Shown here: positions 1 to 64,000 of the stretch, in pieces | How positions within the stretch are numbered: the stretch's first letter is position 1 | Layout: the number at the start of each line of letters is the position of its first letter | NCBI GenBank assembly: GCA_902761035.1 | Contig: CACWIW010000008.1 | Coordinates: 1 to 64,000 of the forward strand | From: an uncultured bacterium | Lineage (GTDB): Bacteria > Verrucomicrobiota > Kiritimatiellia > RFP12 > UBA1067 | Length of the DNA stretch: 64,000 nt | Reading direction: 5' to 3' | The notes under the pieces: generated by a model | Told to the model about the DNA's origin: nothing | The model's database searches: none | What the model saw: only the letters and a program-made list of their open reading frames with translations | Translations under genes and position numbers: made by a program

Positions 1-896
1 GAGTGGTCGCAGCCCTTGCCCCATTCGGCGTTGTGCTCGCGCGCGCAGTGGCGCATCGTGCTGTCGAACCAGTAGTCGCTGTAGGCGACGTAGGCCGAGA
101 GCGACACATGGTCCACGAACCTCCACGTGAACTCTCCCTTGATGCAGGTGTCCATGATGCCGCCGTGGTCGTACGTCCGCTCCTCGGGGCTGTACCCGCG
201 CACGCGCTGCGTGTTGCCGAAACCCTGGCCGATGGACGGACGGAACTCAAGCACGGGATCGTCGTCTTCGCCCTTGCCATCAATGAGTGCGAACGAATGG
301 CCGAGTTCGAGGTTCACGTAGGTGCCGTCGTCCGCCATCAGGTCGCGCTCGATTGCGAGCGTCGGCTCCACCCAGAAGATCCCGTCGGAGAGACCGAGCT
401 CAAGGTTGAGGTACTGCGTGTCGCCCATGTCGCTGTGGTAGCGCTCGATGTACTCGTACATGTAGTTGAAATCTACTGAGAGTTTGCCGAACTTCTCGCT
501 CAGTTCGAACTCATGCGCAATGCCCACGGAGGCGTCGAGCGTCGTCCAGCGGCCCGCGCGGTTACCGTAGCCGCCGCGCTTGCCGTTACCCTTCGTCACA
601 TCGAAGATCGATTCGACGCCGAAGTACACCCAGTCGAAGAACTTAATCTGCGCGCCAGGGACGACGATCGGATCCTTGCCGTCGATCATGCCGTACGTCA
701 TATAGCGGGAGTCAAACCCGATGTGGAACTCCGCCGAGACGAATTTGTCAAGCGGATCGTCGACCTTCTCCTCGACCTCAACGGGCTTGGCATCCTTTGC
801 TTTTGCCGTCGTGGGAACGGCCTTCTGATCGGCGGCAACAACGCCGAACGCGCAACCGGCAGCAATAACCGCCGCTGTCAGTGTCTTGGTGTTCAT
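1..896 (-). CDS. Outer-membrane beta-barrel-like protein, 3' end beyond window
   Basis: An open frame starts at the ATG at 894-896 and runs off the window edge, so at least 298 residues are present and the C-terminus is missing. The protein begins MNTKTLTAAVIAAGCAFGVV followed by a likely cleavage site after VAA, so it is exported. A short charged linker (KAKDAKPVEVEEKVDDP) follows. The rest is rich in alternating aromatic and polar residues, such as EFHIGFDSRYMTYGM and LSAYVAYSDYWF, as in outer-membrane barrels. An A-rich ribosome-binding site with AAAAAGG lies just upstream. No specific family was recognised; a porin-like or surface protein is the best guess. Confidence 0.6.
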   Translation of the reverse strand, partial: MNTKTLTAAVIAAGCAFGVVAADQKAVPTTAKAKDAKPVEVEEKVDDPLDKFVSAEFHIGFDSRYMTYGMIDGKDPIVVPGAQIKFFDWVYFGVESIFDVTKGNGKRGGYGNRAGRWTTLDASVGIAHEFELSEKFGKLSVDFNYMYEYIERYHSDMGDTQYLNLELGLSDGIFWVEPTLAIERDLMADDGTYVNLELGHSFALIDGKGEDDDPVLEFRPSIGQGFGNTQRVRGYSPEERTYDHGGIMDTCIKGEFTWRFVDHVSLSAYVAYSDYWFDSTMRHCAREHNAEWGKGCDH

Positions 897-960
897 TTTC
901 TTTTTCCTTTTTTGTCCCCGGCGTTCTGCGCGCCGGGGGATTTTGTTAGTGTATAAAATC

Positions 961-1266
961 TCACTTCGCATGGGAAGTGCCTTCTCCTCCGACGGCCGCG
1001 ACGGAGCGCGGCCCTCCCGCGCCAGGTCGCGACAAGCGCGGCCCTCCCGTGCCAGATCGCGACAAGCACGGCCCTCCCGTGCCAGATCGCGACAAGCGCG
1101 ACCCTCCCGCCGGTAGGGCGCGATCACCGAGCGCGCCGCCGCATGTGCAGTGACACCCGTCGCACTTCCCGCAGGAACAGGGCGCGCCCTTCCGAATGTT
1201 CCGCCAGACGGCCAGCCCGACAAGAACAAACAGGAATGCGACTATGATGATCGAAGGAACGTTCAT
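961..1266 (-). CDS. FeoB-associated Cys-rich membrane protein
   Basis: A 101-residue protein encoded just downstream of feoB. It has one N-terminal membrane helix (residues about 3-21, IIIVAFLFVLVGLAVW) followed by a cysteine cluster CSCGKCDGCHCTCG. This is the layout of the small FeoB-associated Cys-rich proteins found in Feo operons, which may handle iron near the transporter. The ATG at 1266 is preferred over the GTG two codons upstream. The C-terminal half is a tandem 10-residue repeat of the SRSGTGGP type produced by a 30-bp DNA repeat, and this part is probably not functional family sequence. Confidence 0.7.
   Translation of the reverse strand: MNVPSIIIVAFLFVLVGLAVWRNIRKGAPCSCGKCDGCHCTCGGALGDRALPAGGSRLSRSGTGGPCLSRSGTGGPRLSRPGAGGPRSVAAVGGEGTSHAK
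1008..1109. repeat. 30-bp tandem repeat, 3.4 copies
   Basis: Three full units (1008-1037, 1038-1067, 1068-1097) and a partial fourth share the core GCGGCCCTCCCGTGCCAGAT and end CGCGACAAGC. The units differ by only a few bases. They lie in frame inside the Cys-rich FeoB partner gene and add 10 residues per unit. Confidence 0.9.
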
Positions 1267-1274
1267 TTTCACTC

Positions 1275-1334
1275 GTCTCTCGTCTATCGTCTCACGTCAC
1301 TCATCACGTGTCTCTCGTCTATCGTCTCACGTCA
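1275..1334. repeat. 25-bp direct repeat overlapping the feoB stop
   Basis: Two identical 25-bp copies (1275-1299 and 1310-1334) begin GTCTCTCGTCTATCGTCTCA. The right copy supplies the last codons and TAG stop of feoB. The left copy fills most of the spacer before the next gene. Confidence 0.9.
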
Positions 1335-4273
1335 TTCGCCTTCCGCGCCGGACGGAAAACCATCCACAGGCACCAGAGGTCGAGGAGAAGCGCAACCACC
1401 GTCCACACGCCGAACCCGCCGCCCGACATGAGCACGCCGAGCTGGTAGACCGACAGGGCGAGCATGTAGCCGACGAGCAGCTGGAAGCCCACCGCGAACC
1501 AGCCCCAAGCCTTCGACCCCATCTCGCGGAACGTCACCGCGATTGCCACCATGCACGGCGGCACGAAGAGGTTGAACAGCATGAACGACATCGCCGCCAG
1601 TTTCGGGAAGTCGCTGAACGAGGCGAACAGCCACCTGACGTGCATGGCCGTCGCGTCGCCGGGCATGTTCGCAGACACAAGCCCCAACGTGGCCGTGGCC
1701 TGTTCCTTCGCGATTTCGGCCGAGACCGACGCCGCCGCACCCTGCCACGACCCAAATCCAAGCGGCGAGAAGAGCCACGCGATCCATCCGCCGACAGTCG
1801 CGAGGATCGACTTGTCGATCTCCTCGTCGCCGAGAAGCGACAGCGAGAAGTCGAAGTGCATGATGAACCAGAGGAACACGCACGCCGGGAAGATGATGAG
1901 CCCCGCCTTCAATATGTAGCCCCTCACGCGCGTCCACGTATTCCGCCAGATGCCCGTCACTGTCGGCATGTGGTAGGCCGGCAGCTCCATCACGAACGGC
2001 GCCGCCTCTCCGGCGAAGAAACGCGATTTCTTGAGCGCGATACCGCCCAGCACGATGATGGCGATGCCGATCACGTCCATCAGCGGCGCCACATACCACA
2101 TGTCGCGGAAGAAAAGCGCCGCGAACATGGCGATGATGGCCGTCTTAGCCCCGCACGGGATGAAGGTCGAGAGGATGATCGTCATGCGGCGGTCGCGCTC
2201 GCTTTCAATCGTCCGCGCCGCCATCACTGCGGGCACGCCGCAGCCCTTCCCCACGATCATCGGGATGAACGACTTGCCGCTCAGTCCGAACTTCCGGAAG
2301 ATGCGGTCCATGATGAACGCCACGCGGGCCATGTAGCCGCAGTCCTCGAGGAACGCAAGGAACAGGAACACGATGGCGATCACCGGCACGAAACCGAGAA
2401 CCGTCGCGACGCCGCCCCACGCGCCGTCCACGACGAGGCTCTTCACCGTCTCGCCCACGCCCATCCTGTCCATGGCGTCGCCCAGAAGCGAGGTGACCCC
2501 AGGCACGAACACGCCGTAGTCCGAAGGATCGACCTCCGGAACGCCCTTGGACGCCTTGTACATCGCGTAGTCGCACTTCCACGTCGCCGCGTGTCCACAG
2601 CACGCACAATCGCCCGGGGCTTTGCCGTTCGCCACAACGACCGCAGGGACGAGCGAGTCGTCCAACTCCTCAAACTCGGACTCCTCGAAGAGCGTTTTGG
2701 GAATGTACGTCTTGCCGTCCTTCTTGGCGGCGGCGCGGGCGGCGGCGGAATCCGTGCGCCACTTACTCTCAGCCTTGTCGTTGAATGCCGCAAGCGCCTT
2801 CTCGTATGAGCCCTTGCCATGCTTCGCGTCGTATGCTTCGATGTACGCTTCGCGCCACTTTGCGACCTTTGCGCAGTGTTCGCAGGACTCCTTGGCTTCG
2901 CCCTCGTCGTTCTTGCAGTCGTCGCAGAGATGGTCCTTGTCGGTCTCGCGCCCGAGCGAACACTCCCCGGAGGCATGTTCGCACTTCTCGACCTTGACGA
3001 GGCCGTCCTTTCCGACGGAGACGACGCCCTCAACCGGCTCGCCGGTCTCCTCGTCGTCATCGAGCTTCACCTCGGCGGTGACGGTCGCCGCAAGTTTCTC
3101 GTCGATCTTGGCGTCGCCCAGCTCCTTCATCTCCTCGAAGCCGTCCTTGCCCTTGTTGGCCTCGTTGTACGCCTCGACGTATGCCGCCTCCCACGCCTCA
3201 ACGTTCTTTCCGTGCGGGGCGTAGAACTCCTGCGCGGCTTCGTAGTCCATGTCCTTGTAGGTCCCGTCCTTTCGACACTCGTGCGAAGTAAACGGAAGAT
3301 GCCAGCCGTCCTCGCCCAGGAACTGGTCGTTCGCCCAGTCGGTGAGGAGCGTGCCCGGACCGTTGTCGGACACGGCAAGCCACCACATGGCGCTGAGGGA
3401 GAGGATGAAGATCGGAAGCGCCAGAATGCGGTGCGTCACGATCTTGTCGATCTTGTCCGAAAGAGAAGTCGACGCTCTGCGCGGAGAACGCTTGAGGACG
3501 GTGCCGACGATGCCCTGGATGTAGGTGTAGCGTTGCGTGGTGATAATGGACTCCGCGTCGTCGTCCATCTCTTTCTCGCAGTCCTTGATGTGTTCTTCGA
3601 CATGCGCAAGGATGTCCGCCGGCACGCCCAGCGTCTCAATCGCCTTCGCGTCCCGCTCGAACACCTTGATCGCCGCCCAGCGGCTCGTGGCTTTCTCGAC
3701 CTTGCCGTGCAGCGACTCCTCGATGTGCGCGAGCGCGTGCTCCACCGAACCTGTGAACACATGCGGTCTCTCGCCCTTCGCGCCCTTCTTCGCCTCGGTA
3801 ACGGCAAGTTCCGCCGCCGCCTTGGTGCCCTCGCCCTTCAGGGCCGATATTTCCACCACTGGACATCCAAGCGTCTTTGAGAGCTTCGCCGCGTCGATCT
3901 TGTCGCCGTTCTTCTTCACGACGTCCATCATGTTCACCGCCACGACCATCGGCAGCCCCAGCTCCAGCAACTGCGTGGTGAGGTAGAGGTTACGTTCCAG
4001 ATTGGATCCGTCCACGATGTTAAGGATCACGTCAGGCGACTCGGTAACGAGGTAGTTCCGCGCCACGACCTCCTCGAGTGAATAGGGTGAGAGCGAATAG
4101 ATGCCGGGAAGGTCCTGGATCACCACGTCGCGCGATCCCCTCAGCCTGCCGTCCTTCTTCTCCACCGTCACGCCGGGCCAGTTGCCGACGTACTGGTCGG
4201 AACCGGTAAGGTCATTGAAGAGCGTCGTCTTGCCGCAGTTCGGGTTTCCCGCGAGCGCTATCTTGACTGCCAT
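1319..4273 (-). CDS. feoB: Ferrous iron transporter FeoB with a large Cys-rich extracytoplasmic insertion
   Basis: A GTP-gated inner-membrane Fe(II) importer of 984 residues, whereas FeoB proteins are usually about 700-800. The N-terminal G domain has the P-loop GNPNCGKTT (residues 9-17), the G3 motif DLPG and NMMD as G4. The membrane part carries the FeoB signatures FLEDCGYMARVAFIMD and GKGCGVPAV. Between the first membrane helix (about 282-301) and the next conserved segment lies an insertion of about 265 residues (roughly 318-585). It is acidic, lysine-rich and contains clustered cysteines (CEHASGEC, CDDC, CEHCAK, CACCGHAATWKC). Its position predicts an extracytoplasmic location. It is transcribed after two feoA genes and before a small Cys-rich membrane protein. 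A GCCTCGT/ACGAGGC hairpin lies in the 93-bp gap to feoA. Confidence 0.93.
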   Translation of the reverse strand: MAVKIALAGNPNCGKTTLFNDLTGSDQYVGNWPGVTVEKKDGRLRGSRDVVIQDLPGIYSLSPYSLEEVVARNYLVTESPDVILNIVDGSNLERNLYLTTQLLELGLPMVVAVNMMDVVKKNGDKIDAAKLSKTLGCPVVEISALKGEGTKAAAELAVTEAKKGAKGERPHVFTGSVEHALAHIEESLHGKVEKATSRWAAIKVFERDAKAIETLGVPADILAHVEEHIKDCEKEMDDDAESIITTQRYTYIQGIVGTVLKRSPRRASTSLSDKIDKIVTHRILALPIFILSLSAMWWLAVSDNGPGTLLTDWANDQFLGEDGWHLPFTSHECRKDGTYKDMDYEAAQEFYAPHGKNVEAWEAAYVEAYNEANKGKDGFEEMKELGDAKIDEKLAATVTAEVKLDDDEETGEPVEGVVSVGKDGLVKVEKCEHASGECSLGRETDKDHLCDDCKNDEGEAKESCEHCAKVAKWREAYIEAYDAKHGKGSYEKALAAFNDKAESKWRTDSAAARAAAKKDGKTYIPKTLFEESEFEELDDSLVPAVVVANGKAPGDCACCGHAATWKCDYAMYKASKGVPEVDPSDYGVFVPGVTSLLGDAMDRMGVGETVKSLVVDGAWGGVATVLGFVPVIAIVFLFLAFLEDCGYMARVAFIMDRIFRKFGLSGKSFIPMIVGKGCGVPAVMAARTIESERDRRMTIILSTFIPCGAKTAIIAMFAALFFRDMWYVAPLMDVIGIAIIVLGGIALKKSRFFAGEAAPFVMELPAYHMPTVTGIWRNTWTRVRGYILKAGLIIFPACVFLWFIMHFDFSLSLLGDEEIDKSILATVGGWIAWLFSPLGFGSWQGAAASVSAEIAKEQATATLGLVSANMPGDATAMHVRWLFASFSDFPKLAAMSFMLFNLFVPPCMVAIAVTFREMGSKAWGWFAVGFQLLVGYMLALSVYQLGVLMSGGGFGVWTVVALLLDLWCLWMVFRPARKANDVRR

Positions 4274-4366
4274 ATCCTTTTCTCCTTTTCCTGTGTGCGG
4301 ACGCCGCGCCTCGTGTTAGACATGTTGAAACTAATTAGACGAGGCAAACTGAATCCGCAAAAAAAA

Positions 4367-4585
4367 TCACGCGACCTCGATGGCTGCGGCCTCGTCCTTG
4401 CGGATCGACAGCTCGTAGCCCCGCACGGTCAGTTCGATGGGGTCGCCCAGCGGGGCGATCTTGCGGACGGTCACCTCGGTTCCCTTGGTGAGGCCCATGT
4501 CCATGATCCGGCGCTTCGCGGCGCCGTCCCCGCGCAGACGGGCGATCTTCGCCGTCTGTCCGGGCTTGATTTCATCCAGAGTCAT
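4367..4585 (-). CDS. feoA: FeoA, SH3-like iron transport protein
   Basis: A 72-residue cytoplasmic SH3-like protein of the FeoA family, predicted to bind the FeoB G domain or membrane part and support Fe(II) uptake. The family pattern LxxLxxGxxAKI followed by RRIMDMGLTKGTEV is clear, as is the C-terminal ELSIRKDEAAAI segment. It is the second of two adjacent feoA genes and sits immediately before feoB. The start ATG is the only one that keeps the whole fold. Confidence 0.92.
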   Translation of the reverse strand: MTLDEIKPGQTAKIARLRGDGAAKRRIMDMGLTKGTEVTVRKIAPLGDPIELTVRGYELSIRKDEAAAIEVA

Positions 4586-4604
4586 TTCTTATAAACCTTT
4601 CTCG

Positions 4605-4814
4605 TTAAACAAGTATCCGCATGGCAAGGTCTTGATCCACCGCCACGCGCGAGTCGCACACGCCAAGTATGTAGTTCCCGGCGGAGTGCGCGATAACCGT
4701 CACCTCGGCCCCCTCGACGAAACCCATCGTCGCGAGGCGTTTCCTGGCGACGTCGTTGCCCTTCACCATCTTTACGCGGTGCCGGCTTCCGATTGACATC
4801 ATTGCGATAGGCAT
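4605..4814 (-). CDS. feoA: FeoA paralogue, first gene of the iron operon
   Basis: A 69-residue FeoA family protein with RKRLATMGFVEGAEV and a C-terminal DSRVAVDQDLAMRI strand pattern. It is 19 bp upstream of the second feoA. Paired FeoA proteins occur in anaerobes and may form a hetero-oligomer with FeoB. The start at 4814 has a GGAG-type site about 12 bases upstream, although the in-frame ATG at 4799 is also possible. A 24-bp palindrome overlaps the predicted promoter (see 4853-4876). Confidence 0.88.
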   Translation of the reverse strand: MPIAMMSIGSRHRVKMVKGNDVARKRLATMGFVEGAEVTVIAHSAGNYILGVCDSRVAVDQDLAMRILV

Positions 4815-4852
4815 TTTATTTTCTTCTCCTACGCCCCTTCTTAGGGCGTCGC

Positions 4853-4876
4853 AAGTTAGTTTACCATAACTAACTT
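4853..4876 (-). promoter_or_regulatory. Candidate metal-dependent repressor operator over the feo promoter
   Basis: A perfect inverted repeat AAGTTAGTT - 6 bases - AACTAACTT. On the minus strand the centre contains TGGTAAACT, which fits the extended -10 pattern of this genome, so the palindrome covers the feoA promoter. Its position and TTAG half-sites recall operators of DtxR/IdeR/MntR family iron or manganese regulators. The regulator itself is not in the window. Confidence 0.6.
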
Positions 4877-4917
4877 ACGGGCGCAAGCGGATTTTTAGAA
4901 AAACTTTGGAAGGCCAG

Positions 4918-5871
4918 TCAGTCCGCCACGCGGTTCATCCACACGCCCATCGCGACGATCATGGCGATGCCAAGCCAGCTGAAGGCGTCCGGGACCTGTC
5001 CGAACACGAGAAAGCCGAGTACGGCGGCGAAGGCGACGTTCGCGTAGTCGTACACGGCGAGTTCGCGGGGACGCGCCAGACGGTACGCCGCGGTGATCCC
5101 GAACTGCCCTACCGTTGCCGAGATGCCCGCGCCAAGCAGTATCGCGACCTGCGCGGGCGTCATGGGCTGGTAGCCGAAAATCATGAACGGAAGCGAGGCG
5201 ATCGTTGAGAATGCGCTGAAGAAGAGGACGATGAAACTCGGCTCCACGCCGAGCCGTCCGAGATGCCGGATGCAGGCGTACGCTCCGCCCGCCGCCACGC
5301 CGCCAACGAGTCCCGCAAGAGCGGGCCATGTGGAGCCGGACGCGAATGCGAATCCGGGCTTCACGACGAACATCGCGCCGATGAAAGCGCCCGCTATCGC
5401 CAGCCCCTGGCGCATACGCACACGTTCGCCGAGGAACAGCCACGCGCAGGCTACGGCGGAAAATGGCGAGAGCTTGTTTAACATGCAGGCGTCCCCCAGC
5501 GGAATGTGGCTTAGGGCGTAGAAGTTGCCGAAGATGCCGACAGTCCCAAGAATGGAGCGCCACACGAGCGGCCCCCACCCCCCTTTACACTTTACACTTT
5601 CCACTTTACACTTTCGACAGAACACAGCCCCCGCCACGAATACGGCAACGAGGTTCCGGAAGAAGCTCTTCTGGAAAGGCGACACCGCCCCGCCGAAATC
5701 ATCGGCGAGGCGGACGAACATCCCCATGGTCGCGAAGGCAAGCGCCGACGCAAGCAGGCAGAGGATACCTTTGGTTTTATCGGTCGTAGGGCCCTTACTT
5801 GGCGGCAGCGGCCGCGGCGATGATTCCCGCGAAGCTGTCCGCCTTGAGCGCGGCGCCTCCGATGAGGCCAC
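4918..5871 (-). CDS. EamA/DMT-family membrane permease
   Basis: A drug/metabolite-transporter type protein of 317 residues with about ten predicted helices in two EamA repeats. Typical segments are ALAFATMGMFVRLADD at the start, and FYALSHIPLGDACMLNKLSP and VKPGFAF in the first repeat. Substrate is unknown. The ATG at 5871 gives a 77-bp overlap with tpiA and a hydrophilic 30-residue leader, so the true start may be further in and non-ATG. A short stretch CRKCKVESVKCK is encoded by an ACACTTT-type simple repeat at about 5580-5620 and looks like an in-frame repeat insertion. Confidence 0.78.
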   Translation of the reverse strand: MASSEAPRSRRTASRESSPRPLPPSKGPTTDKTKGILCLLASALAFATMGMFVRLADDFGGAVSPFQKSFFRNLVAVFVAGAVFCRKCKVESVKCKGGWGPLVWRSILGTVGIFGNFYALSHIPLGDACMLNKLSPFSAVACAWLFLGERVRMRQGLAIAGAFIGAMFVVKPGFAFASGSTWPALAGLVGGVAAGGAYACIRHLGRLGVEPSFIVLFFSAFSTIASLPFMIFGYQPMTPAQVAILLGAGISATVGQFGITAAYRLARPRELAVYDYANVAFAAVLGFLVFGQVPDAFSWLGIAMIVAMGVWMNRVAD

Positions 5872-6559
5872 CGTCGATGTCCTTCTGCGCGAGCAGCTCG
5901 GCCGCGTTGCCGGGCTTCATCGAGCCACCGTACTGGATGCGCACCGCCTCGGCCGCGTCCACGCCCACGAGTTCGCCGAGCGTCTTGCGGATGAGGGCGT
6001 GTACTTCCTGCGCCTGCGCCGGCGTGGCCGTGCGTCCGGTGCCGATCGCCCACACTGGCTCGTACGCGATCACGAGGTTCGCTGCGTCGGCGGCGGAAAG
6101 GCCCTTGAGGCCCTCCTTCATCTGGCGCACGATCACTTCCTCGACCTTGCCCGCGTCGCGCTCGGCGAGCGTCTCGCCCACGCACACGATTGCCGTGAGA
6201 CCGGCCTTGATGACGGCGGTCGCGCGCTTGTTGACCGTCTCGTCCGTCTCCGCGAAGTACTGGCGGCGCTCGGAGTGGCCGATGATCACGTACTTCACGC
6301 CCGCGTCAACGAGCATGCCCGTGGAGATTTCGCCCGTATAGGCGCCCGACGCTTCCCAGTGGGCGTTCTCGGCGCCCGGCTGGACCGCCGTGCCCGCGCA
6401 CGCCGCGACGGCGGCGGGGATGTCGATGGCCGGCGTGCAGCACACGATATCCACGTTCGTGAAGTCCTTCGTCGCCTCGGCGATGCCCTTGACGAGGGCG
6501 GCCGTCTCGGACGGCTTGACGTTCATCTTCCAGTTGCCCGCAATGATTTTCTTGCGCAT
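5795..6559 (-). CDS. tpiA: Triosephosphate isomerase
   Basis: Interconverts dihydroxyacetone phosphate and glyceraldehyde 3-phosphate in glycolysis. The 254-residue protein begins MRKKIIAGNWKMN with the conserved NWKMN, has the catalytic His in IIGHSERR, the catalytic Glu in AYEPVWAIGTG, and the phosphate-binding loops YGGSMKP and GGLIGGAAL. The start at 6559 gives the standard family length; an upstream in-frame extension is rejected. A putative promoter TGGTAAACT lies at 6609-6617. It may supply dihydroxyacetone phosphate flow shared with the DhaKL system nearby. Confidence 0.97.
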   Translation of the reverse strand: MRKKIIAGNWKMNVKPSETAALVKGIAEATKDFTNVDIVCCTPAIDIPAAVAACAGTAVQPGAENAHWEASGAYTGEISTGMLVDAGVKYVIIGHSERRQYFAETDETVNKRATAVIKAGLTAIVCVGETLAERDAGKVEEVIVRQMKEGLKGLSAADAANLVIAYEPVWAIGTGRTATPAQAQEVHALIRKTLGELVGVDAAEAVRIQYGGSMKPGNAAELLAQKDIDGGLIGGAALKADSFAGIIAAAAAAK

Positions 6560-6643
6560 GTCTTTTTTGTCCTTTCGATTGAAGACCTTTTCGTGAAAAA
6601 CGGCGAATAGTTTACCATTTTCCCGCCCCGACCGCAACGGTTA

Positions 6644-6652
6644 TGATATAAT
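6644..6652 (+). promoter_or_regulatory. Extended -10 promoter of rsmE
   Basis: TGATATAAT ends only six bases before the rsmE start codon, so a transcript from this promoter would have almost no leader. Confidence 0.55.
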
Positions 6653-6658
6653 CTCTCC

Positions 6659-7399
6659 ATGCACAGGCTTCTTATACCAGAAAACTACTTGTCCGGCGAG
6701 GCCATCGAGCTTCCGCCAGACGCCGCGCGCCACCTGAAGGTGGTGCGTCCGCACGCAGGCGAGGAGATTGAGTTGTTCGACGGGCACGGACACACCCGCC
6801 GCTGCAGGTGGGACGGCCGCCGCCTCGTCGCCGCCGGATCCGTTGCCGCGTTTCCCGCCCCAAATTCCGCGCTCGTCCTGTTCGCGTGCGTCACGAAGGG
6901 AAGCCGCTGGGACTGGACGATTGAAAAGGCCGTGGAACTTGGCGCCACGCGCATCGTGCCCGTAATATCAGACCGCTGCATCGTGCGTCTTTCCCCTTCG
7001 GAACGCCCCGCCAAGGCCGACCGTTGGCGGCGAATCGCCGCAGACGCAGCGCGACAGAGCGACGCAGTGTGGTTGCCAGAAGTACACGCGGCCGTTGACT
7101 TCAAGGATGCCTTGTCCCTCGTCAAGGATTGCGGACGCGTCTTCGCCGGAGCGTTGTGCAATCCGCCACCGCCTCCGATCTGGAACGAAGTCGCTGCCGC
7201 TGTGTCCAGCGATGCCCCCCTCCCCTCGCTCGGCATATTCGTTGGACCCGAAGGCGACTTCACGCCCGAAGAACTTCACGCGCTTCTGGAAGTGGCCACG
7301 CCCGTCTCGTTCGGTCCCACGATCCTACGCGCCGAGACGGCGGCCATATTTGGACTATCCGTCCTTGCGGCGGCAAGAGGACGCGCCCTCACGCAGTAG
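6659..7399 (+). CDS. rsmE: 16S rRNA m3U1498 methyltransferase RsmE
   Basis: A 246-residue SPOUT-fold methyltransferase that methylates N3 of U1498 in 16S rRNA. The N-terminal PUA-like part contains HLKVVRPHAGEEIELFDG. The catalytic domain shows KGSRWDWTIEKAVELGATRIVPV and the knotted SAM-binding signature FVGPEGDFTPEE followed by LRAETAAI. Length and motifs match the family. It is a single plus-strand gene between minus-strand operons and overlaps the convergent glycosyltransferase gene by 11 bp. Confidence 0.95.
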   Translation: MHRLLIPENYLSGEAIELPPDAARHLKVVRPHAGEEIELFDGHGHTRRCRWDGRRLVAAGSVAAFPAPNSALVLFACVTKGSRWDWTIEKAVELGATRIVPVISDRCIVRLSPSERPAKADRWRRIAADAARQSDAVWLPEVHAAVDFKDALSLVKDCGRVFAGALCNPPPPPIWNEVAAAVSSDAPLPSLGIFVGPEGDFTPEELHALLEVATPVSFGPTILRAETAAIFGLSVLAAARGRALTQ

Positions 7400-8555
7400 G
7401 TACGACGCTGGCTGCCCAGTCCACGTATGCGGAATAGACGGCGTCCGCGTCGAAGACGCGCGCAAGCGAGAGCGCACCTGCGCGAAGCGCGGTGGCGTCC
7501 CGAGCACGAAGGTCCGCCACGGCTGCACAGAGTGCCTGTATGTCGCCAGCGGCGCACGTCACGCCTGCGCCGTGTTCGGCAAGGAGGCGTTCCGTCTCGC
7601 CGTGCAGCGTGTTGACCACCGGCACTCCCGCCGCTACGTAGTCGGCGAGCTTGTAAGGCACGCCCACGCACGAATCGTCGAACATCGGCACGAGTCCCGC
7701 ATCTGCCTGCGCGAGGAGCGAATGCAGCTCCCCTTCGCCGAGGTAGCCATGGAAACGGATGCGCGTACAGCCCGACGCCCGCGCGCGCAACGCAGCCTCC
7801 TTCGGACCCGCCCCCGCGAGGTCGAGTTCGACATCGGGCATTTCCCGCACGGCGTCGATCGCCGTCTCAAGATCGTAGCTCGCCCCCATCGTCCCCACAT
7901 ATACGAGACGGAACGGTTCTGTGAAAACAGGTCTTACCTGTTTTCCCCAAAAGGATGGTGGCAGTTCGATGCCGTGGTAGGCCAGGTACATCGGCGACTG
8001 CGCACCATACGACTTCGCAAGATCGAGGTAACGCGCCGCGACGGCGCTCACTCCCTGCGCGGAACGGTAGATGCGACGCGCCCGCGCCCGCAAGGGCGCC
8101 AGCGTCCAGCGCGGCACCACGCGCTCGAAGTTCTCTGGCCAGGCGTCCATAACATCCACTACGAACGCGATCCCGCGCGCACGGCAGAACGCGGCAAGCG
8201 CGGAGGCGGAGGCGAGAGGCGGCATGGAGGCGACCACAAGATCGGGGCGCTGCGGCTCAAGCTCGGCAAGCGTACGGAGGTTGCGCGCAAACGCGCGGTG
8301 AGAGAGGATACGCCGCAGGCACACGTTGCGCGGATACGGCGGCGTGGGCACGAGCACGAGACGGAAACCGTCCCCTTCCCAGCGCGCACCGGACGCAAGC
8401 GCGCGCGGTGCCTTCTTGGCATGTGAAAAATCACTCGACCACAGCGTCACGTTGTGGCCCGCCCGCGCGAAAGCGCGCGCCATCAGCCAGTAACGCTGTG
8501 GGCGCGCGCCCTCAGGCGGCAGATTGTCAAATGGGTTGGCAATCCAGACGTTCAT
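7389..8555 (-). CDS. GT4-like glycosyltransferase
   Basis: A 388-residue GT-B fold protein that probably transfers an activated sugar onto a surface polysaccharide or lipid. It starts MNVWIANPFDNLPPEG and has an N-terminal acceptor domain (RYWLMARAFARAGHNVTLWSS, DVMDAWPENFERVV). The C-terminal donor domain contains RLVYVGTMGASYDLETAIDAV and the E-x7-E-like region near VPYKLADYVAAGVPVVNT. The ATG at 8555 is chosen over an upstream one because the Rossmann strand begins there. Donor and acceptor are not predictable. Confidence 0.85.
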   Translation of the reverse strand: MNVWIANPFDNLPPEGARPQRYWLMARAFARAGHNVTLWSSDFSHAKKAPRALASGARWEGDGFRLVLVPTPPYPRNVCLRRILSHRAFARNLRTLAELEPQRPDLVVASMPPLASASALAAFCRARGIAFVVDVMDAWPENFERVVPRWTLAPLRARARRIYRSAQGVSAVAARYLDLAKSYGAQSPMYLAYHGIELPPSFWGKQVRPVFTEPFRLVYVGTMGASYDLETAIDAVREMPDVELDLAGAGPKEAALRARASGCTRIRFHGYLGEGELHSLLAQADAGLVPMFDDSCVGVPYKLADYVAAGVPVVNTLHGETERLLAEHGAGVTCAAGDIQALCAAVADLRARDATALRAGALSLARVFDADAVYSAYVDWAASVVPTA

Positions 8556-8581
8556 GCACGGCCCTCGCAAGGCCGGGGCGG

Positions 8582-9454
8582 CTACTTCTCGTCGTTGTAG
8601 AGCTGGAAGGCGTCCTTCGCGTTGAGGCCCTGGTGGACGACGGCGGAGATCGCCTTCATCATCGCGAGGGGCTTCTCGCTCTGGAACACGTTCCGACCCA
8701 TGTCGACGCCGGCGGCACCGGCCTGGATCGCCCGATAGGCGAGCTCAAGGGCCTTCTCCTCGGGAAGCTTCTTGCCGCCCGCGATCACGATCGGCACCGG
8801 ACACTGCGCAACCACGGTCTCAAAGCCCTCTTCCGTGTAGTAGGTCTTCACGAACGAGGCGCCGTTCTCCGCGCACACACGCGTCGCGAGACGGAAGTAG
8901 CGCGCGTCGCGCGCCATGTCCTTGCCCACGGCCGTCACGCCGAGCACGGGAATGCCGTACTTCGCTCCCATGTCGACGGTGTGCACGAGGTTGTGCGTGG
9001 TGATCTGCTCGCTCGCCTTGTCGCCGCACGCCACCATCACCGCCATCGCGCTCACGTTGAGGCGAATCACGTCCTCCACGTCGTACACGCGGTTGAGGTT
9101 GAGGTCGGTGAGGATCGTCGTGCCGCCGTCGGAGCGCAGGCACACGGGCTTGGACATCGACGGGGGGATCACGCTGCGGAGGATGCCGCGCGTACACATG
9201 AGGCAGTCGGCATACTCAATGAGCGGGTTGATCGTGAGGTCCACGCGCTCAAGTCCGCTCGTCGGCCCCATAATGAAACCGTGGTCGCACGCGAGCATCA
9301 CGGTGTGCCCGGTCTTCGGATTGAAGATGCGCGCGAGGCGGTTCTTCACGCCCCAGCCCTGGTTCTCGTTGCCCTTGAGGAAGAACTGCTCGCTCTTCTG
9401 GGGCTTGTCGAGGCCGTAAGCCGCGGCCTCCTTGAAACCATCCATATCAGCCAT
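8582..9454 (-). CDS. Class I DeoC/LsrF-type aldolase or thiolase
   Basis: A 290-residue TIM-barrel enzyme of the DhnA/LsrF type (3-hydroxy-5-phosphonooxypentane-2,4-dione thiolase and related class I fructose-bisphosphate aldolases). Family marks include TVMLACDHGFIMGPT, VCLRSDGGTTI, GIPVLGVTAVGK and the Schiff-base region VPIVIAGGKKLP, followed by AGAAGVDMGRNVFQ. The start MADMDGF at 9454 follows a GAAAGG site; an extra 111-residue upstream extension in the same frame is rejected. It follows dhaL in the same direction, so a role in cleaving a sugar phosphate to triose units is likely, but the substrate is unknown. Confidence 0.85.
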   Translation of the reverse strand: MADMDGFKEAAAYGLDKPQKSEQFFLKGNENQGWGVKNRLARIFNPKTGHTVMLACDHGFIMGPTSGLERVDLTINPLIEYADCLMCTRGILRSVIPPSMSKPVCLRSDGGTTILTDLNLNRVYDVEDVIRLNVSAMAVMVACGDKASEQITTHNLVHTVDMGAKYGIPVLGVTAVGKDMARDARYFRLATRVCAENGASFVKTYYTEEGFETVVAQCPVPIVIAGGKKLPEEKALELAYRAIQAGAAGVDMGRNVFQSEKPLAMMKAISAVVHQGLNAKDAFQLYNDEK

Positions 9455-9486
9455 AAAAAAATTAACCTTTCTTCTTTGTAGGGGTT

Positions 9487-9508
9487 CGGGGGAGGCTGGC
9501 CTCCCCCG
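9487..9508. repeat. Palindrome after the dhaL stop
   Basis: A perfect hairpin with 10-bp arms CGGGGGAGGC around TG. It lies 8 bp beyond the dhaL stop and is preceded by TTTGTAGGGGT. The same element occurs at 11154-11175 after the VOC gene. Confidence 0.85.
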
Positions 9509-9515
9509 GTAGTTG

Positions 9516-10115
9516 TCAGATAAAGCAACTCCAGATATCCGCGTTGCTCGCGCTGCCTGCGTCGATGGGGCCGATGGAGCGTTCGCCGAGGTTTTTCGCG
9601 CGACCGAACTTCGCCTGCATCTGCGCGGTCGCCTCGCTGCCGGCCTTCGCGGCGGCGGCGGCGGCGGCGAACATGGCCTGCTCGCCTTCGGCGGCGTGGG
9701 CCTTGAGGGCCTCGATCGCCGGGATGAGCGCGTCCATGAACGTCTTGTCACCCACCTTCGCCTTCGTGGCGAAGCCGAGTTCCTCAAGACCGGCCGCGAA
9801 GAGATCCGCGATGCCGGGAGCGTCCAGCTCCGTCACGCCGGCGTCCACTGCGTCCGCCATGCCCTCGAAGAGCGTGCCGTAGAGCGAGCTCGTGGAGCCG
9901 GAGACGTCGGATTCGAGGTGGTTCACCATGTCGGTGAGCAGCGACTTGAAATCCGCTCCCTGCGCGGCGGCGAGCGCGCGCGTGGCCGCGACGATCGCCT
10001 CGCCGTGGTCGCCGTCGCCGCCGGCGGCGGCGTCGAGCGCCGAATAGTCCTTCTCGCGGGCGGCGATCTTCTCCGCCGCCCGCGCCCAGACCTGCTTGAA
10101 CTGGTCGAGTGTCAT
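9516..10115 (-). CDS. dhaL: Dihydroxyacetone kinase ADP/ATP-binding subunit DhaL
   Basis: A 199-residue all-helical nucleotide subunit that phosphorylates dihydroxyacetone held on DhaK. It begins MTLDQFKQVWARAAEKIA and has the Mg-nucleotide loop DAAAGGDGDHG, plus VSGSTSSLYGTLFEG and GDKTFMDALIPA. Its start is 11 bp after the dhaK stop. No PTS-type DhaM is nearby, so either ATP is used directly or DhaM is elsewhere. Confidence 0.93.
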   Translation of the reverse strand: MTLDQFKQVWARAAEKIAAREKDYSALDAAAGGDGDHGEAIVAATRALAAAQGADFKSLLTDMVNHLESDVSGSTSSLYGTLFEGMADAVDAGVTELDAPGIADLFAAGLEELGFATKAKVGDKTFMDALIPAIEALKAHAAEGEQAMFAAAAAAAKAGSEATAQMQAKFGRAKNLGERSIGPIDAGSASNADIWSCFI

Positions 10116-10126
10116 GGTCGTTCCGT

Positions 10127-11128
10127 TCAGAGGGTCGTCCAGTACGGAGCGTTGGCGGGAGCCGCCAGGTACTTCGCACACGTATCGCAGCACTTGCAGA
10201 GGATCATCTGGAAGCCGGCCATTTCCTGGACGGTGAGAAGCTCGTCGCACTTGCCGGGCAGCACGGTCACGCCCATCGCCTCGAGCATGGACTTCGCCTT
10301 GCGGTAGCAGATGAGCATTTCCATCGTGGTGGTGGAGCCGGAGCCGTTGATGAGCAGGAGGGCCTTGTCGCCGGAGGCGATCTTCGTGGCCTTCACGAGC
10401 GAGGGGAGCATCTTCTCCACGGTCTCGTCGGCCGTACACATCTTCGAGATGCCGCCGCCGCCTTCGCCGTGCTGGCCCATTCCGATCTCCATCTCGTCGT
10501 CCGCGAGGGCGCCGATCTCGCCGCCGTTCTGCGGGTGGGTGGCCACCTTGAGCGCCACGGAGAGCGTGGCGATGCCCTCGTTGAACTTGTTGGCGAGTTC
10601 GACGATCTCCTCGAGGCTCTTGCCCTCCTCGGCCGCCGCGCCGACGACCTTGATGAACGGGATCACGCCGCCAAGGCCGCGCTTGTCCTCGATCGGGGTG
10701 TCGGGTCCCTGGGCGATGTCGTCGTGGATCACGATCTCGACCACCTTGAGGCCGGCCTTCTGCGCCTTGCGCATGGCCTTCGATCCGCTCATGCGGTCGC
10801 CGTTGTGGTTGAGGGTGATGAGCAGCGTGCCTGCGTCGCGCTTCACGTAGTCGAGCGCCTCGAACACCTTCTCGCCGCCAGGCGCGGCGAAGATGTCGCC
10901 AGCCACACATGCGTCGAGCATGCCAAGACCCACGAAGCCGTGCATCGCGGGTTCGTGTCCGGAGCCGCCGAACGCGACGAGCGCCACCTTGTCGGCGCTC
11001 TTGGGCGTCTTGCGCACCACGATCTTCTCGTTGACGAGCGCGAGGGTATCGGAATAGCAGCCCACGAGGCCTTCAAGGAGCTCCTTGGTGAGGTTCGCGG
11101 GATCGTTCATGAACTTTTTCATTGGCAT
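10127..11128 (-). CDS. dhaK: Dihydroxyacetone kinase substrate-binding subunit DhaK
   Basis: A 333-residue subunit that binds dihydroxyacetone covalently through a histidine as a hemiaminal. The motif GGSGHEPAMHGFVG carries that histidine, and the D-containing LNHNGDRMSGSKAM and MGQHGEGG segments match the family. The ATG at 11128 is preceded by AGAGGA at eight bases. It lies between a VOC gene and dhaL, and with the LsrF-like aldolase suggests assimilation of a dihydroxyacetone-yielding sugar. Confidence 0.94.
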   Translation of the reverse strand: MPMKKFMNDPANLTKELLEGLVGCYSDTLALVNEKIVVRKTPKSADKVALVAFGGSGHEPAMHGFVGLGMLDACVAGDIFAAPGGEKVFEALDYVKRDAGTLLITLNHNGDRMSGSKAMRKAQKAGLKVVEIVIHDDIAQGPDTPIEDKRGLGGVIPFIKVVGAAAEEGKSLEEIVELANKFNEGIATLSVALKVATHPQNGGEIGALADDEMEIGMGQHGEGGGGISKMCTADETVEKMLPSLVKATKIASGDKALLLINGSGSTTTMEMLICYRKAKSMLEAMGVTVLPGKCDELLTVQEMAGFQMILCKCCDTCAKYLAAPANAPYWTTL

Positions 11129-11153
11129 AGGAAAAATCCTCTTTGTAGGGGTC

Positions 11154-11175
11154 CGGGGGAGGCTGGCCTCCCCCG
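11154..11175. repeat. Palindrome after the VOC gene stop
   Basis: The same perfect 10-bp-arm palindrome as at 9487, again preceded by TTTGTAGGGGT and placed shortly beyond a stop codon. A 13-bp tail (CCCCGATGGTTGT) is duplicated next to it. Confidence 0.85.
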
Positions 11176-11196
11176 ATGGTTGTCCCCCGATGGTTG

Positions 11197-11523
11197 TCAG
11201 TCCTGGAAAAACTCCACCTGCGGGCCGTTCTTGTAGCCCACGTAGGCGATCGCGCACGTGCCGCCGAGCGAATACTTCGGCAGCAACACGGCCGCGCCGG
11301 CGGCCACGGCCTCGTCCACGGCCGCCTGGACGTCGGCCACCTTGTAGGCGACATGCGTCTCGGCCACCATGCGCCACGCGCAGGGCGTATCCTTCTCCCA
11401 GTAGAGGTACTCGATCTTGTACTCTTCGTTGTTGCAGAACCAGACCTTCAGGCCCTCCATGTAGGCCATACCGTCCATCTTCTCGGGCACCGGAATGCCG
11501 GTGTGCATGTACGTCTTTTCCAT
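11197..11523 (-). CDS. VOC (glyoxalase-like) domain protein
   Basis: A 108-residue single-domain vicinal-oxygen-chelate protein, first gene of the dhaK-dhaL-aldolase operon. It shows the beta-alpha-beta-beta-beta rhythm with KIEYLYWEKDTP, AETHVAYKVADVQAAVDEAV, and the closing GPQVEFFQD strand with a Glu metal ligand. The start MEKTYMHTG at 11523 is preferred over an upstream ATG. It may act on a methylglyoxal-like side product of triose metabolism, but that is inferred from context. Confidence 0.8.
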   Translation of the reverse strand: MEKTYMHTGIPVPEKMDGMAYMEGLKVWFCNNEEYKIEYLYWEKDTPCAWRMVAETHVAYKVADVQAAVDEAVAAGAAVLLPKYSLGGTCAIAYVGYKNGPQVEFFQD

Positions 11524-11641
11524 GTTTGCTTCCTTCGAGGCACTTGTGGAACCTTCCTTATGCGCCATTCGCGAGGCAAGTCACACGGCTTGGCGGAACT
11601 CGCGGAAACGACCCTGCGCGTCTGAAAGGTCCAGCGCGAAC

Positions 11642-11652
11642 ATTATGCCAAA
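11642..11652 (-). promoter_or_regulatory. Promoter of the VOC-dhaKL operon
   Basis: The minus strand reads TTTGGCATAAT, matching the extended -10 consensus of this window. It lies about 120 bp before the VOC start codon. Confidence 0.45.
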
Positions 11653-12079
11653 TCCCCGCGCTCCGCGCAAGTGGAAAATTCTACCGGGGTGTCTATTCTG
11701 TTGACAGTCACCGACACGACCGGAAATGTCTCACGCAGAGGCGCAGAGGGGCGGAGAGCGCAGAGAAAGCACTTCTTGCTTTCGCAGTTGGGAGTTTCGG
11801 AGTCATGAAGTTATCTTGAGCCTTGACCAGAGCAGGGGTTGGCGGTTGCTGGGAAGGTACATGACCCCTATCTTTTGCGTGAAATCATAACGCTGAGCCG
11901 TTTTTAGAGTATTCAGCGACATCTCGCGTGATTTTATCAGTTTCGGCCTTTCATGGATTCACGTTCGTTTCACATTGGATTCACCATGAGTGGGGGGATT
12001 GGGGATTGGGAATTGGGAATGGGAATGGGGAATTGGGGGATTGCGAATAATCCTATAACTTCATTGTGAATTCTCTTAG

Positions 12080-12150
12080 TTGCTTTCGCTATTGGGAGTT
12101 TTGGAGGATGGGAGAAGTTGTAACTCCCAATCTCCCAATAGCGAAAGCAA
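12080..12150. repeat. 19-bp perfect inverted repeat
   Basis: The arms 12080-12098 (TTGCTTTCGCTATTGGGAG) and 12132-12150 are exact reverse complements around a 33-bp loop. A related half copy (TTGCTTTCGCAGTTGGGAG) occurs near 11776. It could form a stem-loop or be a small non-autonomous element. Confidence 0.85.
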
Positions 12151-12198
12151 TGACCGTGCGTCAATGGCAAAGACGAGGGGCAACTACTTTATAAGTTT

Positions 12199-12274
12199 GG
12201 TGCGCACCATTTTTTGTTTTGGTGCGCACCATTTCATGTTTTGGTGCGCACCATTTGTTGCTTTGGTGCGCACC
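12199..12274. repeat. Four GGTGCGCACC palindromes with 22-bp spacing
   Basis: Copies start at 12199, 12221, 12243 and 12265, exactly 22 bp apart, in a shared context TTTGGTGCGCACCATTT. They lie just beyond the 3' end of the cupin lipoprotein gene. Helical phasing suggests a multi-site protein target, but no binding protein is identified. Confidence 0.9.
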
Positions 12275-12293
12275 GTTTGTTTTGAGACATCTA

Positions 12294-13118
12294 TTAGAAC
12301 TGCACTCCGGGGACGGAGAAGCGGTTGCACTTGCTGTCGTGGAAGTTGGCGAACTCACTCACGATCGCGCCTTCGGTGCCGCCCATCAGGAAGTGCCAGG
12401 TGCCGACCTTAGGCAGCTTGTGCGCGACGCCGTCGGCCGTCCACTTCTCAACATGGAGCGACTTGAGGTTCGTGGGCTTGTTGGCCTTATGGTCGAAGAG
12501 GTGCTCGGAGAGCATCTTCTTCGCTTCGGGGAACTGGTCGAGGTTGGGCTCGCCGACTTCCGAGAAGCTGTACACCCAGCCGTGGCGCACGAGCCAGCTC
12601 TCCATCTTCGCGGGGATGTTCTTGCCGACGAACTTCTCGCCCGTCCAGCGGTCCGTGGCGACGCCCGGATCGACCGGATTGCCCGCCTTGTGGCAGTGCT
12701 CGGGGAGAGCCTGGAGCGGTAGCAGGTAGATGTCGTGTCCGAAGTACTCTTCCTTGATTTCGTCGACCCAGATCACGCCGCCCATTCCATACTTCATGAA
12801 GTCGCCCTTCGCGAAGTCGATGGCCCAGAAGCCGAGGTACTGCGTACCGTCCTTCGGGTTCGTGAGCTTGTCGTTCTTAAGGGCCGGATACACCGGATAG
12901 CCGAAGCGGCGCATCATGTCGAAGTAAGCCTCCGACGCCTTCGCGCCGTCGAACTTGCCGCCCTTGTTGATGCCATTCTCGTCGAACGTTCCTCCGACGT
13001 AGAAGTCTTGGTTCATATACATTTTTACTTCCTTTCCACAGTTCTGGCAGCAGCAACCTGCCATCATTCCGGCAACGGCCACCGCGGCCGCCGCACCTGC
13101 AATTGTCTTCATGTTCAT
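12294..13118 (-). CDS. Cupin-like lipoprotein
   Basis: A 274-residue exported protein with a signal peptide ending in the lipobox-like VAGMMAGC, so probably lipid-anchored. The mature part contains a cupin-like metal-binding pattern: LPEHCHKA (two His), KMESWLVRHGWVYSF (Glu and His) and GTWHFLMGGTEGAIVSEF. This recalls sugar isomerase type cupins, but the match is not close enough to name an enzyme. It follows a sodium:solute symporter pseudogene in the same direction, which hints at sugar or acid handling. Confidence 0.6.
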   Translation of the reverse strand: MNMKTIAGAAAAVAVAGMMAGCCCQNCGKEVKMYMNQDFYVGGTFDENGINKGGKFDGAKASEAYFDMMRRFGYPVYPALKNDKLTNPKDGTQYLGFWAIDFAKGDFMKYGMGGVIWVDEIKEEYFGHDIYLLPLQALPEHCHKAGNPVDPGVATDRWTGEKFVGKNIPAKMESWLVRHGWVYSFSEVGEPNLDQFPEAKKMLSEHLFDHKANKPTNLKSLHVEKWTADGVAHKLPKVGTWHFLMGGTEGAIVSEFANFHDSKCNRFSVPGVQF

Positions 13119-13147
13119 TTTTTACTCCTTTTGGGTTTGAGATTCAG

Positions 13148-14867
13148 TTAGGAAAGTTTTGCCTTGCCGACGAGCTTCATCAGCACGAACGTGGCGACGG
13201 CCGAGACCGCCAGCAACCCGCCGCCGAGCGCGTAGCCGTTCGCGATGCCGCCGCAACCGTAGATCAGGTAGCCGCAGCCGAAGAGGCAGCTCCATACCGC
13301 GAGGCAGCCCACCACCATGCAGAGGATGCCGATCGGCAGCTCGTGCAGGTCCGCGTGGATCTTCTCGTCGAACTTGCGGAGCGTCTCCGCGTCCTCGCGC
13401 GGCGTGAGCAGCGTCACCAGGATCCAGCCCACCGTGGTGGTCGCAACGCCGAGGATGAGCTTCCACGCCGAGAGGTTGAACCACTCCGCGCGCCATCCGC
13501 TCTCGAGCCAGCCCGTGAGACCACACGCCGGCGCGCCCCACTCGAAGAAGCACGCCACGAGGAACGAGATCACCATCGCGGAAATCTCGCTCCAGGCGTT
13601 CAGGCGGTGCCAGAACCAGCGCAGGATGTAGAGAAGACCCGTACCCGCGCCGATCTGGAGGATGAGATCGAAGCCACCCTTCGCGTTGCGCAGGATGAGT
13701 GCCATCACGCCGCACGCGACGAGCAGCAGGAGCATGCAGAGGCGTCCAACGAGCACCTGGTTCTTCGGCGACGCCTTCGGGTTCACGAAGCGCACATAGA
13801 AGTCCTGCACGAGGTAGGACGCGCCCCAGTTGAGGTGCGTGGCGATCGTGCTCATGTAGGCGGCGATCAGGGAGGCGGCCACGAGGCCGAGCCAGCCGGA
13901 GGGCAGGCGGGAGATCATCGCCGGGTAGGCGGTGTCGTTCTGCACGTACTGCTGCGCGTTCGGGAAGGCGGCCTTGATGGACTCCAGGTCGGGGAACACG
14001 ATCAGCGAGGCGAGCGCCACGATGAGCCACGGCCAGCTGCGGAGGCTGCGCGATGTAGCCGCCGCCGCCAGGTTCCGCGCCGGGATACCACGTGGCCCAC
14101 CACTGGACGGCGATTGGCAGGATGAAGATCGTCATCAAGGTGGATTTCCAGCCGGCGCCGCTCATCGCGGGCAGCATTGACGTCTTGCACGATACGGCCG
14201 CATGGGAGAGTACGCCCGAAAGCGTGCCCGTATCGTTCGGTCCGCACATCTTCACGGCGAAGTACGCAGCCGCTATCGCGCCCACCATCGCCACCGTGTA
14301 CTGGTAGAAGTCCGCCCAGATCGAACCTGTGAGACCGCCGAGCGTCGCGTAGATGCCCACTGCAACAAGCGCGATCGCGAGCGTCACGACAGGCGTGAGA
14401 CCGAAGATCGTCGCGCCGATCTTGATTGCGGCGAGCGACACCGTGCCCATGATGATCACGTTGAAGACGAGGCCGAGGTACACGGCGCGGAACCCGCGCA
14501 GCGCCTTCGCGGGCGTCCCGGAATAACGCAGTTCGTAGAAGCCTAGGTCGGTGGAAAGCTCAGATCGCCGCCAGAGCTTCGCGTATACGAACACAGTTAG
14601 CATTCCTGTTAAAAGGAACGCCCACCAAGCCCAGTTGCCGGCCACGCCCTGCGTGCGGACGATGTCCGTCACGAGGTTCGGCGTGTCGCACGAGAACGTG
14701 CAGGCCACCATCGACACGCCGAGAAGCCACCACGGCATCGATCGGCCCGAGAGGAAGAAGTCCTCCGCGCTCTTCGAGGCCCGCTTTGCGGCCCATGCGC
14801 CAATCACGATCACGCTCAGCAGGAAGGCGACAATGATCGTCCAGTCCAGACTCGTCAGAATTTTCAT
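13148..14867 (-). pseudogene. Sodium:solute symporter, broken by deletion and frameshift
   Basis: The N-terminal frame starts at 14867 (MKILTSLDWTIIVAFLL) and shows SSS-family features: GRSMPWWLLGVSMVACTFS, WYPGAEPGGGGYIAQ and about seven helices. After GGGGYIAQ at about 14046 the frame turns to nonsense. The family continues in another frame from LRSWPWLIVALASLIVFPD to a stop at 13148. About 25 residues that normally lie between YIAQ and the PWPW-like motif are absent, so this is a real deletion or assembly loss rather than one missing base. It sits between a protein kinase and a cupin lipoprotein. Confidence 0.8.
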
Positions 14868-14876
14868 TTTTACTCC

Positions 14877-17744
14877 TTATTGTTCGGGTTCTTCAAGTTC
14901 TACTTCCGGGAACCACTTTACCGCCCACTTGCGGCAGGGCTCGAAATCCTTTACGGCCTTCTTCACAAGCTCGGGGATGAACTTGTCCACGCCCTTCTCC
15001 TCCCCGTACAGGTAGTGGAGCGTAAGCGCGGCGCCGAGCATGTGCTCGCTCCACTCCCTCGGGCTGCTGATTCTCCTGCGCTCACGTCCCTTCAGCACCA
15101 GCTCGTTGATGAACTGGTTCATGTAGTTGAGGTAGACCCTCTCCTTGAGGCCGTAGAACCGCGACCAGTCCTCCCGCTTCTCCTTGTCCGGCACGGGTTT
15201 CCCCTTCTCATACCTTGCCTTCTGGATTGTCAGTGTCTTGTCGTCTGTCTTCATCACGATGGCAAGCACCGTACCGCGGCGGTCCCTGAACACGAACTTC
15301 TCCGCGTGCTTGATGAAGTACTTGTGCATGCCCTCCATGCATTTGACCTTCTTGATCTGGTCTTCCACGGCGTCCTTGCCCTCGCGCGTCGTCATGCTCT
15401 CCTTCAGGCGCGTGAGATGCTTCGTGCAGCGCTCCCAGTCGATGCGCTTCAGGTCGCGGAGGATTTCGTCGAACCCGTCCTGGGCCTTCTTCTTCTCCAC
15501 GTCGATCGTCTCCTTGAGTTTCTCGGCGGCGGCGGCGGCGGCGGCGGTCTTCTCCTCGGCGGCCTTCTTCTCTGCCATCGCGCGCTCGCGGCGCTCAACT
15601 GCCAGCTTGGTCTTCTTCACGGCCTCGTCGCGGATGGTACGCGCGCGCGCGTCTATACCTAACAGTTTGCGCCGGGCGTCCGTCAGCCACTTCTCGTTCT
15701 TCAGGGAGTTGTACTTGTCCACGAGGTCGTTCGCAAGCTGGACGAGTTTCTGTGCCGTCGCATCGTCCTGTTCCGTGAGCTTGTCAGCCCCCTTCGCCAG
15801 TTCGACGATCTTGCGCATGCTCCCGTGGAACTTGATGTCAGCCGCGCGGAACTGGTAGACGTCATCCCATAGCTTCTGGAAGTTTTTAACGGACATCGGC
15901 AACTGCAACTGGGGAATTTCGTCCTCTGCAGGCTTCTCCTCCGCTGTATTCTTCTCCTCTGCGGGCTTCGTCTCCTCCGGCTTCTTCGCAGGCTTTGCAT
16001 CGGCCTTAGCGGCGATCTTGCCGCTCAGCTCCTTCATCGCCTTTTCCATAGCGGCAGGGTCGTTCACGGTCTTCACCACCATCTCGACAAGCGCAGGATT
16101 CGCCGCCGCCATTTGGGCAAACATAGCGAATTCCGGGCTGGACTTCATTTTTTCAAGAGTTTCCTTGTATTCGGGCGACTTACTGTCAAGCGGCTTCCCG
16201 TTCTTGTCTTTGGCCGAGGCAAGGATCTTCTTTGCCAACTCATCTATCTGCTCAGGCGTGGCGGGCTTGCCCAGGGCTGCGGACATCATGGCCGACATTC
16301 CCTGTGCGGCGGCGGCCATGGCGTTGGTCGCATCGGCAGCAACTGCGTTCGTTGCACCTCCAGCTGCCTGCGGGGCTGCCGAGGCGAAGAGGGCGTTCGT
16401 AAAGGCTATCGCCTGCGCGATTACGGGCGACGACCTAGGCTCGAGTACTTCGGCGGCAGCCGCCTTCAGTTCCTCCGGCAGCACCTTCTTCATGTCGCGT
16501 ATGGCCTTATCAACAATTTCGTCGCCCTGTAGAACGCTCTTGTGAAACGCCGCGTAGTCCTCCTGGACGGTTTTTACGACCTTCTGTATCGACTCGCGCG
16601 CCTTCTGCTGCCTGTCGACGACCTCCTGGACGTTCTTCTGTTCGTCGGCGGCCTTCGTGCTGCTCACGTACCACCAGAGTCCGCCAGCCACGAGCAGTAT
16701 CACCAGAACGATTCCGCCGACCACCATGCCGACCATCGCGCCCACGCCAATGCGCTTCTTTTCAACCTCCTGGCCTTCCTGGTCGCCGATCGGCTGGAAA
16801 TCCGCGACTTCGCCGTCCACCGACGTGCTTCCAGTGGGGGAGAGCGACATCTTAGGCTTCCCGCCCTTGAACTTCAGCTTCGGACCGGACGACTTCCCTG
16901 TCTTTGCAGGGCCCGCCTTGGCCAGATAGCGCTTGAAGTCGCCCAACAGCGACTGGTACGTTGGATAGCGCATCGACGGCTCAAGCTCAAGCATGCGCAT
17001 GATGATCGCGTCGACTTCCGGCGGGATGTCGGGACGGATCTCGCTCGGCTTCTTCGGCGGTCCCTCGAAACGCGCCTTCACGACGGCCGTCGGATCCGGT
17101 CCGTCAAACGGCGGCACGCCCGTAAGGACATGGTACAGCGTTCCGCCGAGGGAGTAGATGTCCGCCCGGAAGTCGATTTTCTGACGGCGCACCTTTTCAG
17201 GGGAAATGTAGTACGGAGTGCCCCAGATCTCGTCCGAGTCGCCCTGCATCGCCGCAAGGCCGAAATCGACGAGCTTGGCGTTGCCGTCCGTATCGAAGAG
17301 CACGTTCTCCGGCTTCACGTCGCCATGCACAAGGCCGCTCTCGGCGGCGAGCGCGAGGGCATCGGCCACCTGCTGCCCCACTCGCATTACGTGTACGACG
17401 TCCAGCGTGCCGGGGTTCGCGTCCATCTCCTTGTCGAGGGAACCGCCCGGAACGAGTTCCATCGCGATGTAGGGCATGCCCTGCTCCTGTCCGAAGGAGT
17501 AGATCTGCGCGATGTTCGGGTGGTTGAGGCGCGCGGCGGCCTGCGCCTCGCGCTGGAAACGCTCGACGAATTTGGGATCCGCGCCGAGGCTCTTGAGCAT
17601 CACCTTGATGCCCACCCTGCGGTCGAGCATCTTGTCGCGCGCGAGGTACACGCCGCCCATGCCGCCATGCCCCAGCTCCTTTTCGAGCAGGAAATGCCCG
17701 AAATCCGCCGGCGTTTTAATCATCGGTTCGTCGTTTTCAGCCAT
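14877..17744 (-). CDS. Membrane-anchored PknB-type Ser/Thr protein kinase
   Basis: A 955-residue eukaryotic-like kinase. The N-terminal catalytic domain (about 16-290) has the glycine loop GHGGMGGVYLA, Lys47 in VGIKVML, the catalytic loop HGDVKPENVLF (Asp142) and DFG at 160-162. The usual HRD Arg is replaced by Gly. A single membrane helix lies near 340-367 (MVGMVVGGIVLVILLVAGGLWW). The long outer part is Ala/Lys/Glu-rich, predicted coiled coil, with no recognised sensor domain. Its stop is 9 bp from the symporter pseudogene. A promoter TATGGTATTAT lies at 17790-17800. Confidence 0.88.
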   Translation of the reverse strand: MAENDEPMIKTPADFGHFLLEKELGHGGMGGVYLARDKMLDRRVGIKVMLKSLGADPKFVERFQREAQAAARLNHPNIAQIYSFGQEQGMPYIAMELVPGGSLDKEMDANPGTLDVVHVMRVGQQVADALALAAESGLVHGDVKPENVLFDTDGNAKLVDFGLAAMQGDSDEIWGTPYYISPEKVRRQKIDFRADIYSLGGTLYHVLTGVPPFDGPDPTAVVKARFEGPPKKPSEIRPDIPPEVDAIIMRMLELEPSMRYPTYQSLLGDFKRYLAKAGPAKTGKSSGPKLKFKGGKPKMSLSPTGSTSVDGEVADFQPIGDQEGQEVEKKRIGVGAMVGMVVGGIVLVILLVAGGLWWYVSSTKAADEQKNVQEVVDRQQKARESIQKVVKTVQEDYAAFHKSVLQGDEIVDKAIRDMKKVLPEELKAAAAEVLEPRSSPVIAQAIAFTNALFASAAPQAAGGATNAVAADATNAMAAAAQGMSAMMSAALGKPATPEQIDELAKKILASAKDKNGKPLDSKSPEYKETLEKMKSSPEFAMFAQMAAANPALVEMVVKTVNDPAAMEKAMKELSGKIAAKADAKPAKKPEETKPAEEKNTAEEKPAEDEIPQLQLPMSVKNFQKLWDDVYQFRAADIKFHGSMRKIVELAKGADKLTEQDDATAQKLVQLANDLVDKYNSLKNEKWLTDARRKLLGIDARARTIRDEAVKKTKLAVERRERAMAEKKAAEEKTAAAAAAAEKLKETIDVEKKKAQDGFDEILRDLKRIDWERCTKHLTRLKESMTTREGKDAVEDQIKKVKCMEGMHKYFIKHAEKFVFRDRRGTVLAIVMKTDDKTLTIQKARYEKGKPVPDKEKREDWSRFYGLKERVYLNYMNQFINELVLKGRERRRISSPREWSEHMLGAALTLHYLYGEEKGVDKFIPELVKKAVKDFEPCRKWAVKWFPEVELEEPEQ

Positions 17745-17789
17745 CTTTTCTTAATCCTTCAAATTCTATTCCTCGCAAGGTTGCCTTAT

Positions 17790-17800
17790 ATAATACCATA
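17790..17800 (-). promoter_or_regulatory. Extended -10 promoter of the kinase gene
   Basis: The minus strand reads TATGGTATTAT about 45 bp before the kinase start codon. Confidence 0.45.
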
Positions 17801-17831
17801 AAAACGCGCAACGCGCAAAACGGCAGAGGCA

Positions 17832-20800
17832 CTATTTGTTTTTTTCTCGGACAGCGTCCGCAATGGGCCCCTCCCCGCGCAGGCGGCCGTGGCCCGACCC
17901 CGCCGCCTCAACCCTGATCCTGAGCGGCAGACGCTCCTCTACCGCCTTGACATGCGAGATTACCCCGATAGTCGTGCCCTCCCGGTGGAGTGAACACAGC
18001 ACGTCCAGCGCCGCCCCCAGGCGTTCGGAGTCGAGCGTGCCGAACCCTTCGTCCAGGAACATCGTCTCCACCTTCACGCGGCCCGCAGTCAGACGCGAAA
18101 GCCCCAGCGCCAGCGCGAGCGACACCTCGAAGCGCTCGCCGCCGGAGACGTTCGACACCGGACGCACCGTGTCGTGCTGGTCGTGGTCTACGATCATCGG
18201 CAGCAGCATCGTCTTCTTTCGCCTGTGCTTGCCGTCTCCGGCATCATTCGCATTGTCTACCGTCTGCGCCGGACTCCACAGCAACGAATACCGCCCGCCC
18301 GTCATGTGCGAGAGGAACGGATTTGCCGCCTTGAGAAGCGCACGCAGGGTCAGCCCCTGTGCATAGCGGCTGAAAAGGACCCCGTCCTTCCCGCCCAACA
18401 TGCCGTTAAGGCGTGTCCATGCCATCTTCTTGGACTCTGCGGCGGCACGCTTTGCGGTCAGTTCCTCAACTCTCTTGCGGCAGTCGTTGTCGGCCTTGAT
18501 CTGCGCAGAGAGGTTACCCGACTCCTGCTCGGCGGCCGAACGCGCTTTTTCCGCTTCCACCATCTCCCGGGCAACTTCCTCGCGCGAGCGGTCGCTTTGC
18601 CCCTCCGCTTCGTGCTTGGTTACGTCCTTTTCATGCTTCCCGCACGCCTCTTTCAGCGCAGCCGTCTCCTTCTCAAACTCCGCCTTTTTCTTCCTGATCC
18701 CCTCCAGAACCCGATCGTCGCCACAAGCGGCGGTCCATGCCGCTTCATCGACAAATCCCTTCCCCGCGACTGCGCGCGCAAAATCCGCCTCTGCCGCCGC
18801 GCAGGCTTCTCCTGCTGCCTGTGCCTTCTCCCGAGCCTCCCTGAGCGCTTTGCTCATCTGCTCCTGGCGTTCCCGTGCATTGGAGACTCTTTGACGCCCT
18901 TCCATCAGCGACTTGGTCGCCGTCTCAACTGCGGCATCGAGTTTATTTCCGTACGAAACAAGGTCTTCTGGCAGGTTGAGTTCCTTACGCCTGTCCTCAA
19001 GCACTGCAACGGCGTCCTGCGCATTCTTCAGCGTAGTTTCGGCAGCCTCCAGATTCTTCGTCGCGTTTTCCGTCTCCACCTTCAACGATGAAATCCGCGC
19101 CGACAGGTCGTCGATTCGCGCCTTGCTCGTAGTCTCGCGGGCGGCTAGTTCGTGTTCCAGACGTTCCAGTTCCGCCGTCTCTTCCCTGCGCTTTTCCTTT
19201 GTAACATCGGCCGCCTTCGCCGCTGCGTTCCGCCTGTCTCGCACCACATTGTAGGCTTTGTCGCTGGTTTCCTTCGCAGCAACCGCTTCGTCATACGCCT
19301 TCTCAAATTCGGATGCCTCCGGAAGTTCCGTCATGTCCGTAGGTCCGATACGCTTCCCGCAGACCGGGCAGATGTCGTTTTCACGCAGGCTCTTCCGCAC
19401 CTTTTCATAGTTCATGGCGGTCATGACGGTACGGACGCGCATGACTTCCTTGATCCGCGCGTCGATCTGCGGCTGTTCGGCGTCGTAGACCACCTGCGCC
19501 TTGACGAATTCCGCCTCGCTCGCCGCAAGAGCCACTTGAGCCTTTTCGTCCGCTGCAATTACTGCTGCCGAACGCTCCTTGAGCCGTACACGTTCGCGCG
19601 CCATCCTCTTCAGGCCGGGGTCAACCGAATCGAGGGCCTCCGCATCGGGATTCTCATGAAGTGATTCAAGGTAAGCCTTCTCCGCCGTCTGCTGCGCAAG
19701 CGATTCTGCCAGTTTCTTCGACTCGCGCGCGAGACGGGCGTTTGCCTCCTTCGCCGCATCGCGCGTCGCCTTCGCCGTGCCGACCTCGCCTTTCGCCTTG
19801 ATGATGTCCTTGTCCAGCGCCACCGCCCGCTGGATAATGGGATCCGCCGCCGCGCGTACCTCTTTGGCCTTGCGTTCAGCCTCCTCCAGGCCGGGGATGA
19901 CGGCGCTCGCCGTCCCTACCGCCTTCTCGGCCTCTGTAACGGCTTTCTCCTTTGCGGACACTTCCGTAACGGCCCCCTCCTTGGCCGTGCGCAGACTCTT
20001 CAGTTCGGCATGCTTAACAAGGAGCGTCCGCGCCTTTTCGGCGGATGCTAGGACCAACTCCTCCGGCGCAAGCGCCGCCCGACGCTCCTCAAGCGTTTTC
20101 TGGCGAGCCACCAACTCAGCTTTCTCCCGAACCAACCGCTCGTCGTCCAGGAGCCATGCGTGTTCGGACTGGAGTTTCTTCAAGCGCTCCCCGGTAGTCT
20201 GTGCGCGCGCCAAGGCCGCCGACGCCTTCTCCTCAAGCGCAGCGCGCGCCTCGGCGTCAAGCGGCACGTTCTCGCCCTGCTGTAGTTCGATATCCTTCAC
20301 GGCCTGCACGGCGGCTTGCCATTTCTCGAAGATTCGCGTGCCGATGCGCGTGAAAATGTCAGTTCCCGCCGCCTGCTCTAGGATCGCGGCGCGATCGTCG
20401 TCATCCGCCGTCAGGAACTTGTCGAACTGCCCCTGCGCCAGCATCATCGAACGCTGGAACTGGGGGAAGTCCAGACCGACTTTCCGGACAACGAGCGCCT
20501 TCGCCTCGTCCTTCTTCTTCGGCGTGACATCTCGTTCGGGGTCGAGTTCGTAGATACGCACCTCCGGACTGTTCACGCCGCCGTCGGATCCCTTACGGCG
20601 CTTGCGGGAAATACTCCATTCCGCACGGTATCTCTTCTTCCCGTCTACGCCTAGAAACTCGGCTTTGCACGAACAGGTGAACGTGCCGCGTGTCATAACC
20701 TCTGCGAGTTCCTCGTTTGTCGCGCTCTCCTGCCGCGCCGTCTTCCCGTAGAGGGCCAGCGAGATCGCGTCCAATATCGAAGTTTTCCCCGATCCCGTGG

Positions 20801-20912
20801 GTCCTACGATGGCGAACAGCCCCTCCCGCGCGAATGCGGGGGCTGCGAGGTCAATCACCCATTTCCCGGCAAGGGAATTAACGTTTTCAAATTCAACCTT
20901 CAACAGTTTCAT
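17832..20912 (-). CDS. sbcC: SbcC, SMC-like subunit of the SbcCD nuclease
   Basis: A 1026-residue ATPase of the Rad50/SbcC family that with SbcD cleaves hairpins and protein-blocked DNA ends. The Walker A motif is GPTGSGKTSILDAISLALYG (about 37-56). A long coiled coil is split by the zinc-hook CPVCGKRIG. The C-terminal half has NVSGGERFEVSLALALGLS (signature) and FLDEGFGTLDSE (Walker B and D loop). It starts 12 bp after the sbcD stop in one operon. Confidence 0.95.
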   Translation of the reverse strand: MKLLKVEFENVNSLAGKWVIDLAAPAFAREGLFAIVGPTGSGKTSILDAISLALYGKTARQESATNEELAEVMTRGTFTCSCKAEFLGVDGKKRYRAEWSISRKRRKGSDGGVNSPEVRIYELDPERDVTPKKKDEAKALVVRKVGLDFPQFQRSMMLAQGQFDKFLTADDDDRAAILEQAAGTDIFTRIGTRIFEKWQAAVQAVKDIELQQGENVPLDAEARAALEEKASAALARAQTTGERLKKLQSEHAWLLDDERLVREKAELVARQKTLEERRAALAPEELVLASAEKARTLLVKHAELKSLRTAKEGAVTEVSAKEKAVTEAEKAVGTASAVIPGLEEAERKAKEVRAAADPIIQRAVALDKDIIKAKGEVGTAKATRDAAKEANARLARESKKLAESLAQQTAEKAYLESLHENPDAEALDSVDPGLKRMARERVRLKERSAAVIAADEKAQVALAASEAEFVKAQVVYDAEQPQIDARIKEVMRVRTVMTAMNYEKVRKSLRENDICPVCGKRIGPTDMTELPEASEFEKAYDEAVAAKETSDKAYNVVRDRRNAAAKAADVTKEKRREETAELERLEHELAARETTSKARIDDLSARISSLKVETENATKNLEAAETTLKNAQDAVAVLEDRRKELNLPEDLVSYGNKLDAAVETATKSLMEGRQRVSNARERQEQMSKALREAREKAQAAGEACAAAEADFARAVAGKGFVDEAAWTAACGDDRVLEGIRKKKAEFEKETAALKEACGKHEKDVTKHEAEGQSDRSREEVAREMVEAEKARSAAEQESGNLSAQIKADNDCRKRVEELTAKRAAAESKKMAWTRLNGMLGGKDGVLFSRYAQGLTLRALLKAANPFLSHMTGGRYSLLWSPAQTVDNANDAGDGKHRRKKTMLLPMIVDHDQHDTVRPVSNVSGGERFEVSLALALGLSRLTAGRVKVETMFLDEGFGTLDSERLGAALDVLCSLHREGTTIGVISHVKAVEERLPLRIRVEAAGSGHGRLRGEGPIADAVREKNK

Positions 20913-20924
20913 GTGCGCCGACTC

Positions 20925-22187
20925 CTATTCGCCTTCCACCAAGCCAGACTTGACTTCGGCTATCACCTCCGCAAGAAGGCCCTCAAATGCCATGCGGTCT
21001 TCGTCCGTCAGGTTCTCCTCTGAAAGACGTGCGCGCGCAACTGCCAGCTCGTCCAGCGTGGACAGGTTTTCATTCGTCTCGGCGAGTCCCTCGAGCCCGG
21101 AGCCCGCCGACACCTTCTCGCGGCGGTCGCGTTCCACCAATATCTTGATTTCTGGATGCCCGGCAACGGCTGCCGCGAACTTCGCCCACCACGGCGAAAG
21201 GTCGCCCTCGCCTTCGCTGACGGATACTTCCACGTAAGTCGGCACGCCCGCGCACGCAAGCTCCTCAAGCCGCGCGAGGACGGCCTCAGGCGACCCCACC
21301 ACGCGAGCAAGCGCGTGGAAACATGGAATCGGGCGCTCCTCCACGCGCACAGCATCTCCGCTCTTCTCTCCCAGCGTCACCACCAGTATCTGCTTCTGCG
21401 CGCCGGCCTCGGAGAAGCTCATCGGAATCGGCGAGCCTGAATAGCGCGCCGCATCCCTCCCAGCAACCCTCTGCGGAACGTGCAGATGTCCGAGCGCGAG
21501 ATAGTCGACCGACGGAAGCGCGTCAAAATCGACGCTCTTTACGCCGCCCACCACCGTATCCGACACAACGCCGCGCTGGCGTTCGGATACGTCGTCCGAC
21601 AGCCTACTGCCAGAAATGACGCAGTGTCCCATCATGACCACAGGCGCATCTCCCGCCTTTGCGCGCGCCGCCGCCACCACCCGGCGACAATGTTCGGCAA
21701 AACCGGCGCGTACCAATTCGTCGTGTGACCGCGGATCGTCCTCCTGCCGCACCAGATTCGCCAGCTCGCTTTCGCGCAGATACGGAATGGCCGCGATCGC
21801 CAGCACCGGATGTCCGTCCCGCTCCACCAACACGCACTCGCGCTCAGGCTCATCCTCGCCGGCCGGTACTACCGTGGTCCCCACGCATTCCAGAATCTGT
21901 CGCGACATCCCCAGCCAGCTGGGCGAGTCGTGGTTGCCGCCGGTAATGACGATGTTCTGACAGCCGGCTTCCGAGTATGCGCGCACGACGAACGAATGGT
22001 ACGCCTTCATGGCTGAGGCGGACGGCGCGGTCGTGTCAAACACGTCGCCCGACACGAGCAGCGCGTCCGGCCGTTCCGTCTTGATCTGATCAAGCAGCCA
22101 GTCGAGAAACGCCACGTGTTCGGCGGATCGGTCCTCTTCATGCAGACGTGCACCTAGGTGCCAGTCACTTGTATGGATTATCTTCAT
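20925..22187 (-). CDS. sbcD: SbcD, nuclease subunit of SbcCD
   Basis: A 420-residue calcineurin-like metallophosphoesterase. Metal ligands occur in MKIIHTSDWHLG, LLVSGDVFDT, TGGNHDSPS, MMGHCVISGS and LALGHLHVPQRV. The start at 22187 gives the canonical N-terminus; the upstream in-frame extension is rejected. A TTTGGTATAAT promoter lies only about 10 bp upstream, so the transcript may be nearly leaderless. The gene lies just outside the island boundary repeat. Confidence 0.95.
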   Translation of the reverse strand: MKIIHTSDWHLGARLHEEDRSAEHVAFLDWLLDQIKTERPDALLVSGDVFDTTAPSASAMKAYHSFVVRAYSEAGCQNIVITGGNHDSPSWLGMSRQILECVGTTVVPAGEDEPERECVLVERDGHPVLAIAAIPYLRESELANLVRQEDDPRSHDELVRAGFAEHCRRVVAAARAKAGDAPVVMMGHCVISGSRLSDDVSERQRGVVSDTVVGGVKSVDFDALPSVDYLALGHLHVPQRVAGRDAARYSGSPIPMSFSEAGAQKQILVVTLGEKSGDAVRVEERPIPCFHALARVVGSPEAVLARLEELACAGVPTYVEVSVSEGEGDLSPWWAKFAAAVAGHPEIKILVERDRREKVSAGSGLEGLAETNENLSTLDELAVARARLSEENLTDEDRMAFEGLLAEVIAEVKSGLVEGE

Positions 22188-22197
22188 TGCGGGACGT

Positions 22198-22208
22198 ATT
22201 ATACCAAA
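22198..22208 (-). promoter_or_regulatory. Promoter of sbcDC
   Basis: The minus strand reads TTTGGTATAAT, the best form of the window's extended -10 motif, ending about ten bases before the sbcD ATG. Confidence 0.6.
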
Positions 22209-22237
22209 CTCCATCCCGACCCGTAGATTCAAATAGA

Positions 22238-22321
22238 TTTTTCCATCACAGGTTCCCTGTAAGGACGTGTTTCAGCCTCCCACTGGCGACTTCGGCAAGG
22301 TGGCGTACGACGGCAACGGGC
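22238..22321. repeat. Displaced copy of the amrS 3' end (left boundary repeat of the island)
   Basis: This 84-bp stretch matches 45001-45086 in the same orientation with few differences. Read on the minus strand it encodes AVVRHLAEVASGRLKHVLTG and a final NL with the TGA stop, the last 22 residues of AmrS. Differences from the intact gene are mainly synonymous plus one Ile to Val. Similarity also covers a few bases beyond the stop. Nothing upstream of this piece of amrS is present here. It is read as an attL-like scar. Confidence 0.8.
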
Positions 22322-22352
22322 ACCTTGCCCGTTGCCTCCTATTGCCCCGCGC

Positions 22353-22383
22353 CCGGTAGGGCGCGGACTCCGGCCGCGCCGCC
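22353..22383. repeat. REP-like GC-rich palindromic element
   Basis: It begins CCGGTAGGGCGCG and ends CGCGCCGCC, with GGCGCG/CGCGCC arms. A second copy with the same ends is at 1110-1140. Such elements are typical substrates of REP-associated transposases, one of which is encoded at 35975-36973. Confidence 0.55.
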
Positions 22384-22393
22384 TGGTAGGGCG

Positions 22394-22581
22394 GTCTCAA
22401 TTGCCTTTCGGCTTTTGGTTCGGTTGATACGCCTTGTACTTAAGCGCTGGAGACTGGCGTCTTTCGAGTCTCAATTGCCTTTCGGCTTTTGGTTCGGTTG
22501 ATACTCGACAAGGCGAATGAGGAACTCGGAGAGATCGTGAAGAAGTCTCAATTGCCTTTCGGCTTTTGGTTCGGTTGATAC
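22394..22581 (-). CRISPR. Mini CRISPR array, 3 repeats and 2 spacers
   Basis: Three identical 37-bp repeats at 22394-22430, 22468-22504 and 22545-22581 flank spacers of 37 and 40 bp. The repeat begins GTCTCAATTGCCTTTCGGCT on the plus strand. In the transcribed (minus) direction it starts GTATCAACCGAACC and ends ATTGAGAC, the usual type III 5'-handle form. All three repeats carry the TTTTGG allele of the main array. The leader lies on the right, so transcription is leftward. Confidence 0.95.
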
Positions 22582-22783
22582 TGTACCATAATTTGCCCCT
22601 GTGTTCAAGGGGGTTTTAGAGACATTTTTGACGGCAGACGGGTTGGCGCGAAGCAGCAAAAATGGAAATCGCAAATAACGGGCGGTTACATGGGCAAATA
22701 GGAAGAGATTGCTTGACGGCAGATGGCCTTTTTCGGGGGTTTTCGTCTGCCGTCAGAAAACGAGCGTGAGCGGGCGGGCGTGG
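22582..22783 (-). promoter_or_regulatory. CRISPR leader of the mini-array (duplicate of the main leader)
   Basis: About 200 bp closely matching 29861-30061, roughly nine bases in ten. A promoter with -35 TTGAAC (22603-22608), 17-bp spacing and -10 TACAGT (22580-22585) would start the transcript at the first repeat. TGACGGCAGAYG motifs occur at 22629 and 22714 and inverted at 22744. The right end includes the last codons of cas2 (RPLTLVF and stop), so the copy derives from the cas2-leader junction. Confidence 0.85.
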
Positions 22784-22833
22784 CTGGATACGTGTCCCGT
22801 GATCGGCGATACCATCGCCGATACCAAGGAAGG

Positions 22834-22870
22834 GGTTCAATTGCCCTTTGGCTTTTGGGGCGGGTGATAC
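22834..22870. repeat. Degenerate solitary CRISPR repeat
   Basis: A 37-bp sequence TTCAATTGCCCTTTGGCTTT...GGTGATAC resembles the array repeat but with several changes. It abuts the 3' end of the vWA-NYN gene and follows a GATCGGCGATACC palindromic stretch also seen near 28040-28140. Confidence 0.7.
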
Positions 22871-22874
22871 GCCA

Positions 22875-24014
22875 CTACGCCCCGTACGGGACGCGGAGGC
22901 CGATTGCGGGGAAGAGCAGTGCGCCGTCGAGCGCCATTCCCGTAAGGTGGCGCGAGGGGTTGCGCACCCACGGATAGACCTCGGCGCGGTCGCGGAAGAG
23001 ATCCTGCGACACGACAACCGACCTCGCGTTGCCGTCGGCGTTCATGAGGATGAAGGCGTCCGCCTCTGTCCCCGCCGGCACCTGGACGAAGCGGTCGGGG
23101 CGCTGCCGCAGAATCTCATCGTAGCGCCGCTCGTCGCCAGGACGCCCCTTCTCGCGCAGCTTGTGCGGCGCGCTCGCGTCGAAGAACACGCGGTAGTCGG
23201 CGCCGCGCGCCTTCAGCTCGCGGGCAAACGACAGGACAACGTCGAGCTGAAGCCCGTTCCGCGAATCCCACCAGAGCATGTTGCTGCCATCGACGTAGAA
23301 CACGTGGTCGCGGAAGTAGTCGCCAACGTCGGCCGACTCCGACGCCGAGGAGCTGAAGGCCGCTGCCGTTGCGCGCTCATACCGGCGCGTGAGATCGCGG
23401 CCCGCCGCGGCAAAGGCGCCCGACATGTCGCCGCCGAACGGGTCGAGCACGTTGGCACCGGCGAACTCGGCAAGCGCGGCGCGGTCCGCGTTCGGCCCCA
23501 GCGCGATCGCGTGGGCACAGAGCGCGCCTGACGCCACGCGGCGGCGCACTTCTGCCACCTCCGCCGAGCAGGAGTCCGTGGAGACGCCGTCCGAAAGTAC
23601 GACTAGGTGCGGCGTAACGGACGCGACGCCGGCTGCGCGGTAGGCTGCCTCCTGCCTGTCGAGGCATCCGAGCGCGAGACGCAACGCGCCGCCAAGCGGC
23701 GAATCGCCCTTGGGGCGGATGCGCATCGAGCCGAGACGCGAACTCGCGAACGGATGGAAGTCGTCCAGCACGCGCAGGTTGTCGCCCATGCCCACGGCGG
23801 CGACGTCCACCGCCGCGCCGCGGAAGGCGTTTGCGCCGATTGCCCCGACGAACGCGCCGAGCGAGCGGTGGAGGTCGGCTAGCGCCGTGCCTTTGTACAT
23901 CGAGTGTGAGGTGTCGAGCACCAGCATGACCGCGCAGTGCGGCATGATCGGCTCGAGCGCGGTCACGGGCGTCTCGTCGCAGACGGTGAAGGAATCGGGA
24001 TGAAGGCTTTCCAT
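22875..24014 (-). CDS. vWA domain fused to a NYN/Zc3h12a-like ribonuclease domain
   Basis: A 379-residue cytoplasmic protein, last gene of the TerY-P operon. The N-terminal vWA domain (about 28-215) has the MIDAS DTSHS at 34-38 and the LVVLSDGVSTDS strand. The C-terminal part (about 236-370) looks like a NYN or Zc3h12a-like RNase: YVDGSNMLWW (Asp242), RVFFDAS (Asp279), TEADAFIL (Glu317, Asp319) and VVVSQDLFRD (Asp338). The start at 24014 follows AAAGGACACTGAC. The vWA part may dock partners in a phosphorylation-controlled complex with the nuclease as effector. The NYN call is from motif reading only. Confidence 0.75.
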   Translation of the reverse strand: MESLHPDSFTVCDETPVTALEPIMPHCAVMLVLDTSHSMYKGTALADLHRSLGAFVGAIGANAFRGAAVDVAAVGMGDNLRVLDDFHPFASSRLGSMRIRPKGDSPLGGALRLALGCLDRQEAAYRAAGVASVTPHLVVLSDGVSTDSCSAEVAEVRRRVASGALCAHAIALGPNADRAALAEFAGANVLDPFGGDMSGAFAAAGRDLTRRYERATAAAFSSSASESADVGDYFRDHVFYVDGSNMLWWDSRNGLQLDVVLSFARELKARGADYRVFFDASAPHKLREKGRPGDERRYDEILRQRPDRFVQVPAGTEADAFILMNADGNARSVVVSQDLFRDRAEVYPWVRNPSRHLTGMALDGALLFPAIGLRVPYGA

Positions 24015-24043
24015 GTCAGTGTCCTTTCTTCTTGGATTTGCGA

Positions 24044-24742
24044 CTATGCGAGATCCGCCCACGATGCGACGGACGGGTACGCGATGTTGTCCTGGTCGGA
24101 CACCGCGCTGGCGGATACGCTCTTGAGGGAGTCGGAGAGCCAGCGGAAGAACTGCTTGAAGCGCAGCCCCTGCAGCTTCACCGGCCCAGGCTCCGTCGGC
24201 AGGATCTGGCACATCGTGGCGTGGTCGGCCGAGTTGCCGATCTCGACGCCGATGTACATGAACTTGCCGCGCTCAGCCTCGGCGCGGAGGCGCTTCGCCA
24301 CGGGTTCCCAGTTGTCGCCGGGGCGGCCGTCGGTCATGAGCACAATCCAGGGACGGTACGAGGAGACGCCCTGCGCGCGGTAGAGCTCGCGGCGCGCCGC
24401 GAGGTCGCGCTCGGCAAGGCTCAATGCGGCCCCCATCAATGTCATGCCGCCCGCGACGAACGGCGCCGGCGGCGTCACCGAGGCCATCGACGTAAAGGGC
24501 TGTACCACGTCTGCCGTGCTGCCGAAGGTGATGATCTCGAGCTCCACGGACATGGACGCGGCCTCGTCGGCCTGCGTCTCGCGGACGAACTGCGCGACGG
24601 CGGCGTTGAGCTCGCTGATCGGCTGACCCGACATCGAGCCGGACACATCGAGGAGAATCGTCACCGGGCAACGGGGCGCAGGATTCATAACGTCGAGGTT
24701 GCCGAGCGTGTTGTTGATGTTGTTGTTGGTGTTGTTGTTCAT
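24044..24742 (-). CDS. TerY-like vWA protein
   Basis: A 232-residue single vWA-domain protein of the TerY type. After an Asn-rich leader (MNNNTNNNINN) comes CPVTILLDVSGSMSGQPI with an intact MIDAS (Asp32, Ser34, Ser36). Then come FGSTADVVQPF and IVLMTDGRPGDNWEPVAKRL. TerY proteins occur with a PP2C phosphatase and a kinase in the TerY-P triad, exactly the neighbours here (spacing 22 and 29 bp). The start follows AAAAGGAAAAACA. It is likely a scaffold for the kinase-phosphatase pair. Confidence 0.88.
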   Translation of the reverse strand: MNNNTNNNINNTLGNLDVMNPAPRCPVTILLDVSGSMSGQPISELNAAVAQFVRETQADEAASMSVELEIITFGSTADVVQPFTSMASVTPPAPFVAGGMTLMGAALSLAERDLAARRELYRAQGVSSYRPWIVLMTDGRPGDNWEPVAKRLRAEAERGKFMYIGVEIGNSADHATMCQILPTEPGPVKLQGLRFKQFFRWLSDSLKSVSASAVSDQDNIAYPSVASWADLA

Positions 24743-24764
24743 TGTTTTTCCTTTTTGGTCTTTT

Positions 24765-25751
24765 TTAGTTGTTTTCTTCGTTGCGGACTGTCTGCGACTT
24801 CGGCACCGTGCCGTCGTCTTCGGATTCATCCGGCAAATTCTCTTTTGGCGTTGTTGCCTGCGTGCATAGGATCGCGACCGAGCGGTCATCGTCGCCGCGA
24901 GCGTCCTCCGCCCACTGGCGGCGTGCGAGGTACGAAACAAGGTCGTCGCGCTCGAGCTCGCCGCGTTCCATGAGGCTGAACATCTGCGGGAACACGGGCC
25001 CTGGCGTCATGTCCGCCAGCCTGAACATCAGGTGCTGCGGGCCGTCGGACGTGGCGGCAACGCCTGTGATCTCTTCCGCAGGCAGGATGGCCGACTGGAA
25101 GTCGTCCTTTTCCTCGCCCCCGGAGCGGACGAAGCTCGTGAGGTTCGCGAACTCGCCCTTCGCCGGCTTGAAAACGGTCTCGCATGCGTCGCCGCGACGC
25201 ACGACGAGCGCGCCGTCGCCGACTTGGAAGCAACCTACGTGAGCGCCGCCCACGACCGCGAACGCGGCCGTGAAGTCGAACTCGTTCTCGGGGAGTCCAC
25301 GCGCCGCAGAAAGGTCAAGCTTCGCCTGGACGAGCGTGCGGTAGAATACGCGGCAGAGGTCGCGCCATTCGTCGTCCGTCAGCCCGGGGCGATCCAAAAA
25401 GTCCGAGACCATCGGCTCCAGTACGTTGAGCTGGGAGCGGAAGGCCTGCACCGCCGCGCGGCTGCCTTCCTGCGAAAGACCGGCCTTCGCGCTGCCGCGT
25501 CCATCGCAGACTATCACGGCGGGACGCGGTTCGGTGACGCACGCGGAGGCGTCCTGGCAGGGCATTTCGCGGCGGATGTGTCCGTTGCCGATCATCGAGA
25601 CGGCAAAGCCCTTCCACTTGCCTGGGCGAATCGCCTCGACCTCGGGGCACGCTGAGTCTCCGCCGGCCTCGCCGCTGTCGTGGACGAGCAGCGTCTCTTC
25701 CTCCGCCACTTCCATCTCTTTTATCTCGTTCATTTCTTTTAGCTCGTTCAT
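24765..25751 (-). CDS. PP2C-family protein phosphatase of the TerY-P triad
   Basis: A 328-residue metal-dependent Ser/Thr phosphatase. PP2C_2-type motifs are MIGNGHIRREMPCQDASACV, VIVCDGRGSAKAGLSQEGSRAA, FAVVGGAHVGCFQVGDGALVV, GVAATSDGPQ and the closing DDDRSVAIL with metal-binding Asp. The start MNELKEM at 25751 follows AAAGGAACC. The N-terminal 40 residues are acidic. It should reverse phosphorylation by the kinase encoded 25 bp upstream. Confidence 0.88.
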   Translation of the reverse strand: MNELKEMNEIKEMEVAEEETLLVHDSGEAGGDSACPEVEAIRPGKWKGFAVSMIGNGHIRREMPCQDASACVTEPRPAVIVCDGRGSAKAGLSQEGSRAAVQAFRSQLNVLEPMVSDFLDRPGLTDDEWRDLCRVFYRTLVQAKLDLSAARGLPENEFDFTAAFAVVGGAHVGCFQVGDGALVVRRGDACETVFKPAKGEFANLTSFVRSGGEEKDDFQSAILPAEEITGVAATSDGPQHLMFRLADMTPGPVFPQMFSLMERGELERDDLVSYLARRQWAEDARGDDDRSVAILCTQATTPKENLPDESEDDGTVPKSQTVRNEENN

Positions 25752-25776
25752 TTTTTGGTTCCTTTCATGAAATTTG

Positions 25777-27045
25777 TTAATAAAGATTGGGGTTGAAGTT
25801 GGACGTGGTGCCACCCATGCGAGGCGTAGGGAAACGCCCGTAACCTTGCGGATTGTACTGCTGCTGCGGCACATAGGGTGGCCTTGCGAATCCTGGCGTT
25901 CTCATGAAACCGCGGCTCGGGTAGGCGGGACGCGGCATGAACGAACGCGGCGCGGCGGGTGTCTGGATCCACTCATGCGACTTCACCTTGCACGGGTTCA
26001 GCGAGACGCGGTCGGGATCGGCATCCTTGGCCATGGTGATCAAGAGGCCGTTGAGCGCGAACTCAAGGTCGCCAAGCGGCGTACGCATGGCCGGGGCGGA
26101 GTGTCCGTTGCGGAAAGTCGTGATGAAGGCGTTCTTCAGCTTACCCGTCAGCTGGCTCCAGAGCTTGTACCAGCAATCGGGCAGGCGGCAGTCGGCACCG
26201 ATGCCAAGCGGACAGCGCCCGGCGCGCAGGTTCTCGTCGGGCGAGCCGCAGCCGCCGCCGTCCGGCACTCCCTGGTAGCTGTAGGGGTGGTAGCCGCACA
26301 TGAGCAGCTGGAACGCCACGAGGGCCGCTGAGAAGGCAACATGCTCGACCGTGCGGGGGCGGTTGAGGGCCGACGGGGAGGCAAGAAGCTCGGGTGCCGT
26401 GTGGGAGGCGAAATAGGTGTGAGTGACCAGCGGACGGCCACGCCTGTCGGCAATCTGGAAGCTGTCCACGTCGATGAACGAGACGTTGCACTGCTCGTCC
26501 ACCCAGAAGTTGGCCGGGTTGAAGTCGTTCACGAGCACGTTCGACTCGGCGAGCAGGCGCACGCGCTTGACGAAGTTGACGGCGGTCTGGGCGAGCTGGC
26601 GGCGGTTCCATGCGGGGAACTTTTCCTTGACGGATGCGGGGCCGTTGAACAGCGACGAGAACGGCATGCCCTTGCAGGCCCGCATTGCGAAGCCGATCAA
26701 GTTCTTGCGCGACGCGTCGCCGTACACGGGCATCAGCGGCCACGCGAGGCCCTTCATGGCCTGACAGGCACGGTTCTCGCACATGGCCTCGATGCGCTCA
26801 CGGATTGCATTGGCCTTGGATGGGTTCTCGAGCGTTTCGCGCTTGTACACCTTCACGAGGAAGCCGGGCTTGCCGGGCACCGTGTAGACGATGCCTTCGC
26901 CGCCGGACGCCTTCTCGTCCTTGGCCTCGAGGGTGATGGCCACGCCCGTGGGGTCGTAGCACGCGCGCGTTGCGGGCTCCGCCGCGACGGTTCCAAGCTT
27001 GGCCCAGTTGAGTCCGCCGACCTTCGATGATTTCTTGTTGCTCAT
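25777..27045 (-). CDS. Protein kinase of the TerY-P triad
   Basis: A 422-residue YegI-like kinase and first gene of the operon. It has the glycine loop SGGEGIVYTV (48-55), Lys65 in FLVKVYK, the catalytic loop VNDFNPANF (Asp174, Asn179) and IDVDSFQI in place of DFG. The NDFNPAN and DVDSF forms are characteristic of this atypical kinase group. The C-terminal tail (about 370-422) is Pro/Tyr/Arg-rich (RPPYVPQQQYNPQGYG) and may be disordered or phosphorylated. The start at 27045 follows AAAAGGAAAAGAACA. Confidence 0.85.
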   Translation of the reverse strand: MSNKKSSKVGGLNWAKLGTVAAEPATRACYDPTGVAITLEAKDEKASGGEGIVYTVPGKPGFLVKVYKRETLENPSKANAIRERIEAMCENRACQAMKGLAWPLMPVYGDASRKNLIGFAMRACKGMPFSSLFNGPASVKEKFPAWNRRQLAQTAVNFVKRVRLLAESNVLVNDFNPANFWVDEQCNVSFIDVDSFQIADRRGRPLVTHTYFASHTAPELLASPSALNRPRTVEHVAFSAALVAFQLLMCGYHPYSYQGVPDGGGCGSPDENLRAGRCPLGIGADCRLPDCWYKLWSQLTGKLKNAFITTFRNGHSAPAMRTPLGDLEFALNGLLITMAKDADPDRVSLNPCKVKSHEWIQTPAAPRSFMPRPAYPSRGFMRTPGFARPPYVPQQQYNPQGYGRFPTPRMGGTTSNFNPNLY

Positions 27046-27139
27046 TGTTCTTTTCCTTCTTTTAATTCTTGTATTCCCCCTCAGACCGCGCCTCGGCACT
27101 CGCCTCAACCACACGGCCTTGTTTGGGGTTGACGCGGGT

Positions 27140-27145
27140 AGTATA
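27140..27145 (-). promoter_or_regulatory. Putative -10 of the TerY-P operon
   Basis: TATACT on the minus strand, about 95 bp before the kinase ATG and downstream of the array terminator, so the TerY-P operon is probably transcribed independently. Confidence 0.4.
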
Positions 27146-27242
27146 GAATATTTCCTTGCCCTGTGGTTGAATACGGATGTCCGCAGAAATCCGCAACTTT
27201 TTACCCACCGGCTCCTACCTCCCTCAGTCTAACTCACGACAT

Positions 27243-27278
27243 AAAAAAAAGGGGCAACGAGCAAGATGCTCGTTGCCC
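27243..27278 (-). terminator. Rho-independent terminator for leftward CRISPR transcription
   Basis: A 12-bp perfect stem (GGGCAACGAGCA at 27252-27263 with 27267-27278), a 3-base loop and, on the minus strand, eight T residues. It sits next to the last degenerate repeat and would end the pre-crRNA before the TerY-P operon. Confidence 0.88.
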
Positions 27279-27282
27279 TAAT

Positions 27283-27319
27283 GCCTCAATTGCCTTTCGT
27301 TTTTGGGGCTGGTTGATAC
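27283..27319. repeat. Degenerate CRISPR repeat at the terminator
   Basis: A 37-bp repeat relative (GCCTCAATTGCCTTTCGTTT...GGTTGATAC) lying 4 bp from the terminator, apparently the original leader-distal end of the array. Confidence 0.8.
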
Positions 27320-28080
27320 CTGGAAACTCTCAAGGATGCCTGGGAACGCTTTGGAGTCAATTGCAAAACCCTGTCGGCGAATGCTCGCTGCGGGAATATT
27401 CCATTTTGGCGGCGGAACGGTGGGGCGAGCCGTCCTCGGCGAGCCGCTCACGATCCCCCCGACCTGGTGAAGGCCCACGCGCACCTCGAAGCACTCGTTG
27501 ACAACGCATACGGCCTTTCGCCGTGATTCCGCGCCGTAATCTCACGCAGAGGCACGGAAATATAAGGCCAGCCCGAACCGTATCACGGCATCGCTAAATC
27601 CGCAAAGAAAGAGCTTCCAATCACTTTCCGTGATCCGTGACACCTAGGTGTCAGGGGTTGTGACACCTAGGTGTCATAGGGTGTGACACCTAGGTGTCAG
27701 AGGGTATGACACCTAGGTGTCAGAAATCGGAGCTCTAAAGGTCATAACAAACAGGAAAGCAGTTCAAAGGCAAAACATGGGAAATAAGCCTAAATCGAAG
27801 TTGAATTTCAGTTTTTAGCCGCAAAGAACGCAAAGGTCGCAAAGTGCATTACATTGGGGAGGGGGGAATTGGGGGGGAATTGGGGATTGGGGGGAATTGG
27901 GAATTGGGGATTGGGAATTGGGAATTGGGGAATTGGGGGATTGGGGGGAATTGGGGGGAATTGGGGATTGGGAATTGGGGAATTGGGGGATTGGGGAATT
28001 GGGGGATTGGGGGCTTTTGGGTTGATTGATGCCACCCCGCGTCCTGTGATCGCCGATACAATCGGCGATTATCCCTTTCA
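27320..28080. other. Gene-free, repeat-filled remnant of the array tail
   Basis: No gene is supported. The stretch includes a CACGCAGAGGCACG simple repeat (about 27542), four phased palindromes (27638-27722), an AGCCGCAAAGAACGCAAAGG simple repeat (about 27818-27845), a long GGGGATTGGGAATTGG tract (about 27856-28020) and a partial degenerate CRISPR repeat (about 28012-28031). Confidence 0.75.
27638..27722. repeat. Four TGACACCTAGGTGTCA palindromes with 23-bp spacing
   Basis: Perfect 16-bp palindromes start at 27638, 27661, 27684 and 27707, exactly 23 bp apart. Spacers differ slightly (GGGGTTG, TAGGGTG, GAGGGTA). The regular phase suggests stacked binding of a dimeric protein on one face of the helix. 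Confidence 0.93.
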
Positions 28081-28193
28081 CCTTTCGGCTTTTGGCTTTT
28101 GGCTTTTGGCTTAGTTGATACTCGGCGATGGTATCGCCGATCACAGAACACCGGGGGGCTAATTTGCCTTTCGGCTTTTGGGTTGATTGATAC
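28081..28193. repeat. Two degenerate CRISPR repeats at the old end of the main array
   Basis: Repeat relatives end at 28121 and 28193, with a spacer-like 35-bp segment between and a 37-bp spacer to the first intact repeat. The first has expanded GGCTTTT units. The interval holds inverted copies of a GGCGATACCATCGCCGATC-like palindrome. Confidence 0.7.
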
Positions 28194-28230
28194 TCAGCAT
28201 AACTGCCCCGAATTTCCAGCGTGCCGACGT

Positions 28231-29860
28231 GTCTCAATTGCCTTTCGGCTTTTGGTTCGGTTGATACTAGCACCTTCTTCAAAACCTGCGCAACCAAGCC
28301 AGTCGGGTCTCAATTGCCTTTCGGCTTTGGGTTCGGTTGATACTTTTCAATCACTTGTAGGCCATCCACTTTTGGAGGGGGTGGTCTCAATTGCCTTTCG
28401 GCTTTTGGTTCGGTTGATACTCGGACTCGACAATGTCGAAATCCAGAGTCAAGGAATCGTCTCAATTGCCTTTCGGCTTTTGGTTCGGTTGATACTTGTT
28501 GAAGATGCCGTTGAGCAGGAGGTGAAAGAGACTCGTCTCAATTGCCTTTCGGCTTTTGGTTCGGTTGATACACGGCGTCGCGCGTGGAACGCTGGTGGTG
28601 AATCAGCGTACGTCTCAATTGCCTTTCGGCTTTTGGTTCGGTTGATACAAAAGCCAGGAAAGAACAGAAGGATTTAGCGGGGAAGATGTCTCAATTGCCT
28701 TTCGGCTTTTGGTTCGGTTGATACTGGTCCAATTACTCACTGTACAACATCATCAAACCTTGTCTCAATTGCCTTTCGGCTTTTGGTTCGGTTGATACGC
28801 CGCCATGTCGCTTAGGGTGTTCTCTGCGAACACGGAGTCTCAATTGCCTTTCGGCTTTTGGTTCGGTTGATACTGCCGCGAATGCGAGACGATTCGGAAG
28901 CCTTCGTCAGAAGTCTCAATTGCCTTTCGGCTTTTGGTTCGGTTGATACGTCAGGTGGTGTGCAGTGGTGCTTGGCTCTCTTATCCTCGTCTCAATTGCC
29001 TTTCGGCTTTTGGTTCGGTTGATACAACTTTCAGCATCTCCAGAGCGTCTATGAACATGCCCGGTCTCAATTGCCTTTCGGCTTTGGGTTCGGTTGATAC
29101 GCCGCCGACTCCTGTTGCTAAGACTGAAAAGCCGAAGCAAAAGTCTCAATTGCCTTTCGGCTTTTGGTTCGGTTGATACCCAGCTTATTCTGGTCACTCC
29201 AGACGAGATCGTTATTCAGTCTCAATTGCCTTTCGGCTTTTGGTTCGGTTGATACACCTCTTTACGCAATCTGGTGCGGAGTACTTGTTGCTGTCTCAAT
29301 TGCCTTTCGGCTTTGGGTTCGGTTGATACCTCTACAAGGAGCGGGGCGACGAGTTGGTGCCCGCGACGTCTCAATTGCCTTTCGGCTTTGGGTTCGGTTG
29401 ATACGCTGCAAATGTGGCTCAGGCAATGACTGTAGCACCCATGGTCTCAATTGCCTTTCGGCTTTGGGTTCGGTTGATACAAGTTCACCACAGTGCAACC
29501 GATGCTCGGCATGACTGCCGTCTCAATTGCCTTTCGGCTTTGGGTTCGGTTGATACTTTGACCGATGCAGGGAGGTTGTTGGGGGAAGTTCACGAGTCTC
29601 AATTGCCTTTCGGCTTTGGGTTCGGTTGATACCATTCGTAGTCGAGGATGGCGTGGTGCTGCTCGACCGCGCGTCTCAATTGCCTTTCGGCTTTGGGTTC
29701 GGTTGATACAGCTCGCTGCACAGGGAGAGGAGGAGGCGGCGGCCCTGTCTCAATTGCCTTTCGGCTTTGGGTTCGGTTGATACTCCTGAACGTGAGGGAT
29801 TAAAGAAAACGCCATATAGAGTTGTCTCAATTGCCTTTCGGCTTTGGGTTCGGTTGATAC
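28231..29860 (-). CRISPR. Main CRISPR array, 22 repeats and 21 spacers
   Basis: Repeats of 37 bp occur at 28231, 28307, 28384, 28459, 28535, 28612, 28688, 28762, 28837, 28913, 28989, 29064, 29143, 29219, 29293, 29368, 29444, 29520, 29596, 29673, 29747 and 29824, with spacers of about 37-42 bp. Two alleles differ at one base: TTTTGG (mostly leader-distal) and TTTGGG (repeats 2, 12 and 15-22). The leader is on the right and cas2 follows it, so transcription is leftward and new spacers enter at the right. The processed 5' handle would be ATTGAGAC, fitting the type III-B genes nearby. Confidence 0.98.
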
Positions 29861-30061
29861 TGTACCATAATTTGGCCCTGTGTTCAAGGGGGTTTGTAAT
29901 GTATTTTTGACGGCAGACGGGTTGGCGCGAAGCGGTAAAAATGAAAATCGCAAATAACAGGCTGTTCTACGCGCAAATCGGAAGAGATCGCTTGACGGCA
30001 GATGGCCTTTTTCGGGGGTTTTCGTCTGCCGTCAGAAAACGAGCGTGAGCGGGCGTTCGTG
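29861..30061 (-). promoter_or_regulatory. CRISPR leader of the main array
   Basis: It has -35 TTGAAC (29882-29887) and -10 TACAGT (29859-29864), the latter overlapping the first repeat. TGACGGCAGAYG motifs lie at 29908 and 29993 and inverted at 30023. The last pair forms a 12-bp-stem hairpin that begins at the cas2 stop codon. The leader overlaps the cas2 3' end. Confidence 0.85.
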
Positions 30062-30307
30062 GTGGCGACATTCGCCCAAGGTGCGTATGCGCTTTCGCCC
30101 AATCAAACCGATGGGGTAGTCGATCACGCAGTCCTCCTCTTCGCATACGTTTTCGGAAAGGCGTGTCCAAAGTGCGGCGAAGTCCCCGTTGGACAAGTCG
30201 CACTCAAACACGCTCTTCTCCACGCGGATACCGTAGTCCTCGCATATCCTGGCCACGCGACGAAGGCGTTTGTCCGACGCGATGTCGTACGCTATCAGAT
30301 GAAGCAT
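30032..30307 (-). CDS. cas2: Cas2, CRISPR adaptation protein
   Basis: A 91-residue ferredoxin-fold protein that bridges Cas1 dimers in the integrase. It opens MLHLIAYDIASDKRLRRVARICEDYGIRVEKSVFEC, with the conserved Asp8. The C-terminal RPLTLVF lies in the duplicated leader segment. It starts 9 bp after the cas1 stop. Confidence 0.95.
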   Translation of the reverse strand: MLHLIAYDIASDKRLRRVARICEDYGIRVEKSVFECDLSNGDFAALWTRLSENVCEEEDCVIDYPIGLIGRKRIRTLGECRHHERPLTLVF

Positions 30308-30316
30308 GGCGTCTCC

Positions 30317-31315
30317 TTATGCCGCTCGGTGGAAACGTATAGGTTCTTTGCCCTCTAGCATTCCGATAAAGCGGCATACTTCCCTGTCGATGAGCTGCCG
30401 GATCGTGATGTGCCCGCTTTCTGACAAGCTGCGACGTACCATCATCTCGTCAAACGCGCGAAACACGATGCCGCGGCCGTCCGCTGTCAGGTGGAAGCCA
30501 CCGTCTGCGACAGTCTCGAAATGCCGGTCGGCTAGTATACGCCTATGATTCAGCAGGTTGATCGTCAACCGATCCGCCAGCATCGGCCGGAACGGCTCCA
30601 TCAAGTCAAGCGCCAGGGCCGGGGACCGGTCAATGCCCTTGTGCATGAATCCTCCGGCCACGTCGAGTCCGTGTGCGCGTATCGCGGCGGTGAACTCGTT
30701 TTCAAGCAATGCGTATGCGAACGACATCAAGGCGTTCGCCGGGTTGCGTGGCGGACGCCGCGAACGCCGCTCAAAGGGCGCGTCCTTCGGGAAGAACCGT
30801 CCCAGCAACTTGAAGTAACCGTTCGCAGCCGCGCCTTCGATTCCACGCACGGCATCGACCGATTTTGCCATCGTCAGCCCTCCCAGCAATCCCGACAACA
30901 AGCGCCATTCAGTTTCGTCCGCCAACGACACATTGCGCTCCGCCGCAATCCGCTGGAGCGAACGGCGGCAATTGGCGATCTTGGCGGCTGCAAGCTGCCG
31001 GGCAAGCAGTACGGTGAAATCCCCGTCGTGCATTCGTTCGTATTGAAGGATGCGCCGCCCAGCGTGAAATCCGCCGCCGCCGTCCATCATGCCGCGCCAG
31101 TGTCCCCCTGTTGTCAGAAACGAACAGGGAATGCCCTTATCCATCAGTTTTGCTAAGACATGAAACGAGATCGAAGGTTGTCCCGCAACTATGACCCTTT
31201 CCACGTCCACGAGCGGTACGCGTTGGAAACCACCGCCACCGGCATGGTCGTGGATCACGATGTGGCTCGACTCCATGTTCACGCTTACGGAACTTCGGTT
31301 GATCACAAGTGTCAT
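30317..31315 (-). CDS. cas1: Cas1, CRISPR integrase
   Basis: A 332-residue spacer-integration nuclease. The N-terminal beta domain begins MTLVINRSSVSVNMESSHIVIHD. Catalytic residues are readable as Glu160 (RGIEGAAANGYF), His225 (GGFMHKGIDR) and Glu240 (ALDLMEPFRP). The ATG at 31315 follows GAGGGAACAGCC. An upstream ATG at 31336 overlaps the zinc-ribbon gene stop, so the two are translationally coupled either way. Confidence 0.96.
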   Translation of the reverse strand: MTLVINRSSVSVNMESSHIVIHDHAGGGGFQRVPLVDVERVIVAGQPSISFHVLAKLMDKGIPCSFLTTGGHWRGMMDGGGGFHAGRRILQYERMHDGDFTVLLARQLAAAKIANCRRSLQRIAAERNVSLADETEWRLLSGLLGGLTMAKSVDAVRGIEGAAANGYFKLLGRFFPKDAPFERRSRRPPRNPANALMSFAYALLENEFTAAIRAHGLDVAGGFMHKGIDRSPALALDLMEPFRPMLADRLTINLLNHRRILADRHFETVADGGFHLTADGRGIVFRAFDEMMVRRSLSESGHITIRQLIDREVCRFIGMLEGKEPIRFHRAA

Positions 31316-31325
31316 GGCTGTTCCC

Positions 31326-31523
31326 TCATTCGTCATCGCTCCAGCCAGGCGGATAGATTCCGCGTTGAGTGTCCTCCGTGCCGTCGAAGTCGCTTCCGCA
31401 GTAGGGGCAGCATGAGTTCCCGAAAGCGGCGTCCGACCAGGAGCCGCAGGACTTGCAGCGCTCGAACGTGTTTGCGAATGGGTCGCGGTCGTACTGTGTA
31501 CGGATGTGCCTGAACAGGTTCAT
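31326..31523 (-). CDS. Small zinc-ribbon protein upstream of cas1
   Basis: A 65-residue acidic protein with a CxxC pair and a second CxxC pair (CKSCGSWSDAAFGNSCCPYC), a classic zinc ribbon, flanked by a charged tail ending WSDDE. It starts after AAAGGAAATGAA. Its stop overlaps the upstream cas1 start region. The function is unknown; zinc ribbons of this size often bind nucleic acid or partner proteins. Confidence 0.72.
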   Translation of the reverse strand: MNLFRHIRTQYDRDPFANTFERCKSCGSWSDAAFGNSCCPYCGSDFDGTEDTQRGIYPPGWSDDE

Positions 31524-31589
31524 TTCATTTCCTTTCGTTAGACGTTTACGGTCGATTTCAGATGGGATTCCGTCGTCATGCCGATCCTC

Positions 31590-31802
31590 CTACCGGAAAA
31601 ACCTGGTGAACGGCAGTACCTTCGTGGCGACACCCAGGATTTTTCCTACGCCGTCGCAGAAGCCGTCGCAGAAGCCCGAGCCGTAACCGCCGCGTGGCGG
31701 TTGCGGGACGGAAGGACGGTAACATGTTGCCGGCGGCATTGGCCGGTTGGCACGGGATGGGACGTATTGGTTACGATACGGAGAGTAGTTTGGGTTGTTC
31801 AT
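31590..31802 (-). CDS. Small Pro/Tyr/Arg-rich protein
   Basis: A 70-residue protein. The first half is low-complexity (MNNPNYSPYRNQYVPSRANR, then PRGGYGSG), the second half a glycine-rich amphipathic segment (FCDGFCDGVGKILGVATKVL). Its composition echoes the tail of the TerY-P kinase. A strong AAAGGAAAAAGAAA site precedes the ATG at 31802. The function is unknown. Confidence 0.55.
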   Translation of the reverse strand: MNNPNYSPYRNQYVPSRANRPMPPATCYRPSVPQPPRGGYGSGFCDGFCDGVGKILGVATKVLPFTRFFR

Positions 31803-31847
31803 TTTCTTTTTCCTTTCAGGTTGCCTATGCAAAGTTGATGGGGGGCC

Positions 31848-32048
31848 TCACTTTCCGTTAATGCTCTTCATTAAGAAGTACACAAGGATCGCGCCCAGCC
31901 CCGCAGCTCCAACACCTACCGCCATCTTCCCTGCGTCATACCCACGGTCGTATTCGTGCTGCTGAGGCGCATACGGTTGGCAGTCATAACGGCCGGGGTC
32001 ACAGTTGTAGGAGTTGCTAATCGTTCCGTCTTCGTTGAAGTAGGTCAT
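31848..32048 (-). CDS. Small C-terminal-anchored membrane protein
   Basis: A 66-residue protein with a Tyr/Pro-rich polar N-terminus (CDPGRYDCQPYAPQQHEYD) and one membrane helix near the C-terminus (MAVGVGAAGLGAILVYFLM). The ribosome-binding stretch AAAGGAACAACAAAATGA is identical to that of the upstream S1-NYN gene. No family was recognised. Confidence 0.6.
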   Translation of the reverse strand: MTYFNEDGTISNSYNCDPGRYDCQPYAPQQHEYDRGYDAGKMAVGVGAAGLGAILVYFLMKSINGK

Positions 32049-32081
32049 TTTGTTGTTCCTTTTGGTTTTTGTGTTTTTTGG

Positions 32082-33446
32082 TTATGCGGCGCGGCTGTGG
32101 ACCGCGTTCCGCGAAATGCGTCTTGCCCGACGATGGGCGCGGATGTCCTTTTCAAGGCGACGACGCGCGAGCAGGCTGCACGCCGTGATGTCGCTCGCGG
32201 ACATGTGGTCGTGCGTCACCGCGAACGCGCCATCGCGCACCATCGCGTACTTCCGCGCCAAGCGCCTTTGGCAGTCGCGTGCCTTGCGTTCCATCTTCAC
32301 GGCGAGCTTCGAGAACTTCACGGCCTTCTTGGCGTCCTTCTCCACGCCGTCGCCAGTTTCGTACGCCCGCGCCATCGCGCGGAATCCATCGGACGAACCC
32401 TTGCGCACCGCCCGCCCGAAGCAGTCAAACGCCTTCTTCGCGTCACCCTTCGCCAGCATCGCGCTGCCGAGCGCAAGCACGGCGTCGCGTCCGCAGGGCA
32501 CGACCGGACGCAGATGCCGTGTCGCCGCGGTCTTCTCGACCGGCTCTTCCGCTTCTTCCTCCTTCTCGACCACTGTTTCAGGTGCCTCATCCTGGCGGAT
32601 CTCGATTGCATCGGCGAGGCCGTCGATGGAGAGGAAGCGGCGTCCGCAGATTTCAGTCCACGTAAAACGGCGCACCCTGGGCGTGCCGACGATATCGCCG
32701 AACACATTGCGGTAGTCGGCGAAAGTATCGTCCGAGACGGTAACTGCACTCGGAATCTGTCGGGCGCACTGGAGGATCACGAGGTCGGCCTCGCCATTCA
32801 CGAGCGACACCCCGCCATTTTCGACGAGCTGCGCGAGCTCGGTTTTCTTCGCCTCCGACACCTGATTGCACTTGAGAAAGGTGTATGCGCGATGTTCGAG
32901 GAAGACGACTGCCTTGAAGCCACGGGATTCAAGTTCCGCATGGATTGTGCGAAGGATGTTCACCGAGTCGTCAGCGCCGAGTTTCCCGATGACATTCGCA
33001 CCATCCACGAGGAGCGTCGTGCCGGGGGCGATGAGGGTGTAATCCGGCTTACGCTGGATATTGACTGGCTTCGACTTGGCAACGCCGGCCTTCCGTTGCT
33101 TTGCCTTCGCGCTGTCGGCCCATTTCGCTTTCGCTGCGTAGCCAAACTTCACCTTCGCATTATCGACGTCCAAGGCGAGCAGAAGCGTGGTCGTCTGCGG
33201 ATAGAACTTGACTACGGTCACAGGGAGCTCGTCTCCGGGCTTGATGGCGGCAAGTGCCGCCCGGCGCCGTGCGCCCTCGCCCCAGCACTTGGGGGAGATC
33301 AACCCCGAGCCCTTCCCGTCCGGCATGACGATGTAGGCACCAGTTTGGTTAACAGCCTTGACGGTTGCCGTGAATTTGGCCCCGACCTTGAACGCGACAG
33401 TGTTCATCGGCTTGTTGATCGACTGGTTCATGGATGCTGTGTTCAT
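32082..33446 (-). CDS. S1-like domain, NYN ribonuclease domain and Sel1-like repeat protein
   Basis: A 454-residue protein beginning MNTASMNQSINKPMNTVAFK. Residues about 18-95 resemble an S1/OB RNA-binding fold (VGAKFTATVKAVNQTGAYIV...GSGLISP). Residues about 140-255 look like a NYN/Zc3h12a-type nuclease: LLVDGANVIG (Asp148), GEADLVIL (Glu219, Asp221) and VSDDTFADY (Asp239, Asp240). An acidic linker leads to one or two Sel1-like repeats (about 325-385, ALGSAMLAKGDAKKAFDCFGRA). It heads the gene string that leads into cas1-cas2. RNA cleavage is predicted; the target is unknown. In this Cas6-less locus it is a candidate for crRNA or target-RNA processing. Confidence 0.72.
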   Translation of the reverse strand: MNTASMNQSINKPMNTVAFKVGAKFTATVKAVNQTGAYIVMPDGKGSGLISPKCWGEGARRRAALAAIKPGDELPVTVVKFYPQTTTLLLALDVDNAKVKFGYAAKAKWADSAKAKQRKAGVAKSKPVNIQRKPDYTLIAPGTTLLVDGANVIGKLGADDSVNILRTIHAELESRGFKAVVFLEHRAYTFLKCNQVSEAKKTELAQLVENGGVSLVNGEADLVILQCARQIPSAVTVSDDTFADYRNVFGDIVGTPRVRRFTWTEICGRRFLSIDGLADAIEIRQDEAPETVVEKEEEAEEPVEKTAATRHLRPVVPCGRDAVLALGSAMLAKGDAKKAFDCFGRAVRKGSSDGFRAMARAYETGDGVEKDAKKAVKFSKLAVKMERKARDCQRRLARKYAMVRDGAFAVTHDHMSASDITACSLLARRRLEKDIRAHRRARRISRNAVHSRAA

Positions 33447-33505
33447 TTTGTTGTTCCTTTCGTTGTCGCGCCTCAAGAACCATTCTATCGGTCGCGACGG
33501 GGCAT

Positions 33506-33514
33506 AGTATAACA
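33506..33514 (-). promoter_or_regulatory. Promoter of the S1-NYN to cas2 operon
   Basis: TGTTATACT on the minus strand, an extended -10 about 60 bp before the S1-NYN start codon. Confidence 0.5.
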
Positions 33515-33581
33515 CGCAAAAATGAACGGTTGCAAGCGATTTTAAGCAATCTTACACTATCAAACAATGTAAAATACAAAA

Positions 33582-33618
33582 AATGCAATAAAATCAGTCC
33601 TCCGACCAATGTCGGAGG
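33582..33618 (-). terminator. Terminator of the Cmr operon
   Basis: The stem CCTCCGAC/GTCGGAGG (33599-33606 with 33611-33618) has a 4-base loop and is followed on the minus strand by T-rich sequence. It lies 38 bp beyond the stop of the last CARF gene. Confidence 0.75.
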
Positions 33619-33655
33619 GCTGTATTTTTCTTTTTCGTCTTTACACTAAATAATG

Positions 33656-34732
33656 TTATTTGTCTTTTGGTGATGCCCTGAGTTTAGCTTTGCATATCTT
33701 GCCAGAAGCGAACTCAACGTCTATCCATGTTTTACGAAACGTCAAGGCATCAGTAGTACCCCTGAAGCAATTTATTTCATCCCCCGTGCACGGGATCCAG
33801 GGATTTTTAACGTCTCGCTCTGCCGCATGTAGCAATTTATCGACAATCGCCCACATCTTCTTGCTAGTTATCTTAAACGATTTGCTTCTTGCTTGAATAG
33901 TCTTCCCATCGGCGGCAATAGAAAAAATGGTCTTCTCCGATCCTTCATACATGGTAACCCTCCTCACGTGCAACGATGACCTCCCCCCAGCGCCTTCCCG
34001 CTTCTTGCTAAGAGCAGTGTCAAGTTCATGCTCCACGACCTGGATAAGATTCTGATATGTCAGCCCTCTGCCTTCCGAACGACACTTTTTTCTCATCTCT
34101 TCCGTCCACCGTCCAATGCGAACAAAAGGCACACTGAACAGATTCACCTTGTCGGCCTCAGAAGGTGTACGCGGATAGTAAAAATCAGGAACCTTTTCGG
34201 GTCCAAGAACATGATAGACATTGTCGCCCTTCCTTGCCATGAGGCACATGCAAGTGAAGAAAAGCGCCGTCATCGTCTTGCGGCCTCCGGCAATCAGTCC
34301 ATGGACAACACATTTGTTCCCTCTGATGACTCCATCCAACACCTCAATCATCGTATCGGCAGCCCGCATGTTCGCTGCATAGGAGGGCAGATCCTTGGCG
34401 AAGTCATTGTTTTCGTTGGGGAATATCTTGAAGGACGCTTGGCCGATCTTCATCTTGTCAACGGGCTTGCCCTTAGCCTTGAGATCGGAACAGAGCTGAT
34501 TCCAAATCTTTGAGTTGTAAACATCCTTGAAGAACTTATCTTTACCCTCCGTAGTTGTCAAAATGACGATTTCATCCGGTACGATGTTCTTCTGCATCGC
34601 CAAGGCCCATACCGCCTCGGTCAGCACTGCCGGCGATATTCCCAAGATTGCGACAAGCACGTGCTTTTGCTGCGATTCTTCAGATGGCTCAGCAATAACG
34701 GCAGCAGGTTTATTCATCTTTTTCTTTGGCAT
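33656..34732 (-). CDS. CARF-domain protein, Cas_NE0113 (TIGR02584)-like, copy 2
   Basis: A 358-residue type III CRISPR accessory protein and last gene of the Cmr operon. The N-terminal CARF-like Rossmann domain has VLVAILGISPAVLTEAVWAL, VILTTTEGKDKF and the ligand-loop signature IAGGRKTMTALFFTCMCL (147-164). The C-terminal part (about 235-358) contains a possible winged helix (SFKITSKKMWAIVDKLL) but no nuclease motif. It is a diverged paralogue of the gene at 43628-44824. The ATG at 34732 is preferred over a GTG 12 bp upstream. It is AT-richer than Card1 next to it. Confidence 0.82.
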   Translation of the reverse strand: MPKKKMNKPAAVIAEPSEESQQKHVLVAILGISPAVLTEAVWALAMQKNIVPDEIVILTTTEGKDKFFKDVYNSKIWNQLCSDLKAKGKPVDKMKIGQASFKIFPNENNDFAKDLPSYAANMRAADTMIEVLDGVIRGNKCVVHGLIAGGRKTMTALFFTCMCLMARKGDNVYHVLGPEKVPDFYYPRTPSEADKVNLFSVPFVRIGRWTEEMRKKCRSEGRGLTYQNLIQVVEHELDTALSKKREGAGGRSSLHVRRVTMYEGSEKTIFSIAADGKTIQARSKSFKITSKKMWAIVDKLLHAAERDVKNPWIPCTGDEINCFRGTTDALTFRKTWIDVEFASGKICKAKLRASPKDK

Positions 34733-34778
34733 TTTATACCCCACTTTCTAAGATTTGGTTATGCCGTAGATGGCATCG

Positions 34779-35978
34779 TCATACGGACGCGACCGCCGCT
34801 CTATCCAGCAATTCGATATGCAGCTCGCGACCGCGGCTTGCCAGGCGCTTTGCCTGAAGGCCCTGCAACGGCACGAACACCGCGAGGATCTTGTGCGCGA
34901 ACTTGCCGCCGAGGCGACGGGCGGATGAGTTAACGTCCTCCAGCACGCGCGAAAGCTTGGCCTTGTCGCCGCCGCGCTTGCACGAGACGTAAAGAAGGTT
35001 GACGTTGTCGATGCCGAGGATGTCCTCCTCCATGTCCGTGCTGGACGCAACCCGGCTGCCGGCATCCACCGACCAGCGGAGATCTCGATAGCGTCCCTGC
35101 TGCGCGAGATAGCGCATCACGGCGATCTCCCACCAGTTGCCGTTGAAGAACGAGAACGGCCAGCGGGCCTCCTCCGCCGCGCCGAACAGAAGACCGGGCG
35201 GGACATTTCCGCGCGACAGGTTGAAGCCCTGGAACTTGGAAAACCATTTAGACGCCGGATAAAAACCATTGGCGCGTCTTTCCAGCAGCCCAGCCGCCAC
35301 GGCAAGCTCTCCCACGGCGTCGGGAATAGCTAGCCGCCTGGCATACAGATTCTTGTAGTAGGTCTGTGCCTGCTGGAAGCTGCGCGGCTCTTTCTTGAGC
35401 AGGTCTGCCACGGCGTCGTGGCACTTCTGCTCTGCGGCAGGGTTGCGCAGAAGGAAATCTGCGAGCGGCGCATAGCCCTTCCATTGTTTACCAGTTGATA
35501 CACGTTCCACACCGTAGGCCGTGGCGACGCCGTTTACGGTCAGTTGCCGGCTCACCTGTGAAATCGCCGTGCCATTCGGGAAGAGCGTCTTGAAGTCACC
35601 GCCGGAGAGGCCGTTGACGAACTCGCCCGTCGCCGTATCGACGTAGACGCTCGGCACCTGCGCGCGCGTCGCGGCCGCGTATGCGCCGATTGACATGAGC
35701 TTCGTGCCGCCGGTGAAATTGACCACCGCGTTGTCCGTCTCACGGATTAGCGAAAACACGGCGTCGTTCAATTCGACCATTCCAGGGTGTTCGCCCAGCC
35801 TGCGCGTGACGACGGAGGTCTTCACCCAGGCCTGGCCGTAGGCACGCTCGAGCGCAGCCGAGGCACCCTCCATGGCGGGCGTGCAGAGATGGACAATCCG
35901 ATCCGGCTTGATGGCCATCGCGGCCAGCAGATTCGGCATCGTCTCTTCGCTTACAATCTGAATGAGCGTAGCACTCAT
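34779..35978 (-). CDS. Card1/Can2-like cOA-activated nuclease (DUF1887)
   Basis: A 399-residue effector. The N-terminal CARF domain has VNFTGGTKLMSIGAYAA (86-102), the sensor for cyclic oligoadenylate. The C-terminal PD-(D/E)xK nuclease domain shows FFNGNWWEIAVM (Glu284) and EEDILGIDNVNLLYVSCK (Asp319, Lys334). Between them is a winged-helix-like linker. Card1/Can2 enzymes cleave DNA and/or RNA non-specifically when bound to cA4. Its ATG overlaps the stop of the transposase-like gene as ATGA, indicating translational coupling. Confidence 0.88.
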   Translation of the reverse strand: MSATLIQIVSEETMPNLLAAMAIKPDRIVHLCTPAMEGASAALERAYGQAWVKTSVVTRRLGEHPGMVELNDAVFSLIRETDNAVVNFTGGTKLMSIGAYAAATRAQVPSVYVDTATGEFVNGLSGGDFKTLFPNGTAISQVSRQLTVNGVATAYGVERVSTGKQWKGYAPLADFLLRNPAAEQKCHDAVADLLKKEPRSFQQAQTYYKNLYARRLAIPDAVGELAVAAGLLERRANGFYPASKWFSKFQGFNLSRGNVPPGLLFGAAEEARWPFSFFNGNWWEIAVMRYLAQQGRYRDLRWSVDAGSRVASSTDMEEDILGIDNVNLLYVSCKRGGDKAKLSRVLEDVNSSARRLGGKFAHKILAVFVPLQGLQAKRLASRGRELHIELLDRAAVASV

Positions 35979-36973
35979 CGCATTACTTCCTTTCCTTTTA
36001 TCGCCTTCAAAAGCGTTTCAAGGCTGCCGCCGGGACGGATCGTGCCCACCCACACGCTGGCCGCCTGCTTGATCACGTACTGGTTGCACCAGATCGCGCG
36101 CTGCTTGTTGACGCCCGTGCGACTTGGCACGGGCGAGCACACGAAACCCCAGCCATCCTCGCACGCCTGCGCGATTGCCGGCGGCAATGGATCCCAGATG
36201 CCACCTGGGCACACCCACACAAACGGGCGTTTGCCGCGCAGGCACTTGGCGCGCACCTCGCGCTCCTCTGGGCTTGTGAAGGTTGAGATCACGGGGCGCG
36301 CATCCCCCCGGGCGCAGTGGCCCGAGGCCACGAGATTACTCCCGCCGCAGTGGGCGGGGGCCCCGAGATTATTGCCGCGCCATTCTCGTGGTCTCGGCCC
36401 ACTGCGGCCGAGGTCTCGTGGCGCCCCGGCCACAGCGCCGAGGCAGGTTTCACTCGCAACGAATGCCACGAGGCGGCCGCTCAGCAGCTCGGCATTGCCC
36501 ACGCAATAAGTTGTTACCGCGCCGAAGCGGTCGTGATTCCAGTTTTTCGGGTTGTCGCGGAAATAGCGCCGCACATTCTCAAGCTCTTCGTGGCTTGAAA
36601 TCAAGTTGTCGTAGAAGCTCGACTGCCACAGCCGAGGGCCGATGTCGATGCTCGTTCCGGCCTTCTTCATCTCAAGGTAAAGGTGATTCGTGTAGCTCTT
36701 GAACTTGCCAAGCACGAATGAAAGCCCCACACCCTCAACCTTGACGGCCGCGTGAAAATGATTGGGCATCACCACAAACTCGTCGATGAAAAGCCCTGGC
36801 GTATGCGCGGGGTGCGAGAGCCACGCCTCGTGCACGGCCCGCCCCAGCGCGTTCAGCTCGCATTCCTCGCCCACAATCGCCCCGAACACGCTCTTGTTGT
36901 GCGCGACCTGAATGGTGACGGAAAACCATCCCCGTTCATAGTCGATGTTCGGATTGCGCAGCGGGTTGGACAT
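35975..36973 (-). CDS. REP-associated tyrosine transposase-like protein with C-terminal Rossmann/DprA-like domain
   Basis: A 332-residue protein. The first ~165 residues are a Y1 HUH nuclease of the REP-associated type: DEFVVMPNHFHAAVKV (His72, His74) and the catalytic-Tyr region LWQSSFYDNLI (Tyr121). A GC-rich low-complexity linker (about 180-228) follows, encoded by palindromic repeats. The end (about 235-332) looks like a DprA/LOG-type nucleotide-binding fold (VWVCPGGIW, CSPVPSRTGVNKQRAIWCNQYVI, IRPGGSLETLL). It lies inside the Cmr operon, 55 bp after cmr1 and overlapping card1 by 4 bp. It may be a domesticated HUH enzyme or an insertion; catalytic residues look intact. Confidence 0.78.
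   Translation of the reverse strand: MSNPLRNPNIDYERGWFSVTIQVAHNKSVFGAIVGEECELNALGRAVHEAWLSHPAHTPGLFIDEFVVMPNHFHAAVKVEGVGLSFVLGKFKSYTNHLYLEMKKAGTSIDIGPRLWQSSFYDNLISSHEELENVRRYFRDNPKNWNHDRFGAVTTYCVGNAELLSGRLVAFVASETCLGAVAGAPRDLGRSGPRPREWRGNNLGAPAHCGGSNLVASGHCARGDARPVISTFTSPEEREVRAKCLRGKRPFVWVCPGGIWDPLPPAIAQACEDGWGFVCSPVPSRTGVNKQRAIWCNQYVIKQAASVWVGTIRPGGSLETLLKAIKGKEVMR
36311..36442. repeat. Inverted palindromic repeats inside the transposase-like gene
   Basis: CGCAGTGG occurs at 36313 and 36346, and its reverse complement at 36399. CCACGAGA occurs at 36328, with reverse complements at 36384 and 36414. The block is in frame and forms the low-complexity linker of the protein. Confidence 0.8.
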
Positions 36974-37028
36974 ATAAGACGTGAATTATGAATCAACGCG
37001 AGGTTTTAGTGTGTTTGCGCAATTGTGA

Positions 37029-38138
37029 CTAGATGTCGAAACTTCTAAGATTAGGATCTTTTTTCATGGCCTCGTAAAGGGACAAGTCAACAGCCGACTC
37101 CCTCCCATCAATTTTAACCATGTCACCAAGTGGCCATTTGTAGGCCTCGGCAAACAAAACCAAACCAATCCATTTGTCATCCGATATTCGAAACGGACGC
37201 AACAGAACTGGAGACGCAAAGCGGGTGTCATCAACCGTATTCCAGGTATTGCATATCCCGCTTGAATATTTCTGTATGATTGGCAACCCAAGTGCTGGGC
37301 GAACAGTCTTTTCTGGAGCCTCGTCCAACTGCAGACCAATGTCATGGTCCCCTTTTGCAAAATCTTTTCCAGGACCAGTGTTTCTTGCATTACTGGGGCC
37401 GAATGATCGCCAAGATTTATACCAATCTGAAAGTGCGACAATGGTTTCGTCTGAGGATTTCCGTTCGTTAGGAAGCTTACAAATCAGTAACCTTTTCTCA
37501 CTAACGGCAAAGTAACTGAAAGCCTCGTTCAATGGCATGGGAAGATCCTTATTGAACGCGATGGCCCCCATGCATCTTCTTGAACGTGCTCCTAACGCTC
37601 CTAAGGCTCCCCAAATCGTTATCAAGGACAAAAACTTCTGAAACTCCCCAGCGTTTCCCCGCCACACAATTCTGATGGAAAAAGCATTCTTCTGCGGGAG
37701 GAAATACCCCTTGCTCCGAGAATCTCTCTCATTTGTATCTGGCCTCAGCGGGAAAAGGAAATATCCCTTACTTTCTGCTTCATGGTCAGGCCGGATGCCG
37801 GTCTTCTTTGTCCGAGCAACATATTTTCCATTGTTATTGCGTTCCCAATCGTCAATTCCAAGATCTACAGAATTACCAATATGCGACTCAGCAGGAGATC
37901 GAAGCACTTGAATTGAAAACAAGCTTTTAACTGGCGAACGCCCTGCTGCGCCGCCAAAAAGAGCAGTCTCCTGATCCCGTATGCTTCTGTTTGAATCCTT
38001 GAATCCACCCAATAGTCGAAACCACCAGCGAAGCTGGCCCCTGACGGATGATGCGCGGATTTCTGGATTACCATCTTGTTCCGCTCCATCGGCAATCATT
38101 AACGAAAGGATGTCGAATGAAAGTTCAATCGTCTTCAT
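37029..38138 (-). CDS. cmr1: Cmr1, type III-B RAMP subunit
   Basis: A 369-residue Cas7-like subunit that caps the crRNA 3' end of the Cmr complex. The start MKTIELSFDILSLMIADGAEQ is followed by the hallmark IRASSVRGQLRWWFRLLGG and later RRCMGAIAFN and PVLLRPF. The ATG at 38138 overlaps cmr6 by 14 bp. Codon composition is AT-richer than the flanking chromosome. Confidence 0.9.
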   Translation of the reverse strand: MKTIELSFDILSLMIADGAEQDGNPEIRASSVRGQLRWWFRLLGGFKDSNRSIRDQETALFGGAAGRSPVKSLFSIQVLRSPAESHIGNSVDLGIDDWERNNNGKYVARTKKTGIRPDHEAESKGYFLFPLRPDTNERDSRSKGYFLPQKNAFSIRIVWRGNAGEFQKFLSLITIWGALGALGARSRRCMGAIAFNKDLPMPLNEAFSYFAVSEKRLLICKLPNERKSSDETIVALSDWYKSWRSFGPSNARNTGPGKDFAKGDHDIGLQLDEAPEKTVRPALGLPIIQKYSSGICNTWNTVDDTRFASPVLLRPFRISDDKWIGLVLFAEAYKWPLGDMVKIDGRESAVDLSLYEAMKKDPNLRSFDI

Positions 38139-39183
38139 ACCGCTCTCCAAACTCCTTGAACATTCTGTTAATACCGTCTTGCCACTCACCACCTATTTTA
38201 ATCTTGTATCGACTTAAGAACTGGCAGAAAGCACGTTTCCGCTCGTCCGTGTCAATAATGATCTTTCCCTTCTTGTAGTCTTTTTTCAATGCTTCTGTAC
38301 GTGGTTTTCCTTCTTTCAAATAAGTATCGCCAAGGTCTTTCAGAAAAGACTCGTCAATGGAGATGTCAGTCTTATCCTCAGGAATGTCAAACCACCCGTA
38401 TCCGGCAGCTGTCTTAGCGCCGATACCGTTAATCGACAATCCCGCTTTCAACCATTTTACGGCTAAATTGAAATTCTCGTCTGAAAGATTTTTAAGACGA
38501 AGAACTCGAAAACAAAATTCCGTACCAGCCTTTACAGTTGGGAAATAACAAAGATTTGGGTTCTCATTGTCGAGTGCCGCATCAATATTACCCGCATAGT
38601 ATTTCCGATGGTGCACATTGAGGATGTCAATTTCCGTCTCAGCCCTGCCCGTTGGAAACGCCTCAAAGAAGCAAACCTTCCCTGTTTTTTTAACTTCCTT
38701 GCCAATAGCCTTTCCCAAATACATGTCAAGGCAGTCGTCATTTGTCGGATAACCGAATATCTCTGCTATTGCCAGTGCTTTTCTTCCTTTTTCCGTGTCA
38801 TCTTCCTCGTCATTCCAATCACACCATCCCGCATGTCTGGCAATACCCTTGATTGCTGACCCTGGAATAAAAGGAAATCCAAAATTACGGTGTAGACAAA
38901 GCCCCGCATTTTCAAGTACTCCGCCTGCCGAGTTTACGATGAGGCGAGCCCCAAGTCTAGCCTTGAAAACCTTGCACCGCGCCTCATCGCCGAAATCTTC
39001 GCGCCAAGCATTGTCCGGAAGCTGGTATTGGTTGATATTGTTAACGATTAGGCTGATTTCACCCTTTTTAGCATCGTCCTCATCAACCCCTTTTTGGGAA
39101 ATGTTGGCAAATTTCGTAATCCGCAGCGATGGTGACTGAATCGCAAAATTGGCACAGATTGATTGCAACCTAGTCCTGTACAT
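38125..39183 (-). CDS. cmr6: Cmr6, type III-B RAMP subunit
   Basis: A 352-residue RAMP protein with RLIVNSAGGVLENAGLCLHRNFGFPFIPGSAIKGIARH, the Gly-rich family signature, and INGIGAKTAAGYGWF near the end. It caps the backbone with Cmr1. It overlaps cmr5 upstream by 14 bp and cmr1 downstream by 14 bp, a tightly coupled operon. Confidence 0.92.
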   Translation of the reverse strand: MYRTRLQSICANFAIQSPSLRITKFANISQKGVDEDDAKKGEISLIVNNINQYQLPDNAWREDFGDEARCKVFKARLGARLIVNSAGGVLENAGLCLHRNFGFPFIPGSAIKGIARHAGWCDWNDEEDDTEKGRKALAIAEIFGYPTNDDCLDMYLGKAIGKEVKKTGKVCFFEAFPTGRAETEIDILNVHHRKYYAGNIDAALDNENPNLCYFPTVKAGTEFCFRVLRLKNLSDENFNLAVKWLKAGLSINGIGAKTAAGYGWFDIPEDKTDISIDESFLKDLGDTYLKEGKPRTEALKKDYKKGKIIIDTDERKRAFCQFLSRYKIKIGGEWQDGINRMFKEFGERYEDD

Positions 39184-39667
39184 CTGTAGTCTCCCCTGTT
39201 TTCTCGTCTGGCTTGGCGAATCGGCGTAAATAGTTGAGATAGCGGAGTGCTTCGTCCGTTACCATGCGAAGGACCTGAGCGGGATTGCTAGGATTATTGC
39301 AAAGCCCCATAAGAAAATCTCTCAAATTTCCATTACAGTGTCCTTTATCTTTTTTTGTTTCCCGCAGGTCTTTCATCACAGAAAGGAATGTATTGGCGTA
39401 TCCACATCCTTCAAAAGGGTCCGTCTTTCCCTCTTTGTCCTTCTTTGGTTTCGTGTTGCGATAGTAACCATCGTCAACGTCTACTTTGAACTTTGCATCG
39501 TTGACGCTCTCAATTGCAAATGCAAGAGCAGCGAGGAATCCATTCTGGACAATCATTGCTGGAACCTTCTTGGCGACTGCCCGACCACCTTCGCTTCCAG
39601 TACCAATCTTTTCTGCTGCGTCCAGAGCAATCTTCGCGCGAATCTGTTCAAGGTTACGTCCGTTCAT
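39170..39667 (-). CDS. cmr5: Cmr5, small helical type III-B subunit
   Basis: A 165-residue helical protein opening MNGRNLEQIRAKIALDAAEK, with KKVPAMIVQNGFLAALAFA and a C-terminal SNPAQVLRMVTDEALRYLNYLRRFAK. These match Cmr5, which lines the minor filament of the complex. It sits between cmr4 and cmr6. Confidence 0.9.
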   Translation of the reverse strand: MNGRNLEQIRAKIALDAAEKIGTGSEGGRAVAKKVPAMIVQNGFLAALAFAIESVNDAKFKVDVDDGYYRNTKPKKDKEGKTDPFEGCGYANTFLSVMKDLRETKKDKGHCNGNLRDFLMGLCNNPSNPAQVLRMVTDEALRYLNYLRRFAKPDEKTGETTDVQD

Positions 39668-39680
39668 CCCTGTACCTCCT

Positions 39681-40514
39681 TCACTTCATTACAACACTGC
39701 ACCAGCCAAGGCCGGTCGTCATATCTGCGCCAAACTGGAGTAGATTTTTTTCGGCTTCGAGTTTCGCGCTAAGCTTTTCAAAGTCATTGGAGCTGCGCGA
39801 GTTGAATACTGCATAGAACATCGTCTCGCTCGGAACATTCTCCTGACTGAACAGAGCCCCATTGGCAACAACACCTGATGCGTCGTCGATGCGGTTATGA
39901 TTCGCGATTTCGCAGGCGTTCTCGGCGAAATAGGCGAAAAGTTCGTCGCTGACAATTGAGAGACGGTTCTGAATCTCATCCTTCCATGTAGGCTCATCGG
40001 AAAGATTTTTGAACTCGTCTATAATGTCTTGCGGAACCGTTTCATCAGAGGCAAGCGGGTACTCTTCAAAAACAACATTGCCGTCAATTTTGAGGCACTG
40101 TGGAGCCACTGCGCTGTCGTTCGTGACATCGACTGCCGAAAGGGACTTGTGCGCATCGGCTGCAAACCGCTTCAACGCAAGAGGACAGGTGATCCATGCG
40201 AAGCAATGCTTGGCACTTCTCACAGGAAACGCCAAAAGCTTCCCCTCACCAATCAAAAGCGAACCGGCGTGTGCAACATCTGCGGATTCCGCCCCCAACA
40301 ATTTGACACCATCCTTATCATCGCGCTTGGGATTTTGTGGATCACTCCAATCAAGCCACAGATCCGCGAGCACGCCCTTGATGGCGCTGCCGGGGATGAC
40401 AGGAAAGCGCGTGTGGCGCTCGCGCGCGACCGGCTGGTCGACCGCGCCGACGGAGGAACCGCAGCCCACATGCAACGGGGTGCGGGTGAATATGGTCATG
40501 AGTTTCGTGTTCAT
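39681..40514 (-). CDS. cmr4: Cmr4, Cas7-type backbone and target-RNA nuclease
   Basis: A 277-residue Cas7-like backbone protein. MTIFTRTPLHVGCGSSVGAVDQPVARERHTRFPVIPGSAIKG is the family N-terminus, including the loop Asp in GAVDQP that cleaves target RNA at 6-nt steps. The Gly-rich end is FGADMTTGLGWC. The ATG at 40514 follows AAAAAGGAAAAACA, which distinguishes it from an upstream in-frame ATG. Confidence 0.93.
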   Translation of the reverse strand: MNTKLMTIFTRTPLHVGCGSSVGAVDQPVARERHTRFPVIPGSAIKGVLADLWLDWSDPQNPKRDDKDGVKLLGAESADVAHAGSLLIGEGKLLAFPVRSAKHCFAWITCPLALKRFAADAHKSLSAVDVTNDSAVAPQCLKIDGNVVFEEYPLASDETVPQDIIDEFKNLSDEPTWKDEIQNRLSIVSDELFAYFAENACEIANHNRIDDASGVVANGALFSQENVPSETMFYAVFNSRSSNDFEKLSAKLEAEKNLLQFGADMTTGLGWCSVVMK

Positions 40515-40549
40515 TGTTTTTCCTTTTTCTGTTGCCAATTGTTACTTTT

Positions 40550-41764
40550 TTAAACCTTAAATGCCACTGGTGCAGGAACGTAAGAGCACACACCGAGGCC
40601 AAATCCTTTTTCGCCCAAATCGGACAGTGGCTTCAAGTTGAGCGCTTCAACAAGCTTCGACGCTTCGTCTGTCGTATTGCATTTAAAGACGTATGACGAC
40701 CCTGCGGGTACAGCCAACTCAGTCGGCTTCTCTTGTCCAAGGGAGTCGTAGCCTGAAAACGCAATGGCCTTGCCGATGCATGCCGCGATCAACGTTGCCG
40801 TATCAAACGGTTTGCACTCTTCCTTCATGCGCGCACGGTAGGTCGCGCGCGACTCACCAAGACGTCGCAGTACCTTACTCATGGGAATCATCACTTTCCC
40901 CGTGTAAGTTCCTTTCTCGGACTTCTCTAGCCAGTTTGGATACCATCCCCCCACGAACAATGCAGGAGTCAGAAGCGTCCAGCGGACAAAGCAGCTCGGC
41001 TCTCCGTGAGGAAGGGTCGCCAGCTTTTCGCGCAGGTCAATGTCCGTATCCATGAACCGGACCAATCCGCCTTGTCCGCCGAAACGTACCATGTGACCTG
41101 AAAGATTTTCCGACAGCTCAGTTTCAATTTCGCAGAGCATACGAACGTCTTTGCATAAACGCAAGTATTCAGCTTCGTACTGTCCACTCTCATATCGGTT
41201 TTCAATCCGGCGCGACGCGCCTGTCGCAGGATCAAGCGTCGTCCCGACACGTGGCTCAACGCCGTAAAGCTTCTTGTCAACATTCTCCGGCTCGTCCGGC
41301 TCCTTCTCTCCTTTCCCCTTCCCGACTTCGCCCTTGAGGTAACGCTCATAATCCTTGCAGTTGATCCAGCGGGGATACGACTTCTTCTCAACAACGCGAT
41401 CGGCGAATCCGGCCTGAAGCGGTTTAGCAATGTCCGTCACGCCGATGCCGTCGTCGAATTTGATTAATGCCATGTCCCAGTCAAGCGGCATCGGCAAATA
41501 GATTTCTCCGTGTAACATAGGGAATGGACCCATCACATGCAGATCAGTGACTCTGCCGTACCAATCGCTTTCCGGCGCATTTGGATTCCTCAAAAGCTCG
41601 TGGATTGCGGCGCTGAAAAGCTGGTCGGGACGCGGCCAGTTTGCGCCATGTCCGACATTGAAGACATCTTTTTTACGATCCTTGTCGACATCCATCGGAC
41701 GCCCATCCCGGAAGAACAGCACGTCGCGTGGTTCAAGTTCAAAGCATTTCTTTCCCATTTTCAT
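40550..41764 (-). CDS. cmr3: Cmr3, Cas5-type subunit
   Basis: A 404-residue Cas5-like protein that anchors the crRNA 5' handle. The family opening FELEPRDVLFFRDGRPMDV is clear, as are WPRPDQLFSAAIH and the C-terminal GEKGFGLGVCSYVP. The start follows AGGAG at five bases. It lies 8 bp after cmr2. Confidence 0.92.
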   Translation of the reverse strand: MKMGKKCFELEPRDVLFFRDGRPMDVDKDRKKDVFNVGHGANWPRPDQLFSAAIHELLRNPNAPESDWYGRVTDLHVMGPFPMLHGEIYLPMPLDWDMALIKFDDGIGVTDIAKPLQAGFADRVVEKKSYPRWINCKDYERYLKGEVGKGKGEKEPDEPENVDKKLYGVEPRVGTTLDPATGASRRIENRYESGQYEAEYLRLCKDVRMLCEIETELSENLSGHMVRFGGQGGLVRFMDTDIDLREKLATLPHGEPSCFVRWTLLTPALFVGGWYPNWLEKSEKGTYTGKVMIPMSKVLRRLGESRATYRARMKEECKPFDTATLIAACIGKAIAFSGYDSLGQEKPTELAVPAGSSYVFKCNTTDEASKLVEALNLKPLSDLGEKGFGLGVCSYVPAPVAFKV

Positions 41765-41772
41765 GTCTCCTA

Positions 41773-43200
41773 TCAGTCACGCGGACGATTGATGAACGAC
41801 TCGCACAGGAACAACCCCAGGAAGTCCTCAGGGTGTTCCGCGAGCGTCTTGTCCTTGTTAAGGTAAGCATTTATGTCCGCATCCTTCAGTACACCTTTAG
41901 CCTTCTCTGTTTGCATGAGCGAATGTAGCGTCTCTGCACACATGACTCCTTTTAGCGCCGCCCAGTCCGCAAGCAACTTCCCGTCCTTACCACGTCGGCC
42001 GAGTTCGTATGGTTCCAAGAAACCCGCTAGTTTATAGGCGAAGCCCGCCAGCCGTTCTTTACTATTGGTCAACTTGTCGTATATCTCAAGAGCAGGCGCT
42101 CTTTCCAGCATTTCCGTTTTCCACTTACATCCCCAATGTAGGATTTCTCCAGAACGTTTCAAAACGCTCACCGCAAGGGCGTCGCGTCCGTAAACATGCT
42201 TGGCACGGCTTTCTGCTAGACGCGCCTCCTGAATGATGTCCTGAAGCGGTTCTTTGGCAGAGCCTATGGCAACACCCACCGATGCGGTAACCTTACGTTC
42301 GCCTTTCTCATTTAGTTTTTCCACAAAACTCTCCGCCAACTTCTCGGCAATTCCAAACGCCTTTTCCGCCTTAACAACAGCTAGCACGTCATCCCCGCCG
42401 GCATAGACGCGAACCCCTTCTTCATCGCCTATTGTCACACTTGCTGCATATTTAGCTAGCTTACAGCTGAAAGCTCGATGCTCATCTTTGCCCTTGAAAT
42501 TGGACAGCTTTTCGCCCATGTGGTCGCCGTCTAGGGCTATGACGGCAATATATTTGCCCAAATCGGGCACTTTTAGCTGCTCTGCACGATGCTTCTTGAT
42601 AAGATTCATCGCGCCGCGGCCACTGTTCTTGTTGCCGGCACGATTGCTAACAACGTCCAGCGCTACTTCCTTGCCAGAAAGGAAATCCTTCACCAATCCG
42701 TAGTCTTCCTCGGGCCACGCCGCAAACGTTCTAACATTACGGCGCATGGCCATCAGCTTCCCAATGGCCTTGTAATCTGCGCCCATGTTACCGGTCGGGT
42801 TCTTGAGAATCGCCCATGAAGTCTGTAAGAACGCCTCAACCTGGCTGTCAAACGCAGCAAGGCGATCATCCGATATCTTCTTCCTTGTCTCTGCGGCTAT
42901 TCTCTTCAATTCATCACGCGCCGCGGCTACCGCCATCTCCGCGTATTTCTCGCCTTCTCCCCGAGGAACGCCCACAAGGAAACGATTGGGTATCCTGCTC
43001 AATTCGTCAGCTTTTACGGCAGGGAAAATCGCTGCGTCCCAATACTCAGGAATTTCCTTGAGGGCTGCTGCCGTAATGGTGGAAAGCAATTCCGAACCAG
43101 CCTTTAAGTCTCCTGGCGTTTCGGCCTGCGCGATGAACTCCTGTACCGGTCCCAGCTGGAACAGGAGGAGTTCCTTGTCCTTGTATTCACCTTCTACCAT
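41773..43200 (-). CDS. cmr2: Cmr2/Cas10 lacking the HD nuclease domain
   Basis: The large catalytic subunit, but only 475 residues. It starts directly at the first palm region (LLLFQLGPVQEFIAQAETPGDLKAGSELLS), so the usual N-terminal HD DNase domain is absent. The second palm has LDGDHMGEKLS (224-233) and the cyclase motif YAGGDDVLAVV (GGDD at 268-271), both intact. It should therefore synthesise cyclic oligoadenylate but not degrade ssDNA through HD. It starts after AAAGGATAACTG and lies 13 bp after the ring-nuclease-like gene. Confidence 0.92.
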   Translation of the reverse strand: MVEGEYKDKELLLFQLGPVQEFIAQAETPGDLKAGSELLSTITAAALKEIPEYWDAAIFPAVKADELSRIPNRFLVGVPRGEGEKYAEMAVAAARDELKRIAAETRKKISDDRLAAFDSQVEAFLQTSWAILKNPTGNMGADYKAIGKLMAMRRNVRTFAAWPEEDYGLVKDFLSGKEVALDVVSNRAGNKNSGRGAMNLIKKHRAEQLKVPDLGKYIAVIALDGDHMGEKLSNFKGKDEHRAFSCKLAKYAASVTIGDEEGVRVYAGGDDVLAVVKAEKAFGIAEKLAESFVEKLNEKGERKVTASVGVAIGSAKEPLQDIIQEARLAESRAKHVYGRDALAVSVLKRSGEILHWGCKWKTEMLERAPALEIYDKLTNSKERLAGFAYKLAGFLEPYELGRRGKDGKLLADWAALKGVMCAETLHSLMQTEKAKGVLKDADINAYLNKDKTLAEHPEDFLGLFLCESFINRPRD

Positions 43201-43213
43201 CAGTTATCCTTTC

Positions 43214-43606
43214 TCATTTAGATTGCCATGTAAGCTTCAGGACGTGCCAGCCCGCGATCTGCTCCGGCGTGACCTCCGCGCCGATTGCCGGACGAAATCC
43301 CTCCGGATAGTCCGGGGACAGGAGCCAGCAGGTGTCGAACTCGTCGCCGTCCAGCATCGGACGGCTCCCGGAGGAGAGCGTCACGGCGGGACGCTCCGTA
43401 CGCGGCCGGAGCGAGACGCCTAGCACGCCCTCCGCCGCCGCGCGCGTGTTTTCGTGGCCCCAGAACGACGCCACCTCCGCACCCGCAAGCGCCTCCTTCA
43501 GCGCCGCAAGCGGCTTGCTCTCCACCTCTAGCCGTTCGCAACGCACCAAGCTGAACGGAAAGGAGTTCCCAATCAGGAGCCTCGATTTTGTACCTTGTTT
43601 CTGCAT
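43214..43606 (-). CDS. Crn2/AcrIII-1-like ring nuclease (DUF1874)
   Basis: A 130-residue protein resembling the DUF1874 fold of viral AcrIII-1 and cellular Crn2, which cleave cA4. Shared features are the N-terminal LLIGNSFPFSLV strand, the central VASFWGHENTRAAAEGVLGV with the presumed catalytic His, and the closing EVTPEQIAGWHVLKLTW. Length is close to the family. The ATG at 43606 is preferred over a TTG 18 bp upstream. Placed between a CARF gene and cas10, it would switch off cOA signalling. The GC content is higher than cmr2-cmr6. Confidence 0.65.
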   Translation of the reverse strand: MQKQGTKSRLLIGNSFPFSLVRCERLEVESKPLAALKEALAGAEVASFWGHENTRAAAEGVLGVSLRPRTERPAVTLSSGSRPMLDGDEFDTCWLLSPDYPEGFRPAIGAEVTPEQIAGWHVLKLTWQSK

Positions 43607-43627
43607 CGGCGCGCATTGTATCAAACC

Positions 43628-44824
43628 TCAGTCATTGCATTCTGCTTTCGGATATCCGCGGACATCTTGAAGGAACTGGTCGCCGACTACTTTCAATTTT
43701 CCACGAGGGAAAGCCTCTACATGTCTCCCTCGCTTTGAAACAAGCCTTGCAACTATCTGCTTTTCAAGTCCATGCTTCTCTAGCGACTTCCGCAATTCAT
43801 ACGAAAGACGAGGCACAATTTCAAAAACAGGCTTGTGTCCTTCACCATCCTCTTGTACGCGAGGTGAATCCCTGAAATTAGAAAACCACTTCGGAGCGAC
43901 TTTTTCGTCGCGAAGCGTAAACTCTGCCATGTTCAGTAGCGTTTCATATTGCCGCTCCTGATTGTGCTCGCCTTTGGCTATCAGCAACATAAGCGCAAAA
44001 CATGTATCGCTAAGCTCGCATGCCTTGCCGTCTATTTTCAGGACTCCGCGAGAAGCATCCACAACAAACATTGGCAATGGGAGATTCGCAGGAGGAGCTA
44101 CCCCCTGCACTTTCGAAATGAGCGTCCTATAGGACGGCGGAATCGTCTTGAACTTCTCCTGATACCAGCCGCGCATGCGCACAAAGGGCACTTCGAAGAG
44201 CTCGATGCCAATCTTCGTTGATGAGACCTCTTTGCCCGTCGGCTTTCCGCGGAAGAGCACCTGGTGCGTCATGCCCCTCTGCGGGAAGAAGAACGGCGGA
44301 TACATGCCGCATTCATATTCCGGCGGGATCAGTACATGATACACCTTGTCCTGTTCGCGGCCGAGGAGCGTCATGCACGAGAAGAGAAGCGCGCTCATGG
44401 TTTTGCGCCCGCCGGCGATTGAACACAGGACCGTCGTGTCAGGTGCCCCTGAGTACTTGCGCAGCTCGCCGAGCATGAAGTCGGCCGCGCGCAGGTTGTC
44501 CGCGCCCGTGCGCAGGTCGTCCGCCTCGTTCCCCTGCTCATCGGGCATGACACGGATGTAGGTGTCGCCGAATATGAGCTTGCCGTCGATCACGATCTTC
44601 TCCTTGCGCAATGCGTCCTTCAGCTTTTCCCACACGCAGGATTCTCCAGAAAGAATTGCTTGCGTCAAATCATGCTTTCCCGTCTTTGTCGTAATCACCA
44701 CGATATCATCGGGGACGACTGGTTGTTCCTGGTGCGCAAGCGCCCAGACCGTTTCCGTTAGTACCGCAGGAGACGTGCCCATGCCCACAAGAAGAATAGT
44801 TCGATTTGTCGATACGGATTTCAT
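43628..44824 (-). CDS. CARF-domain protein, Cas_NE0113 (TIGR02584)-like, copy 1
   Basis: A 398-residue protein and first gene of the Cmr operon. The CARF part (about 9-225) has ILLVGMGTSPAVLTETVWAL, VVITTKTGKHDL and CSIAGGRKTMSALLFSCM (134-151). The C-terminal part (about 250-398) could be a winged helix (CFALMLLIAKGEHNQERQYETLLNMAEF) and lacks nuclease motifs. It may be a cOA-responsive regulator or ring nuclease. The CARF-coding half is more GC-rich than the C-terminal half. Confidence 0.85.
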   Translation of the reverse strand: MKSVSTNRTILLVGMGTSPAVLTETVWALAHQEQPVVPDDIVVITTKTGKHDLTQAILSGESCVWEKLKDALRKEKIVIDGKLIFGDTYIRVMPDEQGNEADDLRTGADNLRAADFMLGELRKYSGAPDTTVLCSIAGGRKTMSALLFSCMTLLGREQDKVYHVLIPPEYECGMYPPFFFPQRGMTHQVLFRGKPTGKEVSSTKIGIELFEVPFVRMRGWYQEKFKTIPPSYRTLISKVQGVAPPANLPLPMFVVDASRGVLKIDGKACELSDTCFALMLLIAKGEHNQERQYETLLNMAEFTLRDEKVAPKWFSNFRDSPRVQEDGEGHKPVFEIVPRLSYELRKSLEKHGLEKQIVARLVSKRGRHVEAFPRGKLKVVGDQFLQDVRGYPKAECND

Positions 44825-44956
44825 TGCCGCCGCCTTTCTTTAAAACTACAAACGCTGACTTCTTTATGCCGCGATTTGCGCCGGACGATTTCGTTCGGCT
44901 GATATACGACTATCTGTTCTTCGGCGGCATGCATAATTGGTTCCTTGAACGAAAGT

Positions 44957-44967
44957 AGTATACCAAA
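44957..44967 (-). promoter_or_regulatory. Promoter of the Cmr operon
   Basis: TTTGGTATACT on the minus strand, about 130 bp before the first CARF start codon. It matches the window's extended -10 consensus and lies just inside the island boundary. Confidence 0.6.
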
Positions 44968-45000
44968 AATTGGCGGAGTTGCGGTAGCGATTCTCCGTGG

Positions 45001-45086
45001 ATTTTCCCCGTCACAGGTTCCCCGTAAGGACGTGTTTCAGCCTTCCACTGGCGATTTCGGCAAGGTGGCGTACGACGGCAACGGGC
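45001..45086. repeat. amrS 3' end, right boundary repeat of the island
   Basis: Direct copy of 22238-22321. It includes the amrS stop at 45011-45013 and the last ~25 codons of the intact gene. It is read as the attR-like end of an element inserted at the amrS 3' end. Confidence 0.8.
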
Positions 45087-45859
45087 GTAGGTTGGGCGTC
45101 GGACATCCTGAAACGCGGAAAGAACCGCGTGACGTGCAGGGGAATGTCCGGAGAAACGGACGCCACAAAAGCCGCAATCGCGTCGATGTCGCCTTCCGTG
45201 TCATTTCGCCCCGGCACGACGAGCGTCGTCACCTCCACATGGCATCCGGCGGCGTGGAGCGTCCTGATCGTGCGGCACACCGCCGCGAAGTCGCCGCCGA
45301 CCCAATCGTAGTATTCCTGCGACGGTCCCTTGAGGTCGATGTTCGCGGCGTCGATGAGCGGCGCAAGCTCATCAACGACAGCAGCCTCCGCGCATCCGTT
45401 TGAGACAAGCACGTTGAGCATCCCGCGAGCATGGACCTCACGCGCGCAGTCGCGCACGAACTCCCACCCCACCAACGGCTCGTTGTAGGTGTAGGCAAGT
45501 CCAAGGTTGCCGCGTTCGCGTTTTATCTTAAGCGCAATGTCGGCGAGTTCAACCGGCGTGGCGACCTGGCATGGTACGCCGTCCTCGCCGCACTGCGATA
45601 TAGAGTCGTTCTGGCAGAACGGACACCTGAGGTTGCACCCGAAGCTGCCCACGGAAAGCACTTTTTCGCCTGGATGGAAAAACGCGATCGGCTTCTTCTC
45701 GATGGGATCGAGCGCGAGCGAAGTGATCTTGCCATAGTTCGCCGCAACCACGCGTCCGTTCTCCGCCTTCCGCGCACGACAGGAACCGAACGCGCCCTCG
45801 GCGAGCGTGCAATGCCGCGGACAGGTCCCGCAAACCGCCATTTGTTTCTTGTCGCTCAT
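45011..45859 (-). CDS. amrS: AmmeMemoRadiSam radical SAM enzyme AmrS
   Basis: A 282-residue radical SAM protein of the AmrS/PflA-like group, usually paired with AMMECR1 and MEMO proteins. The N-terminal Cys motif CGTCPRHCTLAEGAFGSC precedes the [4Fe-4S] motif CNLRCPFC in SFGCNLRCPFCQND. YTYNEPLVGWEF and LKGPSQEYYDWVGG are also typical. Start 45859 follows GGAGGATGAAAG. Its 3' end is duplicated at the far side of the CRISPR island. Confidence 0.9.
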   Translation of the reverse strand: MSDKKQMAVCGTCPRHCTLAEGAFGSCRARKAENGRVVAANYGKITSLALDPIEKKPIAFFHPGEKVLSVGSFGCNLRCPFCQNDSISQCGEDGVPCQVATPVELADIALKIKRERGNLGLAYTYNEPLVGWEFVRDCAREVHARGMLNVLVSNGCAEAAVVDELAPLIDAANIDLKGPSQEYYDWVGGDFAAVCRTIRTLHAAGCHVEVTTLVVPGRNDTEGDIDAIAAFVASVSPDIPLHVTRFFPRFRMSDAQPTPVAVVRHLAEIASGRLKHVLTGNL

Positions 45860-45879
45860 CTTTCATCCTCCGAGCGAAT

Positions 45880-45890
45880 ATTATACCAAA
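45880..45890 (-). promoter_or_regulatory. Promoter of amrS
   Basis: TTTGGTATAAT on the minus strand, giving a short leader with a GGAGG site before the amrS ATG. Confidence 0.6.
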
Positions 45891-45945
45891 CCCGCTTGCC
45901 GCCGCTGACTGGGAATGTCGATTGACGATTTTCAAATTTGCCCCC

Positions 45946-45974
45946 TTGACGGGCACGAAGGATTTTGGCATACT
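45946..45974 (+). promoter_or_regulatory. Promoter of the tRNA-Leu/tRNA-Glu unit
   Basis: -35 TTGACG (45946-45951), 17-bp spacer, extended -10 TTGGCATACT ending at 45974, 13 bp before the tRNA-Leu gene. Confidence 0.65.
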
Positions 45975-45987
45975 ATACACCCGTCAC

Positions 45988-46072
45988 GCACCCGTGGTGA
46001 AATTGGCATACACGCTAGATTCAGGTTCTAGTGCCGCAAGGTGTGTGGGTTCAAATCCCACCGGGTGCACCA
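45988..46072 (+). tRNA. tRNA-Leu (CAG)
   Basis: An 85-nt tRNA with acceptor GCACCCG/CGGGTGC, anticodon stem CTAGA/TCTAG, loop TTCAGGT giving anticodon CAG, a variable arm of the class II type, T-loop GTTCAAATC and encoded CCA. Confidence 0.95.
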
Positions 46073-46077
46073 AGGCT

Positions 46078-46152
46078 GGCCCCTTCGTCTATCGGCTAGG
46101 ACATCAGGTTCTCATCCTGAGAAGAGGAGTTCGACTCTCCTAGGGGCTGCCA
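46078..46152 (+). tRNA. tRNA-Glu (CTC)
   Basis: A 75-nt tRNA with acceptor GGCCCCT/AGGGGCT (a G-U end pair), anticodon stem TCAGG/CCTGA with loop TTCTCAT giving anticodon CTC, T-loop GTTCGACTC and encoded CCA. It follows tRNA-Leu by 5 bp. Confidence 0.94.
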
Positions 46153-46173
46153 ATTCGAGAGGCTTGAGTCAAC

Positions 46174-48156
46174 ATGCGGACATTTGGCAAAATCATCAAA
46201 TACTCACTTTTCTGCCTCTTGGGCCTTCTTATTCTCGCTATTGCCGCCTTCCTCATCTTTGAACAGCCAGTTCCCGATTCCCTGCTGCGTCGAATCACTC
46301 AGTCTCTTTCCAACGCCAACTATCTCGTGCGGGCGAACTCTGCCTCGTTCCGTTTCTCGCGGGGACTGAAGATCAACAACCTCCGCGTCCTAGACCGTAG
46401 GAAGCCCGCATCGCAACCCATAATTTCTGCTTCCTGCGTGGACCTCGCGCTCAACTTGCGCCGCATCCCGTGGCCGAAAAGCACGCTGATCAGGTCCGTC
46501 ACCGTCACCGACCTCAGGTATCCACGCCTCCCGGACAGCTACTACATCCCAGATTCCATTGAATTCCCCGGCCGTCCTGATTTCCAGGAGCAGGACGAAC
46601 CGCTGGAACTCGACCTGCCCACCCTCCAGCCCTTCAAACTTACGCTCGTCCGTCCTGAAGTCCTGGGCGTGACGCCTAGGAAAGTCGCTGCGGAGTCCGT
46701 CTCCGTCACGCCGGAAGGCATCCGCGTAGACGGCATCCGCCTAGATTGGCCGGACGCCGATGTACAGATGTCTTTGGACGGCGTGTTCGAGCTCAACCTC
46801 GAGACGCAGCGCGTAGAGGGAGAAGTCCACGGCCTCGCCCGCCAGCACCACATCCGCCCGATGCTCGTGGCACTCGACATCACCAACTCCTACGCCTTCA
46901 TCGACAGCTTCACGCGCGTGGAGAAGCCCGTGGAAGCCTCATGCGCGTTTGACGTCAACCTCCGCAACAACGACCTCCACATCCATCTCGACCTAGCACC
47001 AGAAGGAGGATACTACAACCGCGTGCCCCTTGAGAACGCACGCGGACCCGTAGACGTCCGCGTGTTCGTGCGCGACACTTACCAGAACGCCCGAATCACC
47101 GTCGGACCGCTCGTCGCAAACCTTGCGGACGGCAGCCGCATGTCCGGAACCATCATTTACGAGAACACCAACGACGTCGGATACGTGGACTTCCTCGACG
47201 TGCGATCCAACACGTCGCTCTCAAACGCCCTCGCCGTCGCCGACGTGATGAACGACGGCACGCTCGACTGCCTCGTGCCCGCCACGCCCCCCGCCATAAG
47301 GCTCCATGGCAGACTCGCCGTCGATCCCGCGCACGCCGACATGAACAACCTTTCCGGGGAGCTCAGGTTCACCCGCGGTTCCATCTTCACCGTCCCGCTG
47401 CGCGACGCCTCCGCCCAATTCTCCCTTCGCGGTACAGATGTTTCTTTCTCAGATGCGCGCGCAACGGCAGAGCTCGGCGGCGACATAGCCGGAAGCGCCA
47501 CGATTTCCATCCCCGATTTCCAGCAGGAGAGGGCGTCTTTCCGCGTGGAGGTGTCGGGCAAGGACATCGCCCGTGCCAATTTGGCGGACATATTCAAGCT
47601 CAAGCGCGACGACAAGCATGGGATGTTGAAAGGAGATGTCTGTCTCTCCGGCCCCCTCTCGACCAACCTAACCAGCCAACTCAACGGCAACGGTCTGGTC
47701 TCCTGCACGGACGAGCGTCTTGAACAGATGCCCTTCTTCTACGGTGCCACTGAATTCTTCGCAAAGCACGTTCCGGGCGTCAAATCGCTCGTCAACCTCT
47801 CAGACGCCTCCCTCGGCTTCACGATCACAAACGGCACGCTCTACGCAACCAACGCCATAGTGTCAAGCGACGTTCTGACCATATCCGCAACCGGAACATA
47901 CGACATCCCCAAGGACGACCTTGCGTTCACCGGCAACATCACGCTGAAGGACAACAAGAACTTCCTCATGCAGCTTGCCACTTCTCCCATCCGCTGGACC
48001 GGCGGCAAGATATTCGGTTTCCGCATCAAAGGGAAAATCGACGATCCCTCATGGGCCTACGAACAGAACATAATTCCCAGCTCCGACGATATAATTTCGC
48101 GCTCAAAGGACCTCATCTCCCTGCCGACGAAAATCATCTCACCCCAGAAGAAATGA
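46174..48156 (+). CDS. AsmA-like envelope protein
   Basis: A 660-residue protein with an N-terminal membrane anchor (YSLFCLLGLLILAIAAFLIF) and a long periplasmic beta-rich body. Repeated segments such as GLKINNLRVLDRRK, ARAELGGDIAGSATISIPDF-like strands and a C-terminal TYDIPKDDLAFTGNITLKD fit the AsmA/TamB-related repeat proteins that carry phospholipids between membranes. Its stop overlaps the rnhB start as ATGA. Confidence 0.7.
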   Translation: MRTFGKIIKYSLFCLLGLLILAIAAFLIFEQPVPDSLLRRITQSLSNANYLVRANSASFRFSRGLKINNLRVLDRRKPASQPIISASCVDLALNLRRIPWPKSTLIRSVTVTDLRYPRLPDSYYIPDSIEFPGRPDFQEQDEPLELDLPTLQPFKLTLVRPEVLGVTPRKVAAESVSVTPEGIRVDGIRLDWPDADVQMSLDGVFELNLETQRVEGEVHGLARQHHIRPMLVALDITNSYAFIDSFTRVEKPVEASCAFDVNLRNNDLHIHLDLAPEGGYYNRVPLENARGPVDVRVFVRDTYQNARITVGPLVANLADGSRMSGTIIYENTNDVGYVDFLDVRSNTSLSNALAVADVMNDGTLDCLVPATPPAIRLHGRLAVDPAHADMNNLSGELRFTRGSIFTVPLRDASAQFSLRGTDVSFSDARATAELGGDIAGSATISIPDFQQERASFRVEVSGKDIARANLADIFKLKRDDKHGMLKGDVCLSGPLSTNLTSQLNGNGLVSCTDERLEQMPFFYGATEFFAKHVPGVKSLVNLSDASLGFTITNGTLYATNAIVSSDVLTISATGTYDIPKDDLAFTGNITLKDNKNFLMQLATSPIRWTGGKIFGFRIKGKIDDPSWAYEQNIIPSSDDIISRSKDLISLPTKIISPQKK

Positions 48157-48851
48157 ACACCGTCACCCTCGACCTAGAACACGCCCACCAGCCCGGCACC
48201 ACGGTGATGGGGATTGACGAGGCGGGACGCGGCCCACTTGCAGGTCCTGTGTTCGCCGCCGCAGTCTCCGTGCCGCTAGACGTGGCAGATTCCTTGCTGG
48301 CCGGACCGTGGGCAGCCATCAACGACTCGAAGAAGCTCTCGGAGAAAAAACGCGACTCGCTCGCGAAAATCATCAAGTTCACGCCTTCATGCACATGGGC
48401 CGTCGCCTCAGCCTCCGCCCTCGAGATCGACCAGCTGAACATCCTCCGCGCCACCCACCTCGCCATGCGCCGTGCCGCCCTCGCCCTCGCAGAAGCCCTC
48501 GCCGGCCCGAACTTCGAGCCGCAAACCACGAATCACGAGCCACGAACCACGCCTTTCGCCATTCTTGTTGACGGGTTGGCCGTGCCCTCGCTGCCCTTCC
48601 CCTCGCAGAACGTGGTGAAAGGCGACGCAAAATCGCTTTTCATCGCGGCAGCGTCAATCCTCGCCAAAACCTCCCGCGACGCCTACTGCGTCGAAATGGA
48701 TGCGAAATACCCCGGCTACGGCTTCGCCGTCCACAAGGGCTATCCAACGGCCGCTCACTTCGAGGCGCTCAACCGCCTCGGTCCATGTCCCGAGCACCGA
48801 CAGAGCTTCGGGCCCGTTGCCGAGGCGATATTCTTCCGTGGCGGCCGGTGA
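48153..48851 (+). CDS. rnhB: Ribonuclease HII
   Basis: A 232-residue enzyme that removes ribonucleotides from DNA-RNA hybrids. The motif MGIDEAGRGPLAGPV holds the catalytic Asp-Glu pair. INDSKKLSEKKR, VVKGDAKSLFIAAASILAKTSRD and YPGYGFAVHKGYPTAAH complete the family pattern. The start at 48153 overlaps the asmA-like stop. A short EPQTTNHEPRTT insertion is encoded by an ACCACGAATCACGAGCC-type simple repeat and is absent from typical RNase HII. Confidence 0.95.
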   Translation: MNTVTLDLEHAHQPGTTVMGIDEAGRGPLAGPVFAAAVSVPLDVADSLLAGPWAAINDSKKLSEKKRDSLAKIIKFTPSCTWAVASASALEIDQLNILRATHLAMRRAALALAEALAGPNFEPQTTNHEPRTTPFAILVDGLAVPSLPFPSQNVVKGDAKSLFIAAASILAKTSRDAYCVEMDAKYPGYGFAVHKGYPTAAHFEALNRLGPCPEHRQSFGPVAEAIFFRGGR

Positions 48852-50018
48852 TTACTTGATCGGCCCCCAGCGGTGACTGAAGAAGGGCCAGAACACGCCG
48901 CCCGCGATACCGCAGAGGTTGCGCGCGGGGACAGGCCCCCAGTAGCGGCTGTCGTAGCTCGACGGCGAGTTGTCGCCGCAGGCATAGTATTCGTCCGGCC
49001 CCAGCTTCACTTCGTCGCCTTCGACAAAGATCGTACGCCCCGGCACGTTGTACCGCGCGTCGCCGTTAGGACGGTATCCCGCAAACGGATACGCCTTCTC
49101 GTGCCACTTCTCGTGGTTCTGTATCTGGCGGATGCGAAGCGGCTCCATGGGCTGCTTGCCGTCAACAAGCAAATGTCCGCCCTTGATCGTCAGCGTCTCG
49201 CCGGGAGTGCCGGTCATGCGCTTGATGTAGTGCGTACCCTGCTGAAGCCCCTCGATGCCCGTGGTGGAGAAGATCATCACGTCGCCTCGACGCGGATGGC
49301 GGAAGTTCCACAGCCACCGGTTCACGAAAAGGAAGTCGCCCGTCACGACGAGTCCGCTCCACAACAGCTGTCCAGCCTCCACGCGGTCGCCCGGACGCAG
49401 CCCGTTAGGCAGCGCGTAACCCTGCCGGCGGTACGGCCCGTCGCCCGTCTCGAACGGATGGAGCACGTCCGTTGGCACGAGCATCGAGCCGCTCGTCTTG
49501 CCCATCGCGTCCACCACGCGCATGTCGTAGTGTCCTGTGTTCGTGGGCTGGAACGCGAGGATACCCGAAAACGGCGCCTTGAAGCACTCGTACATCTTGC
49601 CGGTCATGAGCCACTTGCCCCACTTGAGGGGCGTAGTGTCCCATGCACCAACCTGTTCGGGCGCGATAGTCTCGGAGTGGTTGCCGTAAAGCGTGGGCTG
49701 CATCGACCCCGTGGGGATGTTGAAAGGCTCGTAGAAGTACGCGCGGAACGCCATCGCCACCGAAATGGAGACGACGAGGATGTCCAGCCACTCGCGGCAT
49801 CCCTGGAAGCTCTTCGGCGGATCAAGCGTGCCGAGGAGCTCCGCGCACTTTTCCCCGTTGCCTGCGGCAAGGGCCAAGCGCAGTTCGGCCATCTGCTCGT
49901 TCGACGCGCCGAATTCGGGAAGGTCCTCGTGTGCGTAGATGAATTCACGCGCGGCCTTGAGAACTACCTTCTGCTGTTTCTTCTCGCGCGCGGCTTTCGT
50001 AAAGGGCAAGGTAAACAT
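48852..50018 (-). CDS. lepB: Signal peptidase I
   Basis: A 388-residue inner-membrane protease that removes signal peptides. The nucleophile Ser is in FNIPTGSMQPTLYG, the Lys in THYIKRMTGTPGE, and box E is GDNSPSSYDSRYWGPVP. A helix (LDILVVSISVAMAFRAYFY) precedes the catalytic domain. The long N-terminal 65 residues and an insertion of about 90 residues between the Ser and Lys boxes exceed the E. coli length. It ends the oxidoreductase-FTR-trxA operon. Confidence 0.93.
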   Translation of the reverse strand: MFTLPFTKAAREKKQQKVVLKAAREFIYAHEDLPEFGASNEQMAELRLALAAGNGEKCAELLGTLDPPKSFQGCREWLDILVVSISVAMAFRAYFYEPFNIPTGSMQPTLYGNHSETIAPEQVGAWDTTPLKWGKWLMTGKMYECFKAPFSGILAFQPTNTGHYDMRVVDAMGKTSGSMLVPTDVLHPFETGDGPYRRQGYALPNGLRPGDRVEAGQLLWSGLVVTGDFLFVNRWLWNFRHPRRGDVMIFSTTGIEGLQQGTHYIKRMTGTPGETLTIKGGHLLVDGKQPMEPLRIRQIQNHEKWHEKAYPFAGYRPNGDARYNVPGRTIFVEGDEVKLGPDEYYACGDNSPSSYDSRYWGPVPARNLCGIAGGVFWPFFSHRWGPIK

Positions 50019-50036
50019 GTGGAGGGTTCCGTTTGC

Positions 50037-50348
50037 CTAGAGACCGAGCATAGCCACAACGTCAGCCTTGGGCACGAAGCCCACGGACGTCTTCGCCACC
50101 TCACCCTTACGGAAGAGGAGCAGTGCGGGAATGCTCGTGATGCCGTAGCTCGCGGCAATCTCCGGCGCGTTGTCCACGTTCACCTTGCCCACCTTCACGC
50201 GGCCCGCGTACTCCTCCGCGATCTCCGCGACGGTCGGCGCGAGCATCTTGCACGGACCGCACCACGTGGCCCAGAAGTCAACCAGCACGGGAAGCTCCGA
50301 CTGGAGCACCTCGGCGGCGAAGTTTTCGTTCGTAAGTTCGATTTCCAT
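50037..50348 (-). CDS. trxA: Thioredoxin
   Basis: A 103-residue thioredoxin with the redox motif FWATWCGPCKMLAP, the cis-Pro in SYGITSIPALLLF and the typical ending VGFVPKADVVAML. It lies 15 bp after a ferredoxin-thioredoxin-reductase-like gene, its likely electron donor. Confidence 0.96.
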   Translation of the reverse strand: MEIELTNENFAAEVLQSELPVLVDFWATWCGPCKMLAPTVAEIAEEYAGRVKVGKVNVDNAPEIAASYGITSIPALLLFRKGEVAKTSVGFVPKADVVAMLGL

Positions 50349-50363
50349 TTCTTTCTTCTTTCC

Positions 50364-50561
50364 TTAGAGGCTTTTGTAGTAGAGGAGACAGTGGCAGAAT
50401 CCCTCGAATTTCGGATCCTTGATCTGGTCGCGGAACTCCTGGCATACGCATTTCGTCTCGGGCGTGCGCCGGAGGCGGCACGGACAGTACCCACCCGTGC
50501 GCTTGAGGCCTTCCTGGACGGTCTTCACGACCTCCTCGTCTGGATTGAGCGTCACTTTCAT
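50364..50561 (-). CDS. Short ferredoxin-thioredoxin reductase catalytic-chain-like protein
   Basis: A 65-residue protein with Cys spacing typical of the FTR catalytic subunit: YCPCRL, KCVCQEF and GFCHCLLYYK. This is the minimal core that binds a [4Fe-4S] cluster beside a disulfide and passes electrons from ferredoxin to thioredoxin. It is shorter than the usual ~110 residues. trxA directly follows. Confidence 0.8.
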   Translation of the reverse strand: MKVTLNPDEEVVKTVQEGLKRTGGYCPCRLRRTPETKCVCQEFRDQIKDPKFEGFCHCLLYYKSL

Positions 50562-50573
50562 CGTCGTTCTCCT

Positions 50574-51983
50574 TTAGCCGAGATACACGCCGCCCTTCTC
50601 GAGGGCTTGGCGCAGAGTTGAATAGGGCAGCGCACGCGGCGTGACGCCCGCCTGCGCGGCGAGCGCGGCCGCCGTACCGGCGGCCTGGCCGGTCACGAAG
50701 CACGGACAAATGAGCCGGAACGTGTCGATCGTGTCGCCCGTCCCGAGGCAACGTCCCGCACAGAGGAGGTTATCCACCTTCTTCGGCACGAGCTGGCGAT
50801 ACGGCACGGGGAACGCCGCATGGCGGCCGTCCGCGCCGAGCCAGCCGACCACGTCGTCCGGCTTGTAGTCACCGCGCAGCACGGCGCGGCTCACCACGAA
50901 CTCGGCGTCGACGAGACGAGACGCGCGTGGGCCGATCTGCGAACACGTGTTAGCGATGAACACCTGTTCCCAGCCCGGTTCCTGGCGCATCTTCGCCACA
51001 TGCTCCCACCAGCGCTTGCGGAAGTCGATCTCCGCCGCCGTGAGGTCGCGCACGTCGAGTCCGTTGCCCTTCGGCCCAATGCCGAGGTTGCCCCACCATG
51101 CGGATTTGTTGGCCTCGTTCGAGCGTGTGGGCCATCTGCCGGGCTTGCCCTTCGGCGGTTTCTTCGCCGTGATGCGGTCCATGTTCGCAAGGCGCACCTC
51201 GTGCCCGATGCCGTGGGTGATCTGCCTGTAGTCGCCGCCCGCCTGGAAGAGGACGTCCGCGTCGCCCGTGCAGTCCACCACCTGCTTCGCGAGAATCGCC
51301 TGACGTCCCTGCTTCGACTCGAATACGATGCCCAGCACCTTGTTGCCGTCCTGAATCGTGTCGACGCCCCAGCAGTGGAAGAACATGTCGATCTTCTCCT
51401 CGGCGACCATCTTGTCCATGAGGTACTTCGCGCCCTCGGGATCGACCGTCGGCTGCCAGTGGCGGTTCGGCGGCACGGGGCCGGTACACACCCAGTCGCC
51501 GAGCGCGCGGGCGCGCTTGGCGAATTCCTCGACGATGCCCTTCGTCACGAGGCGGAAATTCTTGCCCTCGCGCGCGCTCGTGCAGAGCATGATGAGCACC
51601 ATGCCGTTCGTGAATAGGCCGCCCAACGACCCGTAGCGCTCCACGAGTGCCACCTTGGCACCCGTGCGCGCGGCGGCGACAGCAGCGGCGAAGCCCGCAG
51701 AACCACCACCCACGACCACGACGTCCGTCGTGTGGAAGATCGGGATCTCGCGCGCAGGCTGGAGGATCTTGCCGTCCTTCAGCACGCAGCTCGGTCCGTC
51801 CGTCATCGTGTGCTCGATCGGGAAGATGTTCTTGCCGAACACCACGTTGTCCGGATCGCCGCAGCTTCCGGCCGGCAGGGCGTGTTTCGCCTTGACGGCC
51901 TGGTCGCCCAGTGCGGCACCGCCCGCCAGGGCCGCGCCGCCGAGTCCCAGCCTCTTCAAAAACTCGCGCTTTGTGATCTGCAT
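50574..51983 (-). CDS. Secreted FAD-dependent oxidoreductase
   Basis: A 469-residue flavoprotein. The N-terminus MQITKREFLKRLGLGGAAL is Tat-signal-like, with KR rather than RR. The FAD Rossmann motif is TTDVVVVGGGSAGFAAAVAAARTGAKVALVE. GSLGGLFTNG and QVVDCTGDADVLFQAGG place it in the FAD_oxidored (PF12831-type) family, often linked with sugar or steroid-like substrates. The substrate is unknown. It heads an operon with the FTR-like gene, trxA and lepB. Confidence 0.85.
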   Translation of the reverse strand: MQITKREFLKRLGLGGAALAGGAALGDQAVKAKHALPAGSCGDPDNVVFGKNIFPIEHTMTDGPSCVLKDGKILQPAREIPIFHTTDVVVVGGGSAGFAAAVAAARTGAKVALVERYGSLGGLFTNGMVLIMLCTSAREGKNFRLVTKGIVEEFAKRARALGDWVCTGPVPPNRHWQPTVDPEGAKYLMDKMVAEEKIDMFFHCWGVDTIQDGNKVLGIVFESKQGRQAILAKQVVDCTGDADVLFQAGGDYRQITHGIGHEVRLANMDRITAKKPPKGKPGRWPTRSNEANKSAWWGNLGIGPKGNGLDVRDLTAAEIDFRKRWWEHVAKMRQEPGWEQVFIANTCSQIGPRASRLVDAEFVVSRAVLRGDYKPDDVVGWLGADGRHAAFPVPYRQLVPKKVDNLLCAGRCLGTGDTIDTFRLICPCFVTGQAAGTAAALAAQAGVTPRALPYSTLRQALEKGGVYLG

Positions 51984-52034
51984 CTCATTTCTCCTGTTTG
52001 GTCATCTTCATGCACCTGTCGCCTTCCGTTCACT

Positions 52035-52045
52035 ATTCTACCAAA
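52035..52045 (-). promoter_or_regulatory. Promoter of the oxidoreductase operon
   Basis: TTTGGTAGAAT on the minus strand, about 50 bp before the oxidoreductase start. Confidence 0.5.
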
Positions 52046-52089
52046 TCGTCCCAGACGGCGCAAGGATGGTCCGCGCAACGGCGGCTCTG

Positions 52090-53226
52090 TCAGTCAAGGT
52101 TGATGACCGAGAGCGTGTGGAACTTGTCGTTCTTCCGGTTCGTGAGGCCGGGGAAGGTCATGTCGAAGTTCGCAATGATGAGCTTACGACGGTCCTTCTT
52201 GTCCTTCCAAATCATCGGTTCACAGGGCTGGTCGAGGAGACCGTGCGCACCGGAGTCGTCACCATTACGCCAGAGTTCACCGAATCCGCACTCGCCTTTC
52301 TGCTCCTTGGCGATGTCCCAGGTGTGGAGCGCGTTGAGGCAGCTGTCGCTCATGATGATGCGGTTGGCTACCTCGTCATAACAGATGCCGTCGCAGCACG
52401 GGAAGCGCTTCGGATCCTCGAAGATGAGTTTTGCGGGCTCGTATGAGCCGTCGGCCTTGCGCTTTGCCGTATAGAAGCGGCCGGAGCCGAACGTGCCGAA
52501 GTAGAGGTGCCCTTCCTTCGTAATTGCAAGTCCGTCCGCGCCGGAGTCGTCCTTGCGCTCAAGGGGCTTAGTCTCCGTGGCGCAGAGAAAGTAGGGGTCC
52601 TTCATGTAATCCTTCTTGGGGAGGAGCGAGACTTTCTTGTCCTTGCACGCCGCAAGCGGAATGCGGTATACTCCGCCCACGCCGATACCGTCCTCGCGGC
52701 CAAGGTCGAAGTAGGTGTCGGTAATGAACATGTCGCCCTTATAGAAGCGGATTGCGTTCGCGAGCTTCACGTTGTCCACGGCCGTCTCGATGCGCAGAAC
52801 CTCGCCCTTCTTGTCGAGGACCACGCGCATCACGCGGCTCGCGTAGTCCTTGGAGTCGAAATACTGGTTGTCGCAGTAGTAGAGGTTACCGTCCTCCTCG
52901 CAGAACTCAAGCCCCATGGGACGCCCGAAACCGGTCTTGGGCGAGCGGAGTCCGGCGCACAGGACGCTCCAGCGTCCGCTCTTGAAGTCGCGCTTCACGA
53001 TGACGCCAGGGTATTCGGGGTTCACGAGGTTCGGCGCGGAGTGGTAGATGTTGCCCTTCGGGTCTTTTGTGAGTCCATCGGGGACGTTCACGATGTCGCC
53101 GAAGCGCTTGAAGAGCTTTGGACGATACCGCTCGTCACCCCAGGTCTCCGTCTTCGCAGAGAGGTCTCCCGCCACAATGGCGGCCGTTACAGCGCACAGA
53201 GCGCACTTTCCAAACATTGCTTTCAT
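52090..53226 (-). CDS. Secreted SMP-30/gluconolactonase-like beta-propeller
   Basis: A 378-residue protein with a signal peptide (MKAMFGKCALCAVTAAIVAGDLSA). Propeller-type repeats are visible, for example VPDGLTKDPKGNIYHSAPN, RPMGLEFCEEDGNLYYCDN, GADGLAITKEGHLYFGTFG and CDGICYDEVANRIIMSDS. These match the SMP-30/strictosidine-synthase-like fold, so a lactonase or sugar-acid role is possible. A TATGGTATAAT promoter lies about 30 bp upstream. Confidence 0.75.
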   Translation of the reverse strand: MKAMFGKCALCAVTAAIVAGDLSAKTETWGDERYRPKLFKRFGDIVNVPDGLTKDPKGNIYHSAPNLVNPEYPGVIVKRDFKSGRWSVLCAGLRSPKTGFGRPMGLEFCEEDGNLYYCDNQYFDSKDYASRVMRVVLDKKGEVLRIETAVDNVKLANAIRFYKGDMFITDTYFDLGREDGIGVGGVYRIPLAACKDKKVSLLPKKDYMKDPYFLCATETKPLERKDDSGADGLAITKEGHLYFGTFGSGRFYTAKRKADGSYEPAKLIFEDPKRFPCCDGICYDEVANRIIMSDSCLNALHTWDIAKEQKGECGFGELWRNGDDSGAHGLLDQPCEPMIWKDKKDRRKLIIANFDMTFPGLTNRKNDKFHTLSVINLD

Positions 53227-53254
53227 TCTTTTTCCTTTTTTTGGGATTGTGGTT

Positions 53255-53265
53255 ATTATACCATA
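53255..53265 (-). promoter_or_regulatory. Promoter of the SMP-30-like gene
   Basis: TATGGTATAAT on the minus strand, about 30 bp before the start codon. Confidence 0.55.
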
Positions 53266-53322
53266 TACTACCCCGCCCGCAACTGCATCGACGAGAAAAG
53301 TGCGTCTATAGCGCGCTACAGT

Positions 53323-56211
53323 CTATAGCGCGACGGCGTTGACCACGTCGGCGCGGCGGGAGGCGGGCGTGACGACAAGATCCTTCAGCTCGCCGTTCTC
53401 CACGCGGCCCTCGACGGTGGTGTTGCCGGGGGCGTTGAGCTTGAAGTCGCAGTTCCACTCCTTCGGCCACGCGGGCAGGATGAATATCTTGTCGCCCTCG
53501 TACTGCAGGAGCATCGACTGGATCGTGTTCTGGAACACACCGCCCTCGTCCTGGTCGGGACGCCAGTTGTAGTTCGGACCCCAGTACGCCGGCCAGCGGT
53601 ATTCAGAGGGCCTGTACGCGCGCTCGGCGATGTTCTCCTCGTTGCAGGCGATCGTCCGTCCGAGCGTGGGCGTGTTCTTGAACACGCGGTCGACGATGTG
53701 TTCGCGCGCCTCCTCCGCCATGCCGAGATACGCCGCGTTCAGCTCGTCCTGAGCCCAGCCGAAGTAGAGTTTGTGGAAGCGCCCTTCCCTGTATGTGCGC
53801 CGGCCGATCTCCGCATTCGGCTTCTCGAACGAGCTGAGACGGAACGGGAACACGCAGTAGAGTTCCGGCGTCTCGACGTTGCCGTGGCGCTTGAATATCT
53901 CCGCCGGCGCGAACACGATTTTCCCATCGTCAACGGGCGAGACGCCCGTTGTCCCAGTAGAACGGGCTGCCAGCCCGTTCCCGCCGAGCGTGCGCGTGGG
54001 CAGCTCTGGCAGGCGCGCGCGGATCTTCGCGAAGAACGCGTGGTCGTCCGCCGAGACCACGTTGCCAGGCATCGCGAGGAGGAGGTCCGTGACGCGCGTA
54101 AGGCCCGCCACCTCCGTCATCGGGTTCGTGCAGTCCTGCCACGTCTCGATCGCCTGCGCGGGGTACATGTGGTAGCGGCCCTTCGCGTCCAGCTTGAAGT
54201 GCCCGTCGAAGTAGCGCACGTACTCGCGGATGGACGGCAGGGCGTTCTTCTTGAACCATGCGTCGTCGCGCGTGTGCTGCCAGCGCATGATGGCCATGAG
54301 CGAGAGCTCCAGCTGGCCCACCCAGGCATACTTGTGGCATGGATGGTACTGGTGCTTGTCCTTGCGGAACTTCCACTCGCATTCCGGACCGTAGCAGCCC
54401 ATGAAGTGGTCGCCCCACGGTTGCATGCACTCGGGGAAGAACGCGCCGCCGTGTCCGAAATACTTCTTCGTGCGCTTCTTGAAGAACTCCAGCTTCCCGA
54501 AGTACATGTTGAAGAGCGCGTCAGTGCCGTCGATGTCGCCGGCGGCGAACATCGGGTAGTACGGCAGGCGCGTGTTCTGCCACCAGTAGCCGTTGCCCCA
54601 GCGGCGATAGTCGGGATCGCCCCGGTGGGAAATCGTGAAGAGCGTGCCGTTGAAGCGGATCGGGAGGCGTCCGCGCGACGCGCACGCGGTGAGGTAACGC
54701 TGCGCGGCGTAGGCGGTCGTGATCGCCGCGCACTCGTCGGCAAGCGGGATGACGGGACGCCCCAGCTCCTTCTTCTCGCTCTTGCCGTTCACGACGATCT
54801 CCGCCGTGCCGTACTTCGACACGCTCACCTCGAGCGTCGTCTCGCGTCCTGCCGCGATCTTCGAGGAGTGGTGCATCTGCACCGGACCGAAAATCGCGCG
54901 CGGGCGCCCGAGATAGACGTCGACGATGAAGCCGTCGCTTCCGCCGGGCGTCATGTTGTCAAGAAGCCGCTGCGGCTTCTCAAGATGGTCCGTCGTGAAT
55001 GTGCACGTGAAGCGGAAGGCATGGGCGTCGCGGCGGTCGCGGGGCGACCGCCCGACCGTTTCGCACGCCTTCGGAACGCCCGAGTACACCACCTTCCCGT
55101 CGAACGCCACTTCGGCGGACGCGAACGTGCCGAGGAACTTGTTGCCGCCCTTGGAGTCCACGCCAAAGCTGAGCGGCAGCTTGCTGTTGGTGGGGAAGTC
55201 GTAGGGCTTGGGCGGAGCGTTCTTCGCCGCTTCGGACGGCGTGACGGCGATGTGGCTGCGGTTCCAGAACGCGCGCCACCAGGCGATGTGCGCCGCGCGC
55301 TTCGCCTCCTCGCCGTCGATGTTCCAGCCGTCGCGGTCGAGCATCTCGTTCGTGCGGCGCAGCCATTCGTCCGCGTCCTTGCACGGGTGATAGCACGTGA
55401 TCGCGGTGAGGAAGAGGGCATGGTGGGGCGAGGCGTCCCGCCGAGCCGCGCCGCAATACTTTCTCGTCACGCCACCGAACGCGCGGTCCGAAAGCAAATC
55501 CGGCTTCCCCAAATCGCCCGTCGCCTGATAGAAGTCATACACCTTCATCAGGTCGGCGACCGTCTCGTTGCGGTTCACGTGGCACCAGCCGCCCGGCACA
55601 AGACGGTCGGCGCTGATGGTGAACTTCTTCTTGCTCAGCACCTTCCCGAAAGGACCGCCCTCGCAGAACCTGTTGCCGAGCTCGTACTCGCCGACACCGA
55701 ACTCCTTCGACCCGCCGGGATAGAGACGCCAGTTGACCACCTTCGCCTCGACGTCCGGCGGGCCCTTCACGTCGCACACGGCGATCGAATCCGTCCCCTG
55801 CTGGATGCGGTACCGCAGCGACACCGCCCTTCCGCCGCTCTTCCACGACGCCTCGAACTCGCCGCGTTCCATCGAAAGTTCCTGGCGATACGTGCCCGCG
55901 TCGACGGGCGACTTCGTCTCGTAGTCGATCGCGCCGGTCTTGACGTGACGTCCGCCCTCGTTCCACGAATCGGAGTTCTGCAGCACGGTGTGCAGCGTGC
56001 CGGCGGCGTCCAGCCACGCGGTCGCGCCCACCTCGCCGTTGCCGAGCACCATGATGCCCTTCTCGTCCTTTGCGGGTGTGTCGAACACGACCGGCGCAGG
56101 GGCGTATGCCAACACGCATGACGCAACCCCAAAGGCTAATGCGAGGAAGGCTGCTCTGCCGTGAACACTTCTCGCACACTTGTCATTCGTGATTATATTT
56201 TCTCCTGTCAT
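53323..56211 (-). CDS. DUF5703 / GH95-related secreted glycan-active protein
   Basis: A 962-residue exported protein (hydrophobic segment AAFLALAFGVASCVLA). The N-terminal domain reads VVFDTPAKDEKGIMVLGNGEVGATAWLDAAGTLHTVLQNSDSWNEGGRH, the DUF5703 pattern found with GH95-like hydrolases. An (alpha/alpha)6-barrel-like middle follows (FTISHRGDPDYRRWGNGYWWQNTRLPYYPM, DGHFKLDAKGRYHMYPAQAIETW), as in clan GH-L enzymes. The catalytic pair cannot be fixed by eye. Residues NGLAARSTGTTGVSPVD come from an in-frame palindromic element. It lies 24 bp after the beta-helix gene. Confidence 0.75.
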   Translation of the reverse strand: MTGENIITNDKCARSVHGRAAFLALAFGVASCVLAYAPAPVVFDTPAKDEKGIMVLGNGEVGATAWLDAAGTLHTVLQNSDSWNEGGRHVKTGAIDYETKSPVDAGTYRQELSMERGEFEASWKSGGRAVSLRYRIQQGTDSIAVCDVKGPPDVEAKVVNWRLYPGGSKEFGVGEYELGNRFCEGGPFGKVLSKKKFTISADRLVPGGWCHVNRNETVADLMKVYDFYQATGDLGKPDLLSDRAFGGVTRKYCGAARRDASPHHALFLTAITCYHPCKDADEWLRRTNEMLDRDGWNIDGEEAKRAAHIAWWRAFWNRSHIAVTPSEAAKNAPPKPYDFPTNSKLPLSFGVDSKGGNKFLGTFASAEVAFDGKVVYSGVPKACETVGRSPRDRRDAHAFRFTCTFTTDHLEKPQRLLDNMTPGGSDGFIVDVYLGRPRAIFGPVQMHHSSKIAAGRETTLEVSVSKYGTAEIVVNGKSEKKELGRPVIPLADECAAITTAYAAQRYLTACASRGRLPIRFNGTLFTISHRGDPDYRRWGNGYWWQNTRLPYYPMFAAGDIDGTDALFNMYFGKLEFFKKRTKKYFGHGGAFFPECMQPWGDHFMGCYGPECEWKFRKDKHQYHPCHKYAWVGQLELSLMAIMRWQHTRDDAWFKKNALPSIREYVRYFDGHFKLDAKGRYHMYPAQAIETWQDCTNPMTEVAGLTRVTDLLLAMPGNVVSADDHAFFAKIRARLPELPTRTLGGNGLAARSTGTTGVSPVDDGKIVFAPAEIFKRHGNVETPELYCVFPFRLSSFEKPNAEIGRRTYREGRFHKLYFGWAQDELNAAYLGMAEEAREHIVDRVFKNTPTLGRTIACNEENIAERAYRPSEYRWPAYWGPNYNWRPDQDEGGVFQNTIQSMLLQYEGDKIFILPAWPKEWNCDFKLNAPGNTTVEGRVENGELKDLVVTPASRRADVVNAVAL
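53932..53979. repeat. Paired 19-bp palindromes inserted in frame
   Basis: AACGGGCGAGACGCCCGTT (53932-53950) and AACGGGCTGCCAGCCCGTT (53961-53979) are separated by GTCCCAGTAG. They form a REP-like double hairpin inside the DUF5703 gene without breaking the frame. Confidence 0.88.
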
Positions 56212-56235
56212 TGCATATTCCTCAATCAGTTTGTT

Positions 56236-59200
56236 TTACTTCACGCCATAGACGTACAGTCTCAGCGAATCTGGGCGAATCTGTCCGTTTGTGGATTCGT
56301 TTCCGGGAGCAAATACGCCTGTCGGCTTGCCTAATCCGTTGATCATGACATCGGCAGGCTTGTTCGTGATGTTCCACACGCACACGGCGCTCGTGCCGTC
56401 GTCGGCGATGAAGCGCTTGGCGATGACTCCGCTCCAACTTGTGAACCCTTCATCATCGACGAATTTGCCGCGCAGGAGGTACTTCGCGTGCGTGCGCTGG
56501 AAGTCGGCCACGGCCTTCATGTACGCGCTTGCGACGGTGGGCGGTTCGGCGTGCATCGCCGCGAGCGACGGCAGGTTCTTCACCTCGCCGTAGTCCTTCT
56601 TCGTCGGCACTTTGTCGTTGAGTGCGTACGTGCGGTCGGGCATGTAGCGGATTTCGATTTCGTGCCGGAGACCGAACACGGCGGCGTAGTTCACGAAGGA
56701 TCGGAGCGTCATGGGCGTGGGGTTGCGCGTGGTGGTGACGAGTTCCGGGAACGTGTAGCGGAAGAGTTCGGGGAACGGCTCGGCATTCGCGCGCGACATG
56801 GCGCGGCTCGCCTTCAGCGCGTTGACGTCCCACATGAACGAGCTGGGCTGGCACGCGTGGAACATGCCGATGGTGTCGAGAAGCCCGTCGTGGAGTCCCT
56901 CGGTGAAGACGGCGAAGTCCTTGTCGGTCGCATGCATTTCGTCCGCGATGCGCCGGACGAATCCGGGACGCTCCTCGCAGTGGCTGTGCCACGGGACGGG
57001 ATGCCCGTGCCCCTCGCCCCAGCACTCGTGCGGCGTCATCACGCCCAGCTGGTCGTAGAGGATCGCATCCGCGCCGAAGCCCCGCGCCTGTCTGGCGAGC
57101 GCGAGCATCCGGTCGTGCCACGGCGCGGCGTGCAGGCAGCCAAGGGCGAACCGGTAAACGGGGATGTTCCTGTACTTGTGGTACGTCTGGATGTACGGCG
57201 AACCGTCGCGCTTGCGAATGGCGATCTTCTCGCCGTGTTCACCCCAGAACTTCGTCGCGCCGATCTGCTGGAGCTGTCCGTTCGCGTAGATGCACACGCG
57301 GATGCCGCGCCGGTGCGCCTCGGCGATGCCTGCCTTGAGCGCCGCCGCGCCGCCCATCTTCGGGTCCGCGTCGTAGTCGGGATAGAGGTGGTCGTGCCCG
57401 CCCACGGTCCAGCCGAAGAGGCCTATGGAGTTGAGTCCGTTGCGCTCGGCTACGTCGCAGAGCTTCGGGATGTCGGTGTAGGGCCACATCAGCTCCTCGT
57501 TCTGCTGCTTCATGATCACGAGCAGCCAGCCGGTGAGGTCACGCGTCCAGTCCGGCGCGGCGGACCTCACCGCCTGATGCGCGGAGTCGAACCAGGCGCG
57601 GTAGCGCTTCGCCGCGGCGTGCCAGTCGCCGCCGACCTTCTCGAACACCGTCTCGGGAAGCTCCCACTTGTCGCCCGCGCGGATGGACACCGAATGGCGG
57701 AAGCGCACGTCGGTTTTCTTCGCGCGGTTATACCACCTGACGCCGATGCGCTTGAAGCGCTCCTGGGCGTCATGCACGGCCGCGTACCATGTGCCGTTTC
57801 CCGTGTCGATCGCGATCCACGGCATCGAGAGGTGACGCGAGGGATAGGGGCCTGTCTCGAGGTACATGATCTCGTTGGACTTCCTCTCCCACGGTTCGAG
57901 CTTCTTCTGGTCGGTCGGGAAGTAGTTGAGGCGGCGTCCGAACCCGGCGGGAATGTAGATGTGCGCCTTGGCGGGGTCGAGGGCGACCGTGTCGAGCCTC
58001 GGCCCGTTGAACATCGTCACGCGCACGCGCTTGTCGTTGTTCTCCACGACGCCCGAATAGGCTTTCCCGGACGGCGTGTCGCGCACGTTCACGACCACCT
58101 TCATGTCGAACGTCTTGTCGCCGCACGTGAGCGGCCCGTACATGAGTTTGCCGCCTTCCGTGCGACACTTCTGCTTCACGCTCTCCACCGCAAGCGGCGT
58201 CTTCTCGCCCTCGACCTCGACCTCCATGTTCCAGAACACCTTTTCCGGGGCATAGACAATCTTCACATTGTCGAACTCCGCGTTCTTGATGTCCTTGAAC
58301 ACCTCCTGCGCCGTCTTTTTCGCGCCTTCGCCGATCTCGAAGACGACGTCGCTGAAGCGCCAGTCGCTCACGTTGTTCCGTTCGTGGAAGCTGACATGCG
58401 GCAGGTTTGGCGACTTGAAGCGGCAGTGCGAGAAGGAGATGTTCCTGATGTAGTCAACACGCTGGTTGCCGCCGATGGAGATTTCGAACGGAATGCGGGA
58501 GCCGAATATCGTCATGTTCGAGAAGTGGATGTTCTCCGCATAGAACGGCAGCCGCTCCGAAAGCGGGGGCGGGACGAGGCCGCGCCCGCGCGGCGGATCC
58601 ATGTACTCCCTCGGCGCAGGCGGCTCGGGCGGCAGCGTGAAGCCGACGCCGGCACGGGAAATCGTACTCACGATGTTGTTCACAGTGATGTCGCGCACGG
58701 GGCCGTCTCCCGTCCAGCCGATGCGGATCGCAAACGCGCCGTAGGAGTTGAGGATGCAGTTGTTCACGACCACGCGTTCGCAGGGACGCGGCTTCTTCAT
58801 CTGCTCCTGGTGCGTGCGTAGGATGAGCGCGTCGTCCTGGGAATGGACGATGCAGTCGCTCACCGTCACGTCGCGGCAACCGCCGAAGTGGAGCCCGTCG
58901 CCGTTGGGGAAGCGCCTGTCCGCCTCGATGCGCACGCCACGCACGCCCACGCGGTCACAGTCGAGGAACCACGTGCTCCACCCTGCGGGATGCAGGATCA
59001 GCACGTCGTCGAGGCGCACGTCGCGGCAGCCCACGAAGAACACGCAGCGCCCCGTGATGTTCGTGTGGCTGTTGCGGAACCAGCGGTAGCCGGTCCAGTT
59101 GGTATGCTTCTCCTCGTGGTGGAACTTCTCCGCGTTGCCGTCGATCGTGCCAGCGCCGGTGATGGCCACGTTCGTCTGCCCGACTGTGTAGAACATCGCG

Positions 59201-59559
59201 CGGCGGTTGAAGCGCGGGGAGCGCTCGGCGTTCCACACGGCGTTCGTCTCGAACACGGGGTACTTGAGCGGATCCTCGCCGCCGAGGAGCGTCGCGCCAC
59301 GGTCGACGTGCAGCTCCACGTTGTTCTTGAGGTTGAGGGTGTAGGTCACGTATTTGCCGCCGCCGGGCACGAGGACGCGTCCGCCGCCCTTCGCGGCGCA
59401 GTCGTCAATCGCCTTCTGGATGGCGGCGGTGTTGTCCGTCGCGCCGTCCGGCCTCGCACCGTAGCGAGTCACGTCGTATGTTGCGGCGCGGACCGACAAT
59501 CCAGCAATCGCCACGGCGGCGACCACCCCCGTCATGTACTTACCTTTTGAGTTATCCAT
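56236..59559 (-). CDS. Beta-helix (GH28/pectate-lyase-like) and DUF6259-like fusion
   Basis: A 1107-residue secreted protein with the signal MTGVVAAVAIAGLSVRA near the N-terminus. Residues about 25-430 form a right-handed beta-helix: YDVTRYGARPDGATDNTAAIQKAIDDCAAKGGGRVLVP, HTNITGRCVFFVGCRDVRLDDV and DGLHFGGCRDVTVSDCIVHSQDDA, like GH28 polygalacturonases. The second half resembles a DUF6259-type TIM-barrel hydrolase (WLLVIMKQQNEELMWPYTDIP, GLFGWTVGGHDHLYPDYDADP, GADAILYDQLG, DFAVFTEGLHDG). The ATG at 59559 follows AGAGGTGCAAACA; a GTG three codons upstream is less likely. Substrate is probably a plant or host polysaccharide. Confidence 0.8.
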   Translation of the reverse strand: MDNSKGKYMTGVVAAVAIAGLSVRAATYDVTRYGARPDGATDNTAAIQKAIDDCAAKGGGRVLVPGGGKYVTYTLNLKNNVELHVDRGATLLGGEDPLKYPVFETNAVWNAERSPRFNRRAMFYTVGQTNVAITGAGTIDGNAEKFHHEEKHTNWTGYRWFRNSHTNITGRCVFFVGCRDVRLDDVLILHPAGWSTWFLDCDRVGVRGVRIEADRRFPNGDGLHFGGCRDVTVSDCIVHSQDDALILRTHQEQMKKPRPCERVVVNNCILNSYGAFAIRIGWTGDGPVRDITVNNIVSTISRAGVGFTLPPEPPAPREYMDPPRGRGLVPPPLSERLPFYAENIHFSNMTIFGSRIPFEISIGGNQRVDYIRNISFSHCRFKSPNLPHVSFHERNNVSDWRFSDVVFEIGEGAKKTAQEVFKDIKNAEFDNVKIVYAPEKVFWNMEVEVEGEKTPLAVESVKQKCRTEGGKLMYGPLTCGDKTFDMKVVVNVRDTPSGKAYSGVVENNDKRVRVTMFNGPRLDTVALDPAKAHIYIPAGFGRRLNYFPTDQKKLEPWERKSNEIMYLETGPYPSRHLSMPWIAIDTGNGTWYAAVHDAQERFKRIGVRWYNRAKKTDVRFRHSVSIRAGDKWELPETVFEKVGGDWHAAAKRYRAWFDSAHQAVRSAAPDWTRDLTGWLLVIMKQQNEELMWPYTDIPKLCDVAERNGLNSIGLFGWTVGGHDHLYPDYDADPKMGGAAALKAGIAEAHRRGIRVCIYANGQLQQIGATKFWGEHGEKIAIRKRDGSPYIQTYHKYRNIPVYRFALGCLHAAPWHDRMLALARQARGFGADAILYDQLGVMTPHECWGEGHGHPVPWHSHCEERPGFVRRIADEMHATDKDFAVFTEGLHDGLLDTIGMFHACQPSSFMWDVNALKASRAMSRANAEPFPELFRYTFPELVTTTRNPTPMTLRSFVNYAAVFGLRHEIEIRYMPDRTYALNDKVPTKKDYGEVKNLPSLAAMHAEPPTVASAYMKAVADFQRTHAKYLLRGKFVDDEGFTSWSGVIAKRFIADDGTSAVCVWNITNKPADVMINGLGKPTGVFAPGNESTNGQIRPDSLRLYVYGVK

Positions 59560-59589
59560 TGTTTGCACCTCTTTTCGTGAAACGGAGTT

Positions 59590-59600
59590 ATTATATCAAA
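59590..59600 (-). promoter_or_regulatory. Promoter of the beta-helix operon
   Basis: TTTGATATAAT on the minus strand, about 30 bp before the ATG. Confidence 0.55.
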
Positions 59601-59626
59601 AACCGCGCACTGGCGTGCGGCGCACT

Positions 59627-61072
59627 TCAAAAACCAAGCAATTTCCGAGCAGGGACAATCGCATCAAAAAATCCCGTTCCCTCCACGGATGGGGCAAGAC
59701 GGCCGTCATAGACAAGAACCGGACGAGGTGTCACCCCAGACCGCAGCGGAAGGCACGCGATTTTCCGCCGTACCTCGTCTTCGATTTCGGGGCCAATCTC
59801 TTTCTGCCTCTTTATTTCAACAACGTATGCCGTCCGCGCTGTCTGGATCAACAGATCAACCTGGCAGCCGGCTTTCTTTCCCGAAGCCCCGTTGCGCATA
59901 TTGCGATACGGCGCTACGGATTCGACAATCGCGCCGCCGATGTGGAGATGGGGAATCAACGACATCGCGTTATTGACGATGAGATTCTCGAATTGAAGCC
60001 CCATCACCGCCTGCCACTCCGGGAGATTCTCGACCGACTGGTACCGATACGTGCCGAGCGCGATCTCATGTTTATGCGGTGCCATGTACTTCAGATAGAA
60101 ACGCGTATAATTGTCCTTCAGCCGATACTTTGACACACGGGCGAGTTTGCCTGTCTGGGGATTTATCCCGACATCGTCGGCTATGAAACCGCCCTCGCAG
60201 AGGGCGCGCAGATTCGCGGACAGATGCCCGTTGCGCGGAATCCCGAGACGGCGGGAAATCTCATCTCCCGTCAACGGCCCCGTACCGAGCGCGCCTAGGA
60301 TGGACTTCCTGACTTCATTTTCCGGGCTAAAAAGCGGATTGAATATCGAATCAAAGTCCTGGAACAGCTGCCCCGACTTCATGAAACACATCCGCCGAAT
60401 GTTTTCCGCCGCATCCAGTCCCGGATCGACCTCCTCCAGATAACGCGGCACGCCGCCCGTGACGGACAACACGTCCAATATCTCGCGTGAGGAAATCCTG
60501 TTCGCGGCATCGCCCCAGAACTGCACACATTCGTTGAGCGACAACTCCGGCAACACATAGTCACGCGAGAACCTACCAGCAAAACCCGTACTGTCAAGCA
60601 GGTTCTCCTTAATCCATGCCGACACGCTGCCGCAGATTACGAGAATCAATTTGTCGTGCCGATGAAAATACCGCTCCCACGCTTTTCTCAACATGCTTGG
60701 AAATAGAGGATTGTATCCGCCCATCCAAGATATCTCGTCTAGAACGACAACCGTGCGCTTTGTGTCGTCTATGTAATGATCTAGCCAAAAAAAAGCGTCT
60801 GTCCAGTTCTTGAGCGTCAAAAGAGGTGTCTGCGTCTCGCGCGCAAGGGAAGCCGCGAAACCTTCAAGCTGGTCCTGGTCCGTCATGTTCTTTTCTGGAG
60901 CAAGACCTTCTATCTCAATGTAACGCTCTGCTGTCCGGCGCGAAAATTCCCTAAAAAGAGTAGATTTGCCGATTCTTCTCCGTCCCCTGCAAGCCACGAT
61001 GGAAGATGTGCGCTTCCTCCAAAGCGACTCCAGATCATCGAGAAAATCGCGTCTTCCTATGAATTTATCCAT
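59627..61072 (-). CDS. AAA ATPase with HTH and PD-(D/E)xK-like tail (DUF234 type)
   Basis: A 481-residue archaeal-type ATPase. The P-loop is CRGRRRIGKSTLFREF, Walker B is VVVLDEISWMGGYNP, and sensor-like VICGSVSAWIKENLL follows. A winged helix (GPLTGDEISRRLGIPRNGHLSANLRAL) leads to a C-terminal nuclease-like pattern QVDLLIQTARTAYVVEIKRQK, as in the DUF234 family. These genes are widespread, often mobile, and their function is unknown. Start 61072 follows GAGGAAAT. Confidence 0.85.
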   Translation of the reverse strand: MDKFIGRRDFLDDLESLWRKRTSSIVACRGRRRIGKSTLFREFSRRTAERYIEIEGLAPEKNMTDQDQLEGFAASLARETQTPLLTLKNWTDAFFWLDHYIDDTKRTVVVLDEISWMGGYNPLFPSMLRKAWERYFHRHDKLILVICGSVSAWIKENLLDSTGFAGRFSRDYVLPELSLNECVQFWGDAANRISSREILDVLSVTGGVPRYLEEVDPGLDAAENIRRMCFMKSGQLFQDFDSIFNPLFSPENEVRKSILGALGTGPLTGDEISRRLGIPRNGHLSANLRALCEGGFIADDVGINPQTGKLARVSKYRLKDNYTRFYLKYMAPHKHEIALGTYRYQSVENLPEWQAVMGLQFENLIVNNAMSLIPHLHIGGAIVESVAPYRNMRNGASGKKAGCQVDLLIQTARTAYVVEIKRQKEIGPEIEDEVRRKIACLPLRSGVTPRPVLVYDGRLAPSVEGTGFFDAIVPARKLLGF

Positions 61073-61095
61073 ATTTCCTCCAAAAAGATAGTTGA

Positions 61096-61104
61096 ATTAT
61101 AGCA
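61096..61104 (-). promoter_or_regulatory. Promoter of the ATPase gene
   Basis: TGCTATAAT on the minus strand, about 25 bp before the ATPase start. Confidence 0.5.
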
Positions 61105-61132
61105 TAGCGTATCGCTCCCGTCAATCACTTTC

Positions 61133-61217
61133 GGGCGCGAGTTTGGCATTTTCCAAATCCGCGCCCTGAAGCAACATGCAATCAAGGCGCGAGATTGGCA
61201 CTTTCCAAATCCGCGCC
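61133..61217. repeat. Two copies of a 32-34 bp imperfect palindrome
   Basis: Copies at 61133-61166 and 61186-61217 share GGCGCGAG arms, TTTCCAAATCCGCGCC on the right side and a TGGCAN(T)TTTCCA centre. They lie upstream of the ATPase promoter and could be operators or REP-type elements. Confidence 0.8.
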
Positions 61218-61325
61218 ATGAGATCAACCATCTTCCGCCCACGCAAGATGCCAGAGGCCAGAGGCCAAAGTGAAATCACGCGCGACGATTGCTTGCCGCC
61301 GTCAACATTCTGTTCATGTCCACTC

Positions 61326-64000
61326 TCATCTGATCACCAACCGCGCCATCACGGCGTCGTGGTCGCTCGGGTGGATGCCGTCAGGACGCTCGTTGCACGT
61401 GACGTGCCTCAGCACGCGCACGTTGCCCGTCGCGAAGATGAAGTCGATGAGACAGACGTTGCTCGGCCTGTACCCGCTGAACGTGAAGAGCGGTCCTTCG
61501 TGCGGCGTCTCGCTCCTGAGGCGCGTGTCGTAGAGCGTGTGCAGCACGGCGGCAATCGGCCCGCCGATCGTCTCGGGGTCGTCGATGACGGGGCCGCCGC
61601 CAGCCTCGAGACGTGTACGGTCTTCCGCCGGGACGTGCTTGTAGTGCGCGTTCATGTCGCCCGTGAGGAAGACGGTCTCGCCCTGCGAGAGGCGGCGCAT
61701 TTCCGAGAGGATAATCCTCATGCCATTCACGCGCGCCTCGTTGCTGATGTGGTCGAGGTGCGTGTTGTAGTAACGGAACTTCCGGCCCGTGCGCTTGTCG
61801 CGGAAAAGTCCCCACGTGCAAATGCGCGGGCAGGCCGTATTCCACGACACCGACCCCGGCTCGCGCGGCGTCTCGGAAAGCCAGAAGGTGTCCGTGTCCA
61901 GGCACTCGAACCGGTCCTTGCGATAGTAGATGGTCATTGACTCGCCCTTGTCCTCCGGCAGACGCCCGATGCCGATACGCCCCCAGCCATCGCCCAACGC
62001 CTCGTCGAGGTATTTCCTCTGCTTGGGCGCAAGCTCCTGCATGCCCACGATGTCGAAACGACGGTTGTTGATCACCTGGACGACGTACGGGAAACGGTTG
62101 GACCAGAAATGGTTTTCCGTATCCGACGGACTCGGACAGCGGATGTTGAACGACGCGAGGTTGAAGGCGTCCTCTTCGTCGCTCGCCCGAGCCTTCTCCT
62201 TGAGCGGGGCATAGACGCCCGTCTTCGCCTTGTCGCGCGAGGCGTACTTCTTCCACATCGCCCCGTCGCGGAGCATCGGCATATACACGCCGCCGATCAC
62301 GCTGCGCCCGATGAAGTGGACGTACTTCGAGTTGTGGGTCCAGTACCAGTCGGAGAACGCCACGCGGCTCGGCGTCTCGTTGGCGAAGCGATAGACGCGG
62401 TCAACGATGGCGTCGAAACATTCGCGGCGGTCGGTGAACGCGGCGCACCAGAGCTCCCAGTCGGTTTTCGTCCAGAGCTTGCGGTTGTCGAGCGGCAGAC
62501 CGAAGGGTCGTGCGAGACGGCAGTAGGCGTTGGCCTCCGCGTCGAACACGGACTGCGGGAAGAGCCCGAGGCCGAGCACGCGGTCCCACACGAGGTTGTA
62601 CTTCATTGACCATGTGCCGGGACGGTCGTAGGCGAGACGGTACGCGCCCTCGGCACCGCCCTTCGCAGCCTCCATCCACTTCGGCACCATGTCCTTCGCC
62701 ATCTTGCCGTACTTCTCGGCGACCTCATCATGGCCAAGCGCCTCCGCGAGGCGGGCGTAGCAGGCGAGGGCGATGATGGACTTCGCGGCAAGATTTGCGT
62801 TGTGCGCGAGGTGTCCCGCAAAGTCGTCCGTGCAGAGCTGGTTGCCGGGGTCGAAGCCGAACCTCTCAAGGTACTCCGCCCACTTGGTGACGGTGGGCCA
62901 CCAGTACGACGCGAACTCGGCCGTGCCTTCGATCTGCGCGAGTGCCGCGAGGCAGATGATCATGTTGCCGCTTTCCTCCACGGGCATGAGGAGTCCCTCT
63001 TTCTTCCCCTTCTCGCCGCCGCCATAGCGCTGCTGGTTGGCGAGGGGGTACTGTCCGAGGTCGTGCGGCGCGAACGACCACGGCCAGCGCGGATGGGAGG
63101 CGTAGACGAGAACCGGCGCGAGCATGGCACGCATGAGCGTGGGACTGACAAACAGCATCTGCGGCGACTGAGGATAGAGGATGTCCACCGTCCCGATGCA
63201 GCCGTTTGAGTCCTGCTCCTTCGAGAAATAGAGCGGCTGGTTGTTTTTGTCCGCCGCGAGCTTGCAGGCGGCGAACGTCTGGCGGTAGGCGAGGCTCGCG
63301 AGCGCCGCGTACTTCTCCCCGCCGATTTTCACAAGATCGGCGTAGAGTTCCGCGTCGAATGCATCCATTTTCTTCAGGAGCGCGGCGCGTTCCGCCTCGG
63401 CTTTCTCCAGCATGGCCGTGAAGGAAAGTCCGTCGCGACGCCACCACGCGGGGAGGTCGAGCCACGCATAACCCCAGTCGCAGCGCACGCGGTCACCGCT
63501 GTAGGCGAGCGGACGCTGCTCCTTGCACCCGATCGAGATTGCAGGCAACCCCGCCACCGTGCAGCGGTTGGTGACCATCTGCGCCTTGTCGTTGTTCGTC
63601 GCGAGCGCGGGCGAAATCGTGGCGTTGAGCTTCCACTCCTTCGCACCCTCCACGTAGGCGGTCACGTAGGTGACGGGGCGCGAGAAAACATCCAAATCAT
63701 CGGACAATTTCGCCGTAGAGAATGTGAGCGAAACTCTTAGGCCGTTGCCAGCGAAGGCATAGCGGGTTTGGAGCGGCATCACCTTCACGCCCGTCTGCGG
63801 CAGGGCGGGAATGGATTGCGGCTCGAGACCGCAGAGACGCCACGTCTTGCCGTCAGCGGTAAGCGTGATGGAGATCGGCTGATTCGCACCTGCCCAGTGG
63901 GTCGTATCCTTCTCCGTGAGCTTATCCGCCGCGCTCCACACGCTGAAGAACGGGTCACAGGAGACTAGCGGAACGGCGGGCGGACGAAACGCCGCGAACC
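61326..64000 (-). CDS. Glutaminase-like (DUF4965/DUF5127) protein fused to an exonuclease/phosphatase domain, 5' end beyond window
   Basis: The frame is open to the window edge, so the N-terminus is missing; at least 890 residues are visible. It begins FAAFRPPAVPLVSCDPFFSVW, then SAADKLTEKDTTHWAG, the usual start of GtaA-type glutaminase families. The (alpha/alpha)-rich core contains NQPLYFSKEQDSNGCIGTVD, DDFAGHLAHNANLAAKSI and GTWSMKYNLVWDRVLGL. From about 255 residues before the end an endonuclease/exonuclease/phosphatase domain follows: FNLASFNIRCP, GMQEL, YYNTHLDH, LTGDMNAHY and HPSDHDAVMA, with all key His, Asp and Asn present. The joining of the two domains is unusual. Confidence 0.85.
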   Translation of the reverse strand, partial: FAAFRPPAVPLVSCDPFFSVWSAADKLTEKDTTHWAGANQPISITLTADGKTWRLCGLEPQSIPALPQTGVKVMPLQTRYAFAGNGLRVSLTFSTAKLSDDLDVFSRPVTYVTAYVEGAKEWKLNATISPALATNNDKAQMVTNRCTVAGLPAISIGCKEQRPLAYSGDRVRCDWGYAWLDLPAWWRRDGLSFTAMLEKAEAERAALLKKMDAFDAELYADLVKIGGEKYAALASLAYRQTFAACKLAADKNNQPLYFSKEQDSNGCIGTVDILYPQSPQMLFVSPTLMRAMLAPVLVYASHPRWPWSFAPHDLGQYPLANQQRYGGGEKGKKEGLLMPVEESGNMIICLAALAQIEGTAEFASYWWPTVTKWAEYLERFGFDPGNQLCTDDFAGHLAHNANLAAKSIIALACYARLAEALGHDEVAEKYGKMAKDMVPKWMEAAKGGAEGAYRLAYDRPGTWSMKYNLVWDRVLGLGLFPQSVFDAEANAYCRLARPFGLPLDNRKLWTKTDWELWCAAFTDRRECFDAIVDRVYRFANETPSRVAFSDWYWTHNSKYVHFIGRSVIGGVYMPMLRDGAMWKKYASRDKAKTGVYAPLKEKARASDEEDAFNLASFNIRCPSPSDTENHFWSNRFPYVVQVINNRRFDIVGMQELAPKQRKYLDEALGDGWGRIGIGRLPEDKGESMTIYYRKDRFECLDTDTFWLSETPREPGSVSWNTACPRICTWGLFRDKRTGRKFRYYNTHLDHISNEARVNGMRIILSEMRRLSQGETVFLTGDMNAHYKHVPAEDRTRLEAGGGPVIDDPETIGGPIAAVLHTLYDTRLRSETPHEGPLFTFSGYRPSNVCLIDFIFATGNVRVLRHVTCNERPDGIHPSDHDAVMARLVIR

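What the first reader, a model, noticed from the sequence alone, without database searches (positions are those of the whole stretch)
41773..43200. Cyclase-only Cas10: no HD nuclease domain
Cmr2 is 475 residues and starts at the first palm domain; GGDD is intact. With no HD DNase the interference outcome must depend on Cmr4 target-RNA cleavage and on cOA effectors. This explains the rich set of CARF genes and a ring-nuclease-like gene here.
Basis: partly seen in the sequence, partly recalled or inferred. Interest (0 to 1): 0.5.

Follow-up and report, generated by a model that had tools for sequence, protein, structure and literature searches.

The report
Small CRISPR Cas10 without DNase domain
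A bacterial CRISPR immune system uses a small Cas10 protein that has lost its DNA-cutting part and probably only sends an alarm signal; such Cas10s are already known, but this one is unusually small and sits beside a so far unlabelled gene that looks like the enzyme which switches the alarm off.

Summary
Window 41773-43200 (-) encodes a 475-residue type III-B Cas10/Cmr2 that starts at palm 1, keeps GGDD (residues 268-271) and has no HD domain by Pfam, by an HD profile from relatives, or in a confident AlphaFold2 model (pLDDT 90). No frame-shifted HD lies upstream; another conserved gene fills that space. No Cas-type HD protein reached a cut-off in the 89.8%-complete genome. HD-less cyclase-only Cas10s are known (Vibrio metoecus, Thermus; 61% of 1113 loci in one census lack a recognisable HD), so the headline is ordinary. 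That HD loss explains the CARF genes is not shown: the same upstream CARF5 + small-gene pair precedes HD-bearing Cas10s in relatives. Two things are less ordinary: the clade's Cas10s (455-485 aa) fall under that census's 500-aa cut-off, and the gene abutting cas10 (43214-43606) has the AcrIII-1/Crn2 ring-nuclease fold, its histidine aligned with catalytic His47, though Pfam, NCBIfam and PADLOC do not name it. Likely mechanism (inferred): Cmr4 cuts target RNA, Cas10 makes cyclic oligoadenylate (probably cA4), a Can2/Card1-like protein responds, the Crn2-like protein resets.

The parts
41773..43200 (-). cmr2/cas10, 475 aa, HD-less; palm 1 about residues 9-156, palm 2 about 217-347, C-terminal helical domain about 369-470
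42388..42399 (-). GGDD cyclase motif, residues 268-271
   Evidence: invariant in the 24-row alignment A3
43214..43606 (-). 130-aa gene directly upstream of cas10 with the AcrIII-1/Crn2 fold; His51 aligns with His47 of SIRV1 ORF114; no match in Pfam, NCBIfam or PADLOC at E<=1
43628..44824 (-). CARF5 / NE0113-family protein, 398 aa (TIGR02584); C-terminal part perhaps winged helix (weak, E 0.071)
40550..41764 (-). cmr3
39681..40538 (-). cmr4 with intact aspartate motif
39170..39667 (-). cmr5
38125..39183 (-). cmr6
37029..38192 (-). cmr1
35975..36973 (-). REP-associated tyrosine transposase-like protein, 332 aa, conserved downstream of cmr1 in several relatives
34779..35978 (-). Can2/Card1-like CARF-PD-(D/E)XK protein, predicted cA4 effector
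33656..34744 (-). second CARF5/NE0113-family protein
30317..31336 (-). cas1
30032..30307 (-). cas2
28227..29862 (.). CRISPR array, about 37-nt repeat, spacing 74-79; a short second array at about 22390-22583

Best explanation
A type III-B (Cmr) system whose Cas10 is a signalling-only subunit. Shown from sequence and modelled structure: HD domain absent, two palm domains and the C-terminal helical domain present, GGDD intact, Cmr4 aspartate motif intact, a Can2/Card1-like CARF protein in the operon, and a gene with the AcrIII-1/Crn2 fold abutting cas10. Inferred: crRNA-guided binding of a target transcript makes Cmr4 cut it and makes Cas10 turn ATP into cyclic oligoadenylate, most likely cA4; the Can2/Card1-like protein is then activated and cuts nucleic acids; the two CARF5 proteins sense the signal too (regulation or self-limiting); the Crn2-like protein hydrolyses cA4 to end the response. 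DNA damage, if any, comes from the effector, not from Cas10.
For: No HD by Pfam, by a profile that works on relatives or by structure. One palm-2 match and one RAMP set in the genome. No Cas3_HD match. No match to the Cas10-HD profile up to E 1 (that tool had no positive genome in the same run, but the same alignment used with hmmsearch in the Python box finds HD in 15 of 35 Cas10s). Of three generic HD matches one is RNase Y over cut-off and the other two reach no CRISPR cut-off. Cmr4 motif. Effector nearest to cA4-activated Can2 by sequence (7bdv, E 7.2e-9, carried by the CARF part). Ring-nuclease fold: Foldseek ranks 1-16 are AcrIII-1, B116, AFV3-109, ORF114a and Csx1-Crn2 chains; VIA Z 10.5, rmsd 2.6, 104 aligned; profile-profile probability 94.1, E 1.3e-7, His51 opposite His47 against at most 1.1 in 50 column-shuffled controls. 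Precedents: V. metoecus Cmr, HD-less, cA3 and NucC (PMC8682760, abstract and passages); T. thermophilus Cmr lacks HD and DNase (PMC8376896, passages).
Against: No activity was measured. The PD-(D/E)XK site of the effector reads S-C-K where Can2 reads E-C-K, its nuclease part is under Pfam's cut-off and aligns to Can2 only weakly, so its nuclease activity is uncertain, although three relatives share the change. The genome is 89.8% complete, so an HD gene could lie in the missing part. The product could be cA3, cA6 or something else. The ring-nuclease-like gene fails Pfam's DUF1874 model and the profile match covers 70 columns only.
Confidence: 0.82

Rival explanations
1. The Cas10 is cyclase-only in sequence, but an HD nuclease encoded elsewhere acts in trans with the Cmr complex.
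For: Three generic HD matches exist in the genome; L046 (413 aa) matches Cas3'' HD weakly (E 1e-4, 22.4 bits, cut-off 43.45) and L045 (258 aa) matches a Cas3g model very weakly (E 0.0097, 14.7 bits, cut-off 400). Genome 89.8% complete.
Against: No Cas3_HD (PF18019) match, no match to the Cas10-HD profile, no HD found in the operon; RNase Y is a housekeeping enzyme. Clade members L047, L050, L051 and L120 lack HD too.
Confidence: 0.05
2. The cyclase makes a signal other than cA4, for example SAM-AMP as in Bacteroides fragilis, or cA3/cA6.
For: An HD-less III-B Cas10 is known that makes cA3, and a III-B system that makes SAM-AMP (PMC11229360, passages); the product cannot be read from sequence here.
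Against: Can2/Card1-like effector and a Crn2-like gene point to cA4 (ring nucleases go almost only with cA4 effectors, PMC12409355 passages). No CorA turned up among the 20 proteins that I scanned with Pfam; the genome was not searched for CorA.
Confidence: 0.13
3. The small neighbouring protein shares the Crn2 fold but is a cOA sponge or regulator, not an enzyme.
For: Only 10-22% identity to the matched solved structures; the profile match stops after 70 columns; Csx15, another candidate, showed little or no ring-nuclease activity in one study.
Against: Glycine-histidine motif invariant in 22 of 22 rows and aligned to the catalytic His47.
Confidence: 0.2

Closest known systems
Vibrio metoecus Cmr (VmeCmr) HD-less Cas10
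   Same: Type III-B, Cas10 without HD, cyclase kept, immunity expected through cyclic nucleotide effectors (PMC8682760)
   Different: That subset is about 600 aa rather than 475; cA3 and NucC; prophage-borne, no adaptation genes; here cas1-cas2, CARF genes and a Crn2-like gene
Thermus thermophilus Cmr (TtCmr)
   Same: Cas10 stated to lack HD and DNase activity (PMC8376896); the best seven plasmid hits of the window Cas10 are Thermus
   Different: Longer protein and other effectors (recalled)
DtCmr Cas10, PDB 9arw
   Same: Solved Cmr2 aligned from its residue 2, so apparently without HD; best hit by sequence and by Foldseek
   Different: 592-612 residues; 23-28% identical
AcrIII-1 / Crn2 (DUF1874) ring nucleases
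   Same: Fold and aligned histidine of the gene next to cas10
   Different: Not detected by PF08960 in any of 288 phylum genomes; second half not aligned by profile; Crn2 was counted in only 7 loci of a large survey
Can2 / Card1
   Same: CARF plus PD-(D/E)XK layout of 34779-35978
   Different: S-C-K in place of E-C-K; nuclease part under Pfam's cut-off

Membership tests
Cas10/Cmr2 of type III-B | Palm 1 and palm 2 with GGDD | tested here: met
Cas10/Cmr2 of type III-B | In operon with cmr1, 3, 4, 5, 6 | tested here: met
Cas10/Cmr2 of type III-B | N-terminal HD (present in some members only) | tested here: not met
   not required for membership
HD-less cyclase-only Cas10 subset | No HD, GGDD kept | tested here: met
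HD-less cyclase-only Cas10 subset | About 600 residues (PMC8682760) | tested here: not met
   475 aa; clade members with a clear start 455-485 aa
HD-less cyclase-only Cas10 subset | Makes cyclic nucleotide, no DNase activity | not testable with these tools
   needs purified complex
Type III-C (cyclase site absent, HD in half) | Degenerate GGDD | tested here: not met
   GGDD intact; definition
Crn2/AcrIII-1 ring nuclease (for 43214-43606) | DUF1874 fold | tested here: met
   (predicted model)
Crn2/AcrIII-1 ring nuclease (for 43214-43606) | Catalytic histidine in the G-H motif | tested here: met
   His51 opposite His47; invariant in 22 of 22 rows
Crn2/AcrIII-1 ring nuclease (for 43214-43606) | Over the cut-off of Pfam PF08960 | tested here: not met
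   so called Crn2-like, not Crn2
Crn2/AcrIII-1 ring nuclease (for 43214-43606) | Cleaves cA4 as a dimer | not testable with these tools
   -
SAM-AMP type system (B. fragilis) | CorA effector and SAM-AMP-degrading enzyme at the locus | tested here: inconclusive
   none among the proteins scanned; no genome-wide search for them was made
Can2/Card1 (for 34779-35978) | CARF plus PD-(D/E)XK nuclease domain with intact catalytic residues | tested here: inconclusive
   CARF over cut-off, nuclease domain under it (23.5 against 26.4 bits); S-C-K motif

The most novel reading that the evidence does not exclude
In the window's bacterial class (named kin are mostly Kiritimatiellae and other Verrucomicrobiota MAGs) there is a clade of unusually small HD-less Cas10 cyclases (455-485 aa where the start is clear), under the 500-aa limit by which the 2024 census chose 'functional' Cas10s, in which the cyclase gene is coupled to an unrecognised Crn2-type ring-nuclease gene just upstream (7 of 7 compact loci with at least 1.1 kb upstream): a signal-only type III-B with a built-in off-switch. 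The small-gene family is in 25 of 345 class genomes, possibly more common in cells than recognised Crn2, counted in 7 loci of the 2025 survey.
Probability: 0.5. Interest if true: 0.5.

Novelty: new member of a known kind. Interest (0 to 1): 0.33.

Why it matters
It puts a clear signal-only type III-B system in a little-studied bacterial lineage, and that lineage holds Cas10s with HD, without HD, and with neither site, so the value of the DNase can be compared among kin. It also shows that a 500-aa filter drops apparently intact Cas10s, and it offers a testable ring-nuclease family that standard models miss.

Tried and rejected
Upstream frame-shifted HD: rejected. The 132-aa frame 43218-43616 that I first took (P0002) is a wrong frame; the real gene is 43214-43606 and is not HD. 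Scan of genome contigs with the single protein found no relative; the alignment A1 found 26 loci; viral contigs none. PDB sequence search with the small gene's profile gave only one hit, Agrin at E 1.2; PHROGs gave weak hits to an unnamed family (6 of 9 members, best E 0.049) and one more (1 of 9), not followed. Explaining the CARF set by HD loss: not shown. Cas6: no PF10040 match, but the control rang in only 2 of 14 genomes, so this says little.

Rows dropped or not counted: L069 (1017-aa frame that does not look like one Cas10) from the later sets; L108 and L109 (same loci as L050 and L055); L048, L049, L063, L068 (5' side cut or unclear) not given an HD state (L048 was counted as HD-less); L064 and L066 (GGDD lost) left out of the second tree, kept in the first. 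In the 1.1-kb comparison L064 was left out because its cyclase is dead: it is HD-less, has 9.9 kb upstream and neither gene, so counting it would make 6 of 7. L068 was left out for unknown HD state; the CARF5 gene of L070 lies downstream and was counted as absent. Loci L110, L113, L114, L117-L120, L122, L123 were found through the small gene, so they are biased for the question whether it accompanies HD loss; the unbiased set is given apart. Of 17 stretches fetched around copies of the small gene, 11 hold a cas10; L111, L112, L115, L116, L121, L124 do not, by BLAST; the genomes of L115/L116 and L121 have a Cas10 on another contig, those of L111 and L112 show none.

Full report
Observation. The ORF at 41773-43200 on the - strand has an ATG start and 475 codons. 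It hits Pfam Cmr2_N (residues 11-102) and Cas10-Cmr2_palm2 (217-343) and no HD family at E<=0.1, and NCBIfam's Cas10/Cmr2 equivalog over its cut-off. GGDD is at residues 268-271. AlphaFold2 on an alignment of 24 sequences gave pLDDT 90.0 and pTM 0.89. Foldseek's best chain is the DtCmr Cas10 9arw, apparently HD-less; VIA's best is P. furiosus Cmr2 (3w2w), model residues 6-473 on chain residues 216-871 (Z 31.1, rmsd 3.1, 437 aligned).

Is the HD really missing? I built an HD profile from 12 relatives that have it (A4). On 35 Cas10 sequences it found HD in 15 (domain E below 1e-48, three of them not in the profile) and in none of the other 20, the window included; of those 20, L049, L063 and L068 are cut at the 5' end and L048 has no upstream sequence. 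The 5' side of the window gene leaves no room for HD: 13 bases upstream ends another conserved gene. Relatives in other assemblies begin at about the same place, so a sequencing slip is unlikely.

HD in trans. The genome (89.8% complete) has one palm-2 match and RAMP matches only in this operon. It has no Cas3_HD match and no match to my Cas10-HD profile up to E 1 (that search had no positive genome of its own, the control is). Generic HD matches number three: RNase Y (over cut-off), a 258-aa protein and a 413-aa protein with kinase and HD matches; the last two match Cas3 models weakly (E 0.0097 and 1e-4), far under the cut-offs.

Evolution. A search of 114 family genomes with the protein matched 16; a profile search of 345 class genomes matched 41. 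Most of the 26 named records are Kiritimatiellae, Lentisphaerae or other Verrucomicrobiota MAGs, several named for rumen, cecum or faeces; there are also single Planctomycetota, Clostridia and cultured Roseibacillus records. The window's own habitat and name are not known to me. On a tree of 33 Cas10s with the HD part removed (SH-aLRT support only), 15 HD and 14 HD-less rows need 3 changes of state, and starred branches force at least 2; the first tree, of 26 rows, needed 2, with 1 forced. The simplest reading is two or three losses of HD. The window clade is compact: 475, 467, 485, 471 and 455 aa for window, L047, L050, L051 and L120. From palm 1 to the end that is 450-475 aa, against 538-571 in the seven other HD-less rows that keep GGDD and where palm 1 was located, and 636-714 in eight complete HD-bearing rows. 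By eye on alignment A1 the missing pieces are a palm-1 loop, most of the region between the palms and a palm-2 insert. Two relatives (L064, L066) have lost both HD and GGDD but keep the Cmr4 aspartate motif.

Upstream of cas10 stand the 130-aa gene and a CARF5/NE0113 gene; downstream cmr3-4-5-6-1, a REP-transposase-like gene, a Can2/Card1-like CARF gene and a second CARF5 gene, then cas1-cas2 and arrays. The same upstream pair goes with HD-bearing Cas10s (L056, L058, L060, L110, L118, L119; broken into pieces in L060, with a further gene in between in L119). Among loci found through Cas10, with GGDD and at least 1.1 kb of upstream sequence, the small gene is upstream in 6 of 6 HD-less and 3 of 9 HD-bearing loci (Fisher p 0.028), CARF5 in 6 of 6 and 4 of 9 (p 0.044); with the loci found through the small gene itself added, 11 of 11 and 6 of 12 for the small gene, 7 of 11 and 7 of 12 for CARF5. 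The cyclase-dead L064 has neither gene and is not in these counts. Kinship is not removed in the p values; independent pairs number 2-3 and cannot reach significance. So HD loss does not by itself explain the CARF set, though a link with the ring-nuclease-like gene is not excluded.

The ring-nuclease-like gene. The window protein has no match at E<=1 in Pfam, NCBIfam or PADLOC, and PF08960 finds nothing in 288 phylum genomes, the own one included (the control rings in 1 of 14 genomes, B. subtilis). AlphaFold2: pLDDT 88.8. Foldseek's first 16 rows are AcrIII-1, B116, AFV3-109, ORF114a and Csx1-Crn2 chains; VIA Z 10.5 (rmsd 2.6, 104 aligned), and the six entries with Z 2 or more, 16 of 393 chains, are of this family. 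Profile against profile: probability 94.1, E 1.3e-7 over 70 columns, with His51 opposite His47 of SIRV1 ORF114, a gene annotated DUF1874 in NC_004087 and taken by me as gp29; an unrelated profile gave 0.2 and 50 column shuffles at most 1.1. His47 is the likely general acid of AcrIII-1 according to passages of PMC12830947; H495A of the Crn2 domain in Csx1-Crn2 did not degrade cA4 (PMC7293037, passages). The family is in 25 of 345 class genomes at E<=0.001; a 2025 survey counted Crn2 in 7 loci (PMC12409355, passages).

Mechanism. Shown: parts list, intact GGDD and Cmr4 motif. Inferred: Cmr4 cuts bound target RNA; Cas10 makes cOA, probably cA4 because the effector is nearest to Can2 and the off-switch has the cA4 ring-nuclease fold; the effector's S-C-K motif, shared by three relatives (L052, L055, L065), leaves its activity open.

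Known or new. HD-less Cas10s with cyclase are described: V. metoecus (PMC8682760), T. thermophilus (PMC8376896); in a census of 1113 loci 39% have a recognisable HD and 92% a cyclase (PMC11229360, passages). That census excluded Cas10s under 500 residues, so the window clade's members with a clear start would not have been in it; it also left out genomes marked incomplete. One search for papers holding Kiritimatiell-, CRISPR and Cas10 together found none in the open-access library; this does not cover subscription journals. Verdict: real, correctly read, ordinary in kind, with a compact form and an overlooked neighbour that deserve a test.

Noticed in passing
window 43214-43606 (-): Conserved 130-aa gene just upstream of cas10 with the AcrIII-1/Crn2 ring-nuclease fold, not matched by Pfam, NCBIfam or PADLOC at E<=1; family in 25 of 345 class genomes.
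   Followed up: yes
L064:9908-11374 and L066:595-2082: Cas10s of about 490 aa that have lost both HD and GGDD, by eye with an N-terminal HD remnant, while Cmr4 keeps its aspartate motif: perhaps RNA-cutting-only type III-B.
   Followed up: partly
window 35975-36973 (-): REP-associated tyrosine transposase-like protein in the cmr operon, 51-63% identical copies right after cmr1 in L050, L051, L058, L059; two full-length paralogues elsewhere in the genome (47% and 44%). No Cas6 match was found in the genome (weak control).
   Followed up: partly
L072:17202-19859: 885-aa reading frame after cmr1 with both a REP-transposase-like and an adenosine-deaminase match; may be a fusion or an odd frame.
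   Followed up: no
window 34779-35978 (-): Can2/Card1-like protein with S-C-K in place of E-C-K in the nuclease motif, shared by L052, L055 and L065.
   Followed up: partly
window 32082-33515 (-): 477-aa protein near cas1 with weak S1 and Sel1 matches and, by eye, a NYN/PIN-like middle; function unknown.
   Followed up: no
L111:7622-9298 (-): The small ring-nuclease-like domain at the end of a 558-aa frame whose first part looks like a PP2C phosphatase by eye; no cas10 found on that stretch.
   Followed up: no
window 22238-22321 and 45003-45086: 93% identical 84-bp copies, the second at the end of the AmmeMemoRadiSam radical SAM gene that flanks the CRISPR region; possible boundary duplication.
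   Followed up: no
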